From assembly GCF_024600715.1 (NCBI RefSeq), contig NZ_CP102332.1:1-64000 (forward strand): DNA of 64,000 bases. Reading direction: 5' to 3'. Below the pieces are notes generated by a model. It saw only the letters and a program-made list of their open reading frames with translations. It made no database searches and was not told the DNA's origin. Below are positions 1 through 64,000 of this stretch, piece by piece. This DNA comes from Streptomyces changanensis (lineage in GTDB: Bacteria > Actinomycetota > Actinomycetes > Streptomycetales > Streptomycetaceae). Numbering within the stretch: position 1 is the first letter of the stretch; each line of letters starts with the position of its first letter. The position numbers and the translations under genes are program-made.

Positions 1-2
1 CG

Positions 3-653
3 GACCGTGCCCGTACCTGGGCCGAGATCTCCGGCTCCCCGCTCGCAGCTGCGGCCGCGGCACGGGAACTGGCCATCGTGCTGCGCCACCAGGACCAGCA
101 CGGCGCCGCTCAGCGCCTGATGTCCTCGGTGACCGACGACCTCGAGGCAAGCGGGCTGCGCACCGACGCCACGGCCGCCGCCTACGCACAGATGCTGTGC
201 ACCCTGGCCTACACCGCAGCCCGGGCCGGGCAGCGCACCGAGGCCCTGGCGATGGCGGAGGAAGCCCGCCGTGCCGCCCGTCGCCTGCCCCAGGCCGCTC
301 TACCTGGCCGGCTGTTCGCCATCTGCCCGGCCGCCGTCGACCTGTATGCGGTCGGTGTGCACTGGGCACTCGGGGACGCTGGCGCCGCACTCAATGCCGG
401 GAAGAACCTGCGGCCGGAGCAGTTCCCGACCGGTGAGCGCAAGGCCCGTCTGGGTACCGACATGGCGCGCGCCTGGTGGGCCTGGCAGCGGCCCGAGCAG
501 GCCGCCCACGCACTGCTGGACGCCTACCGGGCCAGCCCCGGCGAAGTTCGCGACCGGCCAGCGATCCGCCGCATCGTCACCGAGCTCGCCGAACGGCACC
601 CGCGCACCAGCGGCGTACGCGAACTGCACGCCGCAGTGACACGGATCATCTGA
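3..653 (+). CDS. C-terminal part of a TPR-type (probably XRE-family) transcriptional regulator, cut by the window edge
   Basis: The frame is open from base 3 to the TGA at 653, so the gene begins upstream of the window. A GTG lies at 78, but the same frame continues leftward with normal coding sequence, so 78 is not the real start. The protein is Ala/Arg/Leu-rich and helical, with repeated pairs of helices like tetratricopeptide repeats (for example AYTAARAGQRTEALAMAEEA around the middle). This is the usual C-terminal architecture of Streptomyces XRE regulators that carry an N-terminal helix-turn-helix followed by a TPR-like sensor. The HTH itself is not in the window, so the family call is inference from the C-terminal half. 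Confidence is good that it is coding and moderate for function. Confidence 0.7.
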   Translation, partial: DRARTWAEISGSPLAAAAAARELAIVLRHQDQHGAAQRLMSSVTDDLEASGLRTDATAAAYAQMLCTLAYTAARAGQRTEALAMAEEARRAARRLPQAALPGRLFAICPAAVDLYAVGVHWALGDAGAALNAGKNLRPEQFPTGERKARLGTDMARAWWAWQRPEQAAHALLDAYRASPGEVRDRPAIRRIVTELAERHPRTSGVRELHAAVTRII

Positions 654-1154
654 CGCCCGTGCGGCGGAACAGGCGCCCAGCCCCACAGGGTCCGTGGCGC
701 TGCGCTTGAGCGCCTTCTGCCTGCGGCCGTGCTGCCACTTCCTCCAGGATGCGCGGTGTCCCCCGCGTGCGGCGCGGTGGTGCGGGCACGTGCGGCCGCG
801 GGCTCACAGCCGGCGGGGCGGCCCAAGTCACAGCGCGCTCGCTTTGAGCAGGCGCAGCGTCGTGGCCGACGTCGGCCTCCGCGGCGGCGTGGGGTGCCGC
901 AGCACCGCGGGGGTCAGCCGTGGGCTTCGCGAATTGCGTTGTTGACGATCTGGACAGGACGTCCTTCGCGGAGCATCTGGTCGGCGGTCTTGCCGTTGAT
1001 GAGGACCCCTGGCACGACCGGCCACCGACGGGGGGCCGGCGGCGGGCAGCAACGGAACAGCGGGCAGGAGGCGGCGGTGGGACGGCGCCGCCCGCCGCCG
1101 AGCCCCGATGGCGTGGCGGACGGGACGGCAGCAGAGCACAACCAGACTGCGGCG
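654..1154. other. Decayed intergenic DNA without an intact gene
   Basis: No convincing full gene. On the minus strand near 910-1000 a short frame reads GVLINGKTADQMLREGRPVQ and then stops. It looks like a genuine protein fragment but I do not recognise it. The rest is GC-rich sequence with open frames on both strands that show no family features. Confidence 0.4.
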
Positions 1155-1290
1155 GCACCATCGCTGCCAGAACCTCCCGGTCGCCATGCCGGCGCCGCCC
1201 ACCTCCTTGGGGCCGCGACGGCGCTTCCGGCACCACTCTCTGGAACGGCTCCCACAGCTCATCCGGCACCAGCCGCTCGACAATCCCCAC
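1155..1290 (-). pseudogene. 5' remnant of an IS5-family transposase
   Basis: On the minus strand the frame starts MGIVERLVPDELWEPFQRVV and continues through a GGGRRRHGDREVLAA segment. This is the N-terminus of a common actinomycete IS5-family transposase (about 270 residues when whole). After about 43 residues similarity is lost and no DDE motifs follow, so only the start of the gene is left. The C-terminal half of a related element survives at 36551-36988. No terminal inverted repeats are recognisable here. Confidence 0.6.
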
Positions 1291-1544
1291 GAGCTGTCGC
1301 GCCTACGTCGTGCTTGAGCAGGTGGTCTCAGTCCAGGTTGCCTGGAGGTCATGGCAGACGATGGTGAGGGTGCCGTCCCAGCAGGCGATCTCGTGGCTGC
1401 AGCCGTCCCTGTGTTGCAGGATCTCGTCGAGAATCAATGTCCCGAGGTCCGTTCCTCGGCCCTCGTCGGCGGGATCGATGTTGGGCGTGAAGCCTGCTGA
1501 GCGTGCCACTGCGGCCCGGGTGGTCGCGCGCGCGGCGAAGGGTT

Positions 1545-1783
1545 CGCGCAAGGCGCGGCAGGGGTTCCAGCGTGGGCTGGTGGCCCGCGGGCAGTGGGTC
1601 GACCGAGAGGGCGCCCACCGGCCGGTCCCGCGCGGGCACGCCGAGGAGATCACGGTCAACGGGGAGGCGGAACCGGTGACCATGAAACTCGGGGTGTGGG
1701 CCTCCAACACCAAGAGCCGCCGTGACAAGCTCGACCAGGAGCAGCGGGTTGCGCTACGGGAGCCGGGCATGCAGTGGGTGTGA
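1545..1783 (+). pseudogene. Fragment of a helicase-associated (HA) domain protein
   Basis: The plus-strand frame ending at TGA 1783 carries a typical Helicase_assoc repeat: GLVARGQWVDREGAHRPVPR, then the signature LGVWASNTKSRRDKLDQEQ and a final GMQWV. In Streptomyces such repeats occur in tandem behind DEAD/DEAH helicases. Here only one repeat is present and the upstream frame is unrelated, so this is the tail of a destroyed gene. An overlapping minus-strand frame (about 1303-1500), reading LGTLILDEILQHRDGCSHEI, also looks partly protein-like but I could not assign it. Confidence 0.5.
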
Positions 1784-1881
1784 CACCGTCGCCGTGGGCG
1801 TTGGTGCAGCCGGGCGTGTGAGGCCCGGCCCTGTCATGGCAGCGGTCGCTGTGTTGCCCGGACCTGATGCCCGGGCGCGGC

Positions 1882-1916
1882 CCGAGTCCGCACGTGGTGG
1901 ACGCGTGCGGACTCGG
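1882..1916 (-). terminator. Perfect 13-bp hairpin
   Basis: Bases 1882-1894 and 1904-1916 are exact reverse complements with a 9-base loop. It lies beyond the hairpin at 1931-1970, downstream of the I36-type gene on the minus strand, and could act as a second terminator or as one for the plus-strand remnant. Confidence 0.55.
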
Positions 1917-1930
1917 AACCGGCGCCGTGG

Positions 1931-1970
1931 GCTGCCGGGCGCTGGCGGGCGTGCCCCCGCGCCCGGCAGC
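1931..1970 (-). terminator. Rho-independent type hairpin after the I36 inhibitor gene
   Basis: Bases 1931-1942 and 1959-1970 form a perfect 12-bp stem. The hairpin starts 10 bases after the stop codon of the gene at 1980-2435. No U-run follows, as is normal in Streptomyces. Confidence 0.7.
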
Positions 1971-1979
1971 CGCTCCCCG

Positions 1980-2435
1980 CTAGGAGCCCTTGTACGAACC
2001 GATCGGCGTGGCGGTACCGCAGGATGAAGAGCCCAGCTTCTGCACAGCGGAGATCTTGTCGTCGAGGTCGAACCAGTCGTTGAGCTTCGACACCGAGTAC
2101 CCCGGACGCACGCAGTACTTAGCTCCCCCGTTGTAGGCGTCCACGTATACGTACCAGGAGACGCTGTTGCGGTTCCACAGCGAGTTGAACCTGTCGTTGT
2201 CGCCGCCGAGTGCCGGCGCCGAAGCCGTGTACGCGGTGAAGATGCCGAGGTAGTTGTCGTCGGACCACGCGCACAGTCGGTTGTCGGCGCACTGCGCGGG
2301 GCTCGCCGACGCGGGTGCCTGCGTGGTGGTGAAGGCCACCCCTACGGCGCCCAGCAGGATCGCCGCGCGTTCCAGTGCGCGGCGGGGACGGGTTTTCGTA
2401 CCCGGTGACTCGGGTGACGTCGGTGAAGAGGTCAT
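1980..2435 (-). CDS. Secreted peptidase inhibitor family I36-like protein
   Basis: A 151-residue precursor. I chose ATG 2435 because AAGGGGAG lies 7-14 bases upstream; the longer open frame from 2558 lacks such a site. Residues 1-38 form a signal peptide (basic stretch with RPRRALERAA, hydrophobic core, ASASPAQ cleavage region). The mature part begins with Cys-containing CADNRLCAWSDDNYLGIFTA, the beta/gamma-crystallin-like fold typical of Streptomyces I36 family inhibitors. Four Cys residues (two pairs) could form disulfides. The family includes inhibitors of extracellular metalloproteases, but many members are uncharacterised. Monocistronic, with a strong hairpin after the stop. Confidence 0.8.
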   Translation of the reverse strand: MTSSPTSPESPGTKTRPRRALERAAILLGAVGVAFTTTQAPASASPAQCADNRLCAWSDDNYLGIFTAYTASAPALGGDNDRFNSLWNRNSVSWYVYVDAYNGGAKYCVRPGYSVSKLNDWFDLDDKISAVQKLGSSSCGTATPIGSYKGS

Positions 2436-2547
2436 GCGCGTACTCCCCTTGGTCGAAGGTGGTGTACCTCCAGTGGTCCGGCGTCGGGCATCCCCAGGCA
2501 CACCGGAATGCCATGAATGCTGCGGGTTGCCGTGCGGTGTGGCCATG

Positions 2548-2569
2548 CCCTTAAGCAATGGCTTAAGGG
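2548..2569 (-). terminator. 9-bp palindromic hairpin between regulator and I36 gene
   Basis: CCCTTAAGC at 2548-2556 pairs exactly with 2561-2569 around the loop AATG. It sits 23 bases after the stop of the ArsR-type gene (2592) and upstream of the I36 gene. It can be the terminator of the former; its AT-rich symmetric core could also be an operator. Confidence 0.5.
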
Positions 2570-2591
2570 GCTGGGGCCGGGCCGCGCGGCG

Positions 2592-3587
2592 TCACCGGTT
2601 CCCGTCCAGCAGTTCGCGGCCCAGTGCGGTGGTCATGTGCAGTACGGAACCGCCGCGTCGGCTGGTGGTGATCAGGTGTGCGTCGCGCAACGCCTTGGTG
2701 TGCTGGCTGACGGCCGGTAGGGAGACGCCGAGTCGCGCGGCCAGTTCCGTGGTGCTGCAGCCCTCGGCGGCCGCGCGCAGCGCGGCGGCCCGGGTACGTC
2801 CCAGCAGGGCGGCCAGGGCATCGTCGGCCACGGGGCCTTCGGGGGGCGACAGTGCCGCGCCGGTGGTCGGATCGGTCACTGCGGGTACGGTCAACCGCGG
2901 CACTGACGCGTCGTCGTACGGGTCGTGCAGCAGGCTGGACTGGCGCCAGGAGAAGAGGGTGGGTACGAGGATCAGTCCTCTGCCGCCCAGGTGGACCTCC
3001 ACCGGGCGGGGGTAGCGTACCTCCAGCACGGGTGGGCGCCAGCGCATCAGCGCAGGGCTCAGGGAGGCCAGCAGGGCGTCGACTCCCCCTTCCAGGAAGG
3101 TGTGGGCGTACTGGGCGCGTACAGCGTCCAGCCGTGACCGGGAAGCCGCCCAGTACGGTGCGACGGTCGCCTGGTGGCAGGCCAGGAGGCCGGCGGCCAG
3201 CAACCGTCGGGCGTCGGTGCCTCCGTCGGCGACGGCTCGTGCCCAGGGCAGGTGGACAGGGTCGACGGTGACGGGTTGCAGTTCGCGGCGTATCTGGGTG
3301 CGCGGTGCCCGCAGGAGGACGTCCACGGCGTGGTCGATGTCGGGTGAGTCGCCGGCCAGTGCCAGCAGGTCCAGGCCCGGGCCTCGGGCCGGCAGCAGTG
3401 TGACCAGTGGCCGGGCCTCTTCGCCCAGCCGGTTGATCACGGTGGCCCGCCAGCGTTGGAAGGGCAGCGGGAGGGAGCGCCTGCAAAGCATCTCCAGGCT
3501 GTAATACGTCTCCGCGGCGGCCCCGATGGTGGCGGCCACTCGCGTGCGGGCGAGATCCTCGGCGGTGAAATGGATGCGCAGCACCAC
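2592..3587 (-). CDS. ArsR/SmtB-type winged-helix transcriptional regulator with DUF5937-like N-terminus
   Basis: 331 residues, GTG start at 3587. Residues 1-250 form a large alpha-helical effector-type region starting VLRIHFTAEDLARTRVA, typical of the Streptomyces DUF5937 regulators. The C-terminal 80 residues carry a winged helix: GCSTTELAARLGVSLPAVSQ is the helix-turn-helix and GGSVLHMTTALGRELLDG the wing and last helix. There are no cysteine metal-binding motifs, so metal sensing is unlikely. It reads toward the I36 gene but ends before it with its own hairpin, so the two may be separate units. Target genes are unknown. Confidence 0.8.
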   Translation of the reverse strand: MVLRIHFTAEDLARTRVAATIGAAAETYYSLEMLCRRSLPLPFQRWRATVINRLGEEARPLVTLLPARGPGLDLLALAGDSPDIDHAVDVLLRAPRTQIRRELQPVTVDPVHLPWARAVADGGTDARRLLAAGLLACHQATVAPYWAASRSRLDAVRAQYAHTFLEGGVDALLASLSPALMRWRPPVLEVRYPRPVEVHLGGRGLILVPTLFSWRQSSLLHDPYDDASVPRLTVPAVTDPTTGAALSPPEGPVADDALAALLGRTRAAALRAAAEGCSTTELAARLGVSLPAVSQHTKALRDAHLITTSRRGGSVLHMTTALGRELLDGNR

Positions 3588-4762
3588 AGACCCCCGTCTC
3601 GGGGTGGGGACACCTTTGGTGTGGTGTCGGTCCGGACCGCCGCTTCCGTGGCGACCGAAGTATTGTCGGGCGGGATGGGCAGGGCTCGCAACGGTCCTTT
3701 TTCCGGACCTTTCATGTTGCGGCGTTCAGGGTGTCCGCGGTGGATGACTCGGTCGTCGGCGGGCCCCGGCTTGCTCGCTGTCGCCCCGCGTTCGATCTGC
3801 TGCGGCTGTCCGGCACCGACACGACCGCGTGGCCGTACCGGCGGCGCAGGACGGCGCTGGAGTCTGTGTTCGCCGCACGGCGGTTGTCGGTGCCGCTGGG
3901 CTCTGTGTCCGTCGACCACTGGGGAGGATCGAAGGGAATATGCCCCGCCGGACCGGGCGGACCGCGGCCGCCAGTGCGCGGGCGGACCGTCGGGTGCGAG
4001 CGGACGGTCGGATTCGCTCCGGCGGTGGTACGGCGGCGGGGTAACGGGATGGCGGCACGGCGGCGAATCGGCGGCAGGGCGCAGGCAGCTGACGGCGGGT
4101 GGTCTCTCGCCGGTAGCAGTCGGGCGGGGCCAGGACGCCGCGGTGCACCGCGGCGGGGCGGCAGTTCTCGATCCCGAGGCCGCCGGACGGTACGCCTACA
4201 GCGCGGCGTCGGAATACCGGATCTGGGTGCCGGCATGGTGGACGGAGGACAAGGGGCGGCATGTGGCAGCAGCTCGCGACATAACCCGGCGCCAACGAGA
4301 CGGTGATCCGGCAGTGAACCGACGGCGGCCGGCGCGGCGGCGGCTCGGTGTCGCCCTCACGGTGGTGGCACGCCGCACGGTCGATCAGCACGGGAAGCAG
4401 GACGAAACATCTCGCCGGTTCGTTGGTTTGCGTCCGCCGCTCCAGGCTCGTGGCGTGGACCCGAGCCCAGCAGCAGGTCGGCGTGACGCATCTCGATCAG
4501 CACGGCCGCCACGGCAACGCGAAGCAGACACCGACGGCGGGACGCCTGCGTGTGCATACCGCGAAACGATTGCGAATGGCTGGGGCTACCGCCCGCGATC
4601 CTGCACGACGCGCCCGGAGCGGTGGCCTGACTCGCGAGCGCCATCCAGTGGCTTGCAGTCGCTTCCCGGAGCGGGCAAGGGGAAGCCAGGGTGTTTGGAA
4701 ACCCGCGCACGGTGCAGACGTTCGTTGACACCGTCTTTATTCACCCAGGTAGGAGACACATC
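3588..4762. other. Long GC-rich spacer with no supported gene
   Basis: About 1.2 kb. Open frames exist on both strands but none has recognisable domains, a good start, or consistent codon structure. Compositional character resembles the other gene-free spacers in the window (for example 26646-27421). The last 30 bases hold the ribosome binding site of the next gene. Confidence 0.5.
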
Positions 4763-5041
4763 ATGGGCATTGTGGCTTGGATCCTCATAGGTCTGCTCGC
4801 GGGCTTCATCGCCAAGGCGCTGATGCCCGGCAAGGACCCGGGCGGAGTCATCATCACCATGCTCATCGGCGTCGCCGGCGGTCTGCTCGGCGGTTTCCTC
4901 GGCAAGGTCCTCTTCGGCGTCGACTCCATTGATGGCTTCTTCGATCTCTCCACCTGGATCGCTGCCATCATCGGGTCGGTCATTCTCCTCGCCGTCTACC
5001 GACTCGTCGCCGGTAACAAGCGCCACCACAGCCACGCCTGA
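4763..5041 (+). CDS. GlsB/YeaQ/YmgE family stress-response membrane protein
   Basis: 92 residues with three predicted membrane helices: GIVAWILIGLLAGFIAKAL, a Gly-rich helix IITMLIGVAGGLLGGFLG, and WIAAIIGSVILLAVYRLV, ending in a His-rich cytoplasmic tail. This is the size and Gly-zipper pattern of the transglycosylase-associated/GlsB family. Start ATG 4763 has AGGAGA six bases upstream. Members are small inner-membrane proteins linked to general stress in many bacteria; mechanism is not established. A strong hairpin follows the stop, so it is probably transcribed alone. Confidence 0.85.
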   Translation: MGIVAWILIGLLAGFIAKALMPGKDPGGVIITMLIGVAGGLLGGFLGKVLFGVDSIDGFFDLSTWIAAIIGSVILLAVYRLVAGNKRHHSHA

Positions 5042-5063
5042 CACGGTCTCACCCTGGACGGAA

Positions 5064-5096
5064 AACGGCTCCCCCTCTTCCGAGGGCGGAGCCGTT
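5064..5096 (+). terminator. Rho-independent type terminator of the GlsB-like gene
   Basis: AACGGCTCC at 5064-5072 pairs with GGAGCCGTT at 5088-5096, and the loop contains a second CCCTC/GAGGG pairing, giving a nearly continuous stem. It begins 23 bases after the stop. Confidence 0.75.
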
Positions 5097-5608
5097 CCGC
5101 TGTTGTGCGGCAGACACCCTTGCGGCCGTCCACCTGGTCTTCAACCTGGCCCGTATCGGGGTGGCAGGAGGACTGTGGCACGACGGCGGTCGGCACGCGG
5201 GGCCGCGCGACGGGATCCGGAAACACCCACCAGCACAGCGGCGGTGGTGCGGCGAGGGAGCGGCGCCACGGGGCACCGACCTGGAGGCACCGCCCGGCGG
5301 CAGTCCGGCAGCAGTCCGGCAGCGCACGGCCGGGCTCGGCGACAGAACGGCAGGCGTCCGGGCCGCGGCCAGGCCGCGCCGGGTCGACGCCGGGAAGCCA
5401 GCGGCCACCCGACGGCGCAACGCCGAGGGTGGGACATCAGGAGGGACCACCGGGGACTCGACCCCAAAGGCGCCACTCTCACGCTTCCCGGCGGCATGAT
5501 CACCTACCAGATCGTCGTCCGTCGCGAGCGCGTGTACATCGTGCAGATCACCGCCCTGGAGTGGTGATCACCCTACCCAGCTAGTACTCCAGCCGTAGAT
5601 CGTGATCT
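5097..5608. other. Spacer with a possible short protein remnant
   Basis: Mostly GC-rich non-coding sequence. At 5496-5567 on the plus strand a frame reads MITYQIVVRRERVYIVQITA and stops; it looks like the end of a small beta-rich protein but I cannot assign it. The last bases (about 5580-5608) match the type of sequence found at ends of actinomycete IS elements. Confidence 0.35.
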
Positions 5609-5780
5609 TCATGCTTGAGCGGCTTGTCGTCGGTCGTGGCTGGTCTGGGATCGGGCCTGGTGGCGGCGTCGCCAGACGGACCAGCCAAGCCGGTGGACAG
5701 GGTCAAAGACGCGTTGGATGACGAGCGTGATGAACAGTCGTTGGATTTCGTTGCAGGTGAGCGGGAGCGGCACAGTGACC
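5609..5780 (-). pseudogene. C-terminal remnant of an IS701-like transposase
   Basis: The minus-strand frame ending at TGA 5609-5611 reads PLTCNEIQRLFITLVIQRVF and then SVWRRRHQARSQTSHDRRQA. The WRRRHQARxRxSHYRRQA ending is characteristic of actinomycete IS701-type transposases. The rest of the transposase is missing; the sequence is fused out of frame to the interrupted gene described at 5781-6930. Confidence 0.55.
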
Positions 5781-5942
5781 GGGCAGCGGTGGGGCGGTCT
5801 TCAAGTACCGCCTCGCAGTCGTTGACGATGCCCTTCCAACGTCGGCCGATGATGCGGCGCCGAGTGGCAGCATCCGGCGCTTCCAGCAGGGCGCGCACCG
5901 TCTGCGGCCCGGGCACCCACATGAGGGGTATGCCCTCGTCGA

Positions 5943-6862
5943 CTAGAGCGTGTCTCTTTGATGGGTTCATCAGTTGATCGGATGTGTCTGTCCGATTAGT
6001 GATCACTGATGCGATGTGGGACCGGATCGAGCCGCTGATGCCGGCCGATCCGGTTCGCGGACGGCGGTGGGCCGGCCACCGCCGCACCCTGGAGGCCATC
6101 GCGTGGAAGTACCACACCAACTCGCCCTGGTGGGACCTGCCCGACGAGCTCGGCCCGTTCCAGACCGCCCACAAACGGCTGATCAGGTGGGGGGGTCGAC
6201 GGTACCTGGGAGACGACCTCGCCGCCGTTCTGTCAGCGGCGGACGCCGACGACGACATCGACTGGACGATGTCGGTGGACTCCACCGTCGTCCGGGCCCA
6301 CCAGCACGCAGCCGGAGCACGGAAAAAGGGGCGGCCCACTACGGTGAGCCCGCCGATCACGCCCTCGGACGCTCCCGCGGGGGCCTGAGTACCAAGGTCC
6401 ACCTGGCCGCAGACGGCCGTGCACGCCCTCTGGCCTTCACCGTCACCGCTGGCCAGGCCGGGGACGCACCCGCTTTCGAAACGGTGATGTCCCGCATGCG
6501 CGTGCCCCGCCGCGGCCCCGGCCGGCCGCGAACCCGACCCGTCGCCGTACTCGCCGACCGCGCCTACTCATCCCGCGCCATCCGAGCTCATCTGCGTCAC
6601 CGGGGAATCCGGGCGGTCATCCCGCAGCCGTCCGACCAGATCGGCCACCGCTTGCGGCGCGCCCGCCGAGACGGCCGCCCGCCAGGCTTCGACCGCGAAG
6701 CCTACAAGCAGCGGAACACCGTCGAGCGGTGCATCAACCGCCTCAAGCAGTGGCGCGGCCTGGCCACACGAACCGACGAACTCGCCCTCGCCTACCAGGC
6801 CGCACTCCACCTCGCCGGCATCCTCATCTGGACCCGACACTGACCAAAGAGACAGAACCTAG
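5943..6862 (+). mobile_element. Complete IS5-family insertion sequence, about 0.92 kb
   Basis: Both boundaries can be read. The left end begins after CTAG (5943-5946) with GAGCGTGTCTCTTTGA; the right end is the reverse complement GTTCTGTCTCTTTGG followed by CTAG (6859-6862). The terminal inverted repeats share GTCTCTTTG and neighbouring bases. CTAG on both sides is the likely target duplication (or TNA within it). One transposase, in two overlapping frames, fills the element. A 3' fragment of a second copy is at 11139-11328. Confidence 0.8.
5984..6843 (+). CDS. IS5-family DDE transposase, translated by -1 frameshifting
   Basis: The first frame starts at GTG 5984 (VRLVITDAMWDRIEPLMPAD, then the first catalytic Asp in DWTMSVDSTVVRAHQHAAGA) and stops at 6388. 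The second, -1 frame carries LSTKVHLAADGRARPLAFTV, the second Asp in AVLADRAYSSRAIRA, and the C-terminal DDE Glu in YKQRNTVERCINRLKQWRGL, ending at 6843. The switch fits a slippery A AAG GGG at 6325-6331. All DDE motifs are present and the fused protein has the usual family length (about 285 residues), so the element could be active. Confidence 0.8.
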
Positions 6863-6926
6863 GCGTGCCGGTCGGCGCGCGGCTGAGCGGCGGGGTGGAC
6901 GGGCTCCGTGCAGTCGACGTACTGCG

Positions 6927-7559
6927 TCATGAGCCTGTTTCGCCCTCTTCGGTGATGTCGCCGCGTGACGTGACGAGCCGTGCGCTGCCTTCGGCGAGCT
7001 GGTAGCCGAGGCCTACAACGGCCACTTCCCCTGCTTCGACCTGCTGCGAGAGCAGGCGTGAGCGGTCGAGAAGCAGGTCAACCGTGTGGCGGATGTGCTC
7101 GTCCACGTCGCTCTCGGAGGTCAGTCCGGCCGCGCGGGCGGCAAGGATGCTCGGGGTGACGCGTTCGACGACGTCGCGGACGAAGCCGCCGACGGACAGG
7201 CCATCCTCCACGGCCGCCCGGGCGGCCGCGACGGCGCCGCACGAGTCGTGTCCGAGGACGACGACCAGGCGGGCGCCGAGCACACTCGTCGCGTACTCCA
7301 CACTCCCCAGCACCTCCGACCCCAGAACATGCCCGGCGGTACGGACGACGAAGAGGTCCCCGAGCCCCTGGTCGAAGATGATCTCGGCGGCCAGCCGCGA
7401 GTCGGAGCACCCCAGCACGACGGCAAAGGGGTCCTGCCCAGGAGCGAGCTCTGTACGCCGGGCGGCGTCCTGATTGGGATGCTCAGGTGCGCCGGCTACA
7501 AAGCGCTTGTTGCCGGACAGGAGGGAGTCGAAGGCCATGGCGGGCGAAGTTCTCGGCAT
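6927..7559 (-). CDS. Beta-class carbonic anhydrase
   Basis: 210 residues, ATG 7559. It reversibly hydrates CO2 to bicarbonate. Zinc site: Cys51 and Asp53 in GCSDSR, and His104 and Cys107 in GHDSCGAV; these are the canonical beta-CA ligands and the Asp-Arg dyad (Asp53-Arg55). The VVRTAGHV segment (about residues 71-78) is also conserved. No signal peptide, so cytoplasmic. The stop overlaps the start of a downstream gene (ATGA at 6927-6930) that was later destroyed by an IS, so the two were translationally coupled. The loss of the partner leaves the anhydrase itself intact. Confidence 0.9.
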   Translation of the reverse strand: MPRTSPAMAFDSLLSGNKRFVAGAPEHPNQDAARRTELAPGQDPFAVVLGCSDSRLAAEIIFDQGLGDLFVVRTAGHVLGSEVLGSVEYATSVLGARLVVVLGHDSCGAVAAARAAVEDGLSVGGFVRDVVERVTPSILAARAAGLTSESDVDEHIRHTVDLLLDRSRLLSQQVEAGEVAVVGLGYQLAEGSARLVTSRGDITEEGETGS

Positions 7560-7824
7560 GACGGCAGCATAGGATCCGGCCTCCGCCCGTACCCCGGGGG
7601 CCTCACGCCCGCGTTTCGCACGCTCCGTGGCGGCCCTCTGCGTCTGGGGAGTCCTGCCCGGCGTGAGCCGGGCGATGGGACGCAGCGGACGCGCGGCGCG
7701 GCATGGGCGGCAGCGCGGCGCGCGTCACAGCCCGCTGATGGCAGCGCGACAACGGCCTGAAGCGCGGGGGCGCGGGCGGTGGCTGCACGGCGCGATCCGG
7801 GGATCGGCACGAGGCCACAGCCCT

Positions 7825-8152
7825 GCTGCCCGCCTTCGACGGGCGCGCACCGAGGACTGGGTGTCGGTCGACCACGGACGTACGCGCGACTTCGACCGGG
7901 TGGACGTCTCCTTCACCGTTGGACGCCACGCACAGCCTGCCCGCGGCGATCGAGGTGGCGGTGTGGAACGGCCGCTCCTGGCAGGCCGTGCGGGATGCCG
8001 CGACCGACTGGGCCACGGCCTCCGGCGACGCGACCGTGATCACCTTCAGTGCCGTGCGCGGCTCGCGGCTCCGGCTCACTCTGACCAGCCGCCACCCGGA
8101 CGAGGCCCGGGGCGCCATCCGCATCGACCACCTGGAGACACCGGCCGCCTGA
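7825..8152 (+). pseudogene. C-terminal fragment of a secreted glycoside hydrolase (beta-galactosidase-like, F5/8-type domain)
   Basis: The plus-strand frame around 7850 reads DWVSVDHGRTRDFDRVDVSF; after a frameshift near 7918 the next frame continues THSLPAAIEVAVWNGRSWQA and ends [13 protein letters not shown] at 8152. Together they match the C-terminal carbohydrate-binding-like domain seen at the end of large Streptomyces glycoside hydrolases. The catalytic part is missing and the frame is broken, so it is a relic. It sits just upstream of the GH9 gene in the same orientation. Confidence 0.55.
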
Positions 8153-8253
8153 CCCCTCGCGCGCAGCGGGCCGGACGGAGCCGGTGACGGCCTGTCCTGT
8201 CCGGACCGTTGACGGGGCGTCGCATCAGCCACAACCATGGCGTGCGTCAGTTC

Positions 8254-8267
8254 TGGGAGCGCTCCCA
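8254..8267 (+). promoter_or_regulatory. CebR-type operator upstream of the GH9 cellulase
   Basis: TGGGAGCGCTCCCA is a perfect 14-bp palindrome identical to the known CebR box, the LacI-family repressor of cellulose/cello-oligosaccharide genes in Streptomyces. It ends 39 bases before the GTG start of the endoglucanase. No second copy was seen in the window. Confidence 0.9.
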
Positions 8268-8306
8268 CGCCGAGCGTCACCCGCCCCTCCCCCGAGGAGC
8301 CCAGTC

Positions 8307-10550
8307 GTGAAACGACGCAGAACCGCCCTGCTGTCCCTGCCGGCCCTGCTGGCGACGGCCCTCACCGCGTTGCCCTCGGCGCCGGCCGGGGCGGAAGAGA
8401 CCGAGCAGGTCAGGAACGGCACCTTCGACACCACCACCGATCCGTGGTGGACGACCCCCAACGTCACCGCCGGCCTGTCCGACGGCCGGCTCTGCGCCGA
8501 CGTCCCCGGCGGCACCACCAACCGCTGGGACGCCGCCGTCGGGCAGAACGACATCACCCTCGTGAAGGGGGAGTCCTACCGCTTCTCCTTCAGCGCGACC
8601 GGGACACCCGCCGGACACGTGGTCCGGGCGATCGTGGGCCTGTCGGTGGAACCGTACGACACGTACCACGAGGTGACACCGCAGCTCAGCGTCTCCGGCG
8701 ACACCTATTCCTACACCTTCACCTCGCCCGTCGACACCGACCGGGGCCAAGTCGGCTTCCAGCTCGGCGGCAGCGCGGACGCCTGGCGCTTCTGCATGGA
8801 CGACGTCTCGCTGCTGGGCGGGGTGGCGCCGGAACCGTACGAGCCCGACACCGGGCCCCGGGTCCGCGTCAACCAGGTCGCCTACCTGCCCGCCGGGCCG
8901 AAGAACGCCACGTTGGTCACCGATGCCACGGCGAAGCTGCCCTGGGAGCTCAAGAACTCCGGCGGGACGGTGGTCGCCCGGGGCACGACCGTGCCGCGCG
9001 GCCTCGACGCCTCCTCCGGGCAGAACGTCCACTCGATCGACTTCGGCGCGTACCGCAAGAAGGGCTCGGGCCTCACCCTCGTCGCCGACGGCGAGACCAG
9101 CCGGCCCTTCGACATCGACGCGAGCGCCTACGAGCGGCTCCGGATCGACTCGGCGAAGTACTACTACACCCAGCGCAGCGGCATCGCGATACGCGACGAC
9201 CTGCGGCCCGGCTACGGCCGCCCGGCCGGGCACGTGGGCGTGGCACCCAACAAGGGCGACACCGACGTGCCGTGTCAGCCCGGTGTCTGCGAATACTCGC
9301 TGGACGTCAGCGGCGGCTGGTACGACGCCGGTGATCACGGCAAGTACGTCGTCAACGGCGGCATATCCACCTGGGAGCTGCTGAGCACCTACGAGCGCGC
9401 GCTGCACGCCCGTACCGGCGACGCCGGCAAGCTCGGCGATGGCACGCTGGACATCCCCGAGAGCGGCAACAGGGTGCCGGACCTCCTCGACGAGGCGCGC
9501 TGGGAGCTGGACTTCCTGCTCAGGATGCAGGTACCGGACGGCAAGCCGCTGGCCGGCATGGCCCACCACAAGATGCACGATGAACAGTGGACCGGCCTGC
9601 CGCTGCTGCCCAGCGACGACCCGCAGAAGCGCGAACTGCACCCGCCGTCCACCGCCGCCACCCTGAACCTGGCCGCGACGGCCGCGCAGGCGGCCCGCCT
9701 GTACCGGCCCTACGACAAGGCGTTCGCCGGCCGAGCCCTGGCGGCCGCCCGCAAGGCCTGGTCGGCGGCGCTCGCCCACCCCGACCGCTATGCCTCCGAG
9801 AACGACGGCATCGGCGGCGGTGCCTACCCCGATCGTGACGTCGCCGACGACTTCTACTGGGCGGCCGCCGAGCTGTACCTCTCCACGGGGGAGAGGCAGT
9901 TCCGGGAGTACGTCCTGAAGTCCCCGGTCCACGGGGCCGACCTCTTCCAGCCCCTCGGGTTCGACTGGGCTCGCACCGGGGCCGCGGGACGCCTCGACCT
10001 CGCGACGGTGCCGAACAAGCTGCCAGGCCGGGACGAGGTGCGCCAGTCCGTCGTCAAGGGCGCCGACCGCTATCTGGCGACCCTGAAGGCACACCCCTAC
10101 GGCATGCCGTACGCGCCGGACGGCAACGTCTACGACTGGGGCTCCAGTCACCAGGTCCTCAACATCGCCGTCGTCCTCGCCACCGCGTACGACATCACCG
10201 GCGCCTCGAAGTACCGCGATGGCGCGCTGCAGAGCATGGACTACATCCTGGGCCGCAACGCCCTGAACATCTCCTACGTCACCGGCTACGGCGAGGTCAG
10301 CGCGCAGAACCAGCACAGCCGCTGGTACGCCCGCCAGCTCGACCCGAACCAGCCCAACCCGCCGAAGGGCACCCTCGCGGGCGGGCCGAACTCGAGCATC
10401 CAGGACCCCTACGCGCAGAGCAAACTGCAGGGCTGCGTCGGCCAGTTCTGCTACATCGACGACATCCAGTCCTGGTCGACCAACGAGCACACGATCAACT
10501 GGAACGCCGCCCTGACCCGCATGGCCTCCTTCGTGGCGGACCAGGGGTAG
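8307..10550 (+). CDS. Secreted GH9 endoglucanase with N-terminal CBM4/9-like and Ig-like domains
   Basis: 747 residues from GTG 8307, preceded by GAGGAG eight bases upstream. Order: signal peptide ([20 protein letters not shown], cleaved about residue 30); carbohydrate-binding module of CBM4/9 type (about 34-170, starting [16 protein letters not shown]); CelD_N Ig-like domain (about 195-285, [20 protein letters not shown]); GH9 catalytic (alpha/alpha)6 barrel (about 290-745). Catalytic residues are visible: the DAGDHGKY motif (Asp342/Asp345, base), the His of NQHSRWY (about 670) and the Glu of [13 protein letters not shown] (about 727, acid). It hydrolyses beta-1,4-glucan outside the cell. 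Regulation by cellobiose/cellotriose through CebR is expected from the operator. Confidence 0.93.
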
Positions 10551-10568
10551 GCAGCGGTGACCGGCCGT

Positions 10569-10605
10569 GTGCCGGGGGAGTCCGCCGACAGGACGCCCCC
10601 GGCAC
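10569..10605 (+). terminator. Terminator after the GH9 gene
   Basis: GTGCCGGGGG at 10569-10578 pairs perfectly with CCCCCGGCAC at 10596-10605, 18 bases after the stop. It also lies just before the start of the next gene fragment at 10625. Confidence 0.75.
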
Positions 10606-10624
10606 GCGCGCGTAGCCTGGTGGC

Positions 10625-11010
10625 ATGCCAGCGGTGCGGGTCGACGGCATCGAGGTCGCGTACGACCGGGTGGGCCGGGGCCCGCCCCTCGTGCTCGCGC
10701 ACGGCGCCACGACGGACGCCCGCCTGTTCCGCCCGCAGACCGAGGACCTGGGCGACGAGTTCACGGTCGTCGCCTGGGACGAACCGGGCGCCGGGCGCTC
10801 CTCCGACGTACCGCCCTCCTTGGCCCTGGCCGACTACACCCGCTGTCCGGCGGCGGTCGTCGAGGACGTGGACCTGGGTCCGGCGCACGTCCTCGGTCCG
10901 TCCTGGGGCGGGACCGTGGTGCTGGAGCTCTACCGGCACCACGCCGAGCTCGTCCGGACGCTGCTCCTCGCCGACACCTCCGGGCTCCGCCTGATCGACA
11001 CCCTCATCGA
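10625..11010 (+). pseudogene. Truncated alpha/beta-hydrolase
   Basis: Starts ATG 10625 with VRVDGIEVAYDRVGRGPPLV, an oxyanion-hole type LAHGATTD, and the nucleophile elbow GPSWGGTV (Ser about residue 92-94). About residue 128 (LLLADTSG) hydrolase similarity ends; the following 45 residues are unrelated and the frame then runs into an IS5 tail read out of frame. The catalytic Asp and His regions are absent, so the gene is dead. The unrelated stretch (11010-11138) includes VIAATIDPLPRPYADVRETP, which looks like a piece of another gene. Confidence 0.7.
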
Positions 11011-11138
11011 CGTTGCTGCCGACCCGTCCTCTGACGGCTACGCCTGCCAGGTCATCGCCGCCACGATCGACCCCCTCCCCCGCCCTTACGCGGACGTCCG
11101 CGAGACCCCCGTCGACACCGACAACCGCTTCTTTGACC

Positions 11139-11328
11139 ACGCACCCGCCCGGCTTCGATGCCGATGCCTACAAGCAGCGCAACACCGTCGAGCGGTGCAT
11201 CAACCGCCTCGAACAGTGGCGCGGCCTGGCCATACGATGCGACAAACTCGCCATCGCCTACCAGGCCGCACTCACCTCGCCGCCATCCTCATCTGGGCAC
11301 GACGCTAACCAAAGAGACAGAACCTAGG
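11139..11328 (+). mobile_element. 3' end fragment of a second copy of the IS5-family element
   Basis: It matches the last 190 bases of the complete element at 5943-6862, including YKQRNTVERCINRLEQWRGL and the terminal repeat AACCAAAGAGACAGAACCTA. Small deletions break the transposase frame near 11270. The right end with CTAG is intact but the left part is missing, so it cannot move by itself. Its junction at about 11139 marks the truncation of the hydrolase gene. Confidence 0.8.
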
Positions 11329-11588
11329 TGTATTGATCACGAGCGTTGTTGACACTGCTGGGCCTTGATCATGGCGAAGACCTCCGGTGTGGTGGAGGGC
11401 TCCAGGCAGTCGCGGGGCCACCCGCTCGCAGTCGGGCCGGTTCGGCCGCTGAGGTATCGACCCGTCGGCCGGTGTCCGCGCCTACGAGGATCGCCCCGTT
11501 GTGCAGAACCTTGGGGTACCGGATGGGGAGCGTGCCCGCCGCGGGCGGGGGTGACGGGCACGCCCGGGGCAGTGCCGGCCTTTGTCGT

Positions 11589-11942
11589 TCAGGGGTGCTG
11601 GTCGGCGAGTCCGCACACCCACGCGAGCGCTTCGCGCACCCCGTGAATGTAGTCCCGGGGGACGGTGCGCTGGGTGGAGTCCTCCATCTGCACCGTCGCG
11701 GCTTCCACTTCCGCTGTCAGATCCTCCAGAGCCGGTGCCTCATCCCCCGCTTGCGCGGTGATGGGCGCAGGCCCGCCGCGCCCCAGCGCCCACAAATAGC
11801 CGGCCAAGGCCCCGCGGGAGAACTGCGTCTGCTGATCGGGCCCGGCCGCCTCAGCCTCCAGATGACGAAACACCCGTTCGACATCGGTGAAGGTTCGAAC
11901 GCCAACCCGAACTTGCGCAGTACTCATCGAATGCGTGGTCAT
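11589..11942 (-). CDS. Small hypothetical protein
   Basis: 117 residues. Two possible starts (11942 and five codons later); neither has a clear ribosome binding site. The sequence is mixed alpha-helical, with LEAEAAGPDQQTQFSRGALA and a conserved-looking end VPRDYIHGVREALAWVCGLA. Codon use is normal for Streptomyces, so it is probably a real gene. No domain recognised, no signal peptide or membrane segment. It is isolated between an IS fragment and a gene-free spacer. Confidence 0.55.
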   Translation of the reverse strand: MTTHSMSTAQVRVGVRTFTDVERVFRHLEAEAAGPDQQTQFSRGALAGYLWALGRGGPAPITAQAGDEAPALEDLTAEVEAATVQMEDSTQRTVPRDYIHGVREALAWVCGLADQHP

Positions 11943-12911
11943 ACTCGTATGACTAGCCGCTCCCCTCCCCCCTACACGCCCGGCCCGGAGCGCTCACCCG
12001 CCCAGCGGTAGCCGCCCCGGCGCGCACCCCCGGCGCGCACGGGCATCGTGCGATCCCACCTGCGGCGGGCGTGGGATGGCGGGGCCGGCCGCTGCCGGCG
12101 CGGGCGGCAAGCACGAAAACCGTACGCGGCAGTAGGGCGGCGCGGCTTCGGAGCCGCACGCCGAGACATTGGGAGGCGTGGACGACATTGCGCCACCGGG
12201 CGGAACGGCGACGGCCGGAGCCGCCGCGCCGGCAACGGTGCTACGGCGGCCCCTTACCCGGGCGGTGCGGCGCGGACGGTGCAGCGGCCGGGCGAGGGCC
12301 GGAACCGACCGGGCCCCGGGCGCGGCCGGTGGGCACGGTCGCAGGACCAGCGGACGCACCGGCAACGACCACTACCAAGGCGGCGGCGCGGTGATGGGCG
12401 CCGGGGTTGCCTGGATGGGCGGCAAGACGAGCGCCGGTGGAGCGGATGCCGGGCGGCGTGGGCGGATGGGGAAGCACGGGCCCATATCTCGGCCAGTGGT
12501 GCCCCCCCCCCCCGCCCCGGCCGCCGCCACGCTCCGGGCCGTCATCCGACCGCCGCGCTCCTACCGCTGGCTGCCGGTCCCCCGCCACAACGCCGAGCTG
12601 TCGCGCGGCCGCCGCGCCGTTTGTGACCGCCCCCTTCGGGTTCTATGGCCGGGCTGTGCCCGGGCAGCTCGCCGGCTCCCCGGCGCCCGGGTTGCGCCGT
12701 CCCACCGTGGCCTGCTCCCGCTGCAGCCCCACGGGCCCGCCGCACCGCTGGCTGCCCGCACGCTACGCCCGTTCCTCGCCGGACCGCCGCGCCCGCCCGC
12801 GTCCGCCATGCCTCCACCCGCCTCCACAGCCCCCGGTCCGCCGCCATGTCCGGGCGCGCCCTCGATAGCCCGTAGTCCTGTCAGTGGTCCGCTGTCCTGG
12901 CGGGCGGCGGG
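11943..12911. other. Gene-free spacer of extreme G+C with purine-to-pyrimidine switch
   Basis: About 970 bases. On the plus strand the first half (about 12040-12480) is rich in G and A (GGCGG-type runs), the second half (about 12540-12870) rich in C and T. A run of 12 C lies at 12502-12513 near the switch. All six frames are wholly or mostly open only because of composition; none has domain features or a start signal. Confidence 0.5.
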
Positions 12912-14900
12912 TCAGCCGCCGACGTGGATGCCGGGGCGGCGGTCGGGGTCGGGTTCGTGCTTGCGGACGATCTCGCGGGTGACGGGGGCGGTGTCACCGC
13001 GACCGAGAAGGAAGTAGCGGAACATGTGGACGAGCGGGCTGCCCTCGGCCCAGGCGAAGTAGCAGTGCGGCTGGACACCGGTGGCATCGCGCAGGGCCAA
13101 AAGGATCGCGGCGATGGCGTTCGGTGCGGCGGGGGCGTCGGCGCGCAGGATCCGGTAGCCATCGACTTCGACACCGTGGACGGTGAGGGCTTCGCTGAAG
13201 TCGGAGGGGTCGACGACGTCGATCTCCAGGAAGAGGACGTCGGCTCGTCCGGGGACCGGGTTGGTGTGGCGCTGTTCGTCTTCCTTGGCGGAATACTCGG
13301 CGGCATCGCCGGCCCGGCGGCGGTTGGCGATGATGTTGATGGACTCATCGTGGGCAAGGGTGTCGGTGATGAACCGGCGGGCGGCCTCGTCGAAGACGAT
13401 GCGGTCAGCGCGCAGTTCGGTGGTGCGCGAGACCCGGGAGATCAGCGAGACGGCGATGATGCCGGCGATGAACACGCCGGATATCGCGATGCCGTCGGGC
13501 TTGTCGACGATGTTGGCCAGCAGGGCGTAGAGCAGGATCGCGGTGAGCACCGCGAACCCGGTGCCGGCCAGGCGCTCGCGGCGGCGGATGACGGAGACGG
13601 TGACGGCGAAAGCGCCGGAGACCATCATGGCGAGGATGCCGGTGGCGTAGGCGCCGGCCTGCTTGTCGACGTCGGCGTTGAAGGCGATGGTGATGCCGAT
13701 GGAGATGGCGGTGTAGACGATGACAACGGGGCGGACCGCTCGTCCCCATTCGGGGGCCATGCCGTAGTCGGGCAGGTAGCGGGGCACGATGTTGATCAGT
13801 CCTGCCATGGCGGAGGCGCCGGCGAACCACAGGATGAGGATGGTGCTGATGTCATAGACCGTGCCGAAGACTTCGCCGACGTGCTCGTGGGCCAGCCAGG
13901 CCAGCGCGCGGCCGTTGGCGGCGCCGCCCGGCTCGAACTCGTCATCGGGGATGAGGACGGTGGTGACGAAGCTCGCGGACAGCAGATAGACGCTCATGAT
14001 CAGGGCGGCGGCAGTGAGCAGTTTGCGGGTGTTGCGGATCCGGGACTGCAGGCGCTGTTCGGGATCGGTGCCGCTCGCGGCGACCAGCGGCATCATGCTC
14101 ACGCCGGTCTCGAAGCCCGACAGGCCCAGTACCAGCAGCGGGAACGCCAGCAGCGCCGGCCCGGCCAGGTCACCGAAACCGCCCATCTCGCCGAGAGCGT
14201 CGGTCCAGGCGGAGAACGCCTCCGGGGTGCTGATCACATGGGCCAGGCCGACACCGATGATGACGGCGTTGAGCGCCAGGAAGACGGCTACCAGAGGGAT
14301 GGCGACCTTGACGGCTTCGCTGAACCCGAGGAGGAACACCCCACCGAGGATGAGCAGCAGTCCGACGGTGAGGGCCACTTCATGGCCGTGGAGCACCGCG
14401 GGGAAGAAGGGGTTTTCCACCACGTGGACGGAGGCGTCGGCGGTGGACAGGGTGATGGTGATGATCCACGAGGTGGCGACGAAACCGAGCAGGACGAGGA
14501 CGAACAACTTGCCCCACCAAAACGGCAGCAGGTCCTCCAGCATCGCCACCGACCCGGCACCGTGCGGGCTCGCCTTCGCCACCCGCCGGTACATCGGCAG
14601 CATCCCCAGCAGAGTCAGCGCGACGATCAACAGGGTCGCCAGTGGGGAGACCGCCCCGGCGGCGAGCGCGGCGATCGCCGGGACGTAGGCCAGGCTGGAG
14701 AAGTAGTCGACACCGGTCAGGCACATCACCTTCCACCACGCGTGCGGCTCCGCGTGCGCCTCCCCGGCCGCCGGTCCGACCGGCTGCACTCGATGCCGCA
14801 GCAGCCACTGCGCCAGACCCCCAGCGGGCTGAGGTCGCAGCGCCGGACTCTCCACGACTTCCGGTACAGCCGGGCCTTGCGCGTCCTTCGACATCCCCAT
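12912..14900 (-). CDS. APC-superfamily amino acid permease
   Basis: About 662 residues; ATG 14900 chosen (GAGAGA upstream), with GTG 14903 also possible. After a cytoplasmic N-terminus (about 50 residues) come some 12 membrane helices, beginning [20 protein letters not shown], where the unwound TM1 Gly/Tyr motif typical of APC transporters is visible. The last 170 residues are soluble and include a Universal-stress-like or regulatory cytosolic region ([20 protein letters not shown]). This architecture occurs in bacterial permeases of the KUP/amino-acid type. Substrate cannot be told from sequence. It is followed in the same direction by corA upstream (197 bases between), suggesting linked ion/solute transport. 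Confidence 0.8.
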
Positions 14901-15097
14901 CACTTTCTCTCACGGCCCGAGGGCCTTTCTTCTGTGGCAGCAGCGAGTGGCGCCACGGCATGATCATCGAACACGCGACCAGTCGGAGCCTCACCGACCC
15001 GGCACGTGACACACCGCTGTCCGGACCTACGGCTGCCCTCGTTGCAGGCGCACGTCCTGGCTGGTGCTCTGGGGCGTCTGATCTGGCGCGGTGCTGG

Positions 15098-16237
15098 TCA
15101 GAGCCATTTGTTGCGGCGTAGGGCGCGGTAGATGACGGTGCACACGAGCACGATGACCGTGAGGACGGCCGGGTAGCCGTAGCGCCAGGTGAGTTCGGGC
15201 ATGTGGTCGAAGTTCATGCCGTAGATGGTGCCGACCAGGGTGGGGGCGAAGAGGAGGGCGGCCCATGAGGAGACCTTCTTGATCTCCTCGTTCTGGGCGT
15301 GGCCGGCCTCGGCCAGGGCCTTCATCTCCTCGTTCTGCTGCTGGGTGACCAGGGTGGCGTTGACGGTGAGGATGTCCTGCAGGGCCTGCTTGAATCCGTC
15401 GACGCGTTCGGTGACGTGCGTGGCGTGGTCTGCGACATCGCGAAGATGGCGGCGCAGTTCCTCGTCGATGTCGTGCTTCTCGAACCCGGCCGACAGCCCG
15501 GCCGGGATCGCGACCAGCGGGTGGGTGGCACGCTGGGAGTCCACAACTTCGCGGGACAGCTCGTAGATGCGGCGCGAGACGCCTGGGGCGTTGCCGAAGA
15601 CCTCGGTCTCGATCTCGTCGATGTCGTTCTGCAGGCCGGCGACGACGGGAGCGTAGCCGTCGACGACCGCGTCCATGATCGCGCACAGGACTGCTTCCGG
15701 GCCGCGCTCGAGCAGGTCCGGCGGGCTGTTCTCCACCCGGGCGCGGACCGCGGCCAGGTCGGGGGCGGCGCCGTGGCGGACGGTGATGACGAGATCGCGG
15801 CCGACGAACACGTGCAGCCCCCCGAAGTCGACCTCCTCATCAGCGGCCATGTAGCGCGCCGCACGCAGGAAGGCGAGCAGGGTGTCGCCGTAGCGTTCCG
15901 GCTTCGGCCGCTGGTGCGCTTCCAGCGCGTCATCGATCGCCAATGGGTGCAGATCGAACTCCGCAGCCAGGGACTGCAGCTCCGCGGGGTCGGGCCGGTG
16001 CAGGCCGATCCACGCCATACCGCCTGGGTGCCTGCGCAGTTCCCGGAAGTTCTCCATCAGCGAGTCGTGGGCGCTGGTGCGCTGGCCGTCCTCGTACAGA
16101 GCTGCCGTGATCACACTGCTCTTCCGCCCATTCGGCTGGGGGGTGGAGAGCTCGCCCGTGGGCGGTGTGGAGGCGGGAGGCCGGGCGGGCTTGGCCGGGG
16201 TGAAGGCGCGCAGGCGGCGCAGACGACGCTCAGACAT
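15098..16237 (-). CDS. corA: CorA-type magnesium/divalent cation channel
   Basis: 379 residues from ATG 16237; the open frame extends further but GAAGGGC upstream of this ATG supports it. The first 50 residues are basic and disordered, then the large cytoplasmic funnel (about 60-310, long helix around DNDIDEIETEVFGNAPG) and two C-terminal membrane helices. The pore signature GMN is at residues 340-342 (YGMNFDHMPEL), and the protein ends in a basic RRNKWL, as in CorA. It forms pentameric Mg2+ (also Co2+/Ni2+) channels in the plasma membrane. Confidence 0.9.
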   Translation of the reverse strand: MSERRLRRLRAFTPAKPARPPASTPPTGELSTPQPNGRKSSVITAALYEDGQRTSAHDSLMENFRELRRHPGGMAWIGLHRPDPAELQSLAAEFDLHPLAIDDALEAHQRPKPERYGDTLLAFLRAARYMAADEEVDFGGLHVFVGRDLVITVRHGAAPDLAAVRARVENSPPDLLERGPEAVLCAIMDAVVDGYAPVVAGLQNDIDEIETEVFGNAPGVSRRIYELSREVVDSQRATHPLVAIPAGLSAGFEKHDIDEELRRHLRDVADHATHVTERVDGFKQALQDILTVNATLVTQQQNEEMKALAEAGHAQNEEIKKVSSWAALLFAPTLVGTIYGMNFDHMPELTWRYGYPAVLTVIVLVCTVIYRALRRNKWL

Positions 16238-16687
16238 GAGGGGGAAGCCCTTCGGGGCAGGACGATCGGGAAGTGACGTGAGGCGCGGCATGCCGCCGGC
16301 GCCACCCCCTGGCCCTGCTAGGTCCCAAGGCAGGCGGCACCGTGCGGCATGCGACCGGGAGGTTCACCGCTCATCGCGGACTCCACCACCCTTCGACGCA
16401 ATGCGGACAGCCCGCTGAGCAGCGTATAGCGCGTAACGGGACGGCAGGGCCGCCGCAGCAGAGCCCTTACGCAATCTGTACGCATGACCATGCCGGCGGC
16501 GACAGAGGCGGCGATCGTCCTCGACCGGACCCGGCGGCAGAGGGGCTTCTGGGCCGTCACCGATACCGATTGCGCTTGGGCCGCCGAGCTGCGGCGAGGA
16601 AGTCGGCTTCCCCGTGCCGGAGAACCGGGCCCGGGGTGGCCGTGGAAGCCGGACTCGCCCTTCCACGCGATGCCGGCCGTCGCAGCA
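16238..16687. other. Upstream region of corA and unassigned sequence
   Basis: About 450 bases. It must contain the corA promoter but I see no clear -35/-10 pair. The plus-strand frame beginning at 16484 is probably an artificial lead-in to the recombinase remnant. Confidence 0.35.
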
Positions 16688-17165
16688 GCCAAGCCGATCC
16701 GGATCGGCTACGCGCGCTGCTCGATCGCCCAGCAGGAGTTGCAGAGTCACTCGACGCGCTCGAACTGCTCTGCAAGCGGATCTTCTCCGTGAAGTCCTCC
16801 ACCAGGGTCAAGACCCGGCCGGAACAGGGGAAGGCGCTGAAGCTGCCGTACGACAGCAAAGAGGCCGCCCGCGGCCAGGAGGTCATCCTCACCGTCCACG
16901 GACTCAAGCGCCTGGCCCACAACGCCGCCCAGCCGATGACCCTGTCCGATCAGCTCCGGACCGCTGGCGTCCAGCTCGCACTTCTCACGGGACCGCTCAC
17001 GGCATCTACGACCCCAACGGCATGGGCGCGATGTTCTTCGCCCTGCTCGCCGCCGCAACCAAGGGCAACCCCGGCGGGCGGCCACAGGTCGTCGACGGCG
17101 ACATGCTGCTGCACGCCCGCGCGCTCAAGGACAAGGGCGTTCCCGTCCCCGATGGCCCTGCTAGT
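16688..17165 (+). pseudogene. Frameshifted serine recombinase (resolvase/invertase family)
   Basis: Three consecutive frames together spell a resolvase: PIRIGYARCSIAQQELQSH (N-terminal catalytic region with the Ser of ARCS), then KRIFSVKSSTRVKTRPEQGK and VILTVHGLKRLAHNAAQPMT (catalytic domain), then GIYDPNGMGAMFFALLAAAT and GGRPQVVDGDMLLHARALKD (end of the catalytic domain and start of the DNA-binding region). At least two frameshifts and an internal deletion (the segment between AAAT and KGNPGG) make it non-functional. The full-length family is about 190-200 residues. A relic of a Tn3-like or plasmid element. Confidence 0.75.
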
Positions 17166-17517
17166 CCTGGATGGCCACGTACAGCGGCGGGAGGAGAACG
17201 AGCGGCGGGGCTCCTCAGCGCGGCTGCCCACTCCTGCTCGAAGGCCGGCACCGAGGTGTCCGCGCGCCGGTCGGCGCGCGGCTGGGCGAGGAGTTCGCCC
17301 GGACCCCCGGGCGCGGGGGCGTACGGGGACCGGGTGCGTGGCCGGGCTGCGCGCTCATCGGCTGGTCCTCCTCGACGCGGCCCTTTCGGCGCGAGCTCCT
17401 GGGCACTCATCATGTACGGGGAACCAGTGCGACGCCCTCGCGCCGGAGGGTGCAGCTACCCAACGGTCCTCAGGGGTGCATTCCGGAAAGCCCGTTGGGT
17501 TGTCGCTCCTGGCTCTG
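17166..17517. other. Spacer with no supported gene
   Basis: Downstream of both the recombinase remnant (plus) and the cysteine-synthase-like gene (minus). No hairpin or conserved frame was found. Confidence 0.4.
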
Positions 17518-18741
17518 TCACATGTTCCACAGGACGGCCGCCGGCCGCGAAGGCTCCGGCCAGGTCGTCGGTAGCGCCCAGACGCCGTTGTCGAGGAAGG
17601 TCTCGATCACCGGGAGCCACGGGGTGTGATCGATCCCGCGCTGCCTCAGCCACTCGTCGTCGTAGTAGGTGTCGAGATAGCGTTCGCCCGGGTCGCACAG
17701 CACGGTGACGACCGTGCCGCGCTCACCCCGTTCGTGCATCTCGTGAAGGATCTTCAACGCCCCGAACAGGGCGGTGCCGGTCGATGCCCCGGGTCGTACC
17801 CCCAGACGGTCGGCGGCCACCCTCATGGTGGCGATCGACGCGGGGTCCGGCACCTGGATCATCCGGTTGACGAGCGGAAAGAGGAAGGAGGGCTCGACCA
17901 CCGGGCGGCCGATCCCTTCGATACGGGACCCCCGGGCGGTCGCCCCGCGGTTGTTCTCCCGCCAGCCGGGGAAGAACGCGGAGTTCTCCGGGTCGGTGAC
18001 ACAGACCTTGACCTTCCGGTTCGTGAATCGGGCGTGGCGGGCCAAGGAGGTCACGGTTCCGCCCGTGCCGGCACCCATCACGAACCAGTCCGGGTCCACG
18101 GCCCCGATCACTTCAGCCGCGAGGCTGTGCTTCCCACGCCAGTCGTAGGCCCGCTCTGCATAGGTGAACTGGTCCATGAAGTGGCCGCCGGTCTCCCGGG
18201 CGATCTTCCGGGCCACGGACGAGATCTCGGGTCCAGGTACCTCTTCGACCTTCCCGCCCAACTCGGTGATCTTCTTTTTCTTCCTGTCCGCGGTACCTAC
18301 CGGAACAACGGCGACGAAGGGCAGGCCGAGTTCACGGCAGAACCACGCCTCGGAGATGGCCGTCGACCCGCTGGACGCCTCCACGACGGGGTGACCGCTG
18401 GTCAGCCAGCCGTTGACGAGGGCGTTGAGGAAAAGGGCCTCGGCGAGCCGGTGCTTGTGGCTCTGGGATGGATGAGCTGTCTCGTCCTTGATGTACAGCT
18501 TCAACCCGGCCAGTGCATCCGGAAGCCTGATCTCCCGCAGCGGGGTCGGCGTGTGCGGCATCTGCAGAATGCGCGTGCCGCGTTCGGCCACCCACGTCCG
18601 CTGATCCTGGTAGTGCCTGTTGTCGAGATCCTGCGCACCGGGCGGCTCGTCGCCGGCCCCCATGGCCGGGCCCGGTGATGCGAGCGCGCCGCGCGTCATC
18701 TCCGCCTCGTAAGGCAGCACCTCGAGTTCTGGCACCGTCAC
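17518..18741 (-). CDS. PLP-dependent cysteine synthase/cystathionine beta-synthase family enzyme
   Basis: 407 residues, start 18741. Fold type II PLP enzyme: the lysine that binds PLP is in the SQSHKHRLAEAL segment (about residue 96), the substrate/cofactor Asn/Ser loop in EASSGSTAISEAWFCRELGL, and the phosphate-binding Gly loop in FVMGAGTGGTVTSLARHARF. The KDETAHPSQSHKHR and EASSGSTAIS patterns are those of Streptomyces PLP-dependent cysteine synthase family proteins, not of CysK itself (which has TGSxKDR). It likely catalyses beta-replacement or beta-elimination on a serine or cysteine derivative; the natural substrate is unknown. The 45-residue N-terminal extension is not conserved in CysK. 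Stands alone. Confidence 0.8.
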   Translation of the reverse strand: MTVPELEVLPYEAEMTRGALASPGPAMGAGDEPPGAQDLDNRHYQDQRTWVAERGTRILQMPHTPTPLREIRLPDALAGLKLYIKDETAHPSQSHKHRLAEALFLNALVNGWLTSGHPVVEASSGSTAISEAWFCRELGLPFVAVVPVGTADRKKKKITELGGKVEEVPGPEISSVARKIARETGGHFMDQFTYAERAYDWRGKHSLAAEVIGAVDPDWFVMGAGTGGTVTSLARHARFTNRKVKVCVTDPENSAFFPGWRENNRGATARGSRIEGIGRPVVEPSFLFPLVNRMIQVPDPASIATMRVAADRLGVRPGASTGTALFGALKILHEMHERGERGTVVTVLCDPGERYLDTYYDDEWLRQRGIDHTPWLPVIETFLDNGVWALPTTWPEPSRPAAVLWNM

Positions 18742-19196
18742 GTCGACCTCCTGCTCGGGTGGACGGCTGGGAGGCTGAACCGCTCTCTTCTCGGGACGTC
18801 AGCCACAAGCCAACATAGGACGTGATGTACCGATGTCGCACACTTGGTTGACAAATGCAGGACAGATAAGGTAATCCGCCGATCCGATCACGGTGCGCGG
18901 CTGAGTTGACGACGCCGCCCGGCCCGAGCTGCGCGAGGCAGGCCCGGATCGAGGCCCGCGCCGACCTCCCGGCGCTGCGCGAGCCGGACACGCAGGACAC
19001 CGAACCCCCGCGGCGGGGACGGCGCCGTCTTGGGCGACAGGGACCTTGCCTTCATGTCAACCACCGTGCCGGTACATCGAATGACCCGACGCTCAGGCGT
19101 CGTCACCTGTGGAGCCGAGTGACCGGCGAAGTCGGCCAGACGCTCACCTTGCGCGCTGGGTGGTCGATCCGCACGCTCCAGTGACGTGAACCGTCC
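18742..19196. other. Promoter side of the cysteine-synthase-like gene plus unassigned DNA
   Basis: Bases about 18810-18870 are unusually AT-rich for the window; on the minus strand TTGTCA (near 18850) could be a -35 hexamer. From 18900 to 19180 a plus-strand frame ends TGEVGQTLTLRAGWSIRTLQ; it looks like a protein tail but could not be assigned. Confidence 0.35.
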
Positions 19197-19237
19197 GTGT
19201 GCTCGCTGGCGGTCCGGTTGACCGCCAGCGAGCACAC
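19197..19237. terminator. Perfect 17-bp inverted repeat
   Basis: Bases 19197-19213 and 19221-19237 are exact reverse complements with a 7-base loop. It lies 120 bases beyond the stop of the DUF11 gene, after a first terminator, and may stop transcription from either side. Confidence 0.65.
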
Positions 19238-19309
19238 GCGTGTCCAGGGCATGTGTGCAGGGCGTCTGTCGGGTGCCGGAGAGATCCGGCGGCGGTCGCG
19301 CAGGGAAGG

Positions 19310-19349
19310 CACCGGCCCCGGAGCGGCGGGTGCCGCTCCGGGACCGGTG
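19310..19349 (-). terminator. Terminator of the DUF11 repeat gene
   Basis: An 18-bp stem with one mismatch (19310-19327 with 19332-19349) and the loop GGGT. It starts 8 bases after the stop codon at 19357. Confidence 0.8.
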
Positions 19350-19356
19350 GAAGGTG

Positions 19357-21456
19357 TCAGTCCGCGATCTTCACGTACGTCAGGTAGGAGCGGTCGCCCT
19401 GGAAGGCGGAGGCTTCGAGTGTGGCGTCGTCCAGGCCGTTGCCGGGTCCGCCGCCGTGGAGGACGGCCTGCACACGGACCGTCTTGGATCCCTGCGCCTC
19501 GGACACGGTGACCAGACCGGTCAGGGGTGTGGGGCCGTGCATGCAGTGCTGGAAGCGGGTGTCGCTCGCCGCGCGGAACTGGTGCTGTGCCGACTGGCGG
19601 GGGCCGAGCTCGACGGCGCCGGACTGCGCGTGGACCAGGCGGACTTCGGTCCACAGGTTCGTGCCGCCGCCGTAGTCGATGGTCGCGCAGATGTTCGTGT
19701 CGATGTCGCCGGTCACCAGGTACACCCCGGGGTGGGGAAGCGTGACCTGCAGGGTGGTGTCGGCCCAAGTGTCGTTGGCGCGGGTGGGTCGCAGGTCGAC
19801 GTCGGGGACCGGGGTGGCGGCCTCTCCGCGCAGGGGTGTCAGGTAGGCACGGACCGTGTAGTCCTGCGGGCAGTCGCCCGCTTCCGGGGACGCCACGACG
19901 ATGTCGACCGACTGCCGGTTGTCGGCGATGCGGGCCGGCGCCGGTCCCGATGTTCCCGCGACGCGGGTGCGCGGTACGAGCAGGCCGGCCTGGGTGCACT
20001 TCAGCGCGTTGCAGGGGGTCGGGTCGATGTCCACGCCGCCGCACGGGTCGCATCCCCGCGGCGGGCGTTTGCCGCACGGGTCACAGCAGGGGGAAGCGTC
20101 CTCCACACAGATGGTGACGGTGTCGGTGTTGTTGCCGGGGCGGGGGTCGGTCTCGGCGGCGTCCGCGGTGGCGGTGTTGGTGAGGGGTCCGGCCTGGGTG
20201 GCCTTGGCCCGCAGGGTGAGGGTGGCGGTGGCGCCTTCGGCCAGGTCGCCGATGGTCCACCGGCCGCTGTCCGGGTCGTAGGTGCCGGTGGTGGCGGTGG
20301 CGGAGACGAAGGCGAGGTTGTCGGGCAGGTGGTCGGTGACGGTGGCGCCCGTGGCCGCATTGGGGCCGGTGTTACGGATGGTGATGCGGTAGGTAACGGT
20401 CTGACCGACGGTGACGGTGGTGGCGTCCGCGGACTTGACGATCCTCAGGTCGGCAGCCGCGCGGACCTCGGTGACCGCCTCGTTGGAGGTGGCGGTCAGC
20501 GGCTCGGGGGTCGGGCCGAGGCGGTTTTCGTACGTGGCCGTCGCCGTGTTGGTGACGCGCCTGCCGGCGCTCGCCTCGTCGATCCGGACCCGGTACTCCA
20601 CCGTGGTGCCCGCGGGTGCGGTCTCGGTGCTGGGCAGGCTGCCTCCCTGCCCGCTGGTGGCCCCGTTGCCGACGCGGAAGACGACCCGATTGTCCTCGGC
20701 GCCGACAGACGCCTGGTCGTCGCCGGCCTGGTCCGTCTTGGGGCCGGCGTTGGGGCCGTCGACGATGCGCAGCGACCCGGGTACGTACGTGGTGCCGGCC
20801 GGGATGGCGTCGGTCAGGACGAGGTTCTCGGCCGCGCCGCCGCCTTCGTTCCTGGCGGTGATGCGGTACGTGATGACGTCCCCCACGTCCAGCGGCCCCT
20901 CGGGGATCGCGGACTTGGTGAGTACCACCAGCGGCGCGGTGCCGAAGAACACCCCGTCCAGGAAGTTCCCCACACCCTGGTTGCCGCCCGCTGACGCGAT
21001 GGACCGGAAGGCGAACCTGGTCGTGGTCTGGCCGGCCGGCACCGTGTAGGTGCCGGTGTAGTAGCCCCAGGCGCTGTTGCCGTCGGTGAATCGCCGCTGC
21101 TCGACCACCGTCCCCGGCGCACCGATGTCCAGCGCCATCGTGTCCTGACCGAGCCGGCCGCGGTGGTACAGCCGCCAGTACAGCGTCGTGCCGGGCGTGG
21201 TCGGCAGGTCCTGGTAGAGCGTCGACACGTGGTTGGCGTTGAGCTCGGCGAACTGGGCTCCCTCGGCCGCGGGGACGCCGTTGAAGCCGGAGCGCCACAG
21301 TTCGATCATGTGGTCGGGCGCCGTGGTGAGCCAGCCCGGCACGCGACGAGCCGCTTGTGTCTGGGAGGCGTCGGGGAGGATCTCGAAGTTGGTGACGGCA
21401 GGTTCCTCGAAGCTGCCGTTGACGAGCGCTACACGGAGTGGGACAGGAGTGGTCAT
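19357..21456 (-). CDS. DUF11 (isopeptide/surface-type) repeat protein
   Basis: 699 residues; ATG 21456 has AAGGGGGAAG five bases upstream. N-terminal 165 residues form a jelly-roll-like domain (VALVNGSFEEPAVTNFEILP, ending FLDGVFFGTAP), like a carbohydrate-binding module. Two DUF11 domains follow (about 170-310 starting LVVLTKSAIPEGPLDVGDVI; about 335-455 starting DLRIVKSADATTVTVGQTVT), each a beta-sandwich ending in NTATA. Then comes a Cys-rich stretch (CVEDASPCCDPCGKRPPRGC) and a beta-rich C-terminus. No signal peptide is visible at this start, and no sortase motif; this is odd for a DUF11 protein, which are normally on the surface. Monocistronic. Possible roles are adhesion or structure. 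Confidence 0.8.
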   Translation of the reverse strand: MTTPVPLRVALVNGSFEEPAVTNFEILPDASQTQAARRVPGWLTTAPDHMIELWRSGFNGVPAAEGAQFAELNANHVSTLYQDLPTTPGTTLYWRLYHRGRLGQDTMALDIGAPGTVVEQRRFTDGNSAWGYYTGTYTVPAGQTTTRFAFRSIASAGGNQGVGNFLDGVFFGTAPLVVLTKSAIPEGPLDVGDVITYRITARNEGGGAAENLVLTDAIPAGTTYVPGSLRIVDGPNAGPKTDQAGDDQASVGAEDNRVVFRVGNGATSGQGGSLPSTETAPAGTTVEYRVRIDEASAGRRVTNTATATYENRLGPTPEPLTATSNEAVTEVRAAADLRIVKSADATTVTVGQTVTYRITIRNTGPNAATGATVTDHLPDNLAFVSATATTGTYDPDSGRWTIGDLAEGATATLTLRAKATQAGPLTNTATADAAETDPRPGNNTDTVTICVEDASPCCDPCGKRPPRGCDPCGGVDIDPTPCNALKCTQAGLLVPRTRVAGTSGPAPARIADNRQSVDIVVASPEAGDCPQDYTVRAYLTPLRGEAATPVPDVDLRPTRANDTWADTTLQVTLPHPGVYLVTGDIDTNICATIDYGGGTNLWTEVRLVHAQSGAVELGPRQSAQHQFRAASDTRFQHCMHGPTPLTGLVTVSEAQGSKTVRVQAVLHGGGPGNGLDDATLEASAFQGDRSYLTYVKIAD

Positions 21457-22154
21457 CGTCTTCCCCCTTGCATACCGCTGGGGCGCCCACCGACCAGTCC
21501 CGAATTTCGGGCAGGGCGGCGGGAGGCTGACAGCACGGAAGGACAGCACACATCAGCAGTTGACTGACAGTGACCGGCCCAGGGTCCCGGCCATCCCTAC
21601 GAGGCAGGTTTGGCGGGCAAGTGCACAGGGCACGTGACGGCCTGCCACAGCCAAGACCCGCCGGCTCACACCACGAGCTGCACACAGGTTCCCGGCGTGA
21701 TCAGAAGCCACCCGGTGAACGACCGAAAAGGGTCACGACACGACCGAACCCGCCATTCAATCGAGTGAATCTAAAGGCGTCATGTTGACGTAGGTGGCCG
21801 CACAGGCGGCAACCAAGGTTTGTCGCGCAACCGACTGCCCGACTGCGGACTCGGCGGCCAGGGCCGGTGATCGGGATGAAGAGCTGCACCACTGTCCCGG
21901 TCGCCGCGCCGATCGGCGTCTGACCGACGGTGACGCCCGGGTGCTTCCGGCCCACCCGGTCCAGCCCGTCGAGGGGTGTCCCACTGCAGGTGCACCCGGC
22001 CACAGCCGGTCTTCGCCAGCCCGTCAGGGCACGGGCTTCGGCCGCCGCTGTACAGGTCCACTCGACGAGGACGCGGTACCCGCCCGTCAGCGGAAGGTCG
22101 GTGGCGTTGCCGATCTGCCGCCACGTCGCTGGCCGGGTCAGCTCGGTCGGCGAG
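21457..22154. other. Upstream region of the DUF11 gene and unassigned sequence
   Basis: About 700 bases. A minus-strand frame around 21900-22120 (DLPLTGGYRVLVEWTCTAAA) is beta-strand-like but has no clear start. Nothing is assigned. Confidence 0.3.
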
Positions 22155-22583
22155 GTGAGACTTGTCGTTGTCGGCCTTTTGGCGGTGGCCGCGTGGCTCG
22201 GCCGCCGTTCCTCCGGACGTGAGGCGTGGTGGTGGGTCCCGGTACTGGCGGCCGCCGGTACGGCCCCGCCGGTGCTGGCCGTGGTGATGCCCGCGGAGGT
22301 TGGCCCCTTGGCGGGCCTTGGCGGATGGCTCGCGGCGACGGTGGCACTGGCCCTCGCGGCGCTGGTCGCCCGCAGGCTGCTACTCCCGGACCGCCCAGGG
22401 ATCCCCGGCGGGAACATATTCGGGCCGGTGGGACACGGGCGGGGCGGACAGGGGCACCACCCGGGTGCGTACACCTCGCCCCGGCGGCCGGAATGGTCCG
22501 CCGCAGGGCGCGGTGATCACGGCAGGGGCTCTGCCGCAGTAAATTCGGCATTCACTGCGGCAGTTGTGCATACGTCTCCGTAA
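22155..22583 (+). CDS. Possible small membrane protein
   Basis: 142 residues from GTG 22155. Hydrophobic helices are visible at the start (VVVGLLAVAAWLG), in WWWVPVLAAAGTAPPVLAVV and in WLAATVALALAALVARRLLL, followed by a Gly/Pro-rich tail. The hydrophobic pattern and codon use favour this frame, but there is no good ribosome binding site and no family is recognised. It may be a remnant of a larger membrane protein. Confidence 0.3.
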   Translation: MRLVVVGLLAVAAWLGRRSSGREAWWWVPVLAAAGTAPPVLAVVMPAEVGPLAGLGGWLAATVALALAALVARRLLLPDRPGIPGGNIFGPVGHGRGGQGHHPGAYTSPRRPEWSAAGRGDHGRGSAAVNSAFTAAVVHTSP

Positions 22584-22974
22584 TCAACCATCTGCCCGAA
22601 TGCGGTCCGCGGAGACGGAAGGTGAACCTGAGCCCGCCGAGGACGACGCCGAATGCCTGCCCGGACCGGCTGCGCCCGCCATCCCCCGGACCGGGGGACG
22701 GACACGACCGGTGACCTCGTGGCGGCAGGCTCTGACGGCTTTTGGACCGGTCAACAGAGGGTGGGCAGCCCAACCCGGACTGCGGCCATAGCCGGCTCGT
22801 CGGTACTGGTGCCCACGTAGGCCTTTCGCGCGGCCGTGTGCCGATCCGTTGTGGCCGCCCGTGTCGACGATGTCATGCGTGTGTGACCTCCCGGCCGGAG
22901 AGGCGTTGAGACGGTTACGCCGGAGCCACCTCCTCAGCTTCCGATTGTGGCAGCCATTTGCTTCCGAGCGGGGT
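22584..22974. other. Spacer without a supported gene
   Basis: About 390 bases; no hairpin or frame with recognisable content. It contains the downstream flank of the metallopeptidase gene. Confidence 0.4.
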
Positions 22975-23883
22975 TCAACCCGTTTTCCAGTATTTCTCCA
23001 CGCACGCGCTTGGCGCTCCAGGGGCGTGGCGATTTGGGATGCCGTTGTACCCGGTGAGGAGCGCTTCCTTGCGCTCTTGCGGTGTGCCGTGGTGGTCGGG
23101 TGCGTAGTACTGGTAGTCCCCGATCGCCTCCAATGCGGAGACGGCCTCTTCATAGTTTTCGGCCGTGAGGTAGCCGCTGTGGTAGGCGTGGGTCGCCCAC
23201 ACGCCCGCCATGCAGTCGGCGATCAGCTCAGTCCACTTCCCAGCCGGACGCCCGTAGGCGACTTGGTCGCGTTCGCTGTACTGCGCATGGAGTTCGTCGA
23301 CTACGTGGTGACCGAATTCGTGAGCGGTCACGATGGCAGCGGCGAAGTCCCCTCCCCGCTTCGAGATGTTCCCCAGGACCTTTCCTGTCCACATCTTCTG
23401 CATGGTGGTGACGGGTAGATAGATGGTTCCCAAGTAGCCGGGGGAACGCTCGTCGGCCGAGCAGTAGTAAGCGTTGGGCGTGTCATGAGCGATATCGAGA
23501 GGGCCGCCTCCCGGCGCGGGGCACTTGCTGCGAATCGGTTGCTGCTCGGGGGTGATGACCACGTAGCTCACCAATGGCTCACGAAGATTCATCTGTCGCG
23601 TGAAGAAGTCGGTCCAAAGCCTGTCGGCGTCTTGGACGACGTCGGTCACGTAGGCCGCCACGACCTCTTGGGTCGGCTGCCCAGAGCTTTGCAGTACGGA
23701 AGCACCCTCCTGCGCCGGTGGCACGTGCTGGTCACCCAGCCTTTCGGTGATGTCATCCGGCGGCACGGTAGCGGGTGCCGCGCGCCCCCCACCAGGGGAA
23801 GATGCCGCAGGCGTGCACCCCACAACAGTGCTCGCCAGCAGGAGCCCGCTGGCGAAAAAGCGTATGGACGCAGTCAGCTTCAT
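22975..23883 (-). CDS. Lipoprotein neutral zinc metallopeptidase (YpfJ-like)
   Basis: 302 residues from ATG 23883. The N-terminus MKLTASIRFFASGLLLASTV ends in a lipobox with Cys about residue 23 (STVVGC), so it is a membrane-anchored lipoprotein. The catalytic zinc motif is TAHEFGHHVVDEL (about residue 194-206), with the third ligand Glu in ELIADCMAGVWA; the HEFGHH...E..AD arrangement and the conserved CPAPGGGP and YYCSADE segments are those of the putative neutral zinc metallopeptidase family. Substrates are unknown. It also has more AT than its neighbours. The frame extends upstream for 88 codons but that part is out-of-character and lacks a lipobox. Confidence 0.85.
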   Translation of the reverse strand: MKLTASIRFFASGLLLASTVVGCTPAASSPGGGRAAPATVPPDDITERLGDQHVPPAQEGASVLQSSGQPTQEVVAAYVTDVVQDADRLWTDFFTRQMNLREPLVSYVVITPEQQPIRSKCPAPGGGPLDIAHDTPNAYYCSADERSPGYLGTIYLPVTTMQKMWTGKVLGNISKRGGDFAAAIVTAHEFGHHVVDELHAQYSERDQVAYGRPAGKWTELIADCMAGVWATHAYHSGYLTAENYEEAVSALEAIGDYQYYAPDHHGTPQERKEALLTGYNGIPNRHAPGAPSACVEKYWKTG

Positions 23884-24140
23884 GGTTTCCGGTGTACGCG
23901 GCACGATGCCCTGGTGCACCTTGGGTACCGCTGAGCGGGTGACCATCGGCCCGTGTTGTCCAGCGGGCGCCTGTCCTGCCTGCTGATCATCGCGCTCGCG
24001 CCCGACCGCCAGCGGCCCTGACCGTCGACCACTTCGCGCCCCGGACGCGACACCGGGAGCCTCGCTTCGTCTGAGCCGGCCAGGACACTGCTGCGGGCTG
24101 CTCATGAAGGAGCGGTCGAGTTTGCCGGGGGGGCACGATA
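23884..24140. other. Upstream region of the metallopeptidase gene
   Basis: About 250 bases with no gene seen. Probably holds the promoter of the gene at 22975-23883. Confidence 0.35.
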
Positions 24141-24223
24141 GGCGCACAGGACGTCGATGAAGACTGGCGTGGTTCCCGGGTGAGTGCGTCGTCGGCGAGA
24201 CCGACCAGGGCGTGTACGCCGCC
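24141..24223 (-). pseudogene. Small remnant of a pentapeptide-like repeat protein
   Basis: These 83 bases are clearly similar to 35573-35658 inside the membrane-anchored repeat protein gene: both begin GGCGCACAG and ACGTCGATG and share GCGTCGTCGGCGAG and AAGGCGT/CAGGGCGT blocks. The minus-strand reading gives GVYALVGLADDALTR against GVHALAGLADDAPDH in the intact protein. The IS beginning at 24226 cuts it on one side. Confidence 0.6.
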
Positions 24224-24225
24224 TA

Positions 24226-25095
24226 AAGCGTGTTGCGGAAGGTTGTGTTCAGGCTGGTCAGGGCTGGTTTTGGGGGTGGTCTGATCATGCGCCCAGGGCG
24301 AGGTTGTGCATGTGGGCGACGGCCTGGACGGCGTGATGGAGCCTGTTGCCGGGCTGTCGGAAGTCGCGGAGGATCTTGCAGTGCTTCATGCGGGCGAAGG
24401 CGTGCTCGACGCGGGCCCGGACCCGTCGGTGTTCGGCGTTGTCCTCTTCCTCACCGGGCAGGAGTGCCCGTCCGGGACGTTTGCGGTGCGGGACGACGAG
24501 GCCGGTGTGAGGCAGGCCCCGTCGCCCGGCACGGTCATGCCTTCGCCTCGCTCGGCCAAAGACCGGAGTCCCGCTATGCCTTCGCGTCCACGGTCGTCCC
24601 GGGGACCGGCCTGGCCGCCGCGATGACGAGTTTCGTGTCGGCGATGATGACCTGCACGTTCACGGAGAACCGGTAGTTGCGTGAGGAGGCTGCGACCTTC
24701 CGGTCGCGGACCGGGGTCAGGGTGCCGTCCACGATCCACAACCGCTCGACCACATCGGCAGGGCGGGTAGCCGGCTCGATGGCCAGGAGCGGCCGCATCC
24801 GCTGGATGACCCGGCACACTGTCGCCGGCGGGACGCCGAACAGCGGCGCGAGCTGCCGCATGGCGAGGTTCGTGCGGTAGTAGACGGCCACCAGCAGTAT
24901 CCGGTCGGCCGGCGGAAGGCACCACGGCCGGCCGCCCCCGGGCCCGTCCCCACCCCGCTCCCGCACGACCTTCAGCAGCCGCTCGAACTGCCGCATCCGC
25001 AGACCCGTGAACGTCACCACCCACAACGGCTCAGCCTTCAACACCCCGGCGACACAGGGGAAATGCCCGATCCGCAGCCCTCTGCAACACGCTTC
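24226..25095 (-). mobile_element. IS5-group insertion sequence with a broken transposase
   Basis: The ends carry inverted repeats: AAGCGTGTTGC at the left (24226 onward) and its complement GCAACACGCTT at the right (ending about 25095). The element is about 0.87 kb and holds one transposase on the minus strand. It inserted next to the small repeat-protein remnant at 24141-24223. Confidence 0.7.
24285..25044 (-). pseudogene. Frameshifted IS5-group (DDE_Tnp_4-like) transposase
   Basis: Probable start GTG 25044 (VLKAEPLWVVTFTGLRMRQF). The first frame has QLAPLFGVPPATVCRVIQRM and the first Asp in LWIVDGTLTPVRDRKVAASS and IIADTKLVIAAARPVPGT, then stops at 24574. The second frame supplies GIAGLRSLAERGEGMTVPGD, and a third frame gives VRARVEHAFARMKHCKILRD with the final Glu, ending at TGA 24285. 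Two frameshifts separate the catalytic pieces, so it is inactive. Confidence 0.75.
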
Positions 25096-25493
25096 AGGGG
25101 AACGCGGCCCGGTTGCGGTGGGTACAGGGCACGCAGGTCGGCGGTCGCCATCCGGCCCCGCCGGGGGCGGGTGAAGTGGTCGACGCCGCTCTAGGCGATC
25201 GTCTCGTCCAGGCCGGGCTGGTGGGTCGGACACGCAGCGCGTGAGAGGGGCGGCGGGCTTCGGCGAGCAGGTGGTGGTGCTTGACCGCGCCACGCCACAC
25301 GTGCGCCACGGGGACGGTGTCGACGGCCGCCGGCGCTGTGTCGACCACTGGCCGCACCCGGGTTCACACCGCTACAGCCGCTGCCCGCGCCCGCTCCGCC
25401 GGGCGGTCGACGCCGTCAGAGCCGTAGGCCCGGATCGTCGACCATTCACAAGCCCGCCAGGTGCTTGAAGAAGAGGGACGGAGGGCTCCAAGC
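25096..25493. other. Spacer between the IS and the aminopeptidase gene
   Basis: About 400 bases. A short minus-strand frame reads MATADLRALYPPQPGRVP directly into the right end of the IS; it may be the start of a gene cut by the insertion. Otherwise nothing is seen. Confidence 0.35.
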
Positions 25494-26276
25494 TCACGGC
25501 TGATCCTGCCTCGGCAAGGTGAGAATCTCGGCTCCGTCATGAGTGATAGCGATCGTGTGCTCACTGTGTGCTGCCCGGCAGCCTGTCGCGCTGCGGAGCG
25601 TCCACCCATCGGCATCAGTGACGAGTTGAGCGGTGTCCGCCATGACCCACGGCTCCAGTGCCAGCAGCAGCCCGGGGCGCAGTTTGTATCCACGGCCCGG
25701 CCGTCCGGTGTTCGAGACGTGCGGGTCCTGGTGCATCGTCGATCCGATGCCGTGACCTCCGAACTCGGTGTTGATCGGGTAGCCGGCCTCACTGAGGACC
25801 GTGCCGATGGCATGGGATATGTCGCCGATGCGAGCCCCGGGCCCGGCAGCGGCGATCCCTGCGGCCAGCGCGCGTTCGGTTGTACTGATCATCGCGACGC
25901 TCTCCGGGGGTCTTACGTCGCCCACGATGAAGCTGATGGCGGCGTCTGCAGCGACTCCACCTGTGGAGACGGCGAGGTCGAGGGTCAGCAGATCGCCGTC
26001 AGCAAGCGTGTAGTCGTGCGGCCGTCCGTGGAGTGCGGCGTCGTTGACGCCTGTGCAGATGTGGTGACCGAACGGGCCGCGTCCGAAGGATGGCTCGTAG
26101 TCGACATAACAAGACGTGGCTCCGGCCTCGACGATCATGGCCTTGGCCCACCGGTCGATGTCCAGAAGGTTCGTGCCGATCACGCTGCGGCTCTTCAGCG
26201 TCTGCAGGATGTCGGCGACCAGGGCACCTGTGTTTCTTGCCCGGGCCAGCAGGGTGGGGTTCAGAATCTCGATCAC
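25494..26276 (-). CDS. map: Type I methionyl aminopeptidase
   Basis: 260 residues, start 26276. It removes the initiator methionine from nascent proteins. All five metal ligands are visible: Asp100 (LTLDLAV), Asp111 (VAADAAIS), His175 (GGHGIG), Glu208 (ALEPW) and Glu239 (HSEHT); the substrate-binding His is in ALHGRP (His83). No N-terminal zinc-finger extension, so it is the short bacterial form. Organisms like this usually have another map in the ribosomal-protein operon; this looks like a second, regulated copy. It is divergent from an XRE regulator with a symmetric operator between them. Confidence 0.9.
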   Translation of the reverse strand: MIEILNPTLLARARNTGALVADILQTLKSRSVIGTNLLDIDRWAKAMIVEAGATSCYVDYEPSFGRGPFGHHICTGVNDAALHGRPHDYTLADGDLLTLDLAVSTGGVAADAAISFIVGDVRPPESVAMISTTERALAAGIAAAGPGARIGDISHAIGTVLSEAGYPINTEFGGHGIGSTMHQDPHVSNTGRPGRGYKLRPGLLLALEPWVMADTAQLVTDADGWTLRSATGCRAAHSEHTIAITHDGAEILTLPRQDQP

Positions 26277-26305
26277 GTAGCGCCCTTCTCACGCCGCCAA
26301 TAACT

Positions 26306-26329
26306 ATACCGGCCATACTGTACCGGTAT
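26306..26329. promoter_or_regulatory. Inverted-repeat operator between map and the XRE gene
   Basis: ATACCGG (26306-26312) and CCGGTAT (26323-26329) are exact reverse complements, and the second half includes the 8-bp palindrome TACCGGTA (26321-26328). The 66-base divergent gap is markedly AT-rich compared with the window. It is a natural binding site for the adjacent XRE protein and would overlap both promoters. Confidence 0.65.
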
Positions 26330-26342
26330 TAGAATCGGGATC

Positions 26343-26645
26343 ATGGTCAGATTGCCGCTCACTCCCGCAGAAGTCGAACGCGGAGAACGCCTCGGCGCCC
26401 TCCTGCGACGGGCCAGGGGAGAGCGCTCGATGCTCGATACCGCCCTGGCCGCACGGATCTCACCGGAAACCCTCCGGAAGATCGAGACGGGCCGCGTGGC
26501 CACCCCTGCCTTCCCGACCATCGCAGCGATCGCCGACGTCCTCGGCCTCTCACTCGACGCGGTGTGGGCCGAGATCAGCCAGCCCGAACGTGGCCTGGGA
26601 GCGACCGAATCCGGTCATCAAACACAAGAGCGGCTGGCCTCGTAG
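26343..26645 (+). CDS. XRE-family HTH regulator
   Basis: 100 residues from ATG 26343. The Cro/C1-type helix-turn-helix covers about residues 15-75: LGALLRRARGERSMLDTALA, ISPETLRKIETGRVATPAFP and IAAIADVLGLSLDAVWAEI. It has no sensor domain, so it may respond to abundance or a partner. It is divergent from map and likely represses itself and map through the operator between them. This map plus small XRE pair is a recurrent arrangement in Streptomyces as far as I recall. Confidence 0.85.
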   Translation: MVRLPLTPAEVERGERLGALLRRARGERSMLDTALAARISPETLRKIETGRVATPAFPTIAAIADVLGLSLDAVWAEISQPERGLGATESGHQTQERLAS

Positions 26646-27279
26646 GCCCCGATACCGCAGGAGGTCGCGCCTCGGACGGCCGGCGACCGGACGGGGCAGC
26701 CCAGCCCCCGGTGGGCGGAGAAAGCATGACGACGGCTTGGTGGCGGCGACCCGGCCGGTGTCTCGCGATGTCGGTGGTCCGTTCGGCGGCGCGCAACCCT
26801 GTGCCATCAGTCAGGGGAAGGCCGTCGGCGAGGCGCCGGCAGGCGAGCGCCAAGGTCGCGGCGGCCATGGCGCCGGGACAGGCGGAAAGAGCCACCCCAC
26901 CACGGCGACCGGGCGGCCGGGTGGCCAAGGAACGACAGGCGGCAGCCCGGGCGCGACGGAGGACCAGCGACAACCGGGCACGCGCCGCGCCGGACGGCTG
27001 CTGGGCGACGGTTGGACGACGACCTCGCGGCGCGGGGCGGTGAAAGAGAAGCAGCGGCGGGGCGACCGGACGACCACCCCGTGGCCGTGAGTCACGGCGC
27101 GGCGGCCGACGAGCCAAGCCGCAGGCCGCCGCGCGGCCGGGCCGGGCCGCAAGGCGCGGCCGGAGCGAACGGGGCGTGTGCGGGCTGGGTTCCGACAGTC
27201 GCCCGGCAAGGCGGGCTCCGGACGACAGCGGGCGAGCGCCGGGGCAGGAAGCCGAGACCCGTCCCTCACGGCACCTGAC
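26646..27279. other. Gene-free, G-rich spacer
   Basis: About 630 bases of extreme G+C with strong G+A excess on the plus strand (GGCGG/CGGGC runs). Lies between two convergent genes. Frames are open in both directions but featureless. Confidence 0.5.
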
Positions 27280-27315
27280 GAGGGCGGATGCGGGCTGCTG
27301 CTCGTATCCGCCCTC
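27280..27315 (-). terminator. Hairpin downstream of the FG-GAP gene
   Basis: GAGGGCGGAT (27280-27289) pairs exactly with ATCCGCCCTC (27306-27315). It is about 105 bases after the stop at 27422. Confidence 0.6.
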
Positions 27316-27421
27316 ACCGGCGCCTGGGACGCCGCCAAGGAGCGCCGCGGCGAAAGGACCCATCCGGGCGACCGTGCCGACCTCCCGTCAGGACTGGGTC
27401 ACCGGATGGAGGTCGACGTCG

Positions 27422-29698
27422 TCAGAGAACCGAGTCGACGGGTGCCGAGTCCCAGAGCAGGTTGCCCGGGGCAGCGGGCTTGAAGGGGGCCGCCGTGTCG
27501 CCGGTGCCCGCGTAGAACTTGGCGCCCGAGGTTCCGACCGCGTAGAGATCGGCCCGCCCGTCGCGGTCGGCGTCGCCGATGCCGACGAGGTGGGTGAAGA
27601 CGCCCCAGCCCGCGCCGATCCTGGTACGCGGCGCGAAGGTGCCGTCGCCCTTGCCCTCGTACAGCCACAGGACGCCGGCCTTGTCGCGGGCGACGAGGTC
27701 TCCGGCGGAGGTGCCGGTGATGTGGCCGGTGGCGGTGAGCTGGTTGTAGATCCCCCAGCCCGAGTCGATCTTCTTGCGGGATGCGAACGGCGCGCTCGCG
27801 CTGCCCGTGCCCCTGTAGAACCACACGTCGCCGGCGGCGTCGGTGGCGAGGAGGTCGGACTTCCCGTCGCCGTCGAGGTCACTGCCGCCGGTCATGCTGG
27901 GGTAGATCTGCCAGCCGACGCCGATCTTCGTACGGGCGGCGAAGTTGCCGTTTCCGTTGCCCTGGTAGAGCCAGAGCACGCCGTCCTTGTCACGGGCGAC
28001 GAGGTCGCCGGCCGGGCTGCCGGCGATGTTCCCGACGGCCTCCAGCTGGTTGTAGATCTGCCAGCCGCCGCCGACCTTCACCCGCCCCGTCGAGTACGGC
28101 TGCGGCGCGGACGCCACCTTGGCCGAGTCGTCGCGCCACAGCACGCCCGCGGCGTCACGGGAGAGCAGGTCTGGTGTGCTGTTGTCCGTGTAGTCGTGCA
28201 GGCCGGCCGTGCGGGCGACCTTGAAGGTGCCGGTCTGCGCGACGTCCGGGCCGATGCCGTTGAGCGGGGAGGCGGTGAAGTCCCAGGCGTAGTCGCCGCT
28301 GGGCGCGAACTCCTTCATGCCCTGGGCGTTGGGGAGCATCCCGTCCCAGCGGAAGTCGACGGATCCCTTGCCCTCGTAGGCGGCCGCCTGCGCGAAGTCG
28401 TGCCGCACGCTGCGGCCCGTGGCGACATGACGCACCGTCACCGAGCCCTGGGCGTTGGTCCGGGAGAGCACCCAGCGGAGCAGGGCCTGACCGTTGTTCT
28501 GGTCGAGGTCGACGACCTGGGGAGTGGCCGCGGTGTGCAACGTGAGCGCGGTCGGCTCACCGGTGCTCGCGATGAGCGTGGCGGCGGGCTTGCCGTCCGC
28601 CCCGAGTGCGATCCGGTAGACCCCCTCGCCGTGGGCGACCGTACCGCCGCGCACCAGGAGCGCGCCGTCGGCGGTGGGGACGGTGGACGAGGCGTGGTCG
28701 AGGAGCTTGACCGTGGCTCCGTCGACGAGGCTGACGGCACTGAGCGCGAAGCGCGGGGACGCTTCGGTCGCGGCGGCGCCGCCCGGAGCCGCGTACGTGA
28801 CCCAGTCCCCCAGGACGCCGATGTGCGGGCGGACGGAGTTGCCCAGGTCGGCCGCCTCCACGGCCGGCGTGCTCCCCGAACCGTCGCGGGTGGCGTGCAT
28901 GAGCTTGGCGTGCGCGGACGTCGGGGCGTCGACCCAGACCCAGCGGTCCCCGGAGAGGGCCATGTCGGTGTCGTACGCGGACACGCCCACCTCCCGCTTC
29001 TCGACGACGGAGGCGGTGGCGACGTCCACGACGGCGAGGTAGGAGCGGTCGGTGTCGGCGTCCGCCGAGACGTACCGGACGAGCGCCGAGCTGTCCGACA
29101 GGGCCTCGACGCTCTGGACCCTCGCGTTCGGCGTGAGGCCGGTCACCTGCCGGTCGCTGCCCGCCTGGTTCCCCTCGCCGATCAGACGGAGCTGGCCCAC
29201 CTTGCTCTGGCTGTCCCAGGACGAGAAGACGAGAGTCCTGCCGACCACGCCCTTCCAGAAGAGCCGGGTGTCGGTCTGGTTGACGACCGCGGGGTCGCTG
29301 CCCGGCGACGACATGTCATGGAGCAGGTACCGGGTCGTGCCGTCCTCCTTGGCGACGACGGTGTCGGAACCGCCACCGCGGTACCCGCTGTACCACTCCG
29401 GGAGCGTCGTGGTGGTGCCGTCGACGGTGCTGGTCCAGCGGTAGTACGTGTGGTCCCATCGGCGCTCCACCGACAGAAACCCGGTCGGGCCGACACTGAG
29501 GATCTGGTCGGTGCGGGGAAGGGAGATCACGCCGTCGACGGTCGCCCGGGCGTCGGCGGATCCGGCGGCCGCGGCGACGGCGGCGGTGGGCGTCGCGGCG
29601 ATCGCGGGCGCCGTCACGAGGCCCGCACCGACGGTCACGGCCACAACGGTGGAGACGGCCGCGACGAGTTGCTGTCGGGCGGGACGAACGTGGATCAA
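27422..29698 (-). CDS. Secreted FG-GAP/VCBS repeat protein
   Basis: 758 residues from 29698. Signal peptide: MIHVRPARQQLVAAVSTVVA with cleavage near AIAATP (about residue 33). Residues about 60-420 form a large beta-propeller-like region (WD-like strands, e.g. YLAVVDVATASVVEKREVGV). An Ig-like segment (VRWVLSRTNAQGSVTVRHVA, about 420-510) is followed by C-terminal FG-GAP/integrin-like repeats: SDLDGDGKSDLLATDAAGDV and GIGDADRDGRADLYAVGTSG with Asp-rich calcium-binding loops, each closed by a GVLWLYxG strand. Such proteins are exported and often bind carbohydrate or cell-surface partners; no enzymatic residues are apparent. Monocistronic. Confidence 0.85.
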   Translation of the reverse strand: MIHVRPARQQLVAAVSTVVAVTVGAGLVTAPAIAATPTAAVAAAAGSADARATVDGVISLPRTDQILSVGPTGFLSVERRWDHTYYRWTSTVDGTTTTLPEWYSGYRGGGSDTVVAKEDGTTRYLLHDMSSPGSDPAVVNQTDTRLFWKGVVGRTLVFSSWDSQSKVGQLRLIGEGNQAGSDRQVTGLTPNARVQSVEALSDSSALVRYVSADADTDRSYLAVVDVATASVVEKREVGVSAYDTDMALSGDRWVWVDAPTSAHAKLMHATRDGSGSTPAVEAADLGNSVRPHIGVLGDWVTYAAPGGAAATEASPRFALSAVSLVDGATVKLLDHASSTVPTADGALLVRGGTVAHGEGVYRIALGADGKPAATLIASTGEPTALTLHTAATPQVVDLDQNNGQALLRWVLSRTNAQGSVTVRHVATGRSVRHDFAQAAAYEGKGSVDFRWDGMLPNAQGMKEFAPSGDYAWDFTASPLNGIGPDVAQTGTFKVARTAGLHDYTDNSTPDLLSRDAAGVLWRDDSAKVASAPQPYSTGRVKVGGGWQIYNQLEAVGNIAGSPAGDLVARDKDGVLWLYQGNGNGNFAARTKIGVGWQIYPSMTGGSDLDGDGKSDLLATDAAGDVWFYRGTGSASAPFASRKKIDSGWGIYNQLTATGHITGTSAGDLVARDKAGVLWLYEGKGDGTFAPRTRIGAGWGVFTHLVGIGDADRDGRADLYAVGTSGAKFYAGTGDTAAPFKPAAPGNLLWDSAPVDSVL

Positions 29699-30122
29699 AA
29701 CGGGTTCCTCTCAAGCGATCGGGCGCGCAGCAGGAGCTGCACGCCCGGTCGGACTCATGATCACGTCAGAAGGTTGTGCTGGGTGGCGATGTCGTCGGGC
29801 TGACGGAGGTGGCGCTCAGGCGAAGTTGTCGTACCGGCGTTCGGTGCCGTCCACGTACACACCGACCTGCTCACGCGAGCGGAAGGGGACGCGCCGGTCG
29901 CCCGTGCCCTTGGAGGGGTACGCGCAGTGGGGATCGGCAGCGCGGCCTTGTGGGCAGCTCCCGCCGGGTGATCCGCCGTCATGTCGCTGACCGGGAGCAC
30001 GCGATCCTGGCAGCGGGCCCGCCATCGTGGGCGCGACGCAGGCGCGATCCGTGCCGGTGTCTTCGTCATCGAACTCATGCGGACGGCCGCCCCGCCGCCG
30101 ACAGGACCAGGTCGTCGAACCC
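29699..30122. other. Upstream region of the FG-GAP gene and a small unassigned tail
   Basis: A minus-strand frame ending at about 29818 reads QVGVYVDGTERRYDNFA, which looks like a genuine C-terminus, but no domain is recognised upstream. The rest carries nothing I can support. Confidence 0.35.
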
Positions 30123-30462
30123 CTACTCGACGCGGTCGAGGAAGCCGAGCACCCGGTGGTGAACCCTCATCGCGGACTGTTCGTCGTAGGACGGGAGGCT
30201 GCTGTCGGTGAACAGGTGCCTGTCACCGGGGCAGAGGAACAGCTCGGCATCGGCAGCCGCCCTGACGACCGCTCGGGCGGCGTCCACGTCCCCCTCCCCG
30301 GCGAAGAACGGATCCGCGTCCATGCCGTGAATCTGGACCGGGACGCCCTGGGGCCAGGCGCCGCCGAACTCCGAGACCGGGACGCACGCCTCGAGCAGCA
30401 GCGCGCCCTTCGCGCCGGGGCGGGTCTGGGTCAGCTTCTGCGCCGGCAGAACGCCGAGTGAT
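30123..30462 (-). pseudogene. C-terminal half of a dienelactone hydrolase family protein
   Basis: Reading on the minus strand: GSLGVLPAQKLTQTRPGAKG, LLLEACVPVSEFGGAWPQGV, then VQIHGMDADPFFAGEGDVDA with the catalytic Asp, and FLCPGDRHLFTDSSLPSYDE with the catalytic His, ending HHRVLGFLDRVE. The N-terminal half with the nucleophile is absent. The truncation point is at about 30462, where the GxSxG-like GFSLG is reduced to GSLGV. Confidence 0.75.
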
Positions 30463-30758
30463 CCGGCCGGGCCGGATCAGGTCCGGCTAGTGGCCGACCC
30501 GGCACGCTCCGAGGCGCCCGCCCCCGCACCATCCGCCGGAGCGCGGGACCAGGTCGCCGGGCCCGGGGTGACAGTGTCGGGCACCAGCTGGTACGGCGTC
30601 CGCTTGCGTCAGTGTTCACCCTGTGGCCTGATCCGCTGGCTCCGCCACGCCCGTTGCTGCGGCTGCTGCCCCGCCGGGTCCAGCACCCGCCATCCTCTCC
30701 CGGTTCGGGCGTGCCAGCCCGGGGGCGTATCGCGCCGCGCGGTGGCCGCGCGGCGGTG
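30463..30758. other. Spacer without a gene
   Basis: About 300 bases between the hydrolase fragment and the methyltransferase stop. Nothing is seen. Confidence 0.4.
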
Positions 30759-31910
30759 TCAGGCGGCGGCGCCGGGTACGGGCCGGGGCGCCAAGGTCGG
30801 CTCCCAGCGGCGGCGTACCCCGTCGACCTCGCTCCAGATCCACTGTTCGTGCTCGGTGCGGGTCATGCCGAAGTCGTACAGCGAGGGCCGACCGGCTTGC
30901 TCCCACTGCTCCCAGGCACCGGCGATCTCCTCGTGCAGGTGGCGTGGCCCGCCCCGCTCGACGGTCGTCCGCCCGTCCGGGTGATCGGTGAGGCAGGCCC
31001 AGGAGGAGTGAGCGTCGTGGAGCCAGGCGGTCGCCGCCGCGGCGCCTCTGTCGGTGGAGACCCGTACATCGGGCAGGAGGACGCGCAGCGCGAACAGCAG
31101 GCTCGCGTCGGCCAGCCCCGCGGCCGCCCGGCCGAAGACGGCATCCTTGGGGCCGCAGGGATGGCGCTCGCGGACCCGGTGCAGCTCCAGGCCCTGCTCG
31201 ACGCCGCGGGCGGGCATGAACATCCCCAGCCCCTGCACCCACCCCTCCGCCGAGGCCCCGTCATCGGCCACGGTCAGCGCGACGTGCCCAAGGCGCCCCC
31301 ACGGTGTGACGATCCGTCCGCCCGGCCGGGTCTGTTCCACCCACGCCCACGGCACCTCCTCCACCGCGTAGGTGGCGATCACGCGGTCGAACGGACTCCC
31401 TTGCAGCCACCCGGCAGCGCCGTCACCGACATGCACGGCGACGACGAGCCCGGCCGCCGCCAAGCGGCGCTCCGCCTCGGCGGCCAGGTGCAGGTCCACC
31501 TCCACGCTGGTCACCACCCCGGGCCCCGCCCGATGCGCGAGCAGAGCGGCGTTCCACCCCGTCCCGGTCCCGAGTTCCAGGACACGGTGGCCGGGGTCGA
31601 GGCGGAGGGAGTCCAGCATGTCGGCGACCACCGACGGGCACGACAGACTCGACGAGGGCAATCCGCCCTCGAGTTGCGTGACCGTGGCGTCGAACGGGCC
31701 TTGGTAGACGGCAGCGGCCCACCGCTTCTCATCGACCGACCGCGTCAGCGGCTCCCACGCGTGGCCGTCCCACGTCCACACCGTGTCGGGCGTGAATACG
31801 TGCCGCGGCAGGGCGGTCATGGCGGAACGGACCCACGGCGAGTGCCCTGGCCAGCAGCCGTTGCGCTCCATGGCGGCTGCCTGCCGCCGCGCGTGCTCCT
31901 CGACGCTCAC
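30759..31910 (-). CDS. PIMT-like (protein-L-isoaspartate) O-methyltransferase of a putative RiPP system
   Basis: 383 residues, GTG 31910, whose first base is the last base of the TAG of the 37-residue peptide gene (one-base overlap, so translationally coupled). The N-terminal part has RSAMTALPRHVFTPDTVWTW, as in PCMT enzymes, then GPFDATVTQLEGGLPSSSLS. The SAM-binding motif I is VLELGTGTGWNA (residues 110-121), acidic SVEVDLHLAAEA follows, and YAVEEVPWAWVEQTRPGGRI is the motif around the active site. The C-terminal 180 residues are an extension beyond the ordinary 220-residue PIMT, as in the RiPP-associated methyltransferases of graspetide, lanthipeptide (FxLD) and imiditide loci. It probably methylates a side-chain carboxylate of the upstream peptide. 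Confidence 0.8.
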   Translation of the reverse strand: MSVEEHARRQAAAMERNGCWPGHSPWVRSAMTALPRHVFTPDTVWTWDGHAWEPLTRSVDEKRWAAAVYQGPFDATVTQLEGGLPSSSLSCPSVVADMLDSLRLDPGHRVLELGTGTGWNAALLAHRAGPGVVTSVEVDLHLAAEAERRLAAAGLVVAVHVGDGAAGWLQGSPFDRVIATYAVEEVPWAWVEQTRPGGRIVTPWGRLGHVALTVADDGASAEGWVQGLGMFMPARGVEQGLELHRVRERHPCGPKDAVFGRAAAGLADASLLFALRVLLPDVRVSTDRGAAAATAWLHDAHSSWACLTDHPDGRTTVERGGPRHLHEEIAGAWEQWEQAGRPSLYDFGMTRTEHEQWIWSEVDGVRRRWEPTLAPRPVPGAAA

Positions 31911-32023
31911 TACTTCTTGTGCTTCCCGTCAGACGGAAGCGGAGGCGGCACCTGCCCGTCCGCGTTGCCCGGCGGCGGGGTCCCCGTCGACGGGTCCGGT
32001 GCCGGCTTGCTGTGACCACCCAT
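31910..32023 (-). CDS. 37-residue Pro-rich peptide, candidate RiPP precursor
   Basis: ATG 32023 with the strong ribosome binding site GGGAGG seven bases upstream, ending at TAG 31910-31912. The sequence runs MGGHSKPAPDPSTGTPPPGN and then ADGQVPPPLPSDGKHKK. Features: no Cys, Ser/Thr mostly near the start, eleven Pro, and two Asp-Gly dipeptides (Asp22-Gly23 and Asp32-Gly33), the pair most prone to aspartimide formation, plus Asp10-Pro11. It overlaps the methyltransferase start by one base. A peptide this small would be missed by most gene finders. The precursor role is inference from the neighbour and the Asp-Gly motifs; it could also be a mere small protein. Confidence 0.65.
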   Translation of the reverse strand: MGGHSKPAPDPSTGTPPPGNADGQVPPPLPSDGKHKK

Positions 32024-32424
32024 AGCGACCTCCCGGTGACGGTGAAGGTGATGCCACCCATGGTGACGGCCTGCAACGGAACGTGTCCTCGCTTCGGCGT
32101 CATTGACCGGATCCGACGCACGCCCGACGGAAGCAGACGCCGGCCGCGGTACCCCCGGTCAGCGCCTCTCGAGGCCGGCACGGCCGACGGCTCAGTAAGG
32201 CAGCCACGCAGTGTCCGACCCCGCGCACCGGAGCGGGGGTGGCCTCGGCACCGGCGGGCCGGGTAGCCCCGACGGCTCCGGGCGCGACGACGTGATCATG
32301 AGTGATAGGGACGTCGGTTCGCATTGACGGTGGGTGGTCACCATTGATGTGCCGGCCCGGCGAATGCCGGTTCTCCACAGCCCTCGGCGCCTCACACCGT
32401 TGGAGTCCTCCGCTGGGGACAGGG
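32024..32424. other. Upstream region of the peptide/methyltransferase operon
   Basis: About 400 bases between the peptide and the LysE stop. A minus-strand frame MTPKRGHVPLQAVTMGGITF overlaps the peptide's ribosome binding site but does not look like a protein. The promoter must be here; no clear hexamers. Confidence 0.35.
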
Positions 32425-33051
32425 TCACAGGGTGCGGGCCAGGAGCATGGCACCCATCGCGAGCATGGTGGCTGCGACCAAGGTGTCCAGCACTCGCCAG
32501 GCGATGGGGCGAGACAGGACGCCGCTGAGGAGTCGGGCGCCGTAGCCGAGACCTGTGAACCACACCAAGCTCGCCAGCATCGCGCCCAGGCCGAAGACCC
32601 AGCGCAGTGAGCCGCGGTCGGCGGCGACCGAGCCCAGCAGCAGCACGGTGTCCAGGTAGACGTGCGGGTTGAGCCAGGTCATGGCCAGGCAAGTGAGCAC
32701 CGCGGTGCGGACGGAACCCGCCAGGGCGCCCTTCGTCGTCAGCGCTTGTCCGGCGGCAGGTCGCATTGCTCGGCGAGCAGCCAGAACGCCGTAGCAGATC
32801 AGGAAGCCGCCGCCGGCCAAGCCGACCGCGGTCAGTGCTGCGGGCCACGCGCCGACCACGGCCCCAAGCCCGGCAACGCCGAGGGCGATGAGGACCGCGT
32901 CGGATACGGCACAGATGCCTACCACCGCAAAAACCGCCTGCCCGCGCGCTCCCTGCCGCAGCACGAACGCGTTCTGTGCGCCGATGGCGACGATGAGGGA
33001 CAAGCCTGTACCGAAGCCGGCGATGGCCGCCGGAAGAATGCCGCTGCTCAT
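32425..33051 (-). CDS. LysE/ArgO family amino acid exporter
   Basis: 208 residues, start 33051. Five or six membrane helices with the family N-terminus GFGTGLSLIVAIGAQNAFVL (the GAQN motif is diagnostic) and WLNPHVYLDTVLLLGSVAAD (the NP-(H/Y)-x-D signature). It exports basic amino acids such as lysine or arginine. Divergent from an ArgP/LysG-like regulator, the usual partner. Confidence 0.9.
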   Translation of the reverse strand: MSSGILPAAIAGFGTGLSLIVAIGAQNAFVLRQGARGQAVFAVVGICAVSDAVLIALGVAGLGAVVGAWPAALTAVGLAGGGFLICYGVLAARRAMRPAAGQALTTKGALAGSVRTAVLTCLAMTWLNPHVYLDTVLLLGSVAADRGSLRWVFGLGAMLASLVWFTGLGYGARLLSGVLSRPIAWRVLDTLVAATMLAMGAMLLARTL

Positions 33052-33121
33052 GCCGTCCGACGCTAGGGAGGACCTCGGCCTTAGTACAGCTAAATGTTCT
33101 TACGTATCATTAGCCATTGTG
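33052..33121. promoter_or_regulatory. Divergent promoter/operator region lysE-argP
   Basis: This 70-base gap is AT-rich in its second half (TAGTACAGCTAAATG, TTCTTACGTATCATTAG), matching the type of T-N11-A site that LysR proteins bind. Both genes must start here. Confidence 0.5.
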
Positions 33122-34027
33122 ATGACTGAGCTCCCCCTCGACCAGGTGCGTACGCTGCTCGCCGTCGTCGACGAGGGCACCTTCGACGCTGCCGCTGCGG
33201 CTCTGCATGTGACACCTTCCGCGGTCAGCCAGAGGGTCAAAGCGCTCGAACAGCGCACCGGCCGGGTGCTACTGATGCGCACGAAGCCGGTCCGACCGAC
33301 AGAGTCCGGGCAGGTGGTGGTGCGCTTCGCGCGCCAGCTGACCACCCTGGAGCGGGATGCTCAGAGGGAACTGGGACTCGCAGCCCGGCCGCACGGGACC
33401 CGGCTGCCGATCGCGGTGAACGCGGATTCCCTGGCCACCTGGTTCCTCCCGGCCCTCACACGGGTGCCCCAGAGCCCGCCGATCTGCTTCGACCTGCACC
33501 GCGAGGACGAGGCCCACACCGCGGCGCTGCTGCGCGAGGGGAAAGTGATGGCGGCCGTGACGTCGTCGGCCGAGCCCGTGGTGGGCTGCACGGTGCGCCC
33601 GTTGGGTCTGGCGCGATACCTGCCGGTGGCCAGCCCGCGGTTCGCAGCGCACCACCTGTCGAACGGCCCGCTCGAGCGCTGCCTGCCCGACGCGCCAGTG
33701 ATCCTTTTCGACCGGCGTGACGAGCTGCAGGACCGGTTCGTCCGATCCCTCACGCCTGACGGGTCGGGCGCCGGCCGGCTCCGGCACCACGTGCCCACGT
33801 CGGAGGGCTTCTGTGACGCAGTGGCCGCCGGTCTTGGCTGGGGCTTGGTCCCGGAACCACAAGCGGAACCGTTGCTGCAGTCGGGCGCCCTCACGCAGTT
33901 GTCGCCAGGGCGCCCCGTGGATGTGCCGCTCTACTGGCAACAGTGGAAGCTCGATGTGCCGGCGCTCGAACTCGTGGCCAAGACCATCGCCGCCGCAGCA
34001 GCCGAATCCCTGCACACTCCGGATTGA
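33122..34027 (+). CDS. ArgP/LysG-like LysR-family regulator
   Basis: 301 residues; ATG 33122 (a GTG lies directly before it). HTH: VRTLLAVVDEGTFDAAAAAL and VTPSAVSQRVKALEQRTGRV, the standard LysR N-terminus with the ArgP-type VSQRVKALE. The effector domain (about 90-290) includes LPIAVNADSLATWFLPALTR, which is conserved in ArgP/LysG and binds lysine or arginine. It activates the divergent exporter when basic amino acids are abundant. Confidence 0.88.
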   Translation: MTELPLDQVRTLLAVVDEGTFDAAAAALHVTPSAVSQRVKALEQRTGRVLLMRTKPVRPTESGQVVVRFARQLTTLERDAQRELGLAARPHGTRLPIAVNADSLATWFLPALTRVPQSPPICFDLHREDEAHTAALLREGKVMAAVTSSAEPVVGCTVRPLGLARYLPVASPRFAAHHLSNGPLERCLPDAPVILFDRRDELQDRFVRSLTPDGSGAGRLRHHVPTSEGFCDAVAAGLGWGLVPEPQAEPLLQSGALTQLSPGRPVDVPLYWQQWKLDVPALELVAKTIAAAAAESLHTPD

Positions 34028-34722
34028 CGCCGGCCCTCCTCCTGCGTCCCGGCGGAGTAACCGCCATCCCGTCGCAGCAGGGCCCAGCTACGCCTCGCCC
34101 CCTTCCCCCACCCGGCCCGCGGAGGCCGCCGAGACCCCGGATGCCACTCGTCGTCCTGACCGGGTAGGCCCCCTGCACCACATGCCGGCAGCCCACCCTT
34201 CGGTACGGCAAGGGCGGTATAAACCCCGGTGCGCATCCTGCCGCCAGGTACAACACGGGCGGCTGCCGCGGCCGAGAGGACGAGGCGTATGAACGACCCG
34301 GCGCCCCCACCGGTCGGCATACGGGTCCGGGCGACGGCAACCGCCCCGGTGTGAGGCCAAGGGCCGCACTGTTGTCGAGCATCGACGCCTTGGACCACCT
34401 ACGCGTAGGCGGTGACGTCGACATTCGTCACGGGACGGACAGTGGACATGGCCTGGCTTCCCGGCTCGTGAGCGGCCCTTCGCGGCCTTGCGGGGGCGGC
34501 CGACGGTAGGGTGCCACCGCCTCCATAACTCCATACCGGCATCCAGAATCGGCACGATGCGTTTTTCCTCGTCGGGCGGGCTGACGACCTTCAACCGGTT
34601 CGCTTCGGTGACTACCTCGCTGCCGAAAGGGATGGTCAATGGCTCGCCGCCTCAGGCGGCTCCGGCCCACCCTGGCCGCCCGCGGTGCCGTCATCGAGGG
34701 GGGCGGCGTTCTCGCCCCTCTC
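34028..34722. other. Degenerate region with a possible gene start
   Basis: About 700 bases. A minus-strand frame begins at 34639 with MTIPFGSEVVTEANRLKVVS and reads well for about 40 residues (EKRIVPILDAGMELW), then degenerates. It may be the start of a broken gene. No function assigned. Nothing else. Confidence 0.3.
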
Positions 34723-36030
34723 CTATGGATTCACGGGAAGCCAAGCAGAGGGAAGGACGACCGGCACAGAAGCAGTGATGACAGCAGCGAGCAGCCCTGA
34801 GGGGGCTGGACCCGTCGCTTCGCCGAAGGACACGTCGCCGCCGAAGAACCTCACGCTGGTGAAGGACACCTCGTCACCGGAGAACGTCGCGCCGCGGAAC
34901 GACACCGCGCCCCTGGAGAACGCCGCGAGGCCGAAGGCCACCGTGCCACCGGAGAACAACGCACCGCCGAAGACCACCCTGCCACCGGAGAACTCCGCGC
35001 GACGGAAAGACACCGTGCCGCCGGAGAACTCCGCGGCGCCGAAGGACACCGTGCCGCCGGAGAACACCGCACAGCCGAAGGACACCCTGCCGCTGAGGAA
35101 CGTCGCGCCGTCAAGGAACACCTTGCCGCTGAGGAACGTCGTGTGGTCGAAGGACACCGTGCCGCCGGAGAACGTCGCGTCCACGAGGGACACCGTGCCG
35201 CCGGAGAACACCGCGCGGCGGAAGGACACCTTGCCCCCGGAGAACGTCGTCCGGCGGAAGGACACCTTGCCGCCGGAGAACACCGCGCCATCGAAGGACA
35301 TCGCACCGCCGGAGAACACCACGTCGTCGAAGGACACCGTGCCGCCGGAGAACACCGCGCGGCTGAAGTCTGTGTTGCAGTCGATGGTGACGCCGGTGAG
35401 ATCGAGGTCGCATCCCTGCCAGGAGCGGTGAGTTCCCTGGGGGCGTCGGTAATGGTCGCCGATGAGGCGCAGGATCGTGTGCCGGACGTTGCGAAAAGCC
35501 AGATAGCGGTGGTGTTCCTCTTGGTGGGCGGGGTCGTTGCCGGGGTCAGGGGTGAAGGGAAGCTGGAGGTAGGCGCACAGAACGTCGATGCATGTCTGAC
35601 GCAGGCTGTGGTCGGGAGCGTCGTCGGCGAGGCCGGCCAAGGCGTGGACGCCGCCGAGTCGGACGGCTGGGGACTCGGAGCCGAGTTTGTCGACAGCCTG
35701 GGAGAAGCGTTCGGTGTGGAGGCGGGTGGCTTCGCGGTGGGCGCCGGCTTCGTCGACGCGCTGGCGGCGGTAGGCGACGACGAGGGCGACGAGCGCGCCG
35801 GCCCCGGCAACCACGCCGAAGGAAAGTTTCACCAAGTCGAAGAGCGTCTTGGCGTCGAGCTTCGCGGTGCTGTCGATCTCCTGGAAGTCCAGCAGGACAA
35901 CCAAGCTGTAGAAAACGCAGCCTGCGCCCAGGATCGCGGCGACGAAGGTGACGGTCAGGGCCCGGCCGACCTTCCATAGTCGCAACTCCTGATCATTCGG
36001 GACGGATCGCGGCCTTCGGCTGGCTGTCAT
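34723..36030 (-). CDS. Membrane-anchored protein with about fifteen 12-residue FSGG repeats (pentapeptide-like)
   Basis: About 435 residues from ATG 36030 (weak ribosome binding site). Two membrane helices at the start (LTVTFVAAILGAGCVFYSLV and VKLSFGVVAGAGALVALVVA), then a helical linker including RLGGVHALAGLADDAPDHSL. From about residue 225 the protein repeats a 12-residue unit of the form FSGGxVSFxxAV about fifteen times, predicted to wind into a right-handed beta-helix like pentapeptide repeat proteins. Typical units are FSGGTVSFDD and FSGGKVSFRR. The last 25 residues are a hydrophobic tail. DNA-mimic or scaffold roles are known for related folds. A small fragment of the same family lies at 24141-24223. 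Confidence 0.75.
   Translation of the reverse strand: MTASRRPRSVPNDQELRLWKVGRALTVTFVAAILGAGCVFYSLVVLLDFQEIDSTAKLDAKTLFDLVKLSFGVVAGAGALVALVVAYRRQRVDEAGAHREATRLHTERFSQAVDKLGSESPAVRLGGVHALAGLADDAPDHSLRQTCIDVLCAYLQLPFTPDPGNDPAHQEEHHRYLAFRNVRHTILRLIGDHYRRPQGTHRSWQGCDLDLTGVTIDCNTDFSRAVFSGGTVSFDDVVFSGGAMSFDGAVFSGGKVSFRRTTFSGGKVSFRRAVFSGGTVSLVDATFSGGTVSFDHTTFLSGKVFLDGATFLSGRVSFGCAVFSGGTVSFGAAEFSGGTVSFRRAEFSGGRVVFGGALFSGGTVAFGLAAFSRGAVSFRGATFSGDEVSFTSVRFFGGDVSFGEATGPAPSGLLAAVITASVPVVLPSAWLPVNP
34840..35370. repeat. Tandem 36-bp repeats inside the FSGG gene
   Basis: On the plus strand GCCGCCGGAGAAC-type blocks recur every 36 bases, separated by a variable 12-base segment and AAGGACACC. About fifteen copies are visible. 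Near-identity at DNA level suggests recent expansion by slippage or unequal crossing over. Confidence 0.75.
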
Positions 36031-36550
36031 GAGGGTGGAGACAAGCACTCGGGCATCGGCAGTTGCAGTCGGCGCTCGTGGGGTTGGGTGTGGTGGATCA
36101 GAGGCTACGAGCGGCCCGTCGCCGTGTCGCCGCCACCGAGGCACCCACCGCCGTCCGGCCGGGCCACCGCCGGGCCGCGCAGCCGGCTCGCGCCGTTCGG
36201 CCTCCCCCCGGCCACCGCCAGCCGCCACGCACGTCGTCTCGACCGCCCACCCGACCGCCGCCGTCAGGTCCCCTACCCAGTCGCCGCACCCATGTCCGGC
36301 CGCGCCCCGCCGCCCCGCCGCCCCGGGCCGCCGCCGCCCTACGGCGCTGCGTCGCCGCTGTGAGGTCGTCGTCCGGCCGCCGGGTCGCCGTCGTCGTTCG
36401 CGCCGCCGGCGGGGCCGTTGTCCAGCCGCGTGCTGCGCTGGGCCGCTCCATTGCTCCTCTGCCGCTCCGGCCCCGGTGGCGGATCCGTTCCGCCGCCCCG
36501 CCCCGCCCCGCCCGCAGTGTGCCCGCCGCTGTCATGTTCAGCGGCCGTTC
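36031..36550. other. Gene-free, pyrimidine-rich GC spacer
   Basis: About 520 bases with excess C+T on the plus strand. Every frame is open only because of composition. Between the FSGG gene and an IS5 relic. Confidence 0.5.
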
Positions 36551-36988
36551 GTGCCCACCAAGAAATCATCCGGTGCAAAGAGCCACTTGATCAACGAGCG
36601 GACCGGTCTGCCCCTCTCGATCGGCATCTGCGCCGCGATGACGCACGGCAGTCAGGGACTTGAAGCCCTGGTACAGGGCATACCGCCCATCGCTCCCGGC
36701 GCGGGCCCCGCCGACCGGCGGCCCGCCGAGCTCCATGGCGACAAGGGCTACGACTACGACGACCCGCGGGAATGGCCCCGCTCGCGCAACATCACCCCGC
36801 GCCTCGCCCGCAGAGGCATCGAGTCCTCCCAGAAGCTGGGCCGCCACCGGTGGACCGTGGAGCGGACGGCGGCGTGGCTGTCCGGGTGCCGCCGCCTGCA
36901 CCAGCGCTACGAGCGCAGGGCCGAGCATTTCCTGGCCTTCGCCGGTATCGCGGCCACCCTCATCCCCTGCCGCCGACTCGGCGGCTGA
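36551..36988 (+). pseudogene. C-terminal half of an IS5-family transposase
   Basis: The frame reads AKSHLINERTGLPLSIGICA, ALVQGIPPIAPGAGPADRRP, ELHGDKGYDYDDPREWPRSR with the second catalytic Asp, and GRHRWTVERTAAWLSGCRRL with the third catalytic Glu, to a stop at 36986-36988. This is the same family whose start survives at 1155-1290. The N-terminal half is missing. Confidence 0.8.
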
Positions 36989-37119
36989 GCCGTCCCCTAT
37001 GATCTCGATTATGGGCAACTTCTCCTGAGCGGACCCTGACGGTCCACAGACATTCGCCCGGCAGGTGCCGGGCCCCGTCAGCGTGCCCGCGCGCTCACCT
37101 CAGGAGACACGACCACACC

Positions 37120-37950
37120 ATGTCCGTTCACTCTGCTCGTTCCGCCCTGGACGACCGCATCGCACGCCTGCGACAGCTCGCCCACGCCGACCCCCGGCTG
37201 GAGGGCGTACTGCTCTACGGCTCGTGGACCGTGGGTGAGGCCGACGCCCATTCCGACATCGAGGCGTACCTCTACATCCAGGACGACTGCCTCGCCGACT
37301 TCGACGGCCCCGGCTTTCTGGCACAGCTCGCACCGCTCCAGCTCTCCTACACCAACATGTACGGCGTCCTCGCCGTCATCTTCGACGACCTGATGCGCGG
37401 CGAGTTCCACCTCACCCCGGCCGGTCCCGGCATCGACGAAGTCCCCACCTGGCAAGGGATGGTGCACCTACCCCGCCCCGACGACGCCATCCTGCTCGAC
37501 CGCACCGGCCAGCTCACCCAGGCCGCCCGACAGCTGGCCACCTTCCAGCCGCCCGAGCCGGTGACCACCGCCCAGCAGCTCACCGACGAGCTGACCAACT
37601 GGACGCTCATGCTCGCCCACGTCCTGGCCCGCGGCGAGATCGCCCGCGCCCACGCCCTGCTGCACACCGTCATCGCACCCCAGCAGCTCCAGCTCTGCCG
37701 TCTGTTGCGCAACAGCACGGCCCACTGGCTCACCCCCAGCCGCGCGCTCGAACAGGACCTGCCCGACACTGACCGCCATCGCTACGCCTCCACCACGGCT
37801 ACCGCCTGCGACCAGGACGTGCGCACGGCGGCACGCAACAGCTGGCGCTGGAGCCGCGACCTGGCCGCCGAGGCCGCCGACCGCTGGACCATCCACCTGC
37901 CGCACGAACTCCACGAACAGATCAGCAACCTCCTGAACGACCCTCGCTGA
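37120..37950 (+). CDS. MNT-type nucleotidyltransferase-like protein (lincosamide/aminoglycoside adenylyltransferase fold)
   Basis: 276 residues from ATG 37120. The nucleotidyltransferase core has LLYGSWTVGEADAHSDIEAY, with the GS and the DxE-type acidic pair (the Asp and Glu of SDIEAY) that bind Mg2+. The remaining 200 residues are helical, beginning PGIDEVPTWQGMVHLPRPDD, as in LinF/Lnu(F)-like and other antibiotic adenylyltransferases. Substrate unknown; antibiotic modification is plausible but unproven. No partner gene. A clear hairpin follows. Confidence 0.75.
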   Translation: MSVHSARSALDDRIARLRQLAHADPRLEGVLLYGSWTVGEADAHSDIEAYLYIQDDCLADFDGPGFLAQLAPLQLSYTNMYGVLAVIFDDLMRGEFHLTPAGPGIDEVPTWQGMVHLPRPDDAILLDRTGQLTQAARQLATFQPPEPVTTAQQLTDELTNWTLMLAHVLARGEIARAHALLHTVIAPQQLQLCRLLRNSTAHWLTPSRALEQDLPDTDRHRYASTTATACDQDVRTAARNSWRWSRDLAAEAADRWTIHLPHELHEQISNLLNDPR

Positions 37951-37961
37951 CATATCCGGCC

Positions 37962-37989
37962 GGGGCCACCGGACTCACCCAGTGGCCCC
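37962..37989 (+). terminator. Terminator of the nucleotidyltransferase gene
   Basis: GGGGCCAC (37962-37969) pairs with GTGGCCCC (37982-37989), 12 bases after the stop. Confidence 0.65.
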
Positions 37990-38544
37990 AGCCTGGCGGC
38001 CACGGCCGCCGCACAACGCCAATCAAGAGCATCTCTGAACCGCCGGGCCGAGGCCCCCACCGCCGTCCAACCGGGACACCGGGCCGGCGCCCCGCTGCCC
38101 CGACCCCTTGCAGCGCCGCTCCGCCTCCGGCCCGCCCACTCCACCGCCGCCCGCCGAGGGGTTCCTCGATTGCCACCTGGCGCCGGTGGAGGACGGACGG
38201 CGGCGAGGGCAGACCGGCGAGCGGTAGCCAGGGCGGCAGGGCGGCTCCACTCCCGCGCCACTGTCACGGGTGCCGCTGTCCGTCGTCTCGCCGCCCCGTC
38301 GCCGCGCCTGGCACCACCGCTGCCCCGCCCCGCACCGCCCCGCCGCGCGTCGTCCGCTGCCGTCCGGTCCGGCGGTCGGTCGCTGCCCCTGCCACGGCCC
38401 GTACCCCACCGCCGCCCTCCGGCCGCCACGCTGTCTCGTCGCCTCTCTACCAGTCTGTTCCCGCCCCGTAGGCCCGTCTCACCGGTCCCGACCTCCTCGC
38501 TGTTCGTCTCTCTGATGCACGCACCGCGGAGAAGACCTCCACAC
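37990..38544. other. Gene-free, pyrimidine-rich GC spacer
   Basis: About 550 bases. Excess C+T on the plus strand, comparable with 36031-36550. No supported frame. Confidence 0.5.
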
Positions 38545-39234
38545 ATGGATCGAGCCGGTCAGGCAGGACGACCTCCCTCACCTGCGACAGCTCGCCGACG
38601 GACGGGCAGCACGGAGGGCCGTATCGACTGGTCCATGGTGAGGGTGGACTCCACCTCCTGCCGAGCCCACCAGCATGCCGCCGAAAGCGCGTAGGGAACC
38701 CCGCGGGCGCCGGGAAAGGACGCACGCCCCGGCAGCACCGTCCCGGCGAGGGCCCGGACGATTTCGGAGCGGTCTCACCGGCAAGATTCATCTCGCCGTA
38801 GGGGGCGGGCGTCCTCCGCTGGCCCTGCTGATCACTCCGGGCCAGTGGGGCGATGTCCCACAGCTCATCCCCGTGATGGATCGTATCCGCGTCGGCCGCC
38901 TCGACGACGGGCGTCCCCGCACCCGCCCTGATCATCTCGGCGGCGACAAGGCGTAATCCTCGCGCCGTTACCGCCGTTACCGCCGCTGCCGGCGTCGACG
39001 GCAGATCAAGCACACCATCCCCCGACAGGGCAGCCAGCCGGCCAACCGACAGCGTCGCGGCAGTCGCGGCGGCCGACCGACCGGCTTCGACGAGACGATC
39101 CACAAGCGAAGGAGTGAAGTTGAGCGGACGACCAACGCCCTCAAGAACTTCCGGGCCGTAGCCACGAGGTTCGACAAACGTGCCTATGCCCCAGGGCACC
39201 GTGACTGTCCTGGCGATCCGGCTCCGGCATTGGG
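38545..39234 (+). pseudogene. Decayed IS5-family transposase
   Basis: Pieces in several frames: DWSMVRVDSTSCRAHQHAAE (first Asp), LTGKIHLAVGGGRPPLALLI and RPRTRPDHLGGDKA (second Asp), and TGFDETIHKRRSEVERTTNA (third Glu), ending near 39234. At least three frameshifts and stops break the frame. Terminal repeats were not recognised. Confidence 0.7.
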
Positions 39235-39362
39235 GATGGATCCATCATCCCTCTGTGGGGAGGTGCCTGTCATCGTTCTTCGGAATGACCTGTAGGTCTG
39301 ATTTGCACCTTTAAGCTTGCGGGCAACAGGCACAACGCACCGATCAGACACGGGAGTCGAGA

Positions 39363-39869
39363 GTGGCGCACGACGTTGCCGCACTGGCCGTGGAGCTCGC
39401 GGACATGGCCTCGGCCGATCACCAGTCCGCGTTCCGCGCGAACAGCGATGACCCTGCCGAGCAGCTGGCCTGGCGGCGGCTGACCGCCCGGCACGGTGAC
39501 CGGCTGGGCGAGATCATGGACGAATACGGCTGGCCGACGGCAGAACTGGTCGGTGAAGAGGCCGCACGTGCAGCATGGCTGATCGCCCAGCACGCCGACC
39601 GGCAGCTCGATGTTCAGCGGCGCGCCCTCCATCTGATGCAGCAGGCGGTGTCGGCAGGCTCGGCCAGCCCGCGCGAGCTGGCCTTCCTGCGCGACCGCAC
39701 GCTGGTCAATGAGGGCCGCAAGCAGGTCTACGGCACTCAAATCGCCGGCGTGAAGGACGGGGTACCGACTCCGTGGCCCTGTGAAGAGCCCGAGCGTATG
39801 AACGAACTCCGTGCAGAAGTCGGCATCGAACCCTTCGACGAGTACGTTGCCAAGTTCCCCCTGGTCTGA
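39363..39869 (+). CDS. DUF6624-type hypothetical protein
   Basis: 168 residues from GTG 39363 with GGGAG upstream. Conserved features are LTARHGDRLGEIMDEYGWPT, EEAARAAWLIAQHADRQLDV and LAFLRDRTLVNEGRKQVYGT, which I associate with DUF6624. Its function is unknown. Soluble, no signal peptide. Codon use is typical. Confidence 0.7.
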   Translation: MAHDVAALAVELADMASADHQSAFRANSDDPAEQLAWRRLTARHGDRLGEIMDEYGWPTAELVGEEAARAAWLIAQHADRQLDVQRRALHLMQQAVSAGSASPRELAFLRDRTLVNEGRKQVYGTQIAGVKDGVPTPWPCEEPERMNELRAEVGIEPFDEYVAKFPLV

Positions 39870-40273
39870 CGCGCTGTTCCAGCCCGGGCCCGGACAGGAG
39901 TCCAGGAACGGGGGAGGAGCCTGGGCCGGGCGCCGGCACGACTGGGTCGCTGATCGTGTCGGATGAGCAGGTGGCGGCCCGGCCGGGGAGGAGACCGCGG
40001 CCGAGGCGGCGCCGGAGGTGACGGCGCTGCCGGAGAAGGCCGTGCGTCAGGCCGTCCGCGAGGTCCTCGCCGAGGAACCCGCTCCCCTCATCGAGCGGCT
40101 CACCACCTGGGCCCAGCCCGGCCTGTCCAGCATTCCTGGAACTTCCCGTCACCAGTCACGGGCCTTCGCAGCCACCAGCGTCCACGTCGGCGAAAGGGCC
40201 GTCGGCCGTACCGTCCGCGTCCGCCGGAACCGAGCAGCCGTCGGCCTCCCCTACCGGCAACCAGCCCGCGCCC
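39870..40273. other. Possible broken 5' region of the next gene
   Basis: About 400 bases. A frame around 40020-40130 reads VTALPEKAVRQAVREVLAEE and another frame from about 40130 supplies a Ser/Pro-rich linker (AVPSASAGTEQPSASP) in frame with 40274. They may be parts of one gene with a frameshift. Confidence 0.35.
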
Positions 40274-40627
40274 ATGACGAAAGAGCGCGCGATCCACCGG
40301 TACGAGCAGTACCTCCACGGCCTTGGGCGTGAGGACATCGACACGGTCTGCGAAGTGGCCGGGCCGGGCGCGAAGAAGGCACAGGACCAGGGATTCGGTC
40401 CCTGCACATCGACGTACGTCATCGTGTTCCAGATGATTTCACCCGAGCAGAAGAAGGCCCTGCAAACCGCGACGGTCGATCCGCAGCGCGTCGTCGTGCG
40501 CACCCTCGACAAGATCGAGATGCCGCTCGAAGCGGTCAGGTCCTCCGCCACCTTCACCGAGAGCGACCTCGGCAGCTACACCCTGGAGTACCTCAAGAAC
40601 GACTATTACATTACCGATGGGCAGTGA
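40274..40627 (+). CDS. C-terminal domain of a probable secreted hypothetical protein
   Basis: 117 residues from ATG 40274 (the real start may lie upstream in the in-frame Ser/Pro-rich linker). It is a compact alpha+beta domain with MTKERAIHRYEQYLHGLGRE, two Cys (VCEVAG and GPCTS) and the end SYTLEYLKNDYYITDGQ. Similar domains sit at the C-terminus of Streptomyces lipoproteins behind a Ser/Pro linker. A lipobox was not found, so the N-terminus is probably lost or displaced. Confidence 0.5.
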   Translation: MTKERAIHRYEQYLHGLGREDIDTVCEVAGPGAKKAQDQGFGPCTSTYVIVFQMISPEQKKALQTATVDPQRVVVRTLDKIEMPLEAVRSSATFTESDLGSYTLEYLKNDYYITDGQ

Positions 40628-42020
40628 CCTGCCGTACGCGAAACCGCCTGGCGGTTGTGTCGGCACGGTCACACAGCGATCGATGTCGTGAGAAGTATCC
40701 GTGCGCGCGGCCTGTCGCCCCCCACTGACACCGCCCGGAGGCTGGCAGGCCATCCGACGAGCTGTGGGCAGGCCAGCGCCGCGGAGCCTCTCCCCCGTCC
40801 AACGGGCGTACGCGGTCGTGGATGCCTTCCAAGGCTCCGGCCCCGGTCCCTGGCCGTGCAGGTAGTACAACCCCAAGTCGCCGTCGAGGGCGGCCAGCAG
40901 TTCCGCCGCGCTGCGGATCCGGTGCGGCCACGAGGCCTCGCCGCACCAGGTGTCCGTGCTGGTCATGCAGATGTCCCTGCCGGTCATGGCCGAGGAGATC
41001 AACCAGCCTCGGGGCCTCGGGGCCGCGGCACCCACGCGCTCGGGCGGGGCGGGCGCGGCAGGCAGCGGGCGGCGGCCAGGGCTCCGAAGCGGCACCGCGG
41101 GCGCCGGTCGGGGAACACTGCGGGAACCCTCCGCAGCCCCACACTCCGGTCCGGACGCCGTCACCGTGAGATCACGCACCCACCGGCCCTCAACGGGGTT
41201 GTGACATCGCAGGGTTGACGGTTGGTCTCAGGGCGCCGAGGTGAGGCGCCCGAGGGTGAGAACGAGGCGCTCTGCCGTACCGGTCGGCGGCCAGGGGAAG
41301 TCGGGCAGGCTCGCACGGAGCAGACCCGCCCGTGCAGGGCGGTCCACAGCCTCCGGCGCCGTCGCCGACGAACCACTCAAGCGCGGCACCGGAGGCGAGT
41401 CGGACGACTTCCCCGGCGCTCTGCGCGCGGCGCGGACCCGCCTGCACCAGGCGACCTCCGCGCCTGCCGTCCTGCGCCGCGCGCTGCCCTGGAGCGTGGA
41501 GCCGACGCCGGGCCGGCCCAGTACGTCCACCCCCGCACCGGGGAGACCACGGGCGGCCGCGACGCCAGCCCGGGCTGGGACGACGATCAGAAGCAGACGG
41601 TCAAGCGGCTGCGGATGGACTGCACCGACCTGTCCGTCCGCATCGCCGTCCACCCTCACTGGGCCACCGTCGAAACCGAGAAGCATGGCGGCCCGTACCC
41701 AGCTCAAGCACGCCACCGCCCCTTCGGCCACGCCGGTACCGGACGTCACCCGAGTCGCGTGCCCCCCGCTCCCACCCGGTACTCGGACGCTCTCGCGCGG
41801 GCTGACCGGCAAGATCCACCTCGTCTGCGACGGACACGGTCGATCCCCGGCCTTCCTCGTCACCGCCGGCGACCGCGACGCTTGCGCCCGGGCCCACGTC
41901 GTCATCGCCCGCGTCCGCGTCGACCCGCCGGTGCCGGGAAGGCCCGGTATCCGACCGTCCCTTAGGGCGCGTTCCCTTTGACGGTTCCGTCCGCCCGTCT
42001 CCGTCCGTCGGCCGAGTGCC
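40628..42020. other. Degenerate region with an IS5 relic
   Basis: About 1.4 kb with no intact gene. At 41790-41965 plus-strand LTGKIHLVCDGHGRSPAFLV is a small IS5-family transposase relic. At about 41590-41700 a frame reads VKRLRMDCTDLSVRIAVHPH, possibly from a phage or plasmid protein. On the minus strand a frame from 40966 reads MTSTDTWCGEASWPHRIRSA and LYYLHGQGPGPEPW but overlaps the previous gene and could not be confirmed. Confidence 0.35.
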
Positions 42021-42977
42021 TCAGCGCGCCGGATCCAGCCAGGGCCTGCGCCCGGGTCCTGTCGGGTGTGTCCCCGTGACGCCCATGACCAGTGAGTAGA
42101 GGCTGGTCTCCGCCGTGATGAACAGACGGTTGCGCTTGGCGGCGCCCCAGGAGATGTTGGCCACCGCCTCCGGCACGTGCAACCGGCCGATCAGTGTGCC
42201 GTCAGGGTCGTAGCAGTGCACGCCGTCCGCCATCGCGGCGGCCCAGAGTCGGCCGTCCTCATCGAAGCGGAGGTTGTCGAAGCGGGCCGCCGCGCGGGCT
42301 CCGGCCGCCGCGAAGACGCGGCCGTCCGACAGCGTGCCGTCGTCCCGTACGTCGAAGACCCGAATGAACCCCGCCTGGGTGTCGGAGACGTACAACTGCC
42401 GCTCGTCGGGCGAGAAGACGAGGCCGTTCGGCGCGCCGAAGCCGTCGGCGACCAGGCTTACCCGGCCCGTGGCCGGGTCGATTCGGTACACGTTGTTGGA
42501 GCCGATCTCGCTCTGCGCACGGTAGCCCTCGTAGTCGCTGGTGATCCCGAAGTCCGGGTCGGAGAACCAGATCGAACCGTCGGACTTCACCGTCGCGTCG
42601 TTCGGGCTGTTCAGGCGCTTTCCCTGCCAGCGGTCGGCCAGCACGGTGATGGTGCCGTCGTGCTCGGTACGCGTCACCCGGCGGTTTCCCTGCTCGCAGG
42701 TGACGAGTCGCCCCTCGAGGTCCAGGGTGTTGCCGTTCGTGTGCCCGGCGGAGCGGCGGAAGACGCTGACGGAGCCCGTCTCCTCGTCCCAGCGCAGCAT
42801 CCGGTCGTTGGGAATGTCGCTCCAGATCAGCTGCCGCCAGGCGGGCAGGTAGACCGGCCCTTCGGCCCAGCGGCAGCCGGTGTACAGGACCTCGAGGCCC
42901 TCGTCACCGTTCGTGCACCGTCCGGCACGGAACCGGTCGTCGAAGCTCTCGTACAGCGCGGGGCTCTCACCGGACAT
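42021..42977 (-). CDS. SMP-30/gluconolactonase-like beta-propeller hydrolase
   Basis: 318 residues, ATG 42977, GGAAGGA upstream. A six-bladed propeller: the metal-binding Glu is in CRWAEGPVYLPAWRQL, the Asn in LNSPNDATVKSDGSIWFSDP and the Asp in APNGLVFSPDERQLYVSDTQ or NLRFDEDGRLWAAAMADGVH. It hydrolyses sugar lactones (gluconolactone and related). Divergent from an Lrp-type regulator with a 110-base gap. Catalytic residues look intact. Confidence 0.85.
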   Translation of the reverse strand: MSGESPALYESFDDRFRAGRCTNGDEGLEVLYTGCRWAEGPVYLPAWRQLIWSDIPNDRMLRWDEETGSVSVFRRSAGHTNGNTLDLEGRLVTCEQGNRRVTRTEHDGTITVLADRWQGKRLNSPNDATVKSDGSIWFSDPDFGITSDYEGYRAQSEIGSNNVYRIDPATGRVSLVADGFGAPNGLVFSPDERQLYVSDTQAGFIRVFDVRDDGTLSDGRVFAAAGARAAARFDNLRFDEDGRLWAAAMADGVHCYDPDGTLIGRLHVPEAVANISWGAAKRNRLFITAETSLYSLVMGVTGTHPTGPGRRPWLDPAR

Positions 42978-43087
42978 CGGGTGTCCTTCCGTCCAACAAA
43001 TGGCGACCATGGAGAATCTGGTTCGACTCAAGTGCGAGATTGCAGGATGGCATATGGTCTGCACAAGGTCATGCCGAACGGAGAGTT

Positions 43088-43564
43088 GTGGATCACATCG
43101 ATCGCATCCTGCTGACGCAGCTTCAGCAGGACGCCACCCAGTCGTACGCCGCGCTCGGCCGGGCCGCCGGCCTGTCCGCCGGTGCCGCTCACGAGCGGGT
43201 CAGGAAGCTGCGGGAACGGGGGGTCATCCGACGCACGATGGCCGAGGTGGACCCGGCGGCGGTCGGGTGCGGCGTCCTGGCCTACGTGATGGTCGAGTCG
43301 ACCTCATGGATGGGAGACTCGGCGGAGAGCTTCGCCGCACTCCCCGAGATCATGGAGGCACACGTCATCGCGGGCAGCGCGTCGGTGCTGGTGAAGGTGA
43401 GAACCGCGACCACCGAGCAGCTCCAGGACGTACTGCGCAGGATCTACGCGATCGACGGCGTCAGCGGGACGCAGGCGACGGTCGTCCTGGAGACCTTCTT
43501 CGAGCGCCCGGTCTCCGCACTCCCCGCGGATCCGCAGGACGTCTCCCCGCAGAGCGCCGGCTGA
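43088..43564 (+). CDS. Lrp/AsnC-family regulator
   Basis: 158 residues from GTG 43088, GGAGAG just upstream. Short HTH (VDHIDRILLTQLQQDATQSY, then GLSAGAAHERVRKLRERGVI), then an RAM/effector domain (AEVDPAAVGCGVLAYVMVES, VLVKVRTATTEQLQDVLRRI). Likely regulates the divergent lactonase; the intergenic region is 110 bases long. Confidence 0.88.
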   Translation: MDHIDRILLTQLQQDATQSYAALGRAAGLSAGAAHERVRKLRERGVIRRTMAEVDPAAVGCGVLAYVMVESTSWMGDSAESFAALPEIMEAHVIAGSASVLVKVRTATTEQLQDVLRRIYAIDGVSGTQATVVLETFFERPVSALPADPQDVSPQSAG

Positions 43565-44110
43565 GCGGTACCTGGCCCAAACCCGCCCGGCGGCGCGGCG
43601 GTGGACGAGACACCCCGGGGGCGACCGGACGGGGCAACACCGCCCCGCCCAGGGGAACGGACGGACGCGGTGGCCGAGCCGGGAACGGAACGGCAGCCCA
43701 AGCCGGCACCACCGGTGAACGCCGGCCAGGCGGTGGCGGAACAACGACGCCTACGGCGGACGCACCCGCGACACGGCGACGGCCCAGCGGGCTCGCGGCC
43801 TTCGGGACGGCGGCTCGATGGCAGAACGGTGCCGCGGCGGCAGGGCGGCGGCAACGGCCGCGGTCCGCGGGCCAGCGGCAGGCAGACCGCGAAGAAGAGG
43901 CAGGAGGCACCGGCCTGGGCCGGGGCTGGGGCTGGGCGCGCCACGGCCGCGCGCGGCCGGACAGCGGCCGGCGTCGCAACGGGGAGCTGCCATCCGGTCC
44001 GGCCGGCAGCACGACAACGCGCCGGGCAAGGCTGCCGAGCGGCACGTCGAGTAAAGGGGGACGACCGTACGACCAGCCCGGTCCATGTCCCGACGCGGCG
44101 CGCGTACGAC
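43565..44110. other. Gene-free, purine-rich GC spacer
   Basis: About 550 bases between two convergent genes. G+A excess on the plus strand with runs such as GGCGGCGGC. No supported frame. Confidence 0.5.
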
Positions 44111-44146
44111 GGCCCCAGCCACAGATCCACCTCTGTGGCTGGGGCC
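44111..44146 (-). terminator. Perfect 15-bp terminator hairpin of the GH43 arabinanase gene
   Basis: Bases 44111-44125 and 44132-44146 are exact reverse complements around a 6-base loop. It is 73 bases past the stop at 44219. Confidence 0.75.
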
Positions 44147-44218
44147 GATCCCCGCGCACGGGGAGCAGCGCAGGCGGTCCTTGCGTCGGACCACCGTCTC
44201 CTCGCGGCCGAGCGCCGG

Positions 44219-45286
44219 TCAGTAGGTGGTGGGCCAGCCGCCTCTCCAGTTCAGCAGGTTGACCCCGAGCTTCGGAGCACCCTTGCCCTTGCCGTCGTAG
44301 TAGTGGTAGACGAGCAGGTCCTTGCCGCCGTCGGGCATGATGTCCTGGCCGCCGGGGCCGATCACGGATCCGTGTGACGCCATGACCACGGTGCCGCCGT
44401 CGTTGTTCATCGCGACGCCGTTGCGGTCGTAGTAGGGCCCGGTGGGCTTGGTGGCCCGGCCGACCTTGATCTTGTAGGTGGAGGCGGTACCGCTGCAACA
44501 GGTGTCATACGAGGCGAAAAGGTAGTAGTACCCGTTCCGCTTGACCACGGTCGGGCCCTCCACCGCCCTCGGCGCCGCGGAACGCGAGGCGAGCGAGTGG
44601 CGGGTGGTGTCCCCCGCGTACTGCTTGCCGGTCCCCGGGTCGAGACGGATCATCTTGATCCCGCTCCAGTGGGAGCCGAACGCCAGCCACCACTTGCCGT
44701 CGTCATCGACGAACAGGTCCGGGTCGATCGCGTTGTAGTCGTTGCCGGCCGTCGAGGAGTAGACGATGCCCTGGTCCTTCCAGCTGCCCGGCAGGCCGGT
44801 CGTGGAGGTGGCGAGGGCGATGGCGGAGGTGTTGGAGTGGAACTTGGAGACGGAGTAGTACATCAGGTACCGGCCGCCGTGATGGGAGAGGTCGGGTGCC
44901 CACGGGTCGTTTTCGGCCGAGTAGCGCGACCACCAAGCGGGCGGCTTCGAGAAGGCGTCGCCCTTGCGGCTGAAGGCGACGCGGTCGGTGGAGGTGCGGA
45001 CCTCCAGGTTGCCGTGGGTGGAGTGGAGCAGGTAACGCCCGTCGGGCGCACGGAACATGGTCGGATCGTGGACGACGACGTCACCGGTGACCCGCCCGGG
45101 ACCGGGATAGGCGGACGCGCTCGAGGGCGCCGCCGCGGCCTTCGGCTGTGCCTCCTCTCCGAACACCCCGAAAGCCGTGCCGTAGGCCATGGCCCCTGCG
45201 GCGGCCAGCGCCAGCGGAATCCCTGCCAGCAGGACCGTCTTCCTTCGGCGGTGCCGCGCCTTGCCGCGGCCGTTCAGCTCTGTCAT
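44219..45286 (-). CDS. Secreted GH43 family arabinanase (endo-alpha-1,5-L-arabinosidase-like)
   Basis: 355 residues from ATG 45286. N-terminal region is basic (RHRRRKTVLLAGIPLALAAA) followed by a hydrophobic core: a signal peptide or signal anchor. GH43 five-bladed propeller residues: catalytic base Asp74 in VVHDPTMF, the pKa modulator Asp in NAIDPDLFVDDD, and the acid Glu in AVEGPTVVKRNGYYYL. It acts on arabinan. Not in an operon. An acidic Gly/Pro-rich linker follows the signal. No CBM is attached. Confidence 0.88.
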   Translation of the reverse strand: MTELNGRGKARHRRRKTVLLAGIPLALAAAGAMAYGTAFGVFGEEAQPKAAAAPSSASAYPGPGRVTGDVVVHDPTMFRAPDGRYLLHSTHGNLEVRTSTDRVAFSRKGDAFSKPPAWWSRYSAENDPWAPDLSHHGGRYLMYYSVSKFHSNTSAIALATSTTGLPGSWKDQGIVYSSTAGNDYNAIDPDLFVDDDGKWWLAFGSHWSGIKMIRLDPGTGKQYAGDTTRHSLASRSAAPRAVEGPTVVKRNGYYYLFASYDTCCSGTASTYKIKVGRATKPTGPYYDRNGVAMNNDGGTVVMASHGSVIGPGGQDIMPDGGKDLLVYHYYDGKGKGAPKLGVNLLNWRGGWPTTY

Positions 45287-45516
45287 GCGTGTGTACCCAT
45301 CTGTCCGTACGTGGGGGGCGCCCGTGAGGAACGGGCTGCCCAACAGTTGCCGCAGACTCGAGAACGGTTGCCGTCCCGCCGAAACACCTGCCTACAGCCG
45401 CTGCCCCCGGGCAGAGGGAGACGGTCGGTCCCCGGCTGCCCGGCGCGCAGCTCTCGCCGGTTCGGGTGATCAGAGGCGTCCGGCCCCGGACGGTCTGCCG
45501 TGCTCGGCGGGAGGGG
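45287..45516. other. Upstream region of the GH43 gene
   Basis: About 230 bases, no CebR box or other clear operator found. Confidence 0.4.
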
Positions 45517-45823
45517 TCATGCGACGTCATAGGATCGGCGGACGTTGCGGAGGTGCCCGGCTTTCGGGTCCTCGCCACGGGTCCGGAAGGAGTCGTTGAC
45601 GATCTCGCCCCAGGCGGTGCCGGCTTCTGCTTCCCCCACACGAAGCGCCGGATCCGGCCGCCACATGCAGGACACGGCAGCCATCATCGCCAGGCGCGAA
45701 GCTGGACTCCGCCGCGACGTCATCGTCGGGGAAGACGAGAAGGCAGCCGTTCCCGGGAAGCGTCCGGTCCTCGCCACGCACATGCGCCGCTGGGCCCCAG
45801 TCCACCTGCGCCGGCAGAACCAT
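45517..45823 (-). pseudogene. Fragment of a DUF1963 (YwqG-like) protein
   Basis: Two minus-strand frames: LPAQVDWGPAAHVRGEDRTL with GCLLVFPDDDVAAES, then a frameshift to GEAEAGTAWGEIVNDSFRTR and GEDPKAGHL. This matches the middle of DUF1963-type proteins. N- and C-termini are lost. Low to moderate confidence in the family. Confidence 0.45.
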
Positions 45824-45955
45824 CAGCTCCCTCGACGAAGGGGCCGCCCTGGCGACGCAACGGCGTTAAACCCCTCCAGGACCGCGTCGCCACCGGCAAT
45901 CCCGTGCAGGCGAAAAGGCGTCCCGGAGGGGTACCGGGCCGTGCATGATGGACGC

Positions 45956-46156
45956 GTGCCGAGCTACGTGCCCTCCCCGGATGAAGTGACCGCCGCGATG
46001 ACCGAGAACGGTGGGTGGACGAAGAAGCAGCTCGCGGAGTGGGGCATCCCGTTTCCGCCGCCGCCGGGGTGGCGGCGGCACCTGGAGGCGAAGTGGCGCG
46101 GTGAGGACGGCGCCGACCTGCCCCGGCAGGAGCCCGACCAGGACGCCCTCTTCTGA
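45956..46156 (+). CDS. 66-residue hypothetical protein
   Basis: GTG 45956. Sequence VPSYVPSPDEVTAAMTENGG, then KQLAEWGIPFPPPPGWRRHL; contains a helix-turn-like segment and a Pro-rich loop. Codon use is good and the stop at 46156 is followed 147 bases on by a strong hairpin. Function unknown. Confidence 0.55.
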   Translation: MPSYVPSPDEVTAAMTENGGWTKKQLAEWGIPFPPPPGWRRHLEAKWRGEDGADLPRQEPDQDALF

Positions 46157-46303
46157 CCCGCCGACCCGCAGCTACCCCGGGCTGTCACCGTTCTCTTCCC
46201 CGGCGCGCAGGTCCGGAGTGCCGCGAGATCCCGAGAGGTGGTCCGGGATGCTCGGGGGGCGGCCGGCCGCGGACTGGCCCTCCCTACGGAACCCGCCCAC
46301 GCC

Positions 46304-46335
46304 GGAGGCCCCGGGCGGGAACACCCGGGGCCTCC
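46304..46335. terminator. Perfect 12-bp bidirectional terminator
   Basis: Bases 46304-46315 pair with 46324-46335. It lies between the convergent genes ending at 46156 (plus) and 46429 (minus). Confidence 0.8.
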
Positions 46336-46428
46336 TCGTACGGGCAAGCGTGCCTCAGCGGGCGCGGGCCCGCGTCGCCCGGGACGGTGCCGGTCGCGGG
46401 AACCGTCCCCAGGCGGGCGACGGCCTGC

Positions 46429-48012
46429 TCAGCGGGCGATGTTGATGCTGTCCCAGACTCGCGTGGGGTTGGCGAGCCCGGTTCCGGTGCCGGCGAACCG
46501 CCACAGGGCGGTGCGGTGGGCGCCGTCCGCCTGCTGACCGTTGTCGTAGAGGACGGTGAGGTCGGTCTTGCCATCGCCGTTGAAGTCACCGGTCACGGGC
46601 TTGGAGCGGTTCCAGTCCCACGAGGTGGTGCCGGAGTTCCACTTCACCACCGGCGCGTCGAAACCGGCGCCATTGCCGGTGAAGGTCCACAGGGTGGTGC
46701 GGTACGTACCGTCCGCCTGCCGGCCGTTGTCGTACAGGACCGCGACGTCGGTCTTGCCGTCACCGTCGAAGTCACCGGCCACAGGCTTCGACCGGTCCCA
46801 GTTCCAGGAGCCGGTGCCGGAGTTCCACTTCACCACCGGCGCGTCGAAACCGGCGCCATTGCCGGTGAAGGTCCACAGGGTGGTGCGGTACGTACCGTCC
46901 GCCTGCCGGCCGTTGTCGTACAGGACCGCGACGTCGGTCTTGCCGTCACCGTCGAAGTCACCGGCCACAGGCTTCGACCGGTCCCAGTTCCAGGAGCCGG
47001 TGCCGGAGTTCCACTTCACCACCGGCGCGTCGAAACCGGCGCCATTGCCGGTGAAGGTCCACAGGGTGGTGCGGTACGTACCGTCCGCCTGCCGGCCGTT
47101 GTCGTACAGGACCGCGACGTCGGTCTTGCCGTCACCGTCGAAGTCACCGGTCACAGGCTTGGACGCGTCCCCATTCCACGATCCCGGCCCGGCGGCGAGG
47201 TTGTCCCAGGGCCTGACCGGGTTGTACGTGCTCGTGGCGGTGCTGGAGAACGTCCACAGGCCGGTGTGGTTGGCGCCGCCCGCGGCGGGCGGGTAGGTGT
47301 GGAGCACGGCGGTGTCGGCCTTGCCGTCACCGTCGAAGTCGCCCGCGAGTTCCTGGGAGGCGTCGGCGCTCTCGCCGGCCTGGCCCCAGCGTGCGCCCGT
47401 CGTCAGGGCGGTCCACGCGCCGAGCCCGTCGACCCGGGTGTCGATCGCGCCGGTGCGGGTCTCGGCCGGGTCGGCTCCGAAGCAGCCGCTCCGCCAGGAG
47501 CGGCTGTTGATGCCGACCAGTTCGAACCGGCCGTCTCGCTGGCGCAGCAGGGGGCCACCGGTGTCGCCCTTGCAGATGGCGTCCCCCGCCGTCTTGCCGG
47601 TGATGTCGATGGTGGTGTCCGCCACCCCGTCCACGTGGAAGGTGGCGGTGTGGAGCCGGAGCGGGGCCCATTCCGTCTTGGTCCGGCCGAATCCCGCCGC
47701 GATGAGGGTTTCACCGGCGGTGGCCGGGGTGGTGGCCACGGGCACGGGGGCGGCCCCGGTCGCGGGGGCCGCCAGGCGGGCCAGTACCAGGTCACGGCCG
47801 GGTCTGGGAACGAGCTCGACGACATCGGTGACGAGCCCCGCGGTGGTGGTGAGGTCGGTACGGCCGACCGTCGCAACGGTCTTCACCGAGGGCTTGCCGG
47901 GCGCGACCTCCGTGAGGCCGTTGCCGAAGCAGGATGCGGCCGTCATGATCCACCGGGGGTCGATCAGGACGCCGGAGCAGGCGCGCTGGCTGTCACCCTC
48001 GCCGATCTCCAC
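46429..48012 (-). CDS. Trypsin-fold (S1) protein with FG-GAP repeats, catalytic residues replaced
   Basis: About 527 residues from the GTG at 48012; the true start was probably ATG 48155, which has AAGGAAG, but two frame changes separate them. Residues 1-215 are an S1 domain: WIMTAASCFGNG (His of the triad replaced by Ser), SRDLVLARLAAP-like RPGRDLVLARLA (Asp present) and CKGDTGGPLLRQ (nucleophile Ser replaced by Thr), with WRSGCF and the disulfide Cys pair. Residues 216-527 hold about five FG-GAP repeats (GDFDGDGKTDVAVLYDNGRQ), three of them identical. It is probably exported, but the signal peptide is in the broken 5' part. The replaced residues mean it is not a normal protease. Confidence 0.75.
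   Translation of the reverse strand: MEIGEGDSQRACSGVLIDPRWIMTAASCFGNGLTEVAPGKPSVKTVATVGRTDLTTTAGLVTDVVELVPRPGRDLVLARLAAPATGAAPVPVATTPATAGETLIAAGFGRTKTEWAPLRLHTATFHVDGVADTTIDITGKTAGDAICKGDTGGPLLRQRDGRFELVGINSRSWRSGCFGADPAETRTGAIDTRVDGLGAWTALTTGARWGQAGESADASQELAGDFDGDGKADTAVLHTYPPAAGGANHTGLWTFSSTATSTYNPVRPWDNLAAGPGSWNGDASKPVTGDFDGDGKTDVAVLYDNGRQADGTYRTTLWTFTGNGAGFDAPVVKWNSGTGSWNWDRSKPVAGDFDGDGKTDVAVLYDNGRQADGTYRTTLWTFTGNGAGFDAPVVKWNSGTGSWNWDRSKPVAGDFDGDGKTDVAVLYDNGRQADGTYRTTLWTFTGNGAGFDAPVVKWNSGTTSWDWNRSKPVTGDFNGDGKTDLTVLYDNGQQADGAHRTALWRFAGTGTGLANPTRVWDSINIAR
46630..47169. repeat. Three near-identical 180-bp tandem repeats
   Basis: Blocks starting near 46630, 46810 and 46990 are identical over almost their whole length on the plus strand (each includes TTCCACTTCACCACCGGCGC and GTCGTACAGGACCGCGACGT). 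Each encodes 60 residues of an FG-GAP unit. Recent expansion by recombination. Confidence 0.85.
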
Positions 48013-49243
48013 CTCGCGGTGAACGCGTGGGCGGTGCCGGTGGACGCCGTACCGGTGACCGCGTGACCGGAGGTGGTGGTCAACACCAAGGGCATGGCGA
48101 TGTCATCGCGGCCGAGGCCGCGAGGTGCCTAAACGGAAGGGACGAGCACGCGACATGGCTGCTTCCTTATGGACGTGTCGAGGGAAAGCTGGAGACAAGA
48201 TGATCTTATAAATGATGCAGACGATGGCCTCCTTGTTCACCAAGTGCCCTCGGCAGGAGGCGTCGGTGTGGCGCCACGGCGGCTGAGTTGACGTTCCGCC
48301 ACATCGGCGACTCATCCCCTCTCGGCGTTGCAGGTGCCGCCGTACAGGGAGGTGCTGTCGGGCAGGAGACGACGCGGGGCCCCGCGTCGGCCGGGTTGTG
48401 GATGTTCCCGGGCTCGGCGCGTGAGAGAGGTCGGCCGCGCGCCGGGGGTCGGGCGACGCGGCCGTACCGCCGCACTCCCGTCGGCAGCAGCAGGTCCGCG
48501 CGGGCGGATCCGGTACCGAACGACAGCACCGGCCCGGGCGGGACCAGCGGAGCGGGCCCCGGCCCCGGCGTTGTCCTGGCGACGACTTGGACGACGGACA
48601 GACGGTGGGCGGGTGGGCCGGTCTCTCGCCGAACGCCAGGACGCGGACAGTCGGGGATCTGACGGTCTGGCCGGACGAGCGCGCGGTGCGGGTAGGCGGG
48701 CCTGGCCCGCGCGTCGGGCAGGGCGCGCAGGGAACGACGGAAACGGGCGGCCGCCGGGCACGGTGACCGTCGTCCGCCCGAAGCAGCATGCGCTGCTGCT
48801 CTCCCACCGGATGACGGGTGCTCAGGCGGCGGGCGGTCACGGGACGGCAACCGGGTAGTCGACCGCCCGCCAGGCAGGCGGACATCGACTCGGCACCCGC
48901 GACCGAGGGCTCGGGGGCAACCGGCGCGCGCCCGCAGGAACGTCCGGCCCGGCAGGCCTCGGGAGCCCGGGGAACCGGGGAGCCCAAGGGGCCGGGGGGC
49001 GCGGGCCCGCGTACGGGATGCCGGACGGCCGGTGGCACGGCCGCCCGGGGCGGGCCGGGGCGCCGGACGACGGGCGGCGGGGGCCGACCGGAGCAGTTCG
49101 TCAGGCCCTCGCCCCCGCCAACGGCCCTCGGCCCCGTCGCCCCGCCGGCGGAGGGGACGGCGCGCCGGCCGGCGGTGTGGCATCGCTCACCGCGCCCGCC
49201 GAGCCTGGGATCGGCTGGGCGCGGTGATGCCCGGACTTCGTCG
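48013..49243. other. Broken 5' end of the S1 gene, then a gene-free spacer
   Basis: 48013-48155 is the disrupted signal-peptide region of the S1 gene. Bases about 48190-48220 are AT-rich (TCTTATAAATGATG), a likely promoter. From 48290 to 49220 the sequence is extremely GC-rich and shows no supported frame. Confidence 0.5.
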
Positions 49244-49741
49244 TTACTCGCCCACGACGCCCGAGGAGGCAATGACGATCTTCGCCCGGGTGGCACCGGA
49301 GGGCGAGCCCAGCGACTCGATCCTCGTCACCAGGTCCTGGCCCTCGACTACCTCGCCGAAGACCACGTGCTTGCCGTCCAGCCACGGCGTGAGCACCGTG
49401 GTGATGAAGAACTGGGAGCCGTTGGTGTTCCGGCCGGCGTTCGCCATGGACAGCAGGAACGGCTTGTCGTGCTTGAGTGTGAAGTTCTCGTCGGCGAACT
49501 TCTCGCCGTAGATGCTCTTGCCGCCGGTCCCGTCGCCCCGGGTGAAGTCGCCGCCCTGGAGCATGAAGTCGGGGATGACCCGGTGGAAGCCCGAGCCCTC
49601 GTAGCCGAAGCCGTGCTCGCCGGTGGCCAGCTCACGGAAGTTCCGGGTCGTCTTGGGGACGACGTCGTCGTACAGCTTGAAGACGATCCGGCCCGCGGCG
49701 TCGCCGTCGATGGTGATGTCAAAGAAAACGTTGGTGGACAT
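49244..49741 (-). CDS. ppiA: Cyclophilin-type peptidyl-prolyl cis-trans isomerase
   Basis: 165 residues from ATG 49741, AGGA upstream. Complete single-domain cyclophilin: [40 protein letters not shown] (catalytic Arg and Phe/Gln), and [17 protein letters not shown] (the [15 protein letters not shown] signature), [12 protein letters not shown]. Cytoplasmic. It accelerates proline isomerisation in protein folding. The gene symbol is by family similarity. Confidence 0.92.
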
Positions 49742-50319
49742 GAGGAGGATCCTGCCAGGCTCTGGCGCGTGTCGTGCACGCGGACCCGTCCAGGGGCGGA
49801 ACGGCAGCAGATCGGCGCCGGGCGGGAGGGGTGGGAGCCGGGCCCCCGGGTCGCCGGGAGCCGGCACGCGGACCGGGCGACGTGCGGGCGGCCACCGGGC
49901 CGTGAGCCGGGCCCGGCGGGGGCGCCGGGCGCGTGCGAGGCCCACCCCGCCCCGGCGAAGGCCCGCGTCCGGCGGGGCGGGTGAGCGCGGTCCGACGAGG
50001 CGGGTGTACCGGTCGCGGGACGATGGCGTGCGGCGTGGCAGCGGGCCGGCTCCGGCGGCGGCCGGCCCGGGCAGTCGAGCGGCGTCCTGAGCCGACCGCG
50101 GCGCCCCACGGACCGGGCCGCCGCCGCGCTCAGCACCCGCCGGTACGGGACGCCCGGGAGGTAGGTCCGCCATTCCGTCGGCGTGAGGGTGCCACCAGCC
50201 CGCCGGCACACCCACGCCCGGCACCGCGTCGTCCCCGCCCGAAGCCCCCGGGGCCGAAGCCGTCCCGTCCGGGCCCACCCCGGGCGCACCGGTCGTGTCC
50301 GAGGCGACCGCCCGCCCGC
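49742..50319. other. Gene-free, high-GC spacer
   Basis: About 580 bases upstream of the cyclophilin gene and upstream of the pfaD-linked frame. No confident frame is visible. Confidence 0.45.
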
Positions 50320-50667
50320 CGGGCGCCCGTACTGACGGCGCTGCGGGCCGGAGCCGGCTGTGACGCCGAGGCGGAGGCGGCCGCCCTCATCATGCGCCTG
50401 GCGCGGCAAGTCCAGCGCGCACACAGTGAGGTCCTCACCGCGCACCAGGCCATCGACGCGTGGCTGATCAGGCGGGCCGGCGCGCCCGGCTCTCGGCCCG
50501 GCACGCGGCACGACCACGGACCTGTCGCGCCGCAGGGCGACTCCCCTTCCGGCCTGCGGACGACGGTCGCCGCAGCCGGGCCCACCGGTGTCGCGCCCAA
50601 GCCCGGGCCCACCGAACTCGACATCCGTCCAGCGGCGTTGCGACAGCCGGCCGAGGAGACCCGATGA
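50320..50667 (+). pseudogene. Orphan C-terminal fragment, perhaps of a polyketide/polyunsaturated fatty acid synthase, coupled to pfaD
   Basis: The frame runs to TGA 50665-50667, and this TGA overlaps the ATG of pfaD (ATGA), so the two are coupled. About 110 residues are legible: [20 protein letters not shown] and VLTAHQAIDAWLIRRA look like a helical inter-domain linker of a PKS/PUFA synthase, followed by a Pro/Gly-rich tail. The rest of any synthase is absent upstream, so this is a stub. The PKS assignment is inferred from the pfaD neighbour. Confidence 0.45.
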
Positions 50668-52301
50668 CCACGCCAACGACCGTCCGGCAGGACGGCGACC
50701 ACACCGATGTCCACTACGAGGCCGACGGTGTGTACGCCGTCCTCGCCGATCTCGACCGCCCGTGCTACGTCGTCGGCAGTGGAGGCCGGGTCGGTGTGAC
50801 GCCTCACCCACCCGGGCCGGGGAACGGGACCACGCTCCTCGCGGTTGCGGCCCCGCAGCCGCCCGAGCGGCTCGGCTCATCGGATTTCCGACGTCGGCAC
50901 GGCCTGCGATACGCGTACATGGCCGGGGCGATGGCCGGGGGCATCGCCTCCGAGGAGCTGGTACTGCGCCTGGCCAGGGCCGGCTACCTCGCCTCGTTCG
51001 GCGCCGCCGGTCTGCCGGAGGACCGCGTGGACCAGGCACTGGCACGGTTGGCGCGCTCGCTCGGCGGCACCGGGACGCCGTACGCCTGCAACCTGATCCA
51101 CCATCCGGTCTCTCCGGAACAGGAACGCGCCTGCGTCGACGCGTGCCTGCGGCACCGAGTGCCCTGCGTGGAGGCTTCCGCGTTCGTCCGACTGACCCCG
51201 GACCTGGTCCGCTACCGGCTGACCGGGCTGCGGCGGGACTCCGCCGGCGGGGTACGCGCCGAACACCGCGTCGTGGCGAAGGTCTCCCGCCAGGAAGTCG
51301 CGGAGCTCTTCATGCGGCCGGCTCCGGAGGATCTCGTGGCGGACCTGGTGGCCCGGGGCGAGGTGACTCAGCTCCAGGCCGAGCTCGCCCGCCACCTTCC
51401 CATGGCCGACGACATCACCGTCGAGGCGGACTCCGGCGGCCATACCGACCGCCGCCCACTGGTCGTCGCCCTCCCCGCCATCCTGCGGCTCCGTGACCGT
51501 GTGGCCCGTGAACACCCCTCCGCCGAACGGATCGGGATCGGCGCGGCGGGAGGGATCGCGACTCCCGAAGCGATCACCGCCGCCTTCACGCTGGGAGCCT
51601 GTTACGTCGTCACGGGGTCGGTCAACCAGAGCGCGACGGAGGCGGGCACGTCGCCTGGCGTCAAACGGCTGCTGGCCCAGGCAGGGCTCACCGACTACAC
51701 CATGGCTCCGGCCGCCGATCTGTTCGAGCAGGGCGGCACGGTGCAGGTCCTCAGCCGGGGAACCCGGTTCGCCGGCACCGCCGCACGGCTGTACCGCCTC
51801 TACCGGGAGCACGCCGGTCTCGACGAGCTCCCGGCCCGAGAGCGCCGCGACGTCGAGGAACGGATCCTGAGACGCCCCCTGGCCACGGCTTGGCAGGACA
51901 CGGCCGACTACCTGCTGGCCCACCAGCCGGACTGGCACCGCCGGGCCGAGCAGGACCCCAAGTACCGCATGGCCATGGTTTTCCGCTGGTACCTCGCCAT
52001 GGCCAGCCGCTGGGCGATCTCCGGTGCCGAGGAGCGCCGGGGTGACTGGCAGATCTGGTGCGGGCCGGCGATGGGGGCCTTCAACGGCTGGACGGCGGGC
52101 ACCGCCCTCGCGCTGCCCGACAATCGCCAGGTCGTCTCCATCGCGGACCATCTGATGCGTGCCGCGGCCTTCCACACGCGGGTGACCCAGTTGCGGGTGA
52201 CGGGACTGCGCCTTCCGGCTGCCTGCGCCGCGTACCGCTGCCCCCCGTGTGATCCACGCGCGCGGCGGCGACGACCTCGTCCTCCACGCCCCCGCTCGTG
52301 A
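50664..52301 (+). CDS. pfaD: PfaD-family FMN-dependent trans-acting enoyl reductase
   Basis: 545 residues from ATG 50664. The TIM-barrel nitronate-monooxygenase/enoyl-reductase fold: LRYAYMAGAMAGGIASEELV, GYLASFGAAGLPEDRVDQAL, PVSPEQERACVDACLRHRVP, and the FMN phosphate site ERIGIGAAGGIATPEAITAA with LGACYVVTGSVNQSATEAGT. The middle (about 330-400) is the PfaD lid: MAPAADLFEQGGTVQVLSRG. PfaD works with PUFA or trans-AT polyketide synthases, reducing enoyl-ACP intermediates. Here no such synthase is nearby. The last 40 residues become Arg/Pro-rich and may be a frame-altered tail. Confidence 0.88.
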   Translation: MTTPTTVRQDGDHTDVHYEADGVYAVLADLDRPCYVVGSGGRVGVTPHPPGPGNGTTLLAVAAPQPPERLGSSDFRRRHGLRYAYMAGAMAGGIASEELVLRLARAGYLASFGAAGLPEDRVDQALARLARSLGGTGTPYACNLIHHPVSPEQERACVDACLRHRVPCVEASAFVRLTPDLVRYRLTGLRRDSAGGVRAEHRVVAKVSRQEVAELFMRPAPEDLVADLVARGEVTQLQAELARHLPMADDITVEADSGGHTDRRPLVVALPAILRLRDRVAREHPSAERIGIGAAGGIATPEAITAAFTLGACYVVTGSVNQSATEAGTSPGVKRLLAQAGLTDYTMAPAADLFEQGGTVQVLSRGTRFAGTAARLYRLYREHAGLDELPARERRDVEERILRRPLATAWQDTADYLLAHQPDWHRRAEQDPKYRMAMVFRWYLAMASRWAISGAEERRGDWQIWCGPAMGAFNGWTAGTALALPDNRQVVSIADHLMRAAAFHTRVTQLRVTGLRLPAACAAYRCPPCDPRARRRRPRPPRPRS

Positions 52302-52311
52302 GCGGTCTGGG

Positions 52312-52344
52312 ACGAGCCCGGCCGTACTGCGCGGCCGGGCTCGT
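52312..52344 (+). terminator. Perfect 13-bp terminator of pfaD
   Basis: Bases 52312-52324 pair with 52332-52344, 11 bases after the pfaD stop. Confidence 0.8.
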
Positions 52345-52420
52345 CCGGCCGGTCAGCCGGCCGCGATGACGGTGTCCGGGGACACATCCGGCGGCGTGCA
52401 ACGGTGCCGGGGGGATCGTG

Positions 52421-52457
52421 GGGCGGGCGGTCACCGCGGCGCGGTGACCGCCCGCCC
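52421..52457 (-). terminator. Perfect 17-bp terminator of the toxin/immunity operon
   Basis: Bases 52421-52437 and 52441-52457 are exact reverse complements with a 3-base loop (GGC). It starts 4 bases after the stop of the barstar-like gene, closing the minus-strand operon. Confidence 0.88.
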
Positions 52458-52460
52458 GGT

Positions 52461-52871
52461 TCAGTCGTCGTCCGCGGCGATGTACACGCACACGTCCGTG
52501 GGGCGGCCCACCGTCGCGGTGGGATCCGCCAGCGTCTCGACCACGTCGGCCAGGACGGCGACCGCGATCCGGAAGTCCTCGGGACTCCCGTCGCGGAAGG
52601 CCGTCGCGTCCCGCCACAGCAGGGCGACCCGGCGGCGGTGAAGCGTGTGGATACCCTCCCACAACGAGTCGGAGAGGGCGTCCCAGCTGCCGGAGCCGAC
52701 GACGGGCGGGTCGAGCGGCAGGGTGTGCCGGACGGCGTCGAAGAAGGCCCGGGCGCCCCGGTGGTCCTCCGTGGAGAACTGGTACAGCGGGCAGTCCTCC
52801 GCCTCCGCCGCCTCGACGATCCGTCCGACGTCCCGCGTACGGACGGACGTCACGCCCGGTTCGAGGTTCAC
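52461..52871 (-). CDS. Barstar-family ribonuclease inhibitor (immunity protein)
   Basis: 136 residues from GTG 52871, seven bases after the toxin stop. The core aligns with barstar: FFDAVRHTLPLDPPVVGSGS, then SWDALSDSLWEGIHTLHRRR and VALLWRDATAFR. Asp64 and Asp68 (WDALSDSL) match barstar Asp35 and Asp39 in spacing and context; those are the residues that plug the barnase active site. The 40-residue N-terminal extension and the C-terminal DVCVYIAADDD are specific to this family. It should bind and block the adjacent ribonuclease domain in the cytoplasm. Confidence 0.82.
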   Translation of the reverse strand: MNLEPGVTSVRTRDVGRIVEAAEAEDCPLYQFSTEDHRGARAFFDAVRHTLPLDPPVVGSGSWDALSDSLWEGIHTLHRRRVALLWRDATAFRDGSPEDFRIAVAVLADVVETLADPTATVGRPTDVCVYIAADDD

Positions 52872-52878
52872 CGCGGCA

Positions 52879-55800
52879 TCACCGGATGCGTACGAACGCC
52901 GGCGGACCGGAGTCCCCGTAGTGGGTCCACGTGTAGTACACCTCTCCCGTCTGGATGTTCTTGACGACCCGGAGCGGTCCCGCGCCGCCGACGCCCGGCG
53001 GCGGCGTCACACGGTACTCGCGGTAGGGCGACTGCGGGCCCTGGGCGCCGGGCAGGTCGTTGCCCCAGTTCTTGAACTTCGTGCCCCACTTCGTCGCGGT
53101 CGGCCCGGTGGGTACCGTACCGGCGTCGAGGTGGGCGAGCGTGTCGGTCAGGGCGCGCTCCTCGGCCGCGGGGAGCGATCCGGGCTGGATCCACGGCACG
53201 CACGGGCTGCTGCCCGGGGCGGGCGTGGACGAGGCGGCCGAGACGGACGCCATCCGCATCTTCACGGTGCCCGCACCGCTGTACGAACGGGCCTTCGGGC
53301 AGGAGGGCCGGACCTTCTTGAGCGCCTTCACCTTGAGCGCGTTCATGGCGAGGTCGGTGAGGCAGGACGGCTCGAACTCGTTGAGGCAGCGCTCGATGTC
53401 CTCCGCGCCCACGAACCAGGCGATGAGCCGGTCGAGGTACGTGGTGGTGATGCAGCCCATGCCTCCGGCGCCGTCGGCACCGCACACGAGGAGCACCTCG
53501 CCCGGCTTCAGTTCGCCCTCGCTCAGCAGGTTCCCCCGGAACTTCACCAGGCGCTTCTCGAGGACCTTGCGCAGCTCCGCGTCGGTCATCGGCTTGCTGG
53601 CCTCGCGGAGCTCCTGCTCGACCTGCTTCTTCAGCTCTGCGACCAGCTTCTCGGCCGCGATCTTCAGCGCTTCGGTCGACGCCTTGGCCGCCGCCGCGGC
53701 GTCCTTGTCGGCGGCCTGCGCCGACACCTGCGCCTGGTAGGCGGAGGCGTTGGCCTGCGTGGCGTACGTCGCGGCCCGGCTGGCGGAACGCTGGGCCTGC
53801 TGCGCGGAGACGCCTGCGGCGCGGGCGTCCGCCCGGGCCGCTGCGGCGGCGTTCTGCGCCTGCCTCGCCGACTCCGCGGCGCGGGCCGCCGATGCCTCGG
53901 CCTCGTCCGCCGCCGCGTCCGCCTGCTGGGCGTACGTGTTCGCCCGGGCGGAGGACTCCTTCGCCTCGTTCGCCCACTTGACGGCGTCGGCCGCGTTCTT
54001 GCGGGCGTTCGCCGCGACGCGCTGCGCCTCGGCGGCGTCCCGCTGGGCGATGGCGGCCGACCGGGCCGCCGACGCGAGGAGGACGTCGATCTCGGCGACG
54101 TGCGCGGCGGCGTTGGCGTCACGCTGCTGGGCCCGGGGCAGGCCCGTCCGGAGGAACGCGCGCAGCGCCGCGGGGGGACCGCTGAGGGCCGCCTGGGCCG
54201 CCGCCTTCACCTCGGGGCCACCGGTGGCCAGTGCCTGGTTGACGGCGACGCGGTCGTCGTCCTCGCGCGCCTTGTACTGGCCGACCTCCAGGAACTCGTG
54301 CAGGTCGGCGGCGGTTCCGTCGAGTGCCTTGCTGCCCGCGGCCTGTACCCCCCGGCCTCCCGCGGCCATGATGCGGGCCACGGCGACGCGGTCGTCGTCC
54401 TCCTTGCCCGGGTAGTGGCGGGTGCGGAGGAACTCGCGCACCTGGCCGATCGGCTTGTCGAGCACGGCGAGGGCGGCCTGCTGCTGCGCCGGCTTGTCCG
54501 TGGTGGCGGCGACGTGCGCCACGGCGGCGCGGTCGTCCTGCTCCATGGCCACGGCGAGCCCGGTACGCGCGAACGCGGCGGCCTGGTCGTCGCCGCCCAC
54601 GAGGGCGATCTCCGCCTGGGTACGCACCCACTGGCCCGAGGAGCCCAGCAGGTTGACGGCGACCTGGCGGCCCTTGCCGGCCGCTTCGCGGACGTCGGCC
54701 GCCGCGGCGGCCTCCTGCCACAGCTTCTGCGTCTCGGCGTTCAGCCGCTGGACGCGCCCGGCTTCCGCCTGGGCGGCCTCGACGTGCTCGTCATGGGCCT
54801 TCTTGGCCTCCTCGGCGGCCAGGACGTTCTCGAACTGCTGCTGCGCGAGCCGCTCGGCGTCGGTCTTGCGGGCGAGAGCGGCAACGGTCTTCGCCTGGTC
54901 GGAGGCGTTCTTCGCGAGGGTGGCGGCCTGCGAGGCGGCGTTGGCGGCCGCGGTGGACGCCTTGGCGGCGTCGACCGCCTTGCCCGCCTCGTCCGCCGCC
55001 TTGTCGGCGGCCGTGGCCGCGGCCCTGGCGTACGTGGCGGCGTCGTTGGCGGCCTTGCGGGACTGGCGCGCCGCGGCGGCGGCCTGGGTGGCGTTGGCCT
55101 GGGCGGCGTTGGCGGCACGGGTGGCCTGGGCGGCCTGGCGCTGTGCGGCGTCGGCCGCGGCCTGCGCCTCGGCGGCCTTGCCGCCGGCCTGTCCGGACCA
55201 GCGGCCGGCCTCCGCGGCGGCCGCTGCCGCCGCTGCCGCGTTCGTGCCGGCGCTGGCCGCGGCGCCCGCGGCCTTGGCGGCGTTGTCGGCGGCCACACCG
55301 GCCTGCTCGGCGGCGTCGGCGGCCTTGGTGGCGCCGGCCGCGGCGGTGCGGGCGTTCTCGGCGGCGACCCGGGCCTGCTTGGCCCGGGTGGCGTCCCCGG
55401 CGGCCGCCGCGGCGGCCGAGTGGGCCGCCGACGCGGCGCTGCCGGCGCGGGTGGCCGCGTAGGCGGCCTGCGCGGCGGCGGTGGCGGCGACACGGGCGGA
55501 GCGGTTGGCCGCCGCGGCCGCGGAGATGGCGGTGCGGGCGGAGTCGGCCGCCCGGCGGGCGGCGGCAGCCGCCTGGGCCGCGGCCGCGGACGCCTCACCG
55601 GCCGACTCCTGGGCCGCCTTGGCCTTGCGGGCCGCCTCCTCGGCAGCCTCCTTCGCCCTGCGGGTGGCGGCCTCGGCCTTGGCGGCCTCCTCCTTGGCCG
55701 TCTCGGTCAGCGCCGTGGCCTGCTTCTGCGCCCGGTCGGCGAGGGCGGCCAGCTGCGCGATGGACAGGTTCTCCTGGTCGCGCGCGGCGGCGACCTGCCA

Positions 55801-56442
55801 GCCGTGGTCCAGGAACTCCTGGACGTCCTCGGCAGTGCCGTCCATCGCCTGCTGGGCGAGCTTCTTGACGTTCGGCCCGCCCGTCGCCATCAGGGTCATG
55901 AGCTGGACGCGGTTGTCGTCCGCGCGGGGCGGGAACTGTCCCGTGTTGATGAACGCCAGGTAGTCGTCGGACGACCCCTGGAGGGCCGTGCCGGCGGCCT
56001 TCTTCACGCTGGGTCCGCCGTTGGCCATGATCTGCATGACCCGGACGCGCAGGTCCTCGTCGTACGGGCGCAGGATCCCGTCGTCGAGGAACGCCTGGAG
56101 CTCGTCCACTCCATGGTCGAGCGCTGCGTCGGCGGCGGCCCGGGTGCCCGGGCCCCCCATCGCCATGGCCTGCATGACCTGCACGCGCAGGTCGTGCTCG
56201 TGGATGCCGGGCAGCCGGTCGGCCATGAAGGTCCGCACGTCCGCGTCCGAGCCGGTCAGGACGGCTTCGGCGGCCTTGCGAACCCCCGGCCCGCCGTACT
56301 TCCACGCCTCGAGTACGTCGGATCTGTCGTACTCGGGCACTCCTTCCGCTGCGGCAGGACGCGTGTCGATGCCCAGGACCATCGCCAGGGCCATCAGCGC
56401 TGCCACGATGCCACGCCTGCTGGGCGCGGCGCGTGACGTCAT
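52879..56442 (-). CDS. ALF-repeat polymorphic toxin with C-terminal barnase-like ribonuclease
   Basis: 1187 residues from ATG 56442. Order: signal peptide (MTSRAAPSRRGIVAALMALA, cleaved near AAAEGV, about residue 32); ALF repeats 1-4 (about 45-215; e.g. GGPGVRKAAEAVLTGSDADV and GGPNVKKLAQQAMDGTAEDV); a long Ala-rich coiled coil (about 225-600); ALF repeats 5-8 (about 625-810; GGRGVQAAGSKALDGTAADL); a second Ala-rich helix (about 815-970); a Cys-containing pre-toxin region (CLNEFEPSCLTDLAMNALKV); and a ribonuclease domain (about 1080-1187). The last shows SPYREYRVTPPPG (Glu1142), GGAGPLRVVKN (Arg1158) and YYTWTHYGD (His1174), matching the Glu/Arg/His catalytic set of RNase Sa/barnase. It should kill by degrading RNA. 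Confidence 0.85.
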   Translation of the reverse strand: MTSRAAPSRRGIVAALMALAMVLGIDTRPAAAEGVPEYDRSDVLEAWKYGGPGVRKAAEAVLTGSDADVRTFMADRLPGIHEHDLRVQVMQAMAMGGPGTRAAADAALDHGVDELQAFLDDGILRPYDEDLRVRVMQIMANGGPSVKKAAGTALQGSSDDYLAFINTGQFPPRADDNRVQLMTLMATGGPNVKKLAQQAMDGTAEDVQEFLDHGWQVAAARDQENLSIAQLAALADRAQKQATALTETAKEEAAKAEAATRRAKEAAEEAARKAKAAQESAGEASAAAAQAAAAARRAADSARTAISAAAAANRSARVAATAAAQAAYAATRAGSAASAAHSAAAAAAGDATRAKQARVAAENARTAAAGATKAADAAEQAGVAADNAAKAAGAAASAGTNAAAAAAAAAEAGRWSGQAGGKAAEAQAAADAAQRQAAQATRAANAAQANATQAAAAARQSRKAANDAATYARAAATAADKAADEAGKAVDAAKASTAAANAASQAATLAKNASDQAKTVAALARKTDAERLAQQQFENVLAAEEAKKAHDEHVEAAQAEAGRVQRLNAETQKLWQEAAAAADVREAAGKGRQVAVNLLGSSGQWVRTQAEIALVGGDDQAAAFARTGLAVAMEQDDRAAVAHVAATTDKPAQQQAALAVLDKPIGQVREFLRTRHYPGKEDDDRVAVARIMAAGGRGVQAAGSKALDGTAADLHEFLEVGQYKAREDDDRVAVNQALATGGPEVKAAAQAALSGPPAALRAFLRTGLPRAQQRDANAAAHVAEIDVLLASAARSAAIAQRDAAEAQRVAANARKNAADAVKWANEAKESSARANTYAQQADAAADEAEASAARAAESARQAQNAAAAARADARAAGVSAQQAQRSASRAATYATQANASAYQAQVSAQAADKDAAAAAKASTEALKIAAEKLVAELKKQVEQELREASKPMTDAELRKVLEKRLVKFRGNLLSEGELKPGEVLLVCGADGAGGMGCITTTYLDRLIAWFVGAEDIERCLNEFEPSCLTDLAMNALKVKALKKVRPSCPKARSYSGAGTVKMRMASVSAASSTPAPGSSPCVPWIQPGSLPAAEERALTDTLAHLDAGTVPTGPTATKWGTKFKNWGNDLPGAQGPQSPYREYRVTPPPGVGGAGPLRVVKNIQTGEVYYTWTHYGDSGPPAFVRIR

Positions 56443-56988
56443 GTGCACGGTGCTTCTTCTTTCTCGGAGGGTCGTTCGGAGGGGACGCGCCGCGCGTCGC
56501 CGCCCCGGCCCTCCCCGGGTGGTCGGCCGTCCCGTGGTCGTGGGGCGGCGCTGGTCGAGGGGCCCGCGGCGGTACGGCGGGTGGATGTGACGGCGGGTCG
56601 CCTGACGTCCCGGGCTCCGGCAGCCGCTCGTGGCCGCGGCCGGAACGGGCCTCTGGTTCCCCCTCGGCGCGTGACGTCCTCGATGACGTGCGTGCGCCGT
56701 GCGCGATGTGCCGGGCGCCCTGGTCGAGGCGCTGCCACGCTGCCCCGTCCCCTCCCCCGTCCGTTTCCGGGGCGCGAGCGCGGCGACGGCCTGAGGATGA
56801 TCACACAAGGGGCCGCAGAAGTCGAAAGTGTTACGGAAGGGGGCAGGCTCGGCGCGGTCGTTCATCCCGCCGGCCACGGAAGACCGGCGCGTTCATCGGC
56901 ACCACCTGGAATGTGCCGTCTCCGCCCGCCCAGTCCGCCCGATCCCGGTCCCGGTCGGCCGGTTCGCCGGCCGCTTATCCTCATGGCC
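56443..56988. other. Divergent intergenic region between the toxin operon and the DUF1707 gene
   Basis: About 545 bases, GC-rich with a slightly AT-rich island around 56800-56840 (TCGAAAGTGTTACGG). No gene is supported. It should hold both promoters. Confidence 0.4.
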
Positions 56989-57606
56989 ATGACTACCCAG
57001 CCTCCGGAGCCCTCTCCGCGACCCGCCCCGTCAGAAGAACTCCGCGCCTCTCACGATGACCGGGAAGCAGTGGTGGAGCAGCTGCGCGATGCGGCAGCCG
57101 AGGGGCGAATCGATTTCGATGAGTTGGATTCCCGTCTGGAGCAGGCGTTGACGGCCAAGACCCACGCCGAGTTGGCCGTTCTGACCGCCGACTTGCCGAG
57201 GCTGACCTCCCCTGAGAGCCAGTCCCCACTGGTACTCAAGGGCGGCATGTACGGCGCGTCTCGCGGCCCCGGACGCTGGGAAGTTCCCGGGCACGTGATC
57301 GCTCGCGGAGGCCTGGGGGGTGTGAAGATCGACTTCACCCGGGTCGAGTGCCGCCGCACGGAGGTCACAGTGGAGGCGTACGGGGAGACGTCCGGTGTCA
57401 CGATCGTCATCCCCGACGCCTGGGCTGCAGACACCAGCGGCATGGATCCCGGCGTCGGCGGCCTGACGGACAAGACCACCCCCGACCGGCTACCGGGGAC
57501 TCCGTTGATCCGGCTCACTGGTTCCGGCGGCGCGGGAGGAGTGGCGATCCGCCACCCCAACCGGGGGGAACGGCGCAAGCTGCACGACAACCCGGCGCAG
57601 GGCTAG
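56989..57606 (+). CDS. DUF1707 domain protein with LiaF-like C-terminal region
   Basis: About 205 residues, ATG 56989 (ATG 56983 is also in frame; TTATCC just upstream looks like a -10, so a leaderless message is possible). DUF1707 is at about 20-75: RASHDDREAVVEQLRDAAAE and RIDFDELDSRLEQALTAKTH. The second half (about 90-190; GGMYGASRGPGRWEVPGHVI and EAYGETSGVTIVIPDAWAAD) is a beta-rich cell-wall-response type domain. No membrane helix. Such proteins are common in Streptomyces, with uncertain signalling roles. Confidence 0.85.
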   Translation: MTTQPPEPSPRPAPSEELRASHDDREAVVEQLRDAAAEGRIDFDELDSRLEQALTAKTHAELAVLTADLPRLTSPESQSPLVLKGGMYGASRGPGRWEVPGHVIARGGLGGVKIDFTRVECRRTEVTVEAYGETSGVTIVIPDAWAADTSGMDPGVGGLTDKTTPDRLPGTPLIRLTGSGGAGGVAIRHPNRGERRKLHDNPAQG

Positions 57607-57736
57607 GCCGTCTCCGCGGAGTCGGGGGCATCGGAGTCGTAGGCGGACGTGCGGCCCGGCTGCGGTGCGCCACCGGACGGAGCGGCGGCCGGTGCCCGAC
57701 GGCGTGTGGCGGCACGGCGTCGGGCCGGGAATGGCC

Positions 57737-58147
57737 TCAGCGAACGAGGCCGATCGCCTCGATCTCGATCATCCATTCGGGGTCGGCGAGTGAGGAGACC
57801 TCGACGAACGACTCCGCGAGGTGCGGCTTGTCCGGGAAGTGTTCCGCGCGCAGTCTGGCGAAGACGCCCTGCTGCGTGATCTCCGTGACGAACACGGTCG
57901 CCTTGACCGTGTCGGCGAGGCTCGATCCCGCGTTCGTCAGCACCGTGGACAGATTCGCGAGTGCCTGACGGGTTTGGGCCTCGAAGTCCCCCACGCCGAC
58001 CGGGGCCCCCTGGGCGTCGATCGGGGCCTGTCCCGATGTGAAGACCAGGTTCCCGACCCGGATGCCGAGCGAGATGCCGGCTGCCTCGTACCAGTCGGGC
58101 TCCGCGGAAACACGCACACGTTCGACAGCGGATGGTGTGACGGACAT
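57737..58147 (-). CDS. RidA/YjgF/YER057c-family protein
   Basis: 136 residues, start 58147, GGGAG upstream. Conserved features: LGIRVGNLVFTSGQAPIDAQ, FEAQTRQALANLSTVLTNAG and VKATVFVTEI. RidA proteins hydrolyse reactive enamine/imine intermediates of PLP enzymes. The diagnostic arginine near position 105 (RLRAEHF, Arg) is not clearly of the RidA subgroup, so another Rid subfamily is possible. Lies opposite to the DUF1707 gene. Confidence 0.85.
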   Translation of the reverse strand: MSVTPSAVERVRVSAEPDWYEAAGISLGIRVGNLVFTSGQAPIDAQGAPVGVGDFEAQTRQALANLSTVLTNAGSSLADTVKATVFVTEITQQGVFARLRAEHFPDKPHLAESFVEVSSLADPEWMIEIEAIGLVR

Positions 58148-58384
58148 GCTGCTGACACTCCCTCAAATCCCTTCGGTGAAGCCGCGTGCCGTCACCCGCC
58201 ACCGACGTGATGCACAGACGACAGCCACGGGCGCTCGTGATCCACTCCCGAAGGCCCCGTGACTTCGCGGTGGACCGGCGGGTGGGCGCGGAGGTCTCCG
58301 GGGTGGCCGGACCTTCTCGAGTGCTGGGATCTGCGGCAAGTAGGAGAACGTGTGCACCGGCAGGGAAGCGGTGAGCCAGTCACG

Positions 58385-58999
58385 TCATCCCGTCGGCATG
58401 GCGATGGCAGGACCGTGAACCTCCAGGATGACGGCGGTGCCGGCCACGCTTCGGTCCTCGTGCATGGTGATCTGCCGGCCGGGCCGGAGGTGCGTCCAGT
58501 GGGAGGGAGTGAGGGGCACGAGGCGAACCGTGGCCCGCCCTCCGGGCTCCAGCATGGGCATGTTCTCAACCCAGAGCGAGGCGATACTGACCGCACGTCC
58601 ACCGGTGGGCGAGAGGTGTCCGATGTCCCACATGGGTCGCAGAACACCGGCGCCGGAGATTGCCGTGGTGCGTCGCGCCTCAGCGGCAGGACGGAGCGTC
58701 AGGTCCGCCCGGATGACGCCGTGACGGATCTCGGAGCACCGCCAGTGGCACCAGGCCGCGCTCCGCTCAAGCCGCAGCTGCTCAGCCGCTTCGGCGAGCT
58801 GCTCCCAAAACGCCAGAGGCAGCGAGCGACCGTCCCCGAGTTCCTCCAGCAGGCCCAGGGCGATCTCCCACTCGTCGTGGACGAGGTAGTCCCAGATGTC
58901 TCGCACCGTGATGTCGTTCTCGGTGGCGGTCTCTTCCGGAACAAGCAGGGAAACTGATCGGAGCAGCTCAGGGACGTCCATGCGCTCATTGTCGATCAC
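58385..58999 (-). CDS. Hypothetical protein with EF-Tu domain 3-like beta-barrel
   Basis: 204 residues, GTG 58999 with GAGGG upstream; ATG 58981 is an alternative. The N-terminal half is helical (LRSVSLLVPEETATENDITV and DEWEIALGLLEELGDG). The C-terminal half resembles the EF-Tu domain III barrel: AGVLRPMWDIGHLSP, then ENMPMLEPGGRATVRLVPLT and LRPGRQITMHEDRSVAGTAV. Streptomyces has several stand-alone proteins of this kind of unknown function. Next to another hypothetical; no operon link proven. Confidence 0.6.
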   Translation of the reverse strand: MIDNERMDVPELLRSVSLLVPEETATENDITVRDIWDYLVHDEWEIALGLLEELGDGRSLPLAFWEQLAEAAEQLRLERSAAWCHWRCSEIRHGVIRADLTLRPAAEARRTTAISGAGVLRPMWDIGHLSPTGGRAVSIASLWVENMPMLEPGGRATVRLVPLTPSHWTHLRPGRQITMHEDRSVAGTAVILEVHGPAIAMPTG

Positions 59000-59082
59000 C
59001 TGAACCCTCGGCGCTCCAGCCGTAGGCCGTGATCTTGCCTGTCAGTCGCTGCCGAAGGAGTGGCGCGCGCGGTGCGTGACGC

Positions 59083-59625
59083 CTACGGTCCGTAGGCGAG
59101 ATCCGTGCCGCCGCTGGCCTCGATCAGCCAGGACAGCGAACCGCTGCCGAACGGCCAGCCGGTAGTGGCCACCTGAACCCAACCGCCTCCCGATTCATCG
59201 GTACCCGCGTGCCACCACCACCAGCTGCGATCGTCACCCGCTCCTTCCTCGGTCGGGTCGAAGTGGTGCAGCCAGTCCGACAACGTCCACGGCCCCCGGC
59301 TGGCGACCGCCCTCTGCTCCGGCGTCATCGCCTGCCACTGGCGCAGCCACGCCTCGACATCGAAGGGCTCGTCAGGCCCTGGCTCCACGGGCTCGGGCGC
59401 GCACCGCTGGACGAACCACGTCGGCAGCAGCCGCGGCCACCGCTCATCTGCGGGCCAGTCGCCTGTCCGCTCGACCACGCGCGTCAGCACCGTACGCGCG
59501 TCGGCGATGACCTGGGTGGGGTCCTTGGCGGTGAACCGGACCCGTACGAGAAACGGCCGCTGCCGGTCGTCCTCGGCCCTCGGCCCGGACCGAAGACGCC
59601 GTAGCTCGCCCTCCATGATCTCCAC
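59083..59625 (-). CDS. Hypothetical protein, conserved-looking
   Basis: 180 residues, ATG 59625 (MEIMEGELRRLRSGPRAEDD). Contains VRVRFTAKDPTQVIADARTV, a Trp-rich segment (DDRSWWWWHAGTDESGGGWV) and the end GTDLAYGP. The mix of strands and helices suggests a small globular protein. No domain recognised. The 83-base gap to the next gene, in the same direction, allows co-transcription with 58385-58999. Confidence 0.6.
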   Translation of the reverse strand: MEIMEGELRRLRSGPRAEDDRQRPFLVRVRFTAKDPTQVIADARTVLTRVVERTGDWPADERWPRLLPTWFVQRCAPEPVEPGPDEPFDVEAWLRQWQAMTPEQRAVASRGPWTLSDWLHHFDPTEEGAGDDRSWWWWHAGTDESGGGWVQVATTGWPFGSGSLSWLIEASGGTDLAYGP

Positions 59626-60251
59626 AGCGAAGAAGTGTGCACCAGCACCGACCTCGCCACACCTCCCTTACCGTCAGACCACGAGATCATGACCGCTGAA
59701 GATCATGGTCGTCCTCGGGGGCCGTGTTCGAGGACCGCGCAAGTCCGCAGCCGGTCCGTCCATGACGGGTGCCCCTCGACGCGAGGCCCCGCCCTCTCCC
59801 GTCGCCGCCCTGGTGGAGCCTCCGACGGACCGGCGGCCACGAGCGCGACCAGGAGAAAGGCGGACCCGCCTGGCGGGCGACACCACCGACGCCGGCTTCG
59901 GCACGGGCTCGCGACGGGGTCCCCCAGGGCTGGGCGTCACGTCGTGCCGCCAGTCCTCGGGGACATCCCCGCGGCCCGCGTCCAGAGCCTGCCGCCGCCT
60001 CACGTCGTGATCACAGGTCAGCTGTACCTGCATCCCATCGCCCGGCCGTGCACGATGTGCGCGGGCGGCCCCGGCACCAGGTGAGCGTGACGGGTTTGCC
60101 CGGCGCGGCCACGGTCACGACCACGGCCGCGGCCGCGTCCGGGCGCCGGGGGCCGGGGGCCCTGGGATTCGGCCGTGCACGACCCAGCGCAGGGCCCGCG
60201 GAGCCCCGCATGCCTCGCCGTGGTCGAGCCCGTCGGCGGCCGGGAACAGGG
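59626..60251. other. Spacer without a gene
   Basis: About 625 bases. GATCATG is repeated at 59689 and 59700 in an otherwise GC-rich sequence; this resembles DNA next to IS insertion sites, but no element is present. Confidence 0.4.
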
Positions 60252-61709
60252 TCAGGCCGGTTTGACCCGCCACTGCTGGCAGCTGTTGCCGAGCCAGGTC
60301 CACTGGCGTACGTCGGCTCCGTCCGCTGCCGAGCAGTCGGCGACGTCGGCGACCTTGCCGGTGGCCTGATTGGTCAGGCGGATCCAGCCTGCGTCGGTGG
60401 TGATGAGGCGGAACTTCTGGCAGGTGTTGTCCAGCCACGACCACTGACGCAGAGCCGCGCCGTCGGCGGTGGAGCAGTCGGCGGTGTCGAGGACCTTGCC
60501 GCTCGCCACGTTCACCAGGCGGCTCGTGTCGTCGGCCCGGTCCTCGATCCGCCACTTCTGGTCGCTGCCGCCGTCACAACCCCCCTGCTGGACGTTGGCG
60601 CCGTCGGCGGTCGAACCGCCCGCCACCTCCAGGCACTTGCCGCTGCTGCGGTTGGTGAGGGTGTACGCCGTCGGGGTGGCCGCGCTCTCGCCCGAAGGGC
60701 CGGGCAGGGTGGTGCCGAGAGCGACCGGCTTCCCGAATCTCGGGGTGCCGTCGGTGTTCCAGGTGAACTTCTGCGCCCGCGTCGTACGGCCGTTGTCGCA
60801 GCCGTCGGAGGCGGAGTCGTTGGCGTGGTAGACGATCCAGTCCTCGGTGCCGTCCGGTGACGTGAAGAAGCCGTTGTGACCGGGGCCGTACACGCCCGCC
60901 GCGTCGTCGCGCTGGAAGACGGGCGTGGACTTCTTGGTCCAGGAGGACGCGGCGAGCGGGTCGGGGCCGGTGAGTTCGAGCTGCCCCAGCTTGTAGTCGG
61001 GGGTCATGCAGCCACTCGCCGAGAAGATCACGAAGGTTCGGCCGCCGCGCTGGAGCACCTCAGGGCCTTCGTTGACGTTCGAGCCCACCTTCTCCCAGGC
61101 GTGGGTGGGGGATGAGATGGTGGTGAACGCGCCGCTGACCGTGTAGGGGTTGGACATCGGGGCGATCAGCACGTTCTGGTTGCTGCCCTGCCAGGCGCTG
61201 GCCAGGAGATACAGCTTGCCGCCGACCGTCATGACGCTGCCGTCGATGAGCCAGCCGCTCTGCGAGGAATGCTGCAGGCGGTTCTTGTAGTGGTAGGGGC
61301 CCTGCGGGTCGGACCCGCTGCTCTCCAGGACGTGCGTGCGTTGCGAACCGAAATCGGTGCCGGCCTCGCCCGCCGTGTAGTAGAGGTACCAGCGGCCGCC
61401 GGCGAAGTACAGTTCCGGGGCCCAGATGTTGCAGCAGCGCGAGGCGTGGTCGGCCTTGCCGTCCCACACTTGCACGCTTGGCGCGGTGGCGAGCCCGGCC
61501 AGGGTGGGTGACTTGCGCATGGTGATGACGTGGGTCCAGCTCGTCGTCACCAGGTAGTAGTGGCCCTGGTGGTAGGAGATCCAGGGGTCGGCGCCCTTCT
61601 GGGCTTTGACCGGGTTGGTGTACGGGCGGCCTTCGGCGGCGGGCGCGGCCTGTGCCACGCCGATGCCGAGGAGGAGGGCCGCGAGCAGGGTCAGGAGGCG
61701 ACGGGCCAT
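60252..61709 (-). CDS. Secreted GH43-family arabinosidase with C-terminal ricin-type lectin domain
   Basis: 485 residues from ATG 61709 with GGAG upstream. Signal peptide MARRLLTLLAALLLGIGVAQ cleaved near AAPAA. GH43 propeller (about 30-350): KGADPWISYHQGHYYLVTT with the first catalytic Asp, NIWAPELYFAGGRWYLYYT, IDGSVMTVGGKLYLL, and SNVNEGPEVLQRGGRTFVIF with the acid Glu. Then a ricin B-type beta-trefoil (about 360-485) with QxW motifs (QKWRIEDRADD, QKFRLITT, QQWRVKPA) and a LTNRSSGKCLEVAGGST start. It probably removes arabinose side chains. A LacI-like palindrome lies upstream. Confidence 0.9.
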   Translation of the reverse strand: MARRLLTLLAALLLGIGVAQAAPAAEGRPYTNPVKAQKGADPWISYHQGHYYLVTTSWTHVITMRKSPTLAGLATAPSVQVWDGKADHASRCCNIWAPELYFAGGRWYLYYTAGEAGTDFGSQRTHVLESSGSDPQGPYHYKNRLQHSSQSGWLIDGSVMTVGGKLYLLASAWQGSNQNVLIAPMSNPYTVSGAFTTISSPTHAWEKVGSNVNEGPEVLQRGGRTFVIFSASGCMTPDYKLGQLELTGPDPLAASSWTKKSTPVFQRDDAAGVYGPGHNGFFTSPDGTEDWIVYHANDSASDGCDNGRTTRAQKFTWNTDGTPRFGKPVALGTTLPGPSGESAATPTAYTLTNRSSGKCLEVAGGSTADGANVQQGGCDGGSDQKWRIEDRADDTSRLVNVASGKVLDTADCSTADGAALRQWSWLDNTCQKFRLITTDAGWIRLTNQATGKVADVADCSAADGADVRQWTWLGNSCQQWRVKPA

Positions 61710-62192
61710 CCGTAGCTCCGATTCGAGGGGTCGACGCCGGACTTCTGCGTGCCGCTGTCCTGGCTGTCGTGGCAGTGGTGACGGCTCACTGGCTCTCCTT
61801 TCGATGGTGGGGACCGTCGCCGAGGGCGTCCGATATACCGAACGGCGATCGTGTCATCGGACGAGACCGTAGAATCGAAGCGCTTGCGCGTCAACGGTTC
61901 ACTCAGACTTCGTCCGCCTGCCCGCCCGTGTTCCCCTACGCCACCCTGGCAGGAGCGACTGGGGACGCTTCTGATCCCGTCTCACCGCGAACCGTTGCCG
62001 ACCTGCGGACGTACCGAGTGACATGGCCGACCGGCCCCCTCGGGGACGGAAGGCGGTACGCGGCACACGCGAGGGGCGGCGGCCGGGCGGCACGTGACCG
62101 CAACCCGGCGGAGATGCGGCCTGCCCCCGTGACGGCCCGGTAGGCAGGGGACGGCACGGCGACCACGGCAGCCGGCTCCCCCGGTGGGCCGC
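61710..62192. other. Intergenic region with a LacI-like operator
   Basis: About 480 bases between the GH43 gene start and the HTTM-like gene end. Contains the palindrome at 61878-61885; otherwise nothing is visible. Confidence 0.5.
61878..61885. promoter_or_regulatory. LacI/GalR-type half-symmetric box AAGCGCTT
   Basis: The 8-bp palindrome AAGCGCTT, in the context ATCGAAGCGCTTGCGCG, matches the CG-centred core typical of LacI-family sugar operators. It lies about 170 bases upstream of the GH43-lectin start. Confidence 0.45.
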
Positions 62193-63503
62193 TCAGCGGC
62201 CGTCTGCGGTCGACGGGAACAGAGAGCACAACCTGCGCTGCGACGTGCGGACCGTACCCGCGGGGTCGACGTCGACGGTCTCCACCCAGAGCGTGGCGCC
62301 GTCAGGCAACGGGGAGGGGGCGGCGGCGTTTCGACGGCGGACCTGGGTGACGAAGGCATCCAACGCGTCGGAGGACGACTCGGCGGCCGAGTACTCCCGC
62401 GACAGGCCGGAGGTGGAGCAGTTGACGACCTCGGGGGTGGGGTGGATCTCGGAGCCGTCGGGGGAACGCAGGGTGACCACGGACGCGGGCCGGTACGCGG
62501 CGGCGAACATCGGGAGGTTGGAGAAGGGGTAGACCCGGTCGTCGAAGGCGAGGGAAAGCACGGTCGCGGCGGCGAACACCATGACCGCCGGGGCTTGCGG
62601 TCCGAGGCTCACCCAGGGCCCGCCGACGAACGGGAGCGGCAGCATGCCCAGCGCCACCAGCATGGCGTTCTCCCGGAAGTCGACCGACAGGACCCACAGC
62701 GACCCGAGGTGGAACAGCAGCAGGCTCCCGCAGATCACGGCGCGGGGCGCTGTACCCAGGATCACCAACGGGGTCGAGAGTTCCAACAGCAGTACGACCC
62801 ACAGGGTCACGACACCCCAGCGCGGCCGACGCGCCAGGGCCCAGCCCGGGCCGGTTCGCGTCACCGCCTTGCCGTCGCCGGCCTCGAAGCGGGCGAAGAG
62901 CGTGACGTAGAAGGGGAAGAGCCGCGGATCGGGTTAGCGCAGGCCACGCTTGCGGATCTTGGAAACGGCCGACACGAAGTAGTGCGCGGGGATCGTCCCC
63001 CACAGTCCCTGCGCCATCCACACGGTGGCCCGATGCGAGGTGGCGCCGTACCCCGCGGCGGCGGCACACAGCCCGGTGGCCGTGATGGCCAGCGCCGCCA
63101 TCCCCAGCAGGTGCAGGTGGTGGTGAACCGTGAAGTGGCGGCTGCCGTCGTCCTCTTCGGTGACGGTCCCGGCGAACTCCTGCGACAGATAGACCGTCGC
63201 CAGGAGCAGGAAGCACGCCGTCATCACGGCGACGGCGACCGGGGCGAGCACATTCGCCGCGAAGGCGCCGCCGGACAGCAGCACTGCGCAGAACAGTGCG
63301 ACACGAGCCCAGGCGGGAGTGAGGAAGCCGCCGATGCGAGCCCCCACCGTGCCTGCCCGCCAGCTGGAGGCGGTGTTGAACTCTCTGAGCGGTCCGGTCG
63401 ATGCGACAGCGAGGATGACGGCGAACAGACTTCGGAAGACCAGGTCGGACGTGGAGTGCGGGGCGTTCCAGGAGTGCTGCCAGGCGGCCCAGTCGAACAA
63501 CAT
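62193..63503 (-). pseudogene. HTTM-like multi-pass membrane protein split by an in-frame TAA
   Basis: Start ATG 63503 (GGAAGG upstream); first part ends at TAA 62934-62936 and reads VFRSLFAVILAVASTGPLRE, FLLLATVYLSQEFAGT, HHLHLLGMAALAITATGLCA and AHYFVSAVSKIRKRGLR. The same frame continues after the stop with PDPRLFPFYVTLFARFEA and LLLELSTPLVILGTAPRAVI, further helices and the soluble end VETVDVDPAG, to 62193. Eight or so helices and the pattern (PAHYFVSAVSKIRKRGL) are those of HTTM/vitamin K-dependent carboxylase-like proteins. A single TAC or TAT to TAA change would explain the break. A GTG 62864 may restart the second half. Confidence 0.65.
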
Positions 63504-63687
63504 GCGTCTGCCTTCCGTACCGTCGGGGGGTGAGGATCGGGCCGACCGGGCTGACTGCCGTGGCCCACGCCGTCTTGGACCAGAAGGTCCGAGCGGACAA
63601 TGTGGTGGGCGAGTCGGGTCTGGCCGCCGAGGCCGTCGGCCGTCTTCTCCGTGTGGGTGGCCGGGAGCGGGAGGCCGCTCTCAACGC
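63504..63687. other. Spacer upstream of the HTTM-like gene
   Basis: No gene seen. Confidence 0.35.
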
Positions 63688-63927
63688 ATGGACAGATCAA
63701 CCGAGTCGGCTGTCCATCCTGCCGCACTCGACCTTCCTCACACCCGGGCCGAATCGGTCACGATGCTCACCGCCACCCGGGAGGGTGACCGCCGCTGCGA
63801 GTTTCCGCCGCACCAGCGTGCCCCGGTCCGTCTGGTGTACTGGCCGGCACGCCCCCTCATCCGGCTCGCGGCCGGCTCCGGCATCTCTGTCGGCACCGCC
63901 CGGCACACGGCGAAGCCATGCTCTTGA
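63688..63927 (+). pseudogene. 5' part of an IS5-group transposase
   Basis: The frame from ATG 63688 reads STESAVHPAALDLPHTRAES, VTMLTATREGDRRCEFPPHQ and LIRLAAGSGISVGTARHTAK, the N-terminal helix-turn-helix part of a DDE_Tnp_4-type transposase. The frame stops at 63927 and no catalytic residues follow before the window ends. Confidence 0.65.
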
Positions 63928-64000
63928 GGTACCCCTGCGGCGCGCCCGCCCCCTAGGTTGAGGGCGACGAGCGGCCGGTCGCCCTGCGAGAACCGGCCTC

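Follow-up and report, generated by a model that had tools for sequence, protein, structure and literature searches.

The imiditides, or type I pamtides, are a class described in 2023. Pamtides were defined in PMC10787088. According to this paper, type I precursors are ~45 amino acids long, abound in Gly, Pro and Asp, are charged at their ends and have a conserved Asp close to Pro or Gly; no cyclase accompanies them. In PMC13001092, 1,414 type I pamtides are predicted; its passages on this class name two type I systems as expressed and give no biological role. The pair SpaA/SpaM of Streptomyces sparsogenes is described as two genes, a peptide followed by a PAMT with a C-terminal domain (PMC10787088). 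Changing the last five residues of SpaA to alanine abolished modification (PMC13001092, PMC10787088). In the imiditide pair NmaA/NmaM of Nonomuraea maritima, a homologue of PIMT makes the class-defining aspartimide on a linear peptide (PMC13001092). The same source describes imiditide peptides as rich in Gly, Pro, Asp and Lys, and gives WxxxGxP as a motif of RiPP-associated PIMTs.

The locus studied here lies in a stretch of 64,000 nucleotides from Streptomyces changanensis (contig NZ_CP102332.1, positions 1 to 64,000), which we call the window. Like SpaA/SpaM, it consists of a peptide gene followed by a gene for a PAMT with a C-terminal domain. The peptide resembles published type I precursors in being rich in Pro, Gly and Asp, in having a conserved Asp near Pro and Gly and a basic C-terminus, and in lacking Cys and an accompanying cyclase; as in imiditides, Lys is frequent and the enzyme carries the WxxxGxP motif. 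Likeness to SpaA and NmaA is judged from their published descriptions rather than from a sequence alignment with the window peptide. In contrast to the type I length of about 45 residues, the peptide has only 37 and is conserved along its whole length. Type II pamtides, or cysimiditides (FcaA/FcaM), share the two-gene layout with a PAMT, but their precursors contain two CxxCxGxG motifs, which the window peptide lacks.

Every testable feature of type I pamtides and imiditides was found: a two-gene locus, no primary RiPP enzyme, an extension of more than 100 amino acids with WxxxGxP, and a precursor with much Gly, Pro and Asp, whose ends are charged, whose C-terminus is basic and whose conserved Asp lies near Pro or Gly. 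We therefore file the pair in this class, which is already known; it does not open a new one. In the open literature we found no description of the PPxNxD pattern that marks the peptides discussed below, and this subfamily may well be tabulated in the supplements of PMC10787088.

Layout of the locus and its methyltransferase

Both ORFs lie on the minus strand (Table 1). The peptide ORF starts with ATG at 32023 and ends with TAG at 31912..31910. The last G of this TAG is the first base of the enzyme's GTG, and given this one-base overlap the two are probably translated together. The 37 residues include 10 Pro, 6 Gly, 4 Lys and 3 Asp. The initial annotation had described precisely this arrangement, a 37-codon ORF with a ribosome-binding site that overlaps a 383-residue PIMT-like ORF by one base, and had noted many prolines, the absence of Cys and two Asp-Gly sites (Asp22 and Asp32); all of this was confirmed. 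A scan of 30400-32500 found no sigma-70 promoter or terminator, a result that says little for Streptomyces.

Table 1. Features of the peptide-methyltransferase locus in the window.
Feature	Coordinates	Strand	Basis
Precursor peptide gene, 37 aa, MGGHSKPAPDPSTGTPPPGNADGQVPPPLPSDGKHKK	31910..32023	-	Coding selection, 113-sequence alignment, enzyme adjacency
Ribosome-binding site GGGAGG	32029..32034	-	Five bases before peptide ATG
PIMT-like methyltransferase (PAMT), 383 aa, GTG start	30759..31910	-	Pfam, NCBIfam, AlphaFold2 model, 1dl5 comparison
Codon of Asp22, predicted modified residue (Asp-Gly)	31958..31960	-	Asp in 112/113 aligned peptides
Codon of Asp32, Asp-Gly, alternative site	31928..31930	-	Not conserved, Asp in 30/113
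Basic tail KHKK, residues 34-37, probable recognition element	31913..31924	-	Conservation; function inferred from SpaA
C-terminal extension of enzyme, about residues 239-383	30762..31196	-	AlphaFold2 model; 1dl5 cover to residue 366
WxxxGxP motif of enzyme, WEQAGRP, residues 336-342	30885..30905	-	Alignment of 37 sequences

The enzyme had likewise been annotated as PIMT-like with a C-terminal extension, and this description holds: the ORF matches the Pfam PCMT domain (E=1.8e-30), and the AlphaFold2 model features an extension of about 145 amino acids. The best NCBIfam match, almost over the whole length, is TIGR04188, the family of graspetide-associated methyltransferases. Its score of 253.7 bits falls short of the curated cut-off of 380. 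The enzyme is thus similar from end to end to the graspetide PAMTs AmdM, ThfM and SsfM, but it differs from them in scoring below the family cut-off, in having no adjoining ATP-grasp gene and in lying beside a peptide without fixed ester donors. Scores against the four PIMT equivalog families are also under their cut-offs (108.8/188, 94.8/159, 91.2/282 and 78.8/359 bits). The C-terminal domain is common to the enzyme and the Thermotoga maritima PIMT (PDB 1dl5), with a match that extends to residue 366; the identity between the two proteins is 24%. We know of no peptide partner of the T. maritima enzyme. Across 37 aligned sequences, Trp336 and Pro342 of the WxxxGxP motif are invariant and Gly340 is present in at least 90%. 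By its model and motif, the enzyme has the predicted fold and the signature of RiPP-associated PIMTs.

Selection on the peptide and linkage to the enzyme

Because 153 ORFs of at least 30 amino acids overlap 15 kb of this DNA, an ORF of such a size means little on its own. We ran the enzyme against 150 relatives, 392 genomes of the genus and wider genome contigs, and inspected the frames upstream of the matches. The contig search yielded five enzyme loci, in Streptomyces sp. DH12 (two), Streptomyces sp. CNQ085, Embleya hyalina and Embleya scabrispora. A gapless 37-codon register of the peptide was present in 31 of the 32 loci of a codon test, the sole miss being a fused remnant (L113, the same fusion as L040 below); one further locus, L095 in genome G028, was left out. 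Over 465 pairs, mean pS was 0.551 and mean pN 0.245, a ratio of 0.44 that is somewhat lowered by the choice of rows, which used a motif fixing about eight or nine positions (H4, K/R6, P17, P18, N20, D22, G/S23, V/L25 and K/R37). pN was smaller than pS in all 465 pairs, and the other two frames of the same DNA gave pN/pS ratios of 1.27 and 1.66. Between the window peptide and its nearest relative, L031, pS was 0.393 and pN 0.025. The start codon is preceded by similar G/A-rich stretches in most of the 31 loci. This codon pattern shows that the peptide is encoded by a real gene, kept by purifying selection.

When the protein database was searched with a profile, 91 peptides matched at E<=10, of which 87 reached E<=1e-3. 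Database matches, the typed set and the window peptide were combined into an alignment of 113 distinct peptides. Position 22 is Asp in 112/113, the exception (P0210) looking like a deletion fusion. This Asp stands in the context GNADG and is followed by Gly in 103 peptides or Ser in nine; in NmaA, by contrast, the published modified Asp is followed by His. Pro18 is found in all 113 sequences and Asn20 in 108. The basic end is similarly well kept, with Lys at position 37 in 108/113 and Lys or Arg at position 36 in 107/113. Acidic residues elsewhere are less constant (Asp at position 10 in 82/113; Asp or Glu at position 3 in 55/113). Ser or Thr forms a majority solely at positions 12 (63/113) and 21 (73/113), neither of which is invariant. 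Conservation runs along the whole peptide, with no hypervariable core. The initial annotation had placed the modification at Asp22 and/or Asp32. Only 30/113 peptides have Asp at position 32, where most of the others have Thr, Ser, Asn or Gly; we therefore predict Asp22 as the site, and modification at Asp32 was rejected. The partner methyltransferase most likely modifies the proline-rich peptide at a single, fixed Asp.

The association of the two genes was examined in both directions. In a quick tree of 75 enzyme rows (maximum likelihood, no bootstrap), the window enzyme groups within a clade of 35 enzymes (SH-aLRT 100). An intact peptide lies upstream in 32 of these, and one (L040 in genome G284, labelled by hand) has a fused remnant. 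The last two lack the peptide; one of them, L057, is the most divergent member, and in the other, L054, the enzyme match is missing its N-terminal part. A single clade for all 36 enzymes labelled PPxNxD was rejected (p-AU 0.009); three labelled rows fall into a sister group, two of them (L013 and L108) being the same gene; the third is L150. The sister clade has related peptides of other patterns (RDxDGQHPD and PPGNxDGQS), so the linkage reaches beyond the PPxNxD subfamily.

In the reverse test, a profile of 28 peptides was run against 384 genomes of the genus and matched 58 places, spread over 50 genomes, with E<=0.01. The best 25 of the 58 (E<=5e-13) all lie directly beside the enzyme. Eleven of the next 13 (E 1.5e-11 to 4.5e-6) are beside a PAMT or, in G284, fused to one. 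No PAMT was found within ~8 kb of two weaker matches, G180:C142:676511 and G404:C16:472829. Among the remaining 20, the match G180:C16:1629 is beside a PAMT and most of the others are near chance. The co-conservation of peptide and enzyme that the initial annotation had put forward as a check is thus present whichever partner is searched for, indicating that a conserved coding peptide is tied to its methyltransferase.

Genomic surroundings, distribution and atypical copies

Near the pair, the window encodes a LysE-type exporter along with a regulator of the ArgP/LysG type, a protein with pentapeptide repeats, a transposase of the IS5 type, an M24 peptidase and an FG-GAP protein. The frame of the pentapeptide-repeat protein (34723-36228, minus strand) overlaps that of the transposase (36029-36988, plus strand). 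Further along, the plus-strand ORF at 37120-37950 matches the C-terminal domain of LinB-like lincosamide nucleotidyltransferases (PF21418, E=7.4e-21). No RiPP cyclase turned up when 14 ORF readings nearby, from 21930 to 40624, were scanned with Pfam. The sole ATP-grasp RiPP maturase above cut-off in this genome is a TIGR04187 match at 6296728-6297636 of the chromosome (6.30 Mb), and as far as these scans reach, the claim of the initial annotation that no other RiPP maturase is adjacent is borne out; further PAMT-like matches lie at 2.19-2.35 Mb. When 386 called genes from 33 loci were clustered, no gene besides the enzyme was common to the window and at least two other loci. Seven of the 33 loci have the commonest other cluster, at 2.7-6.2 kb from the enzyme; six have the next. 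Genes were called with a simple script that used the G+C content of the codon positions. It missed the enzyme in L032, L035 and L117, and small shared clusters were judged by eye, so that weak sharing between loci could be overlooked. With no common third gene in the 33 loci, a larger shared cluster around the pair was rejected.

The enzyme occurs at E<=1e-80 in 28 of 392 genomes of the genus. On plasmids (E<=1e-60), it was found at 10 places in nine records, all from Streptomyces, Embleya or Kitasatospora. Plasmids of S. virginiae and S. antimycoticus carry the peptide just upstream of the enzyme, where no gene is listed, and a Kitasatospora plasmid has it annotated as a hypothetical protein of 41 amino acids, MGNREKDQPLDKGKAPPGNADGKVDKPDPGSDGKHRKPKQD. 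In a class-wide sample, the peptide was detected at E<=1e-5 in 7/394 genomes, six of which belong to the genus of the window. In the window, the pair lies 31 kb into a 6.8 Mb contig. Some copies (those of the window, G224, G407 and G422) lie within ~130 kb of the ends of large contigs and others are on plasmids, which may point to a spread through unstable chromosome arms.

Several copies depart from the common layout. In L040 (G284:C1:1547512-1548672), approximately the first 21 peptide residues run in frame into the enzyme, and the Asp and the tail are lost. P0210 joins about the first 20 residues in frame to another coding sequence, again without the modified Asp. In L043/L117 (G407:C1:7944996-7946240), the peptide is intact and the enzyme is probably broken, with an in-frame stop interrupting the matched stretch at codon 37. 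Together with the enzymes that have no peptide, the fused remnant and this stop suggest that some loci are decaying. Two peptide-like ORFs, L097 (G180:C142:676511-676621, E 7e-11) and L098 (G404:C16:472829-472936, E 1e-10), differ around the Asp (NADSRV and NRDDQI) and are possibly orphan precursors served in trans.

Double loci were seen twice. L127 (G069) has two PAMT genes, at 7822-8955 and 12453-13631, each accompanied by a peptide of its own; the peptide of the second gene follows another pattern. L096 (G127) has PAMT genes at 300-1367 and 1649-2770, the second of which is preceded by a frame that by eye resembles the end of an ATP-grasp protein; as G127 belongs to another family and the contig has just 5.1 kb, this could be contamination. 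Finally, six distant PAMTs (L009, L010, L012, L016, L019 and L020; 38-42% identity) lie behind a different conserved frame rich in Gly, Asp and Asn (...SDSGNKHGGGGSDEGGNTNDGQ...), which is probably another type I pattern.

Alternative explanations and proposed mechanism

The resemblance of the enzyme to TIGR04188 raises the question of whether the peptide belongs to a graspetide pathway, in which an ATP-grasp cyclase would act in trans and the methyltransferase only on the ester-bridged product. The near full-length family match and the presence of one ATP-grasp RiPP maturase in the genome point that way. However, the match stays below the curated cut-off, the maturase is far off at 6.30 Mb, the clustering of loci gives no shared gene besides the enzyme, and Ser or Thr in the majority at two variable positions means that there are no fixed ester donors. 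We consider this pathway highly improbable and rejected it. An ordinary isoaspartate-repair PIMT, with the small ORF serving as a translated leader that merely couples translation, would account for the catalytic domain, which is a PIMT domain. Yet the peptide is conserved in its amino acids as well as in its frame, with one near-invariant Asp; the enzyme scores below all four PIMT equivalog cut-offs, has an extra domain and the WxxxGxP motif and is patchily distributed, unlike a housekeeping protein. A repair function was therefore rejected as exceedingly improbable.

As a third possibility, the peptide could be a leaderless intracellular regulator or modifier that is altered at Asp22 and neither trimmed nor exported, a small switch instead of a natural product. 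Conservation from end to end (His4, Lys6, Pro16-18, Asn20, Asp22, Gly33 and Lys37) with no variable core is in line with such a switch, as is the lack of an exporter or protease cluster common to the loci. The missing exporter does not discriminate, however, since pamtide loci in the literature likewise consist of just two genes, and the patchy distribution with copies on plasmids suggests an accessory trait. We regard this role as unlikely. The reading of the pair as a stand-alone imiditide-like RiPP, with which the initial annotation had started, is supported by the coding selection, the linkage in both directions, the motif, the domain and the absence of an adjacent maturase. The pair is thus very probably a minimal RiPP operon of the imiditide or type I pamtide kind.

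Asp-Gly is the residue pair that cyclizes most easily. In the imiditide reading, the enzyme would bind the linear peptide, probably via the conserved basic tail, and methylate the side chain of Asp22 with SAM as donor. Attack by the backbone nitrogen of Gly23 would then expel methanol and close an aspartimide. Relative to the unmodified peptide, the expected mass shifts would be +14 Da and then -18 Da. The aspartimide may slowly open to isoaspartate or aspartate. By analogy to SpaA/SpaM and NmaA/NmaM, we infer the reaction and the order of its steps, the role of charge in recognition and the dispensability of any further enzyme.

More speculatively, the family might be one of leaderless pamtides whose functional product is the entire 37-residue peptide, a Pro-rich scaffold that has no variable core and bears one enzyme-made succinimide or isoaspartate at a fixed place. 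The two-gene cassette would have moved between chromosomes and plasmids of Streptomycetaceae, and its product would be a conserved signal or regulator and not a diversifying antibiotic. We offer this proposal tentatively and hold it to be rather improbable as a whole. To the known class, the locus adds a peptide that is constrained along its whole length and has a single conserved Asp, together with a cassette that is self-contained and also found on plasmids of Streptomycetaceae. The substrate is short, with one invariant Asp in its 37 residues, and nature provides variants with Gly or Ser after the Asp and with His-Lys-Lys or Arg-Arg-Lys tails. Along with the decayed copies and the peptides without an enzyme, this makes both recognition and function in the family testable.
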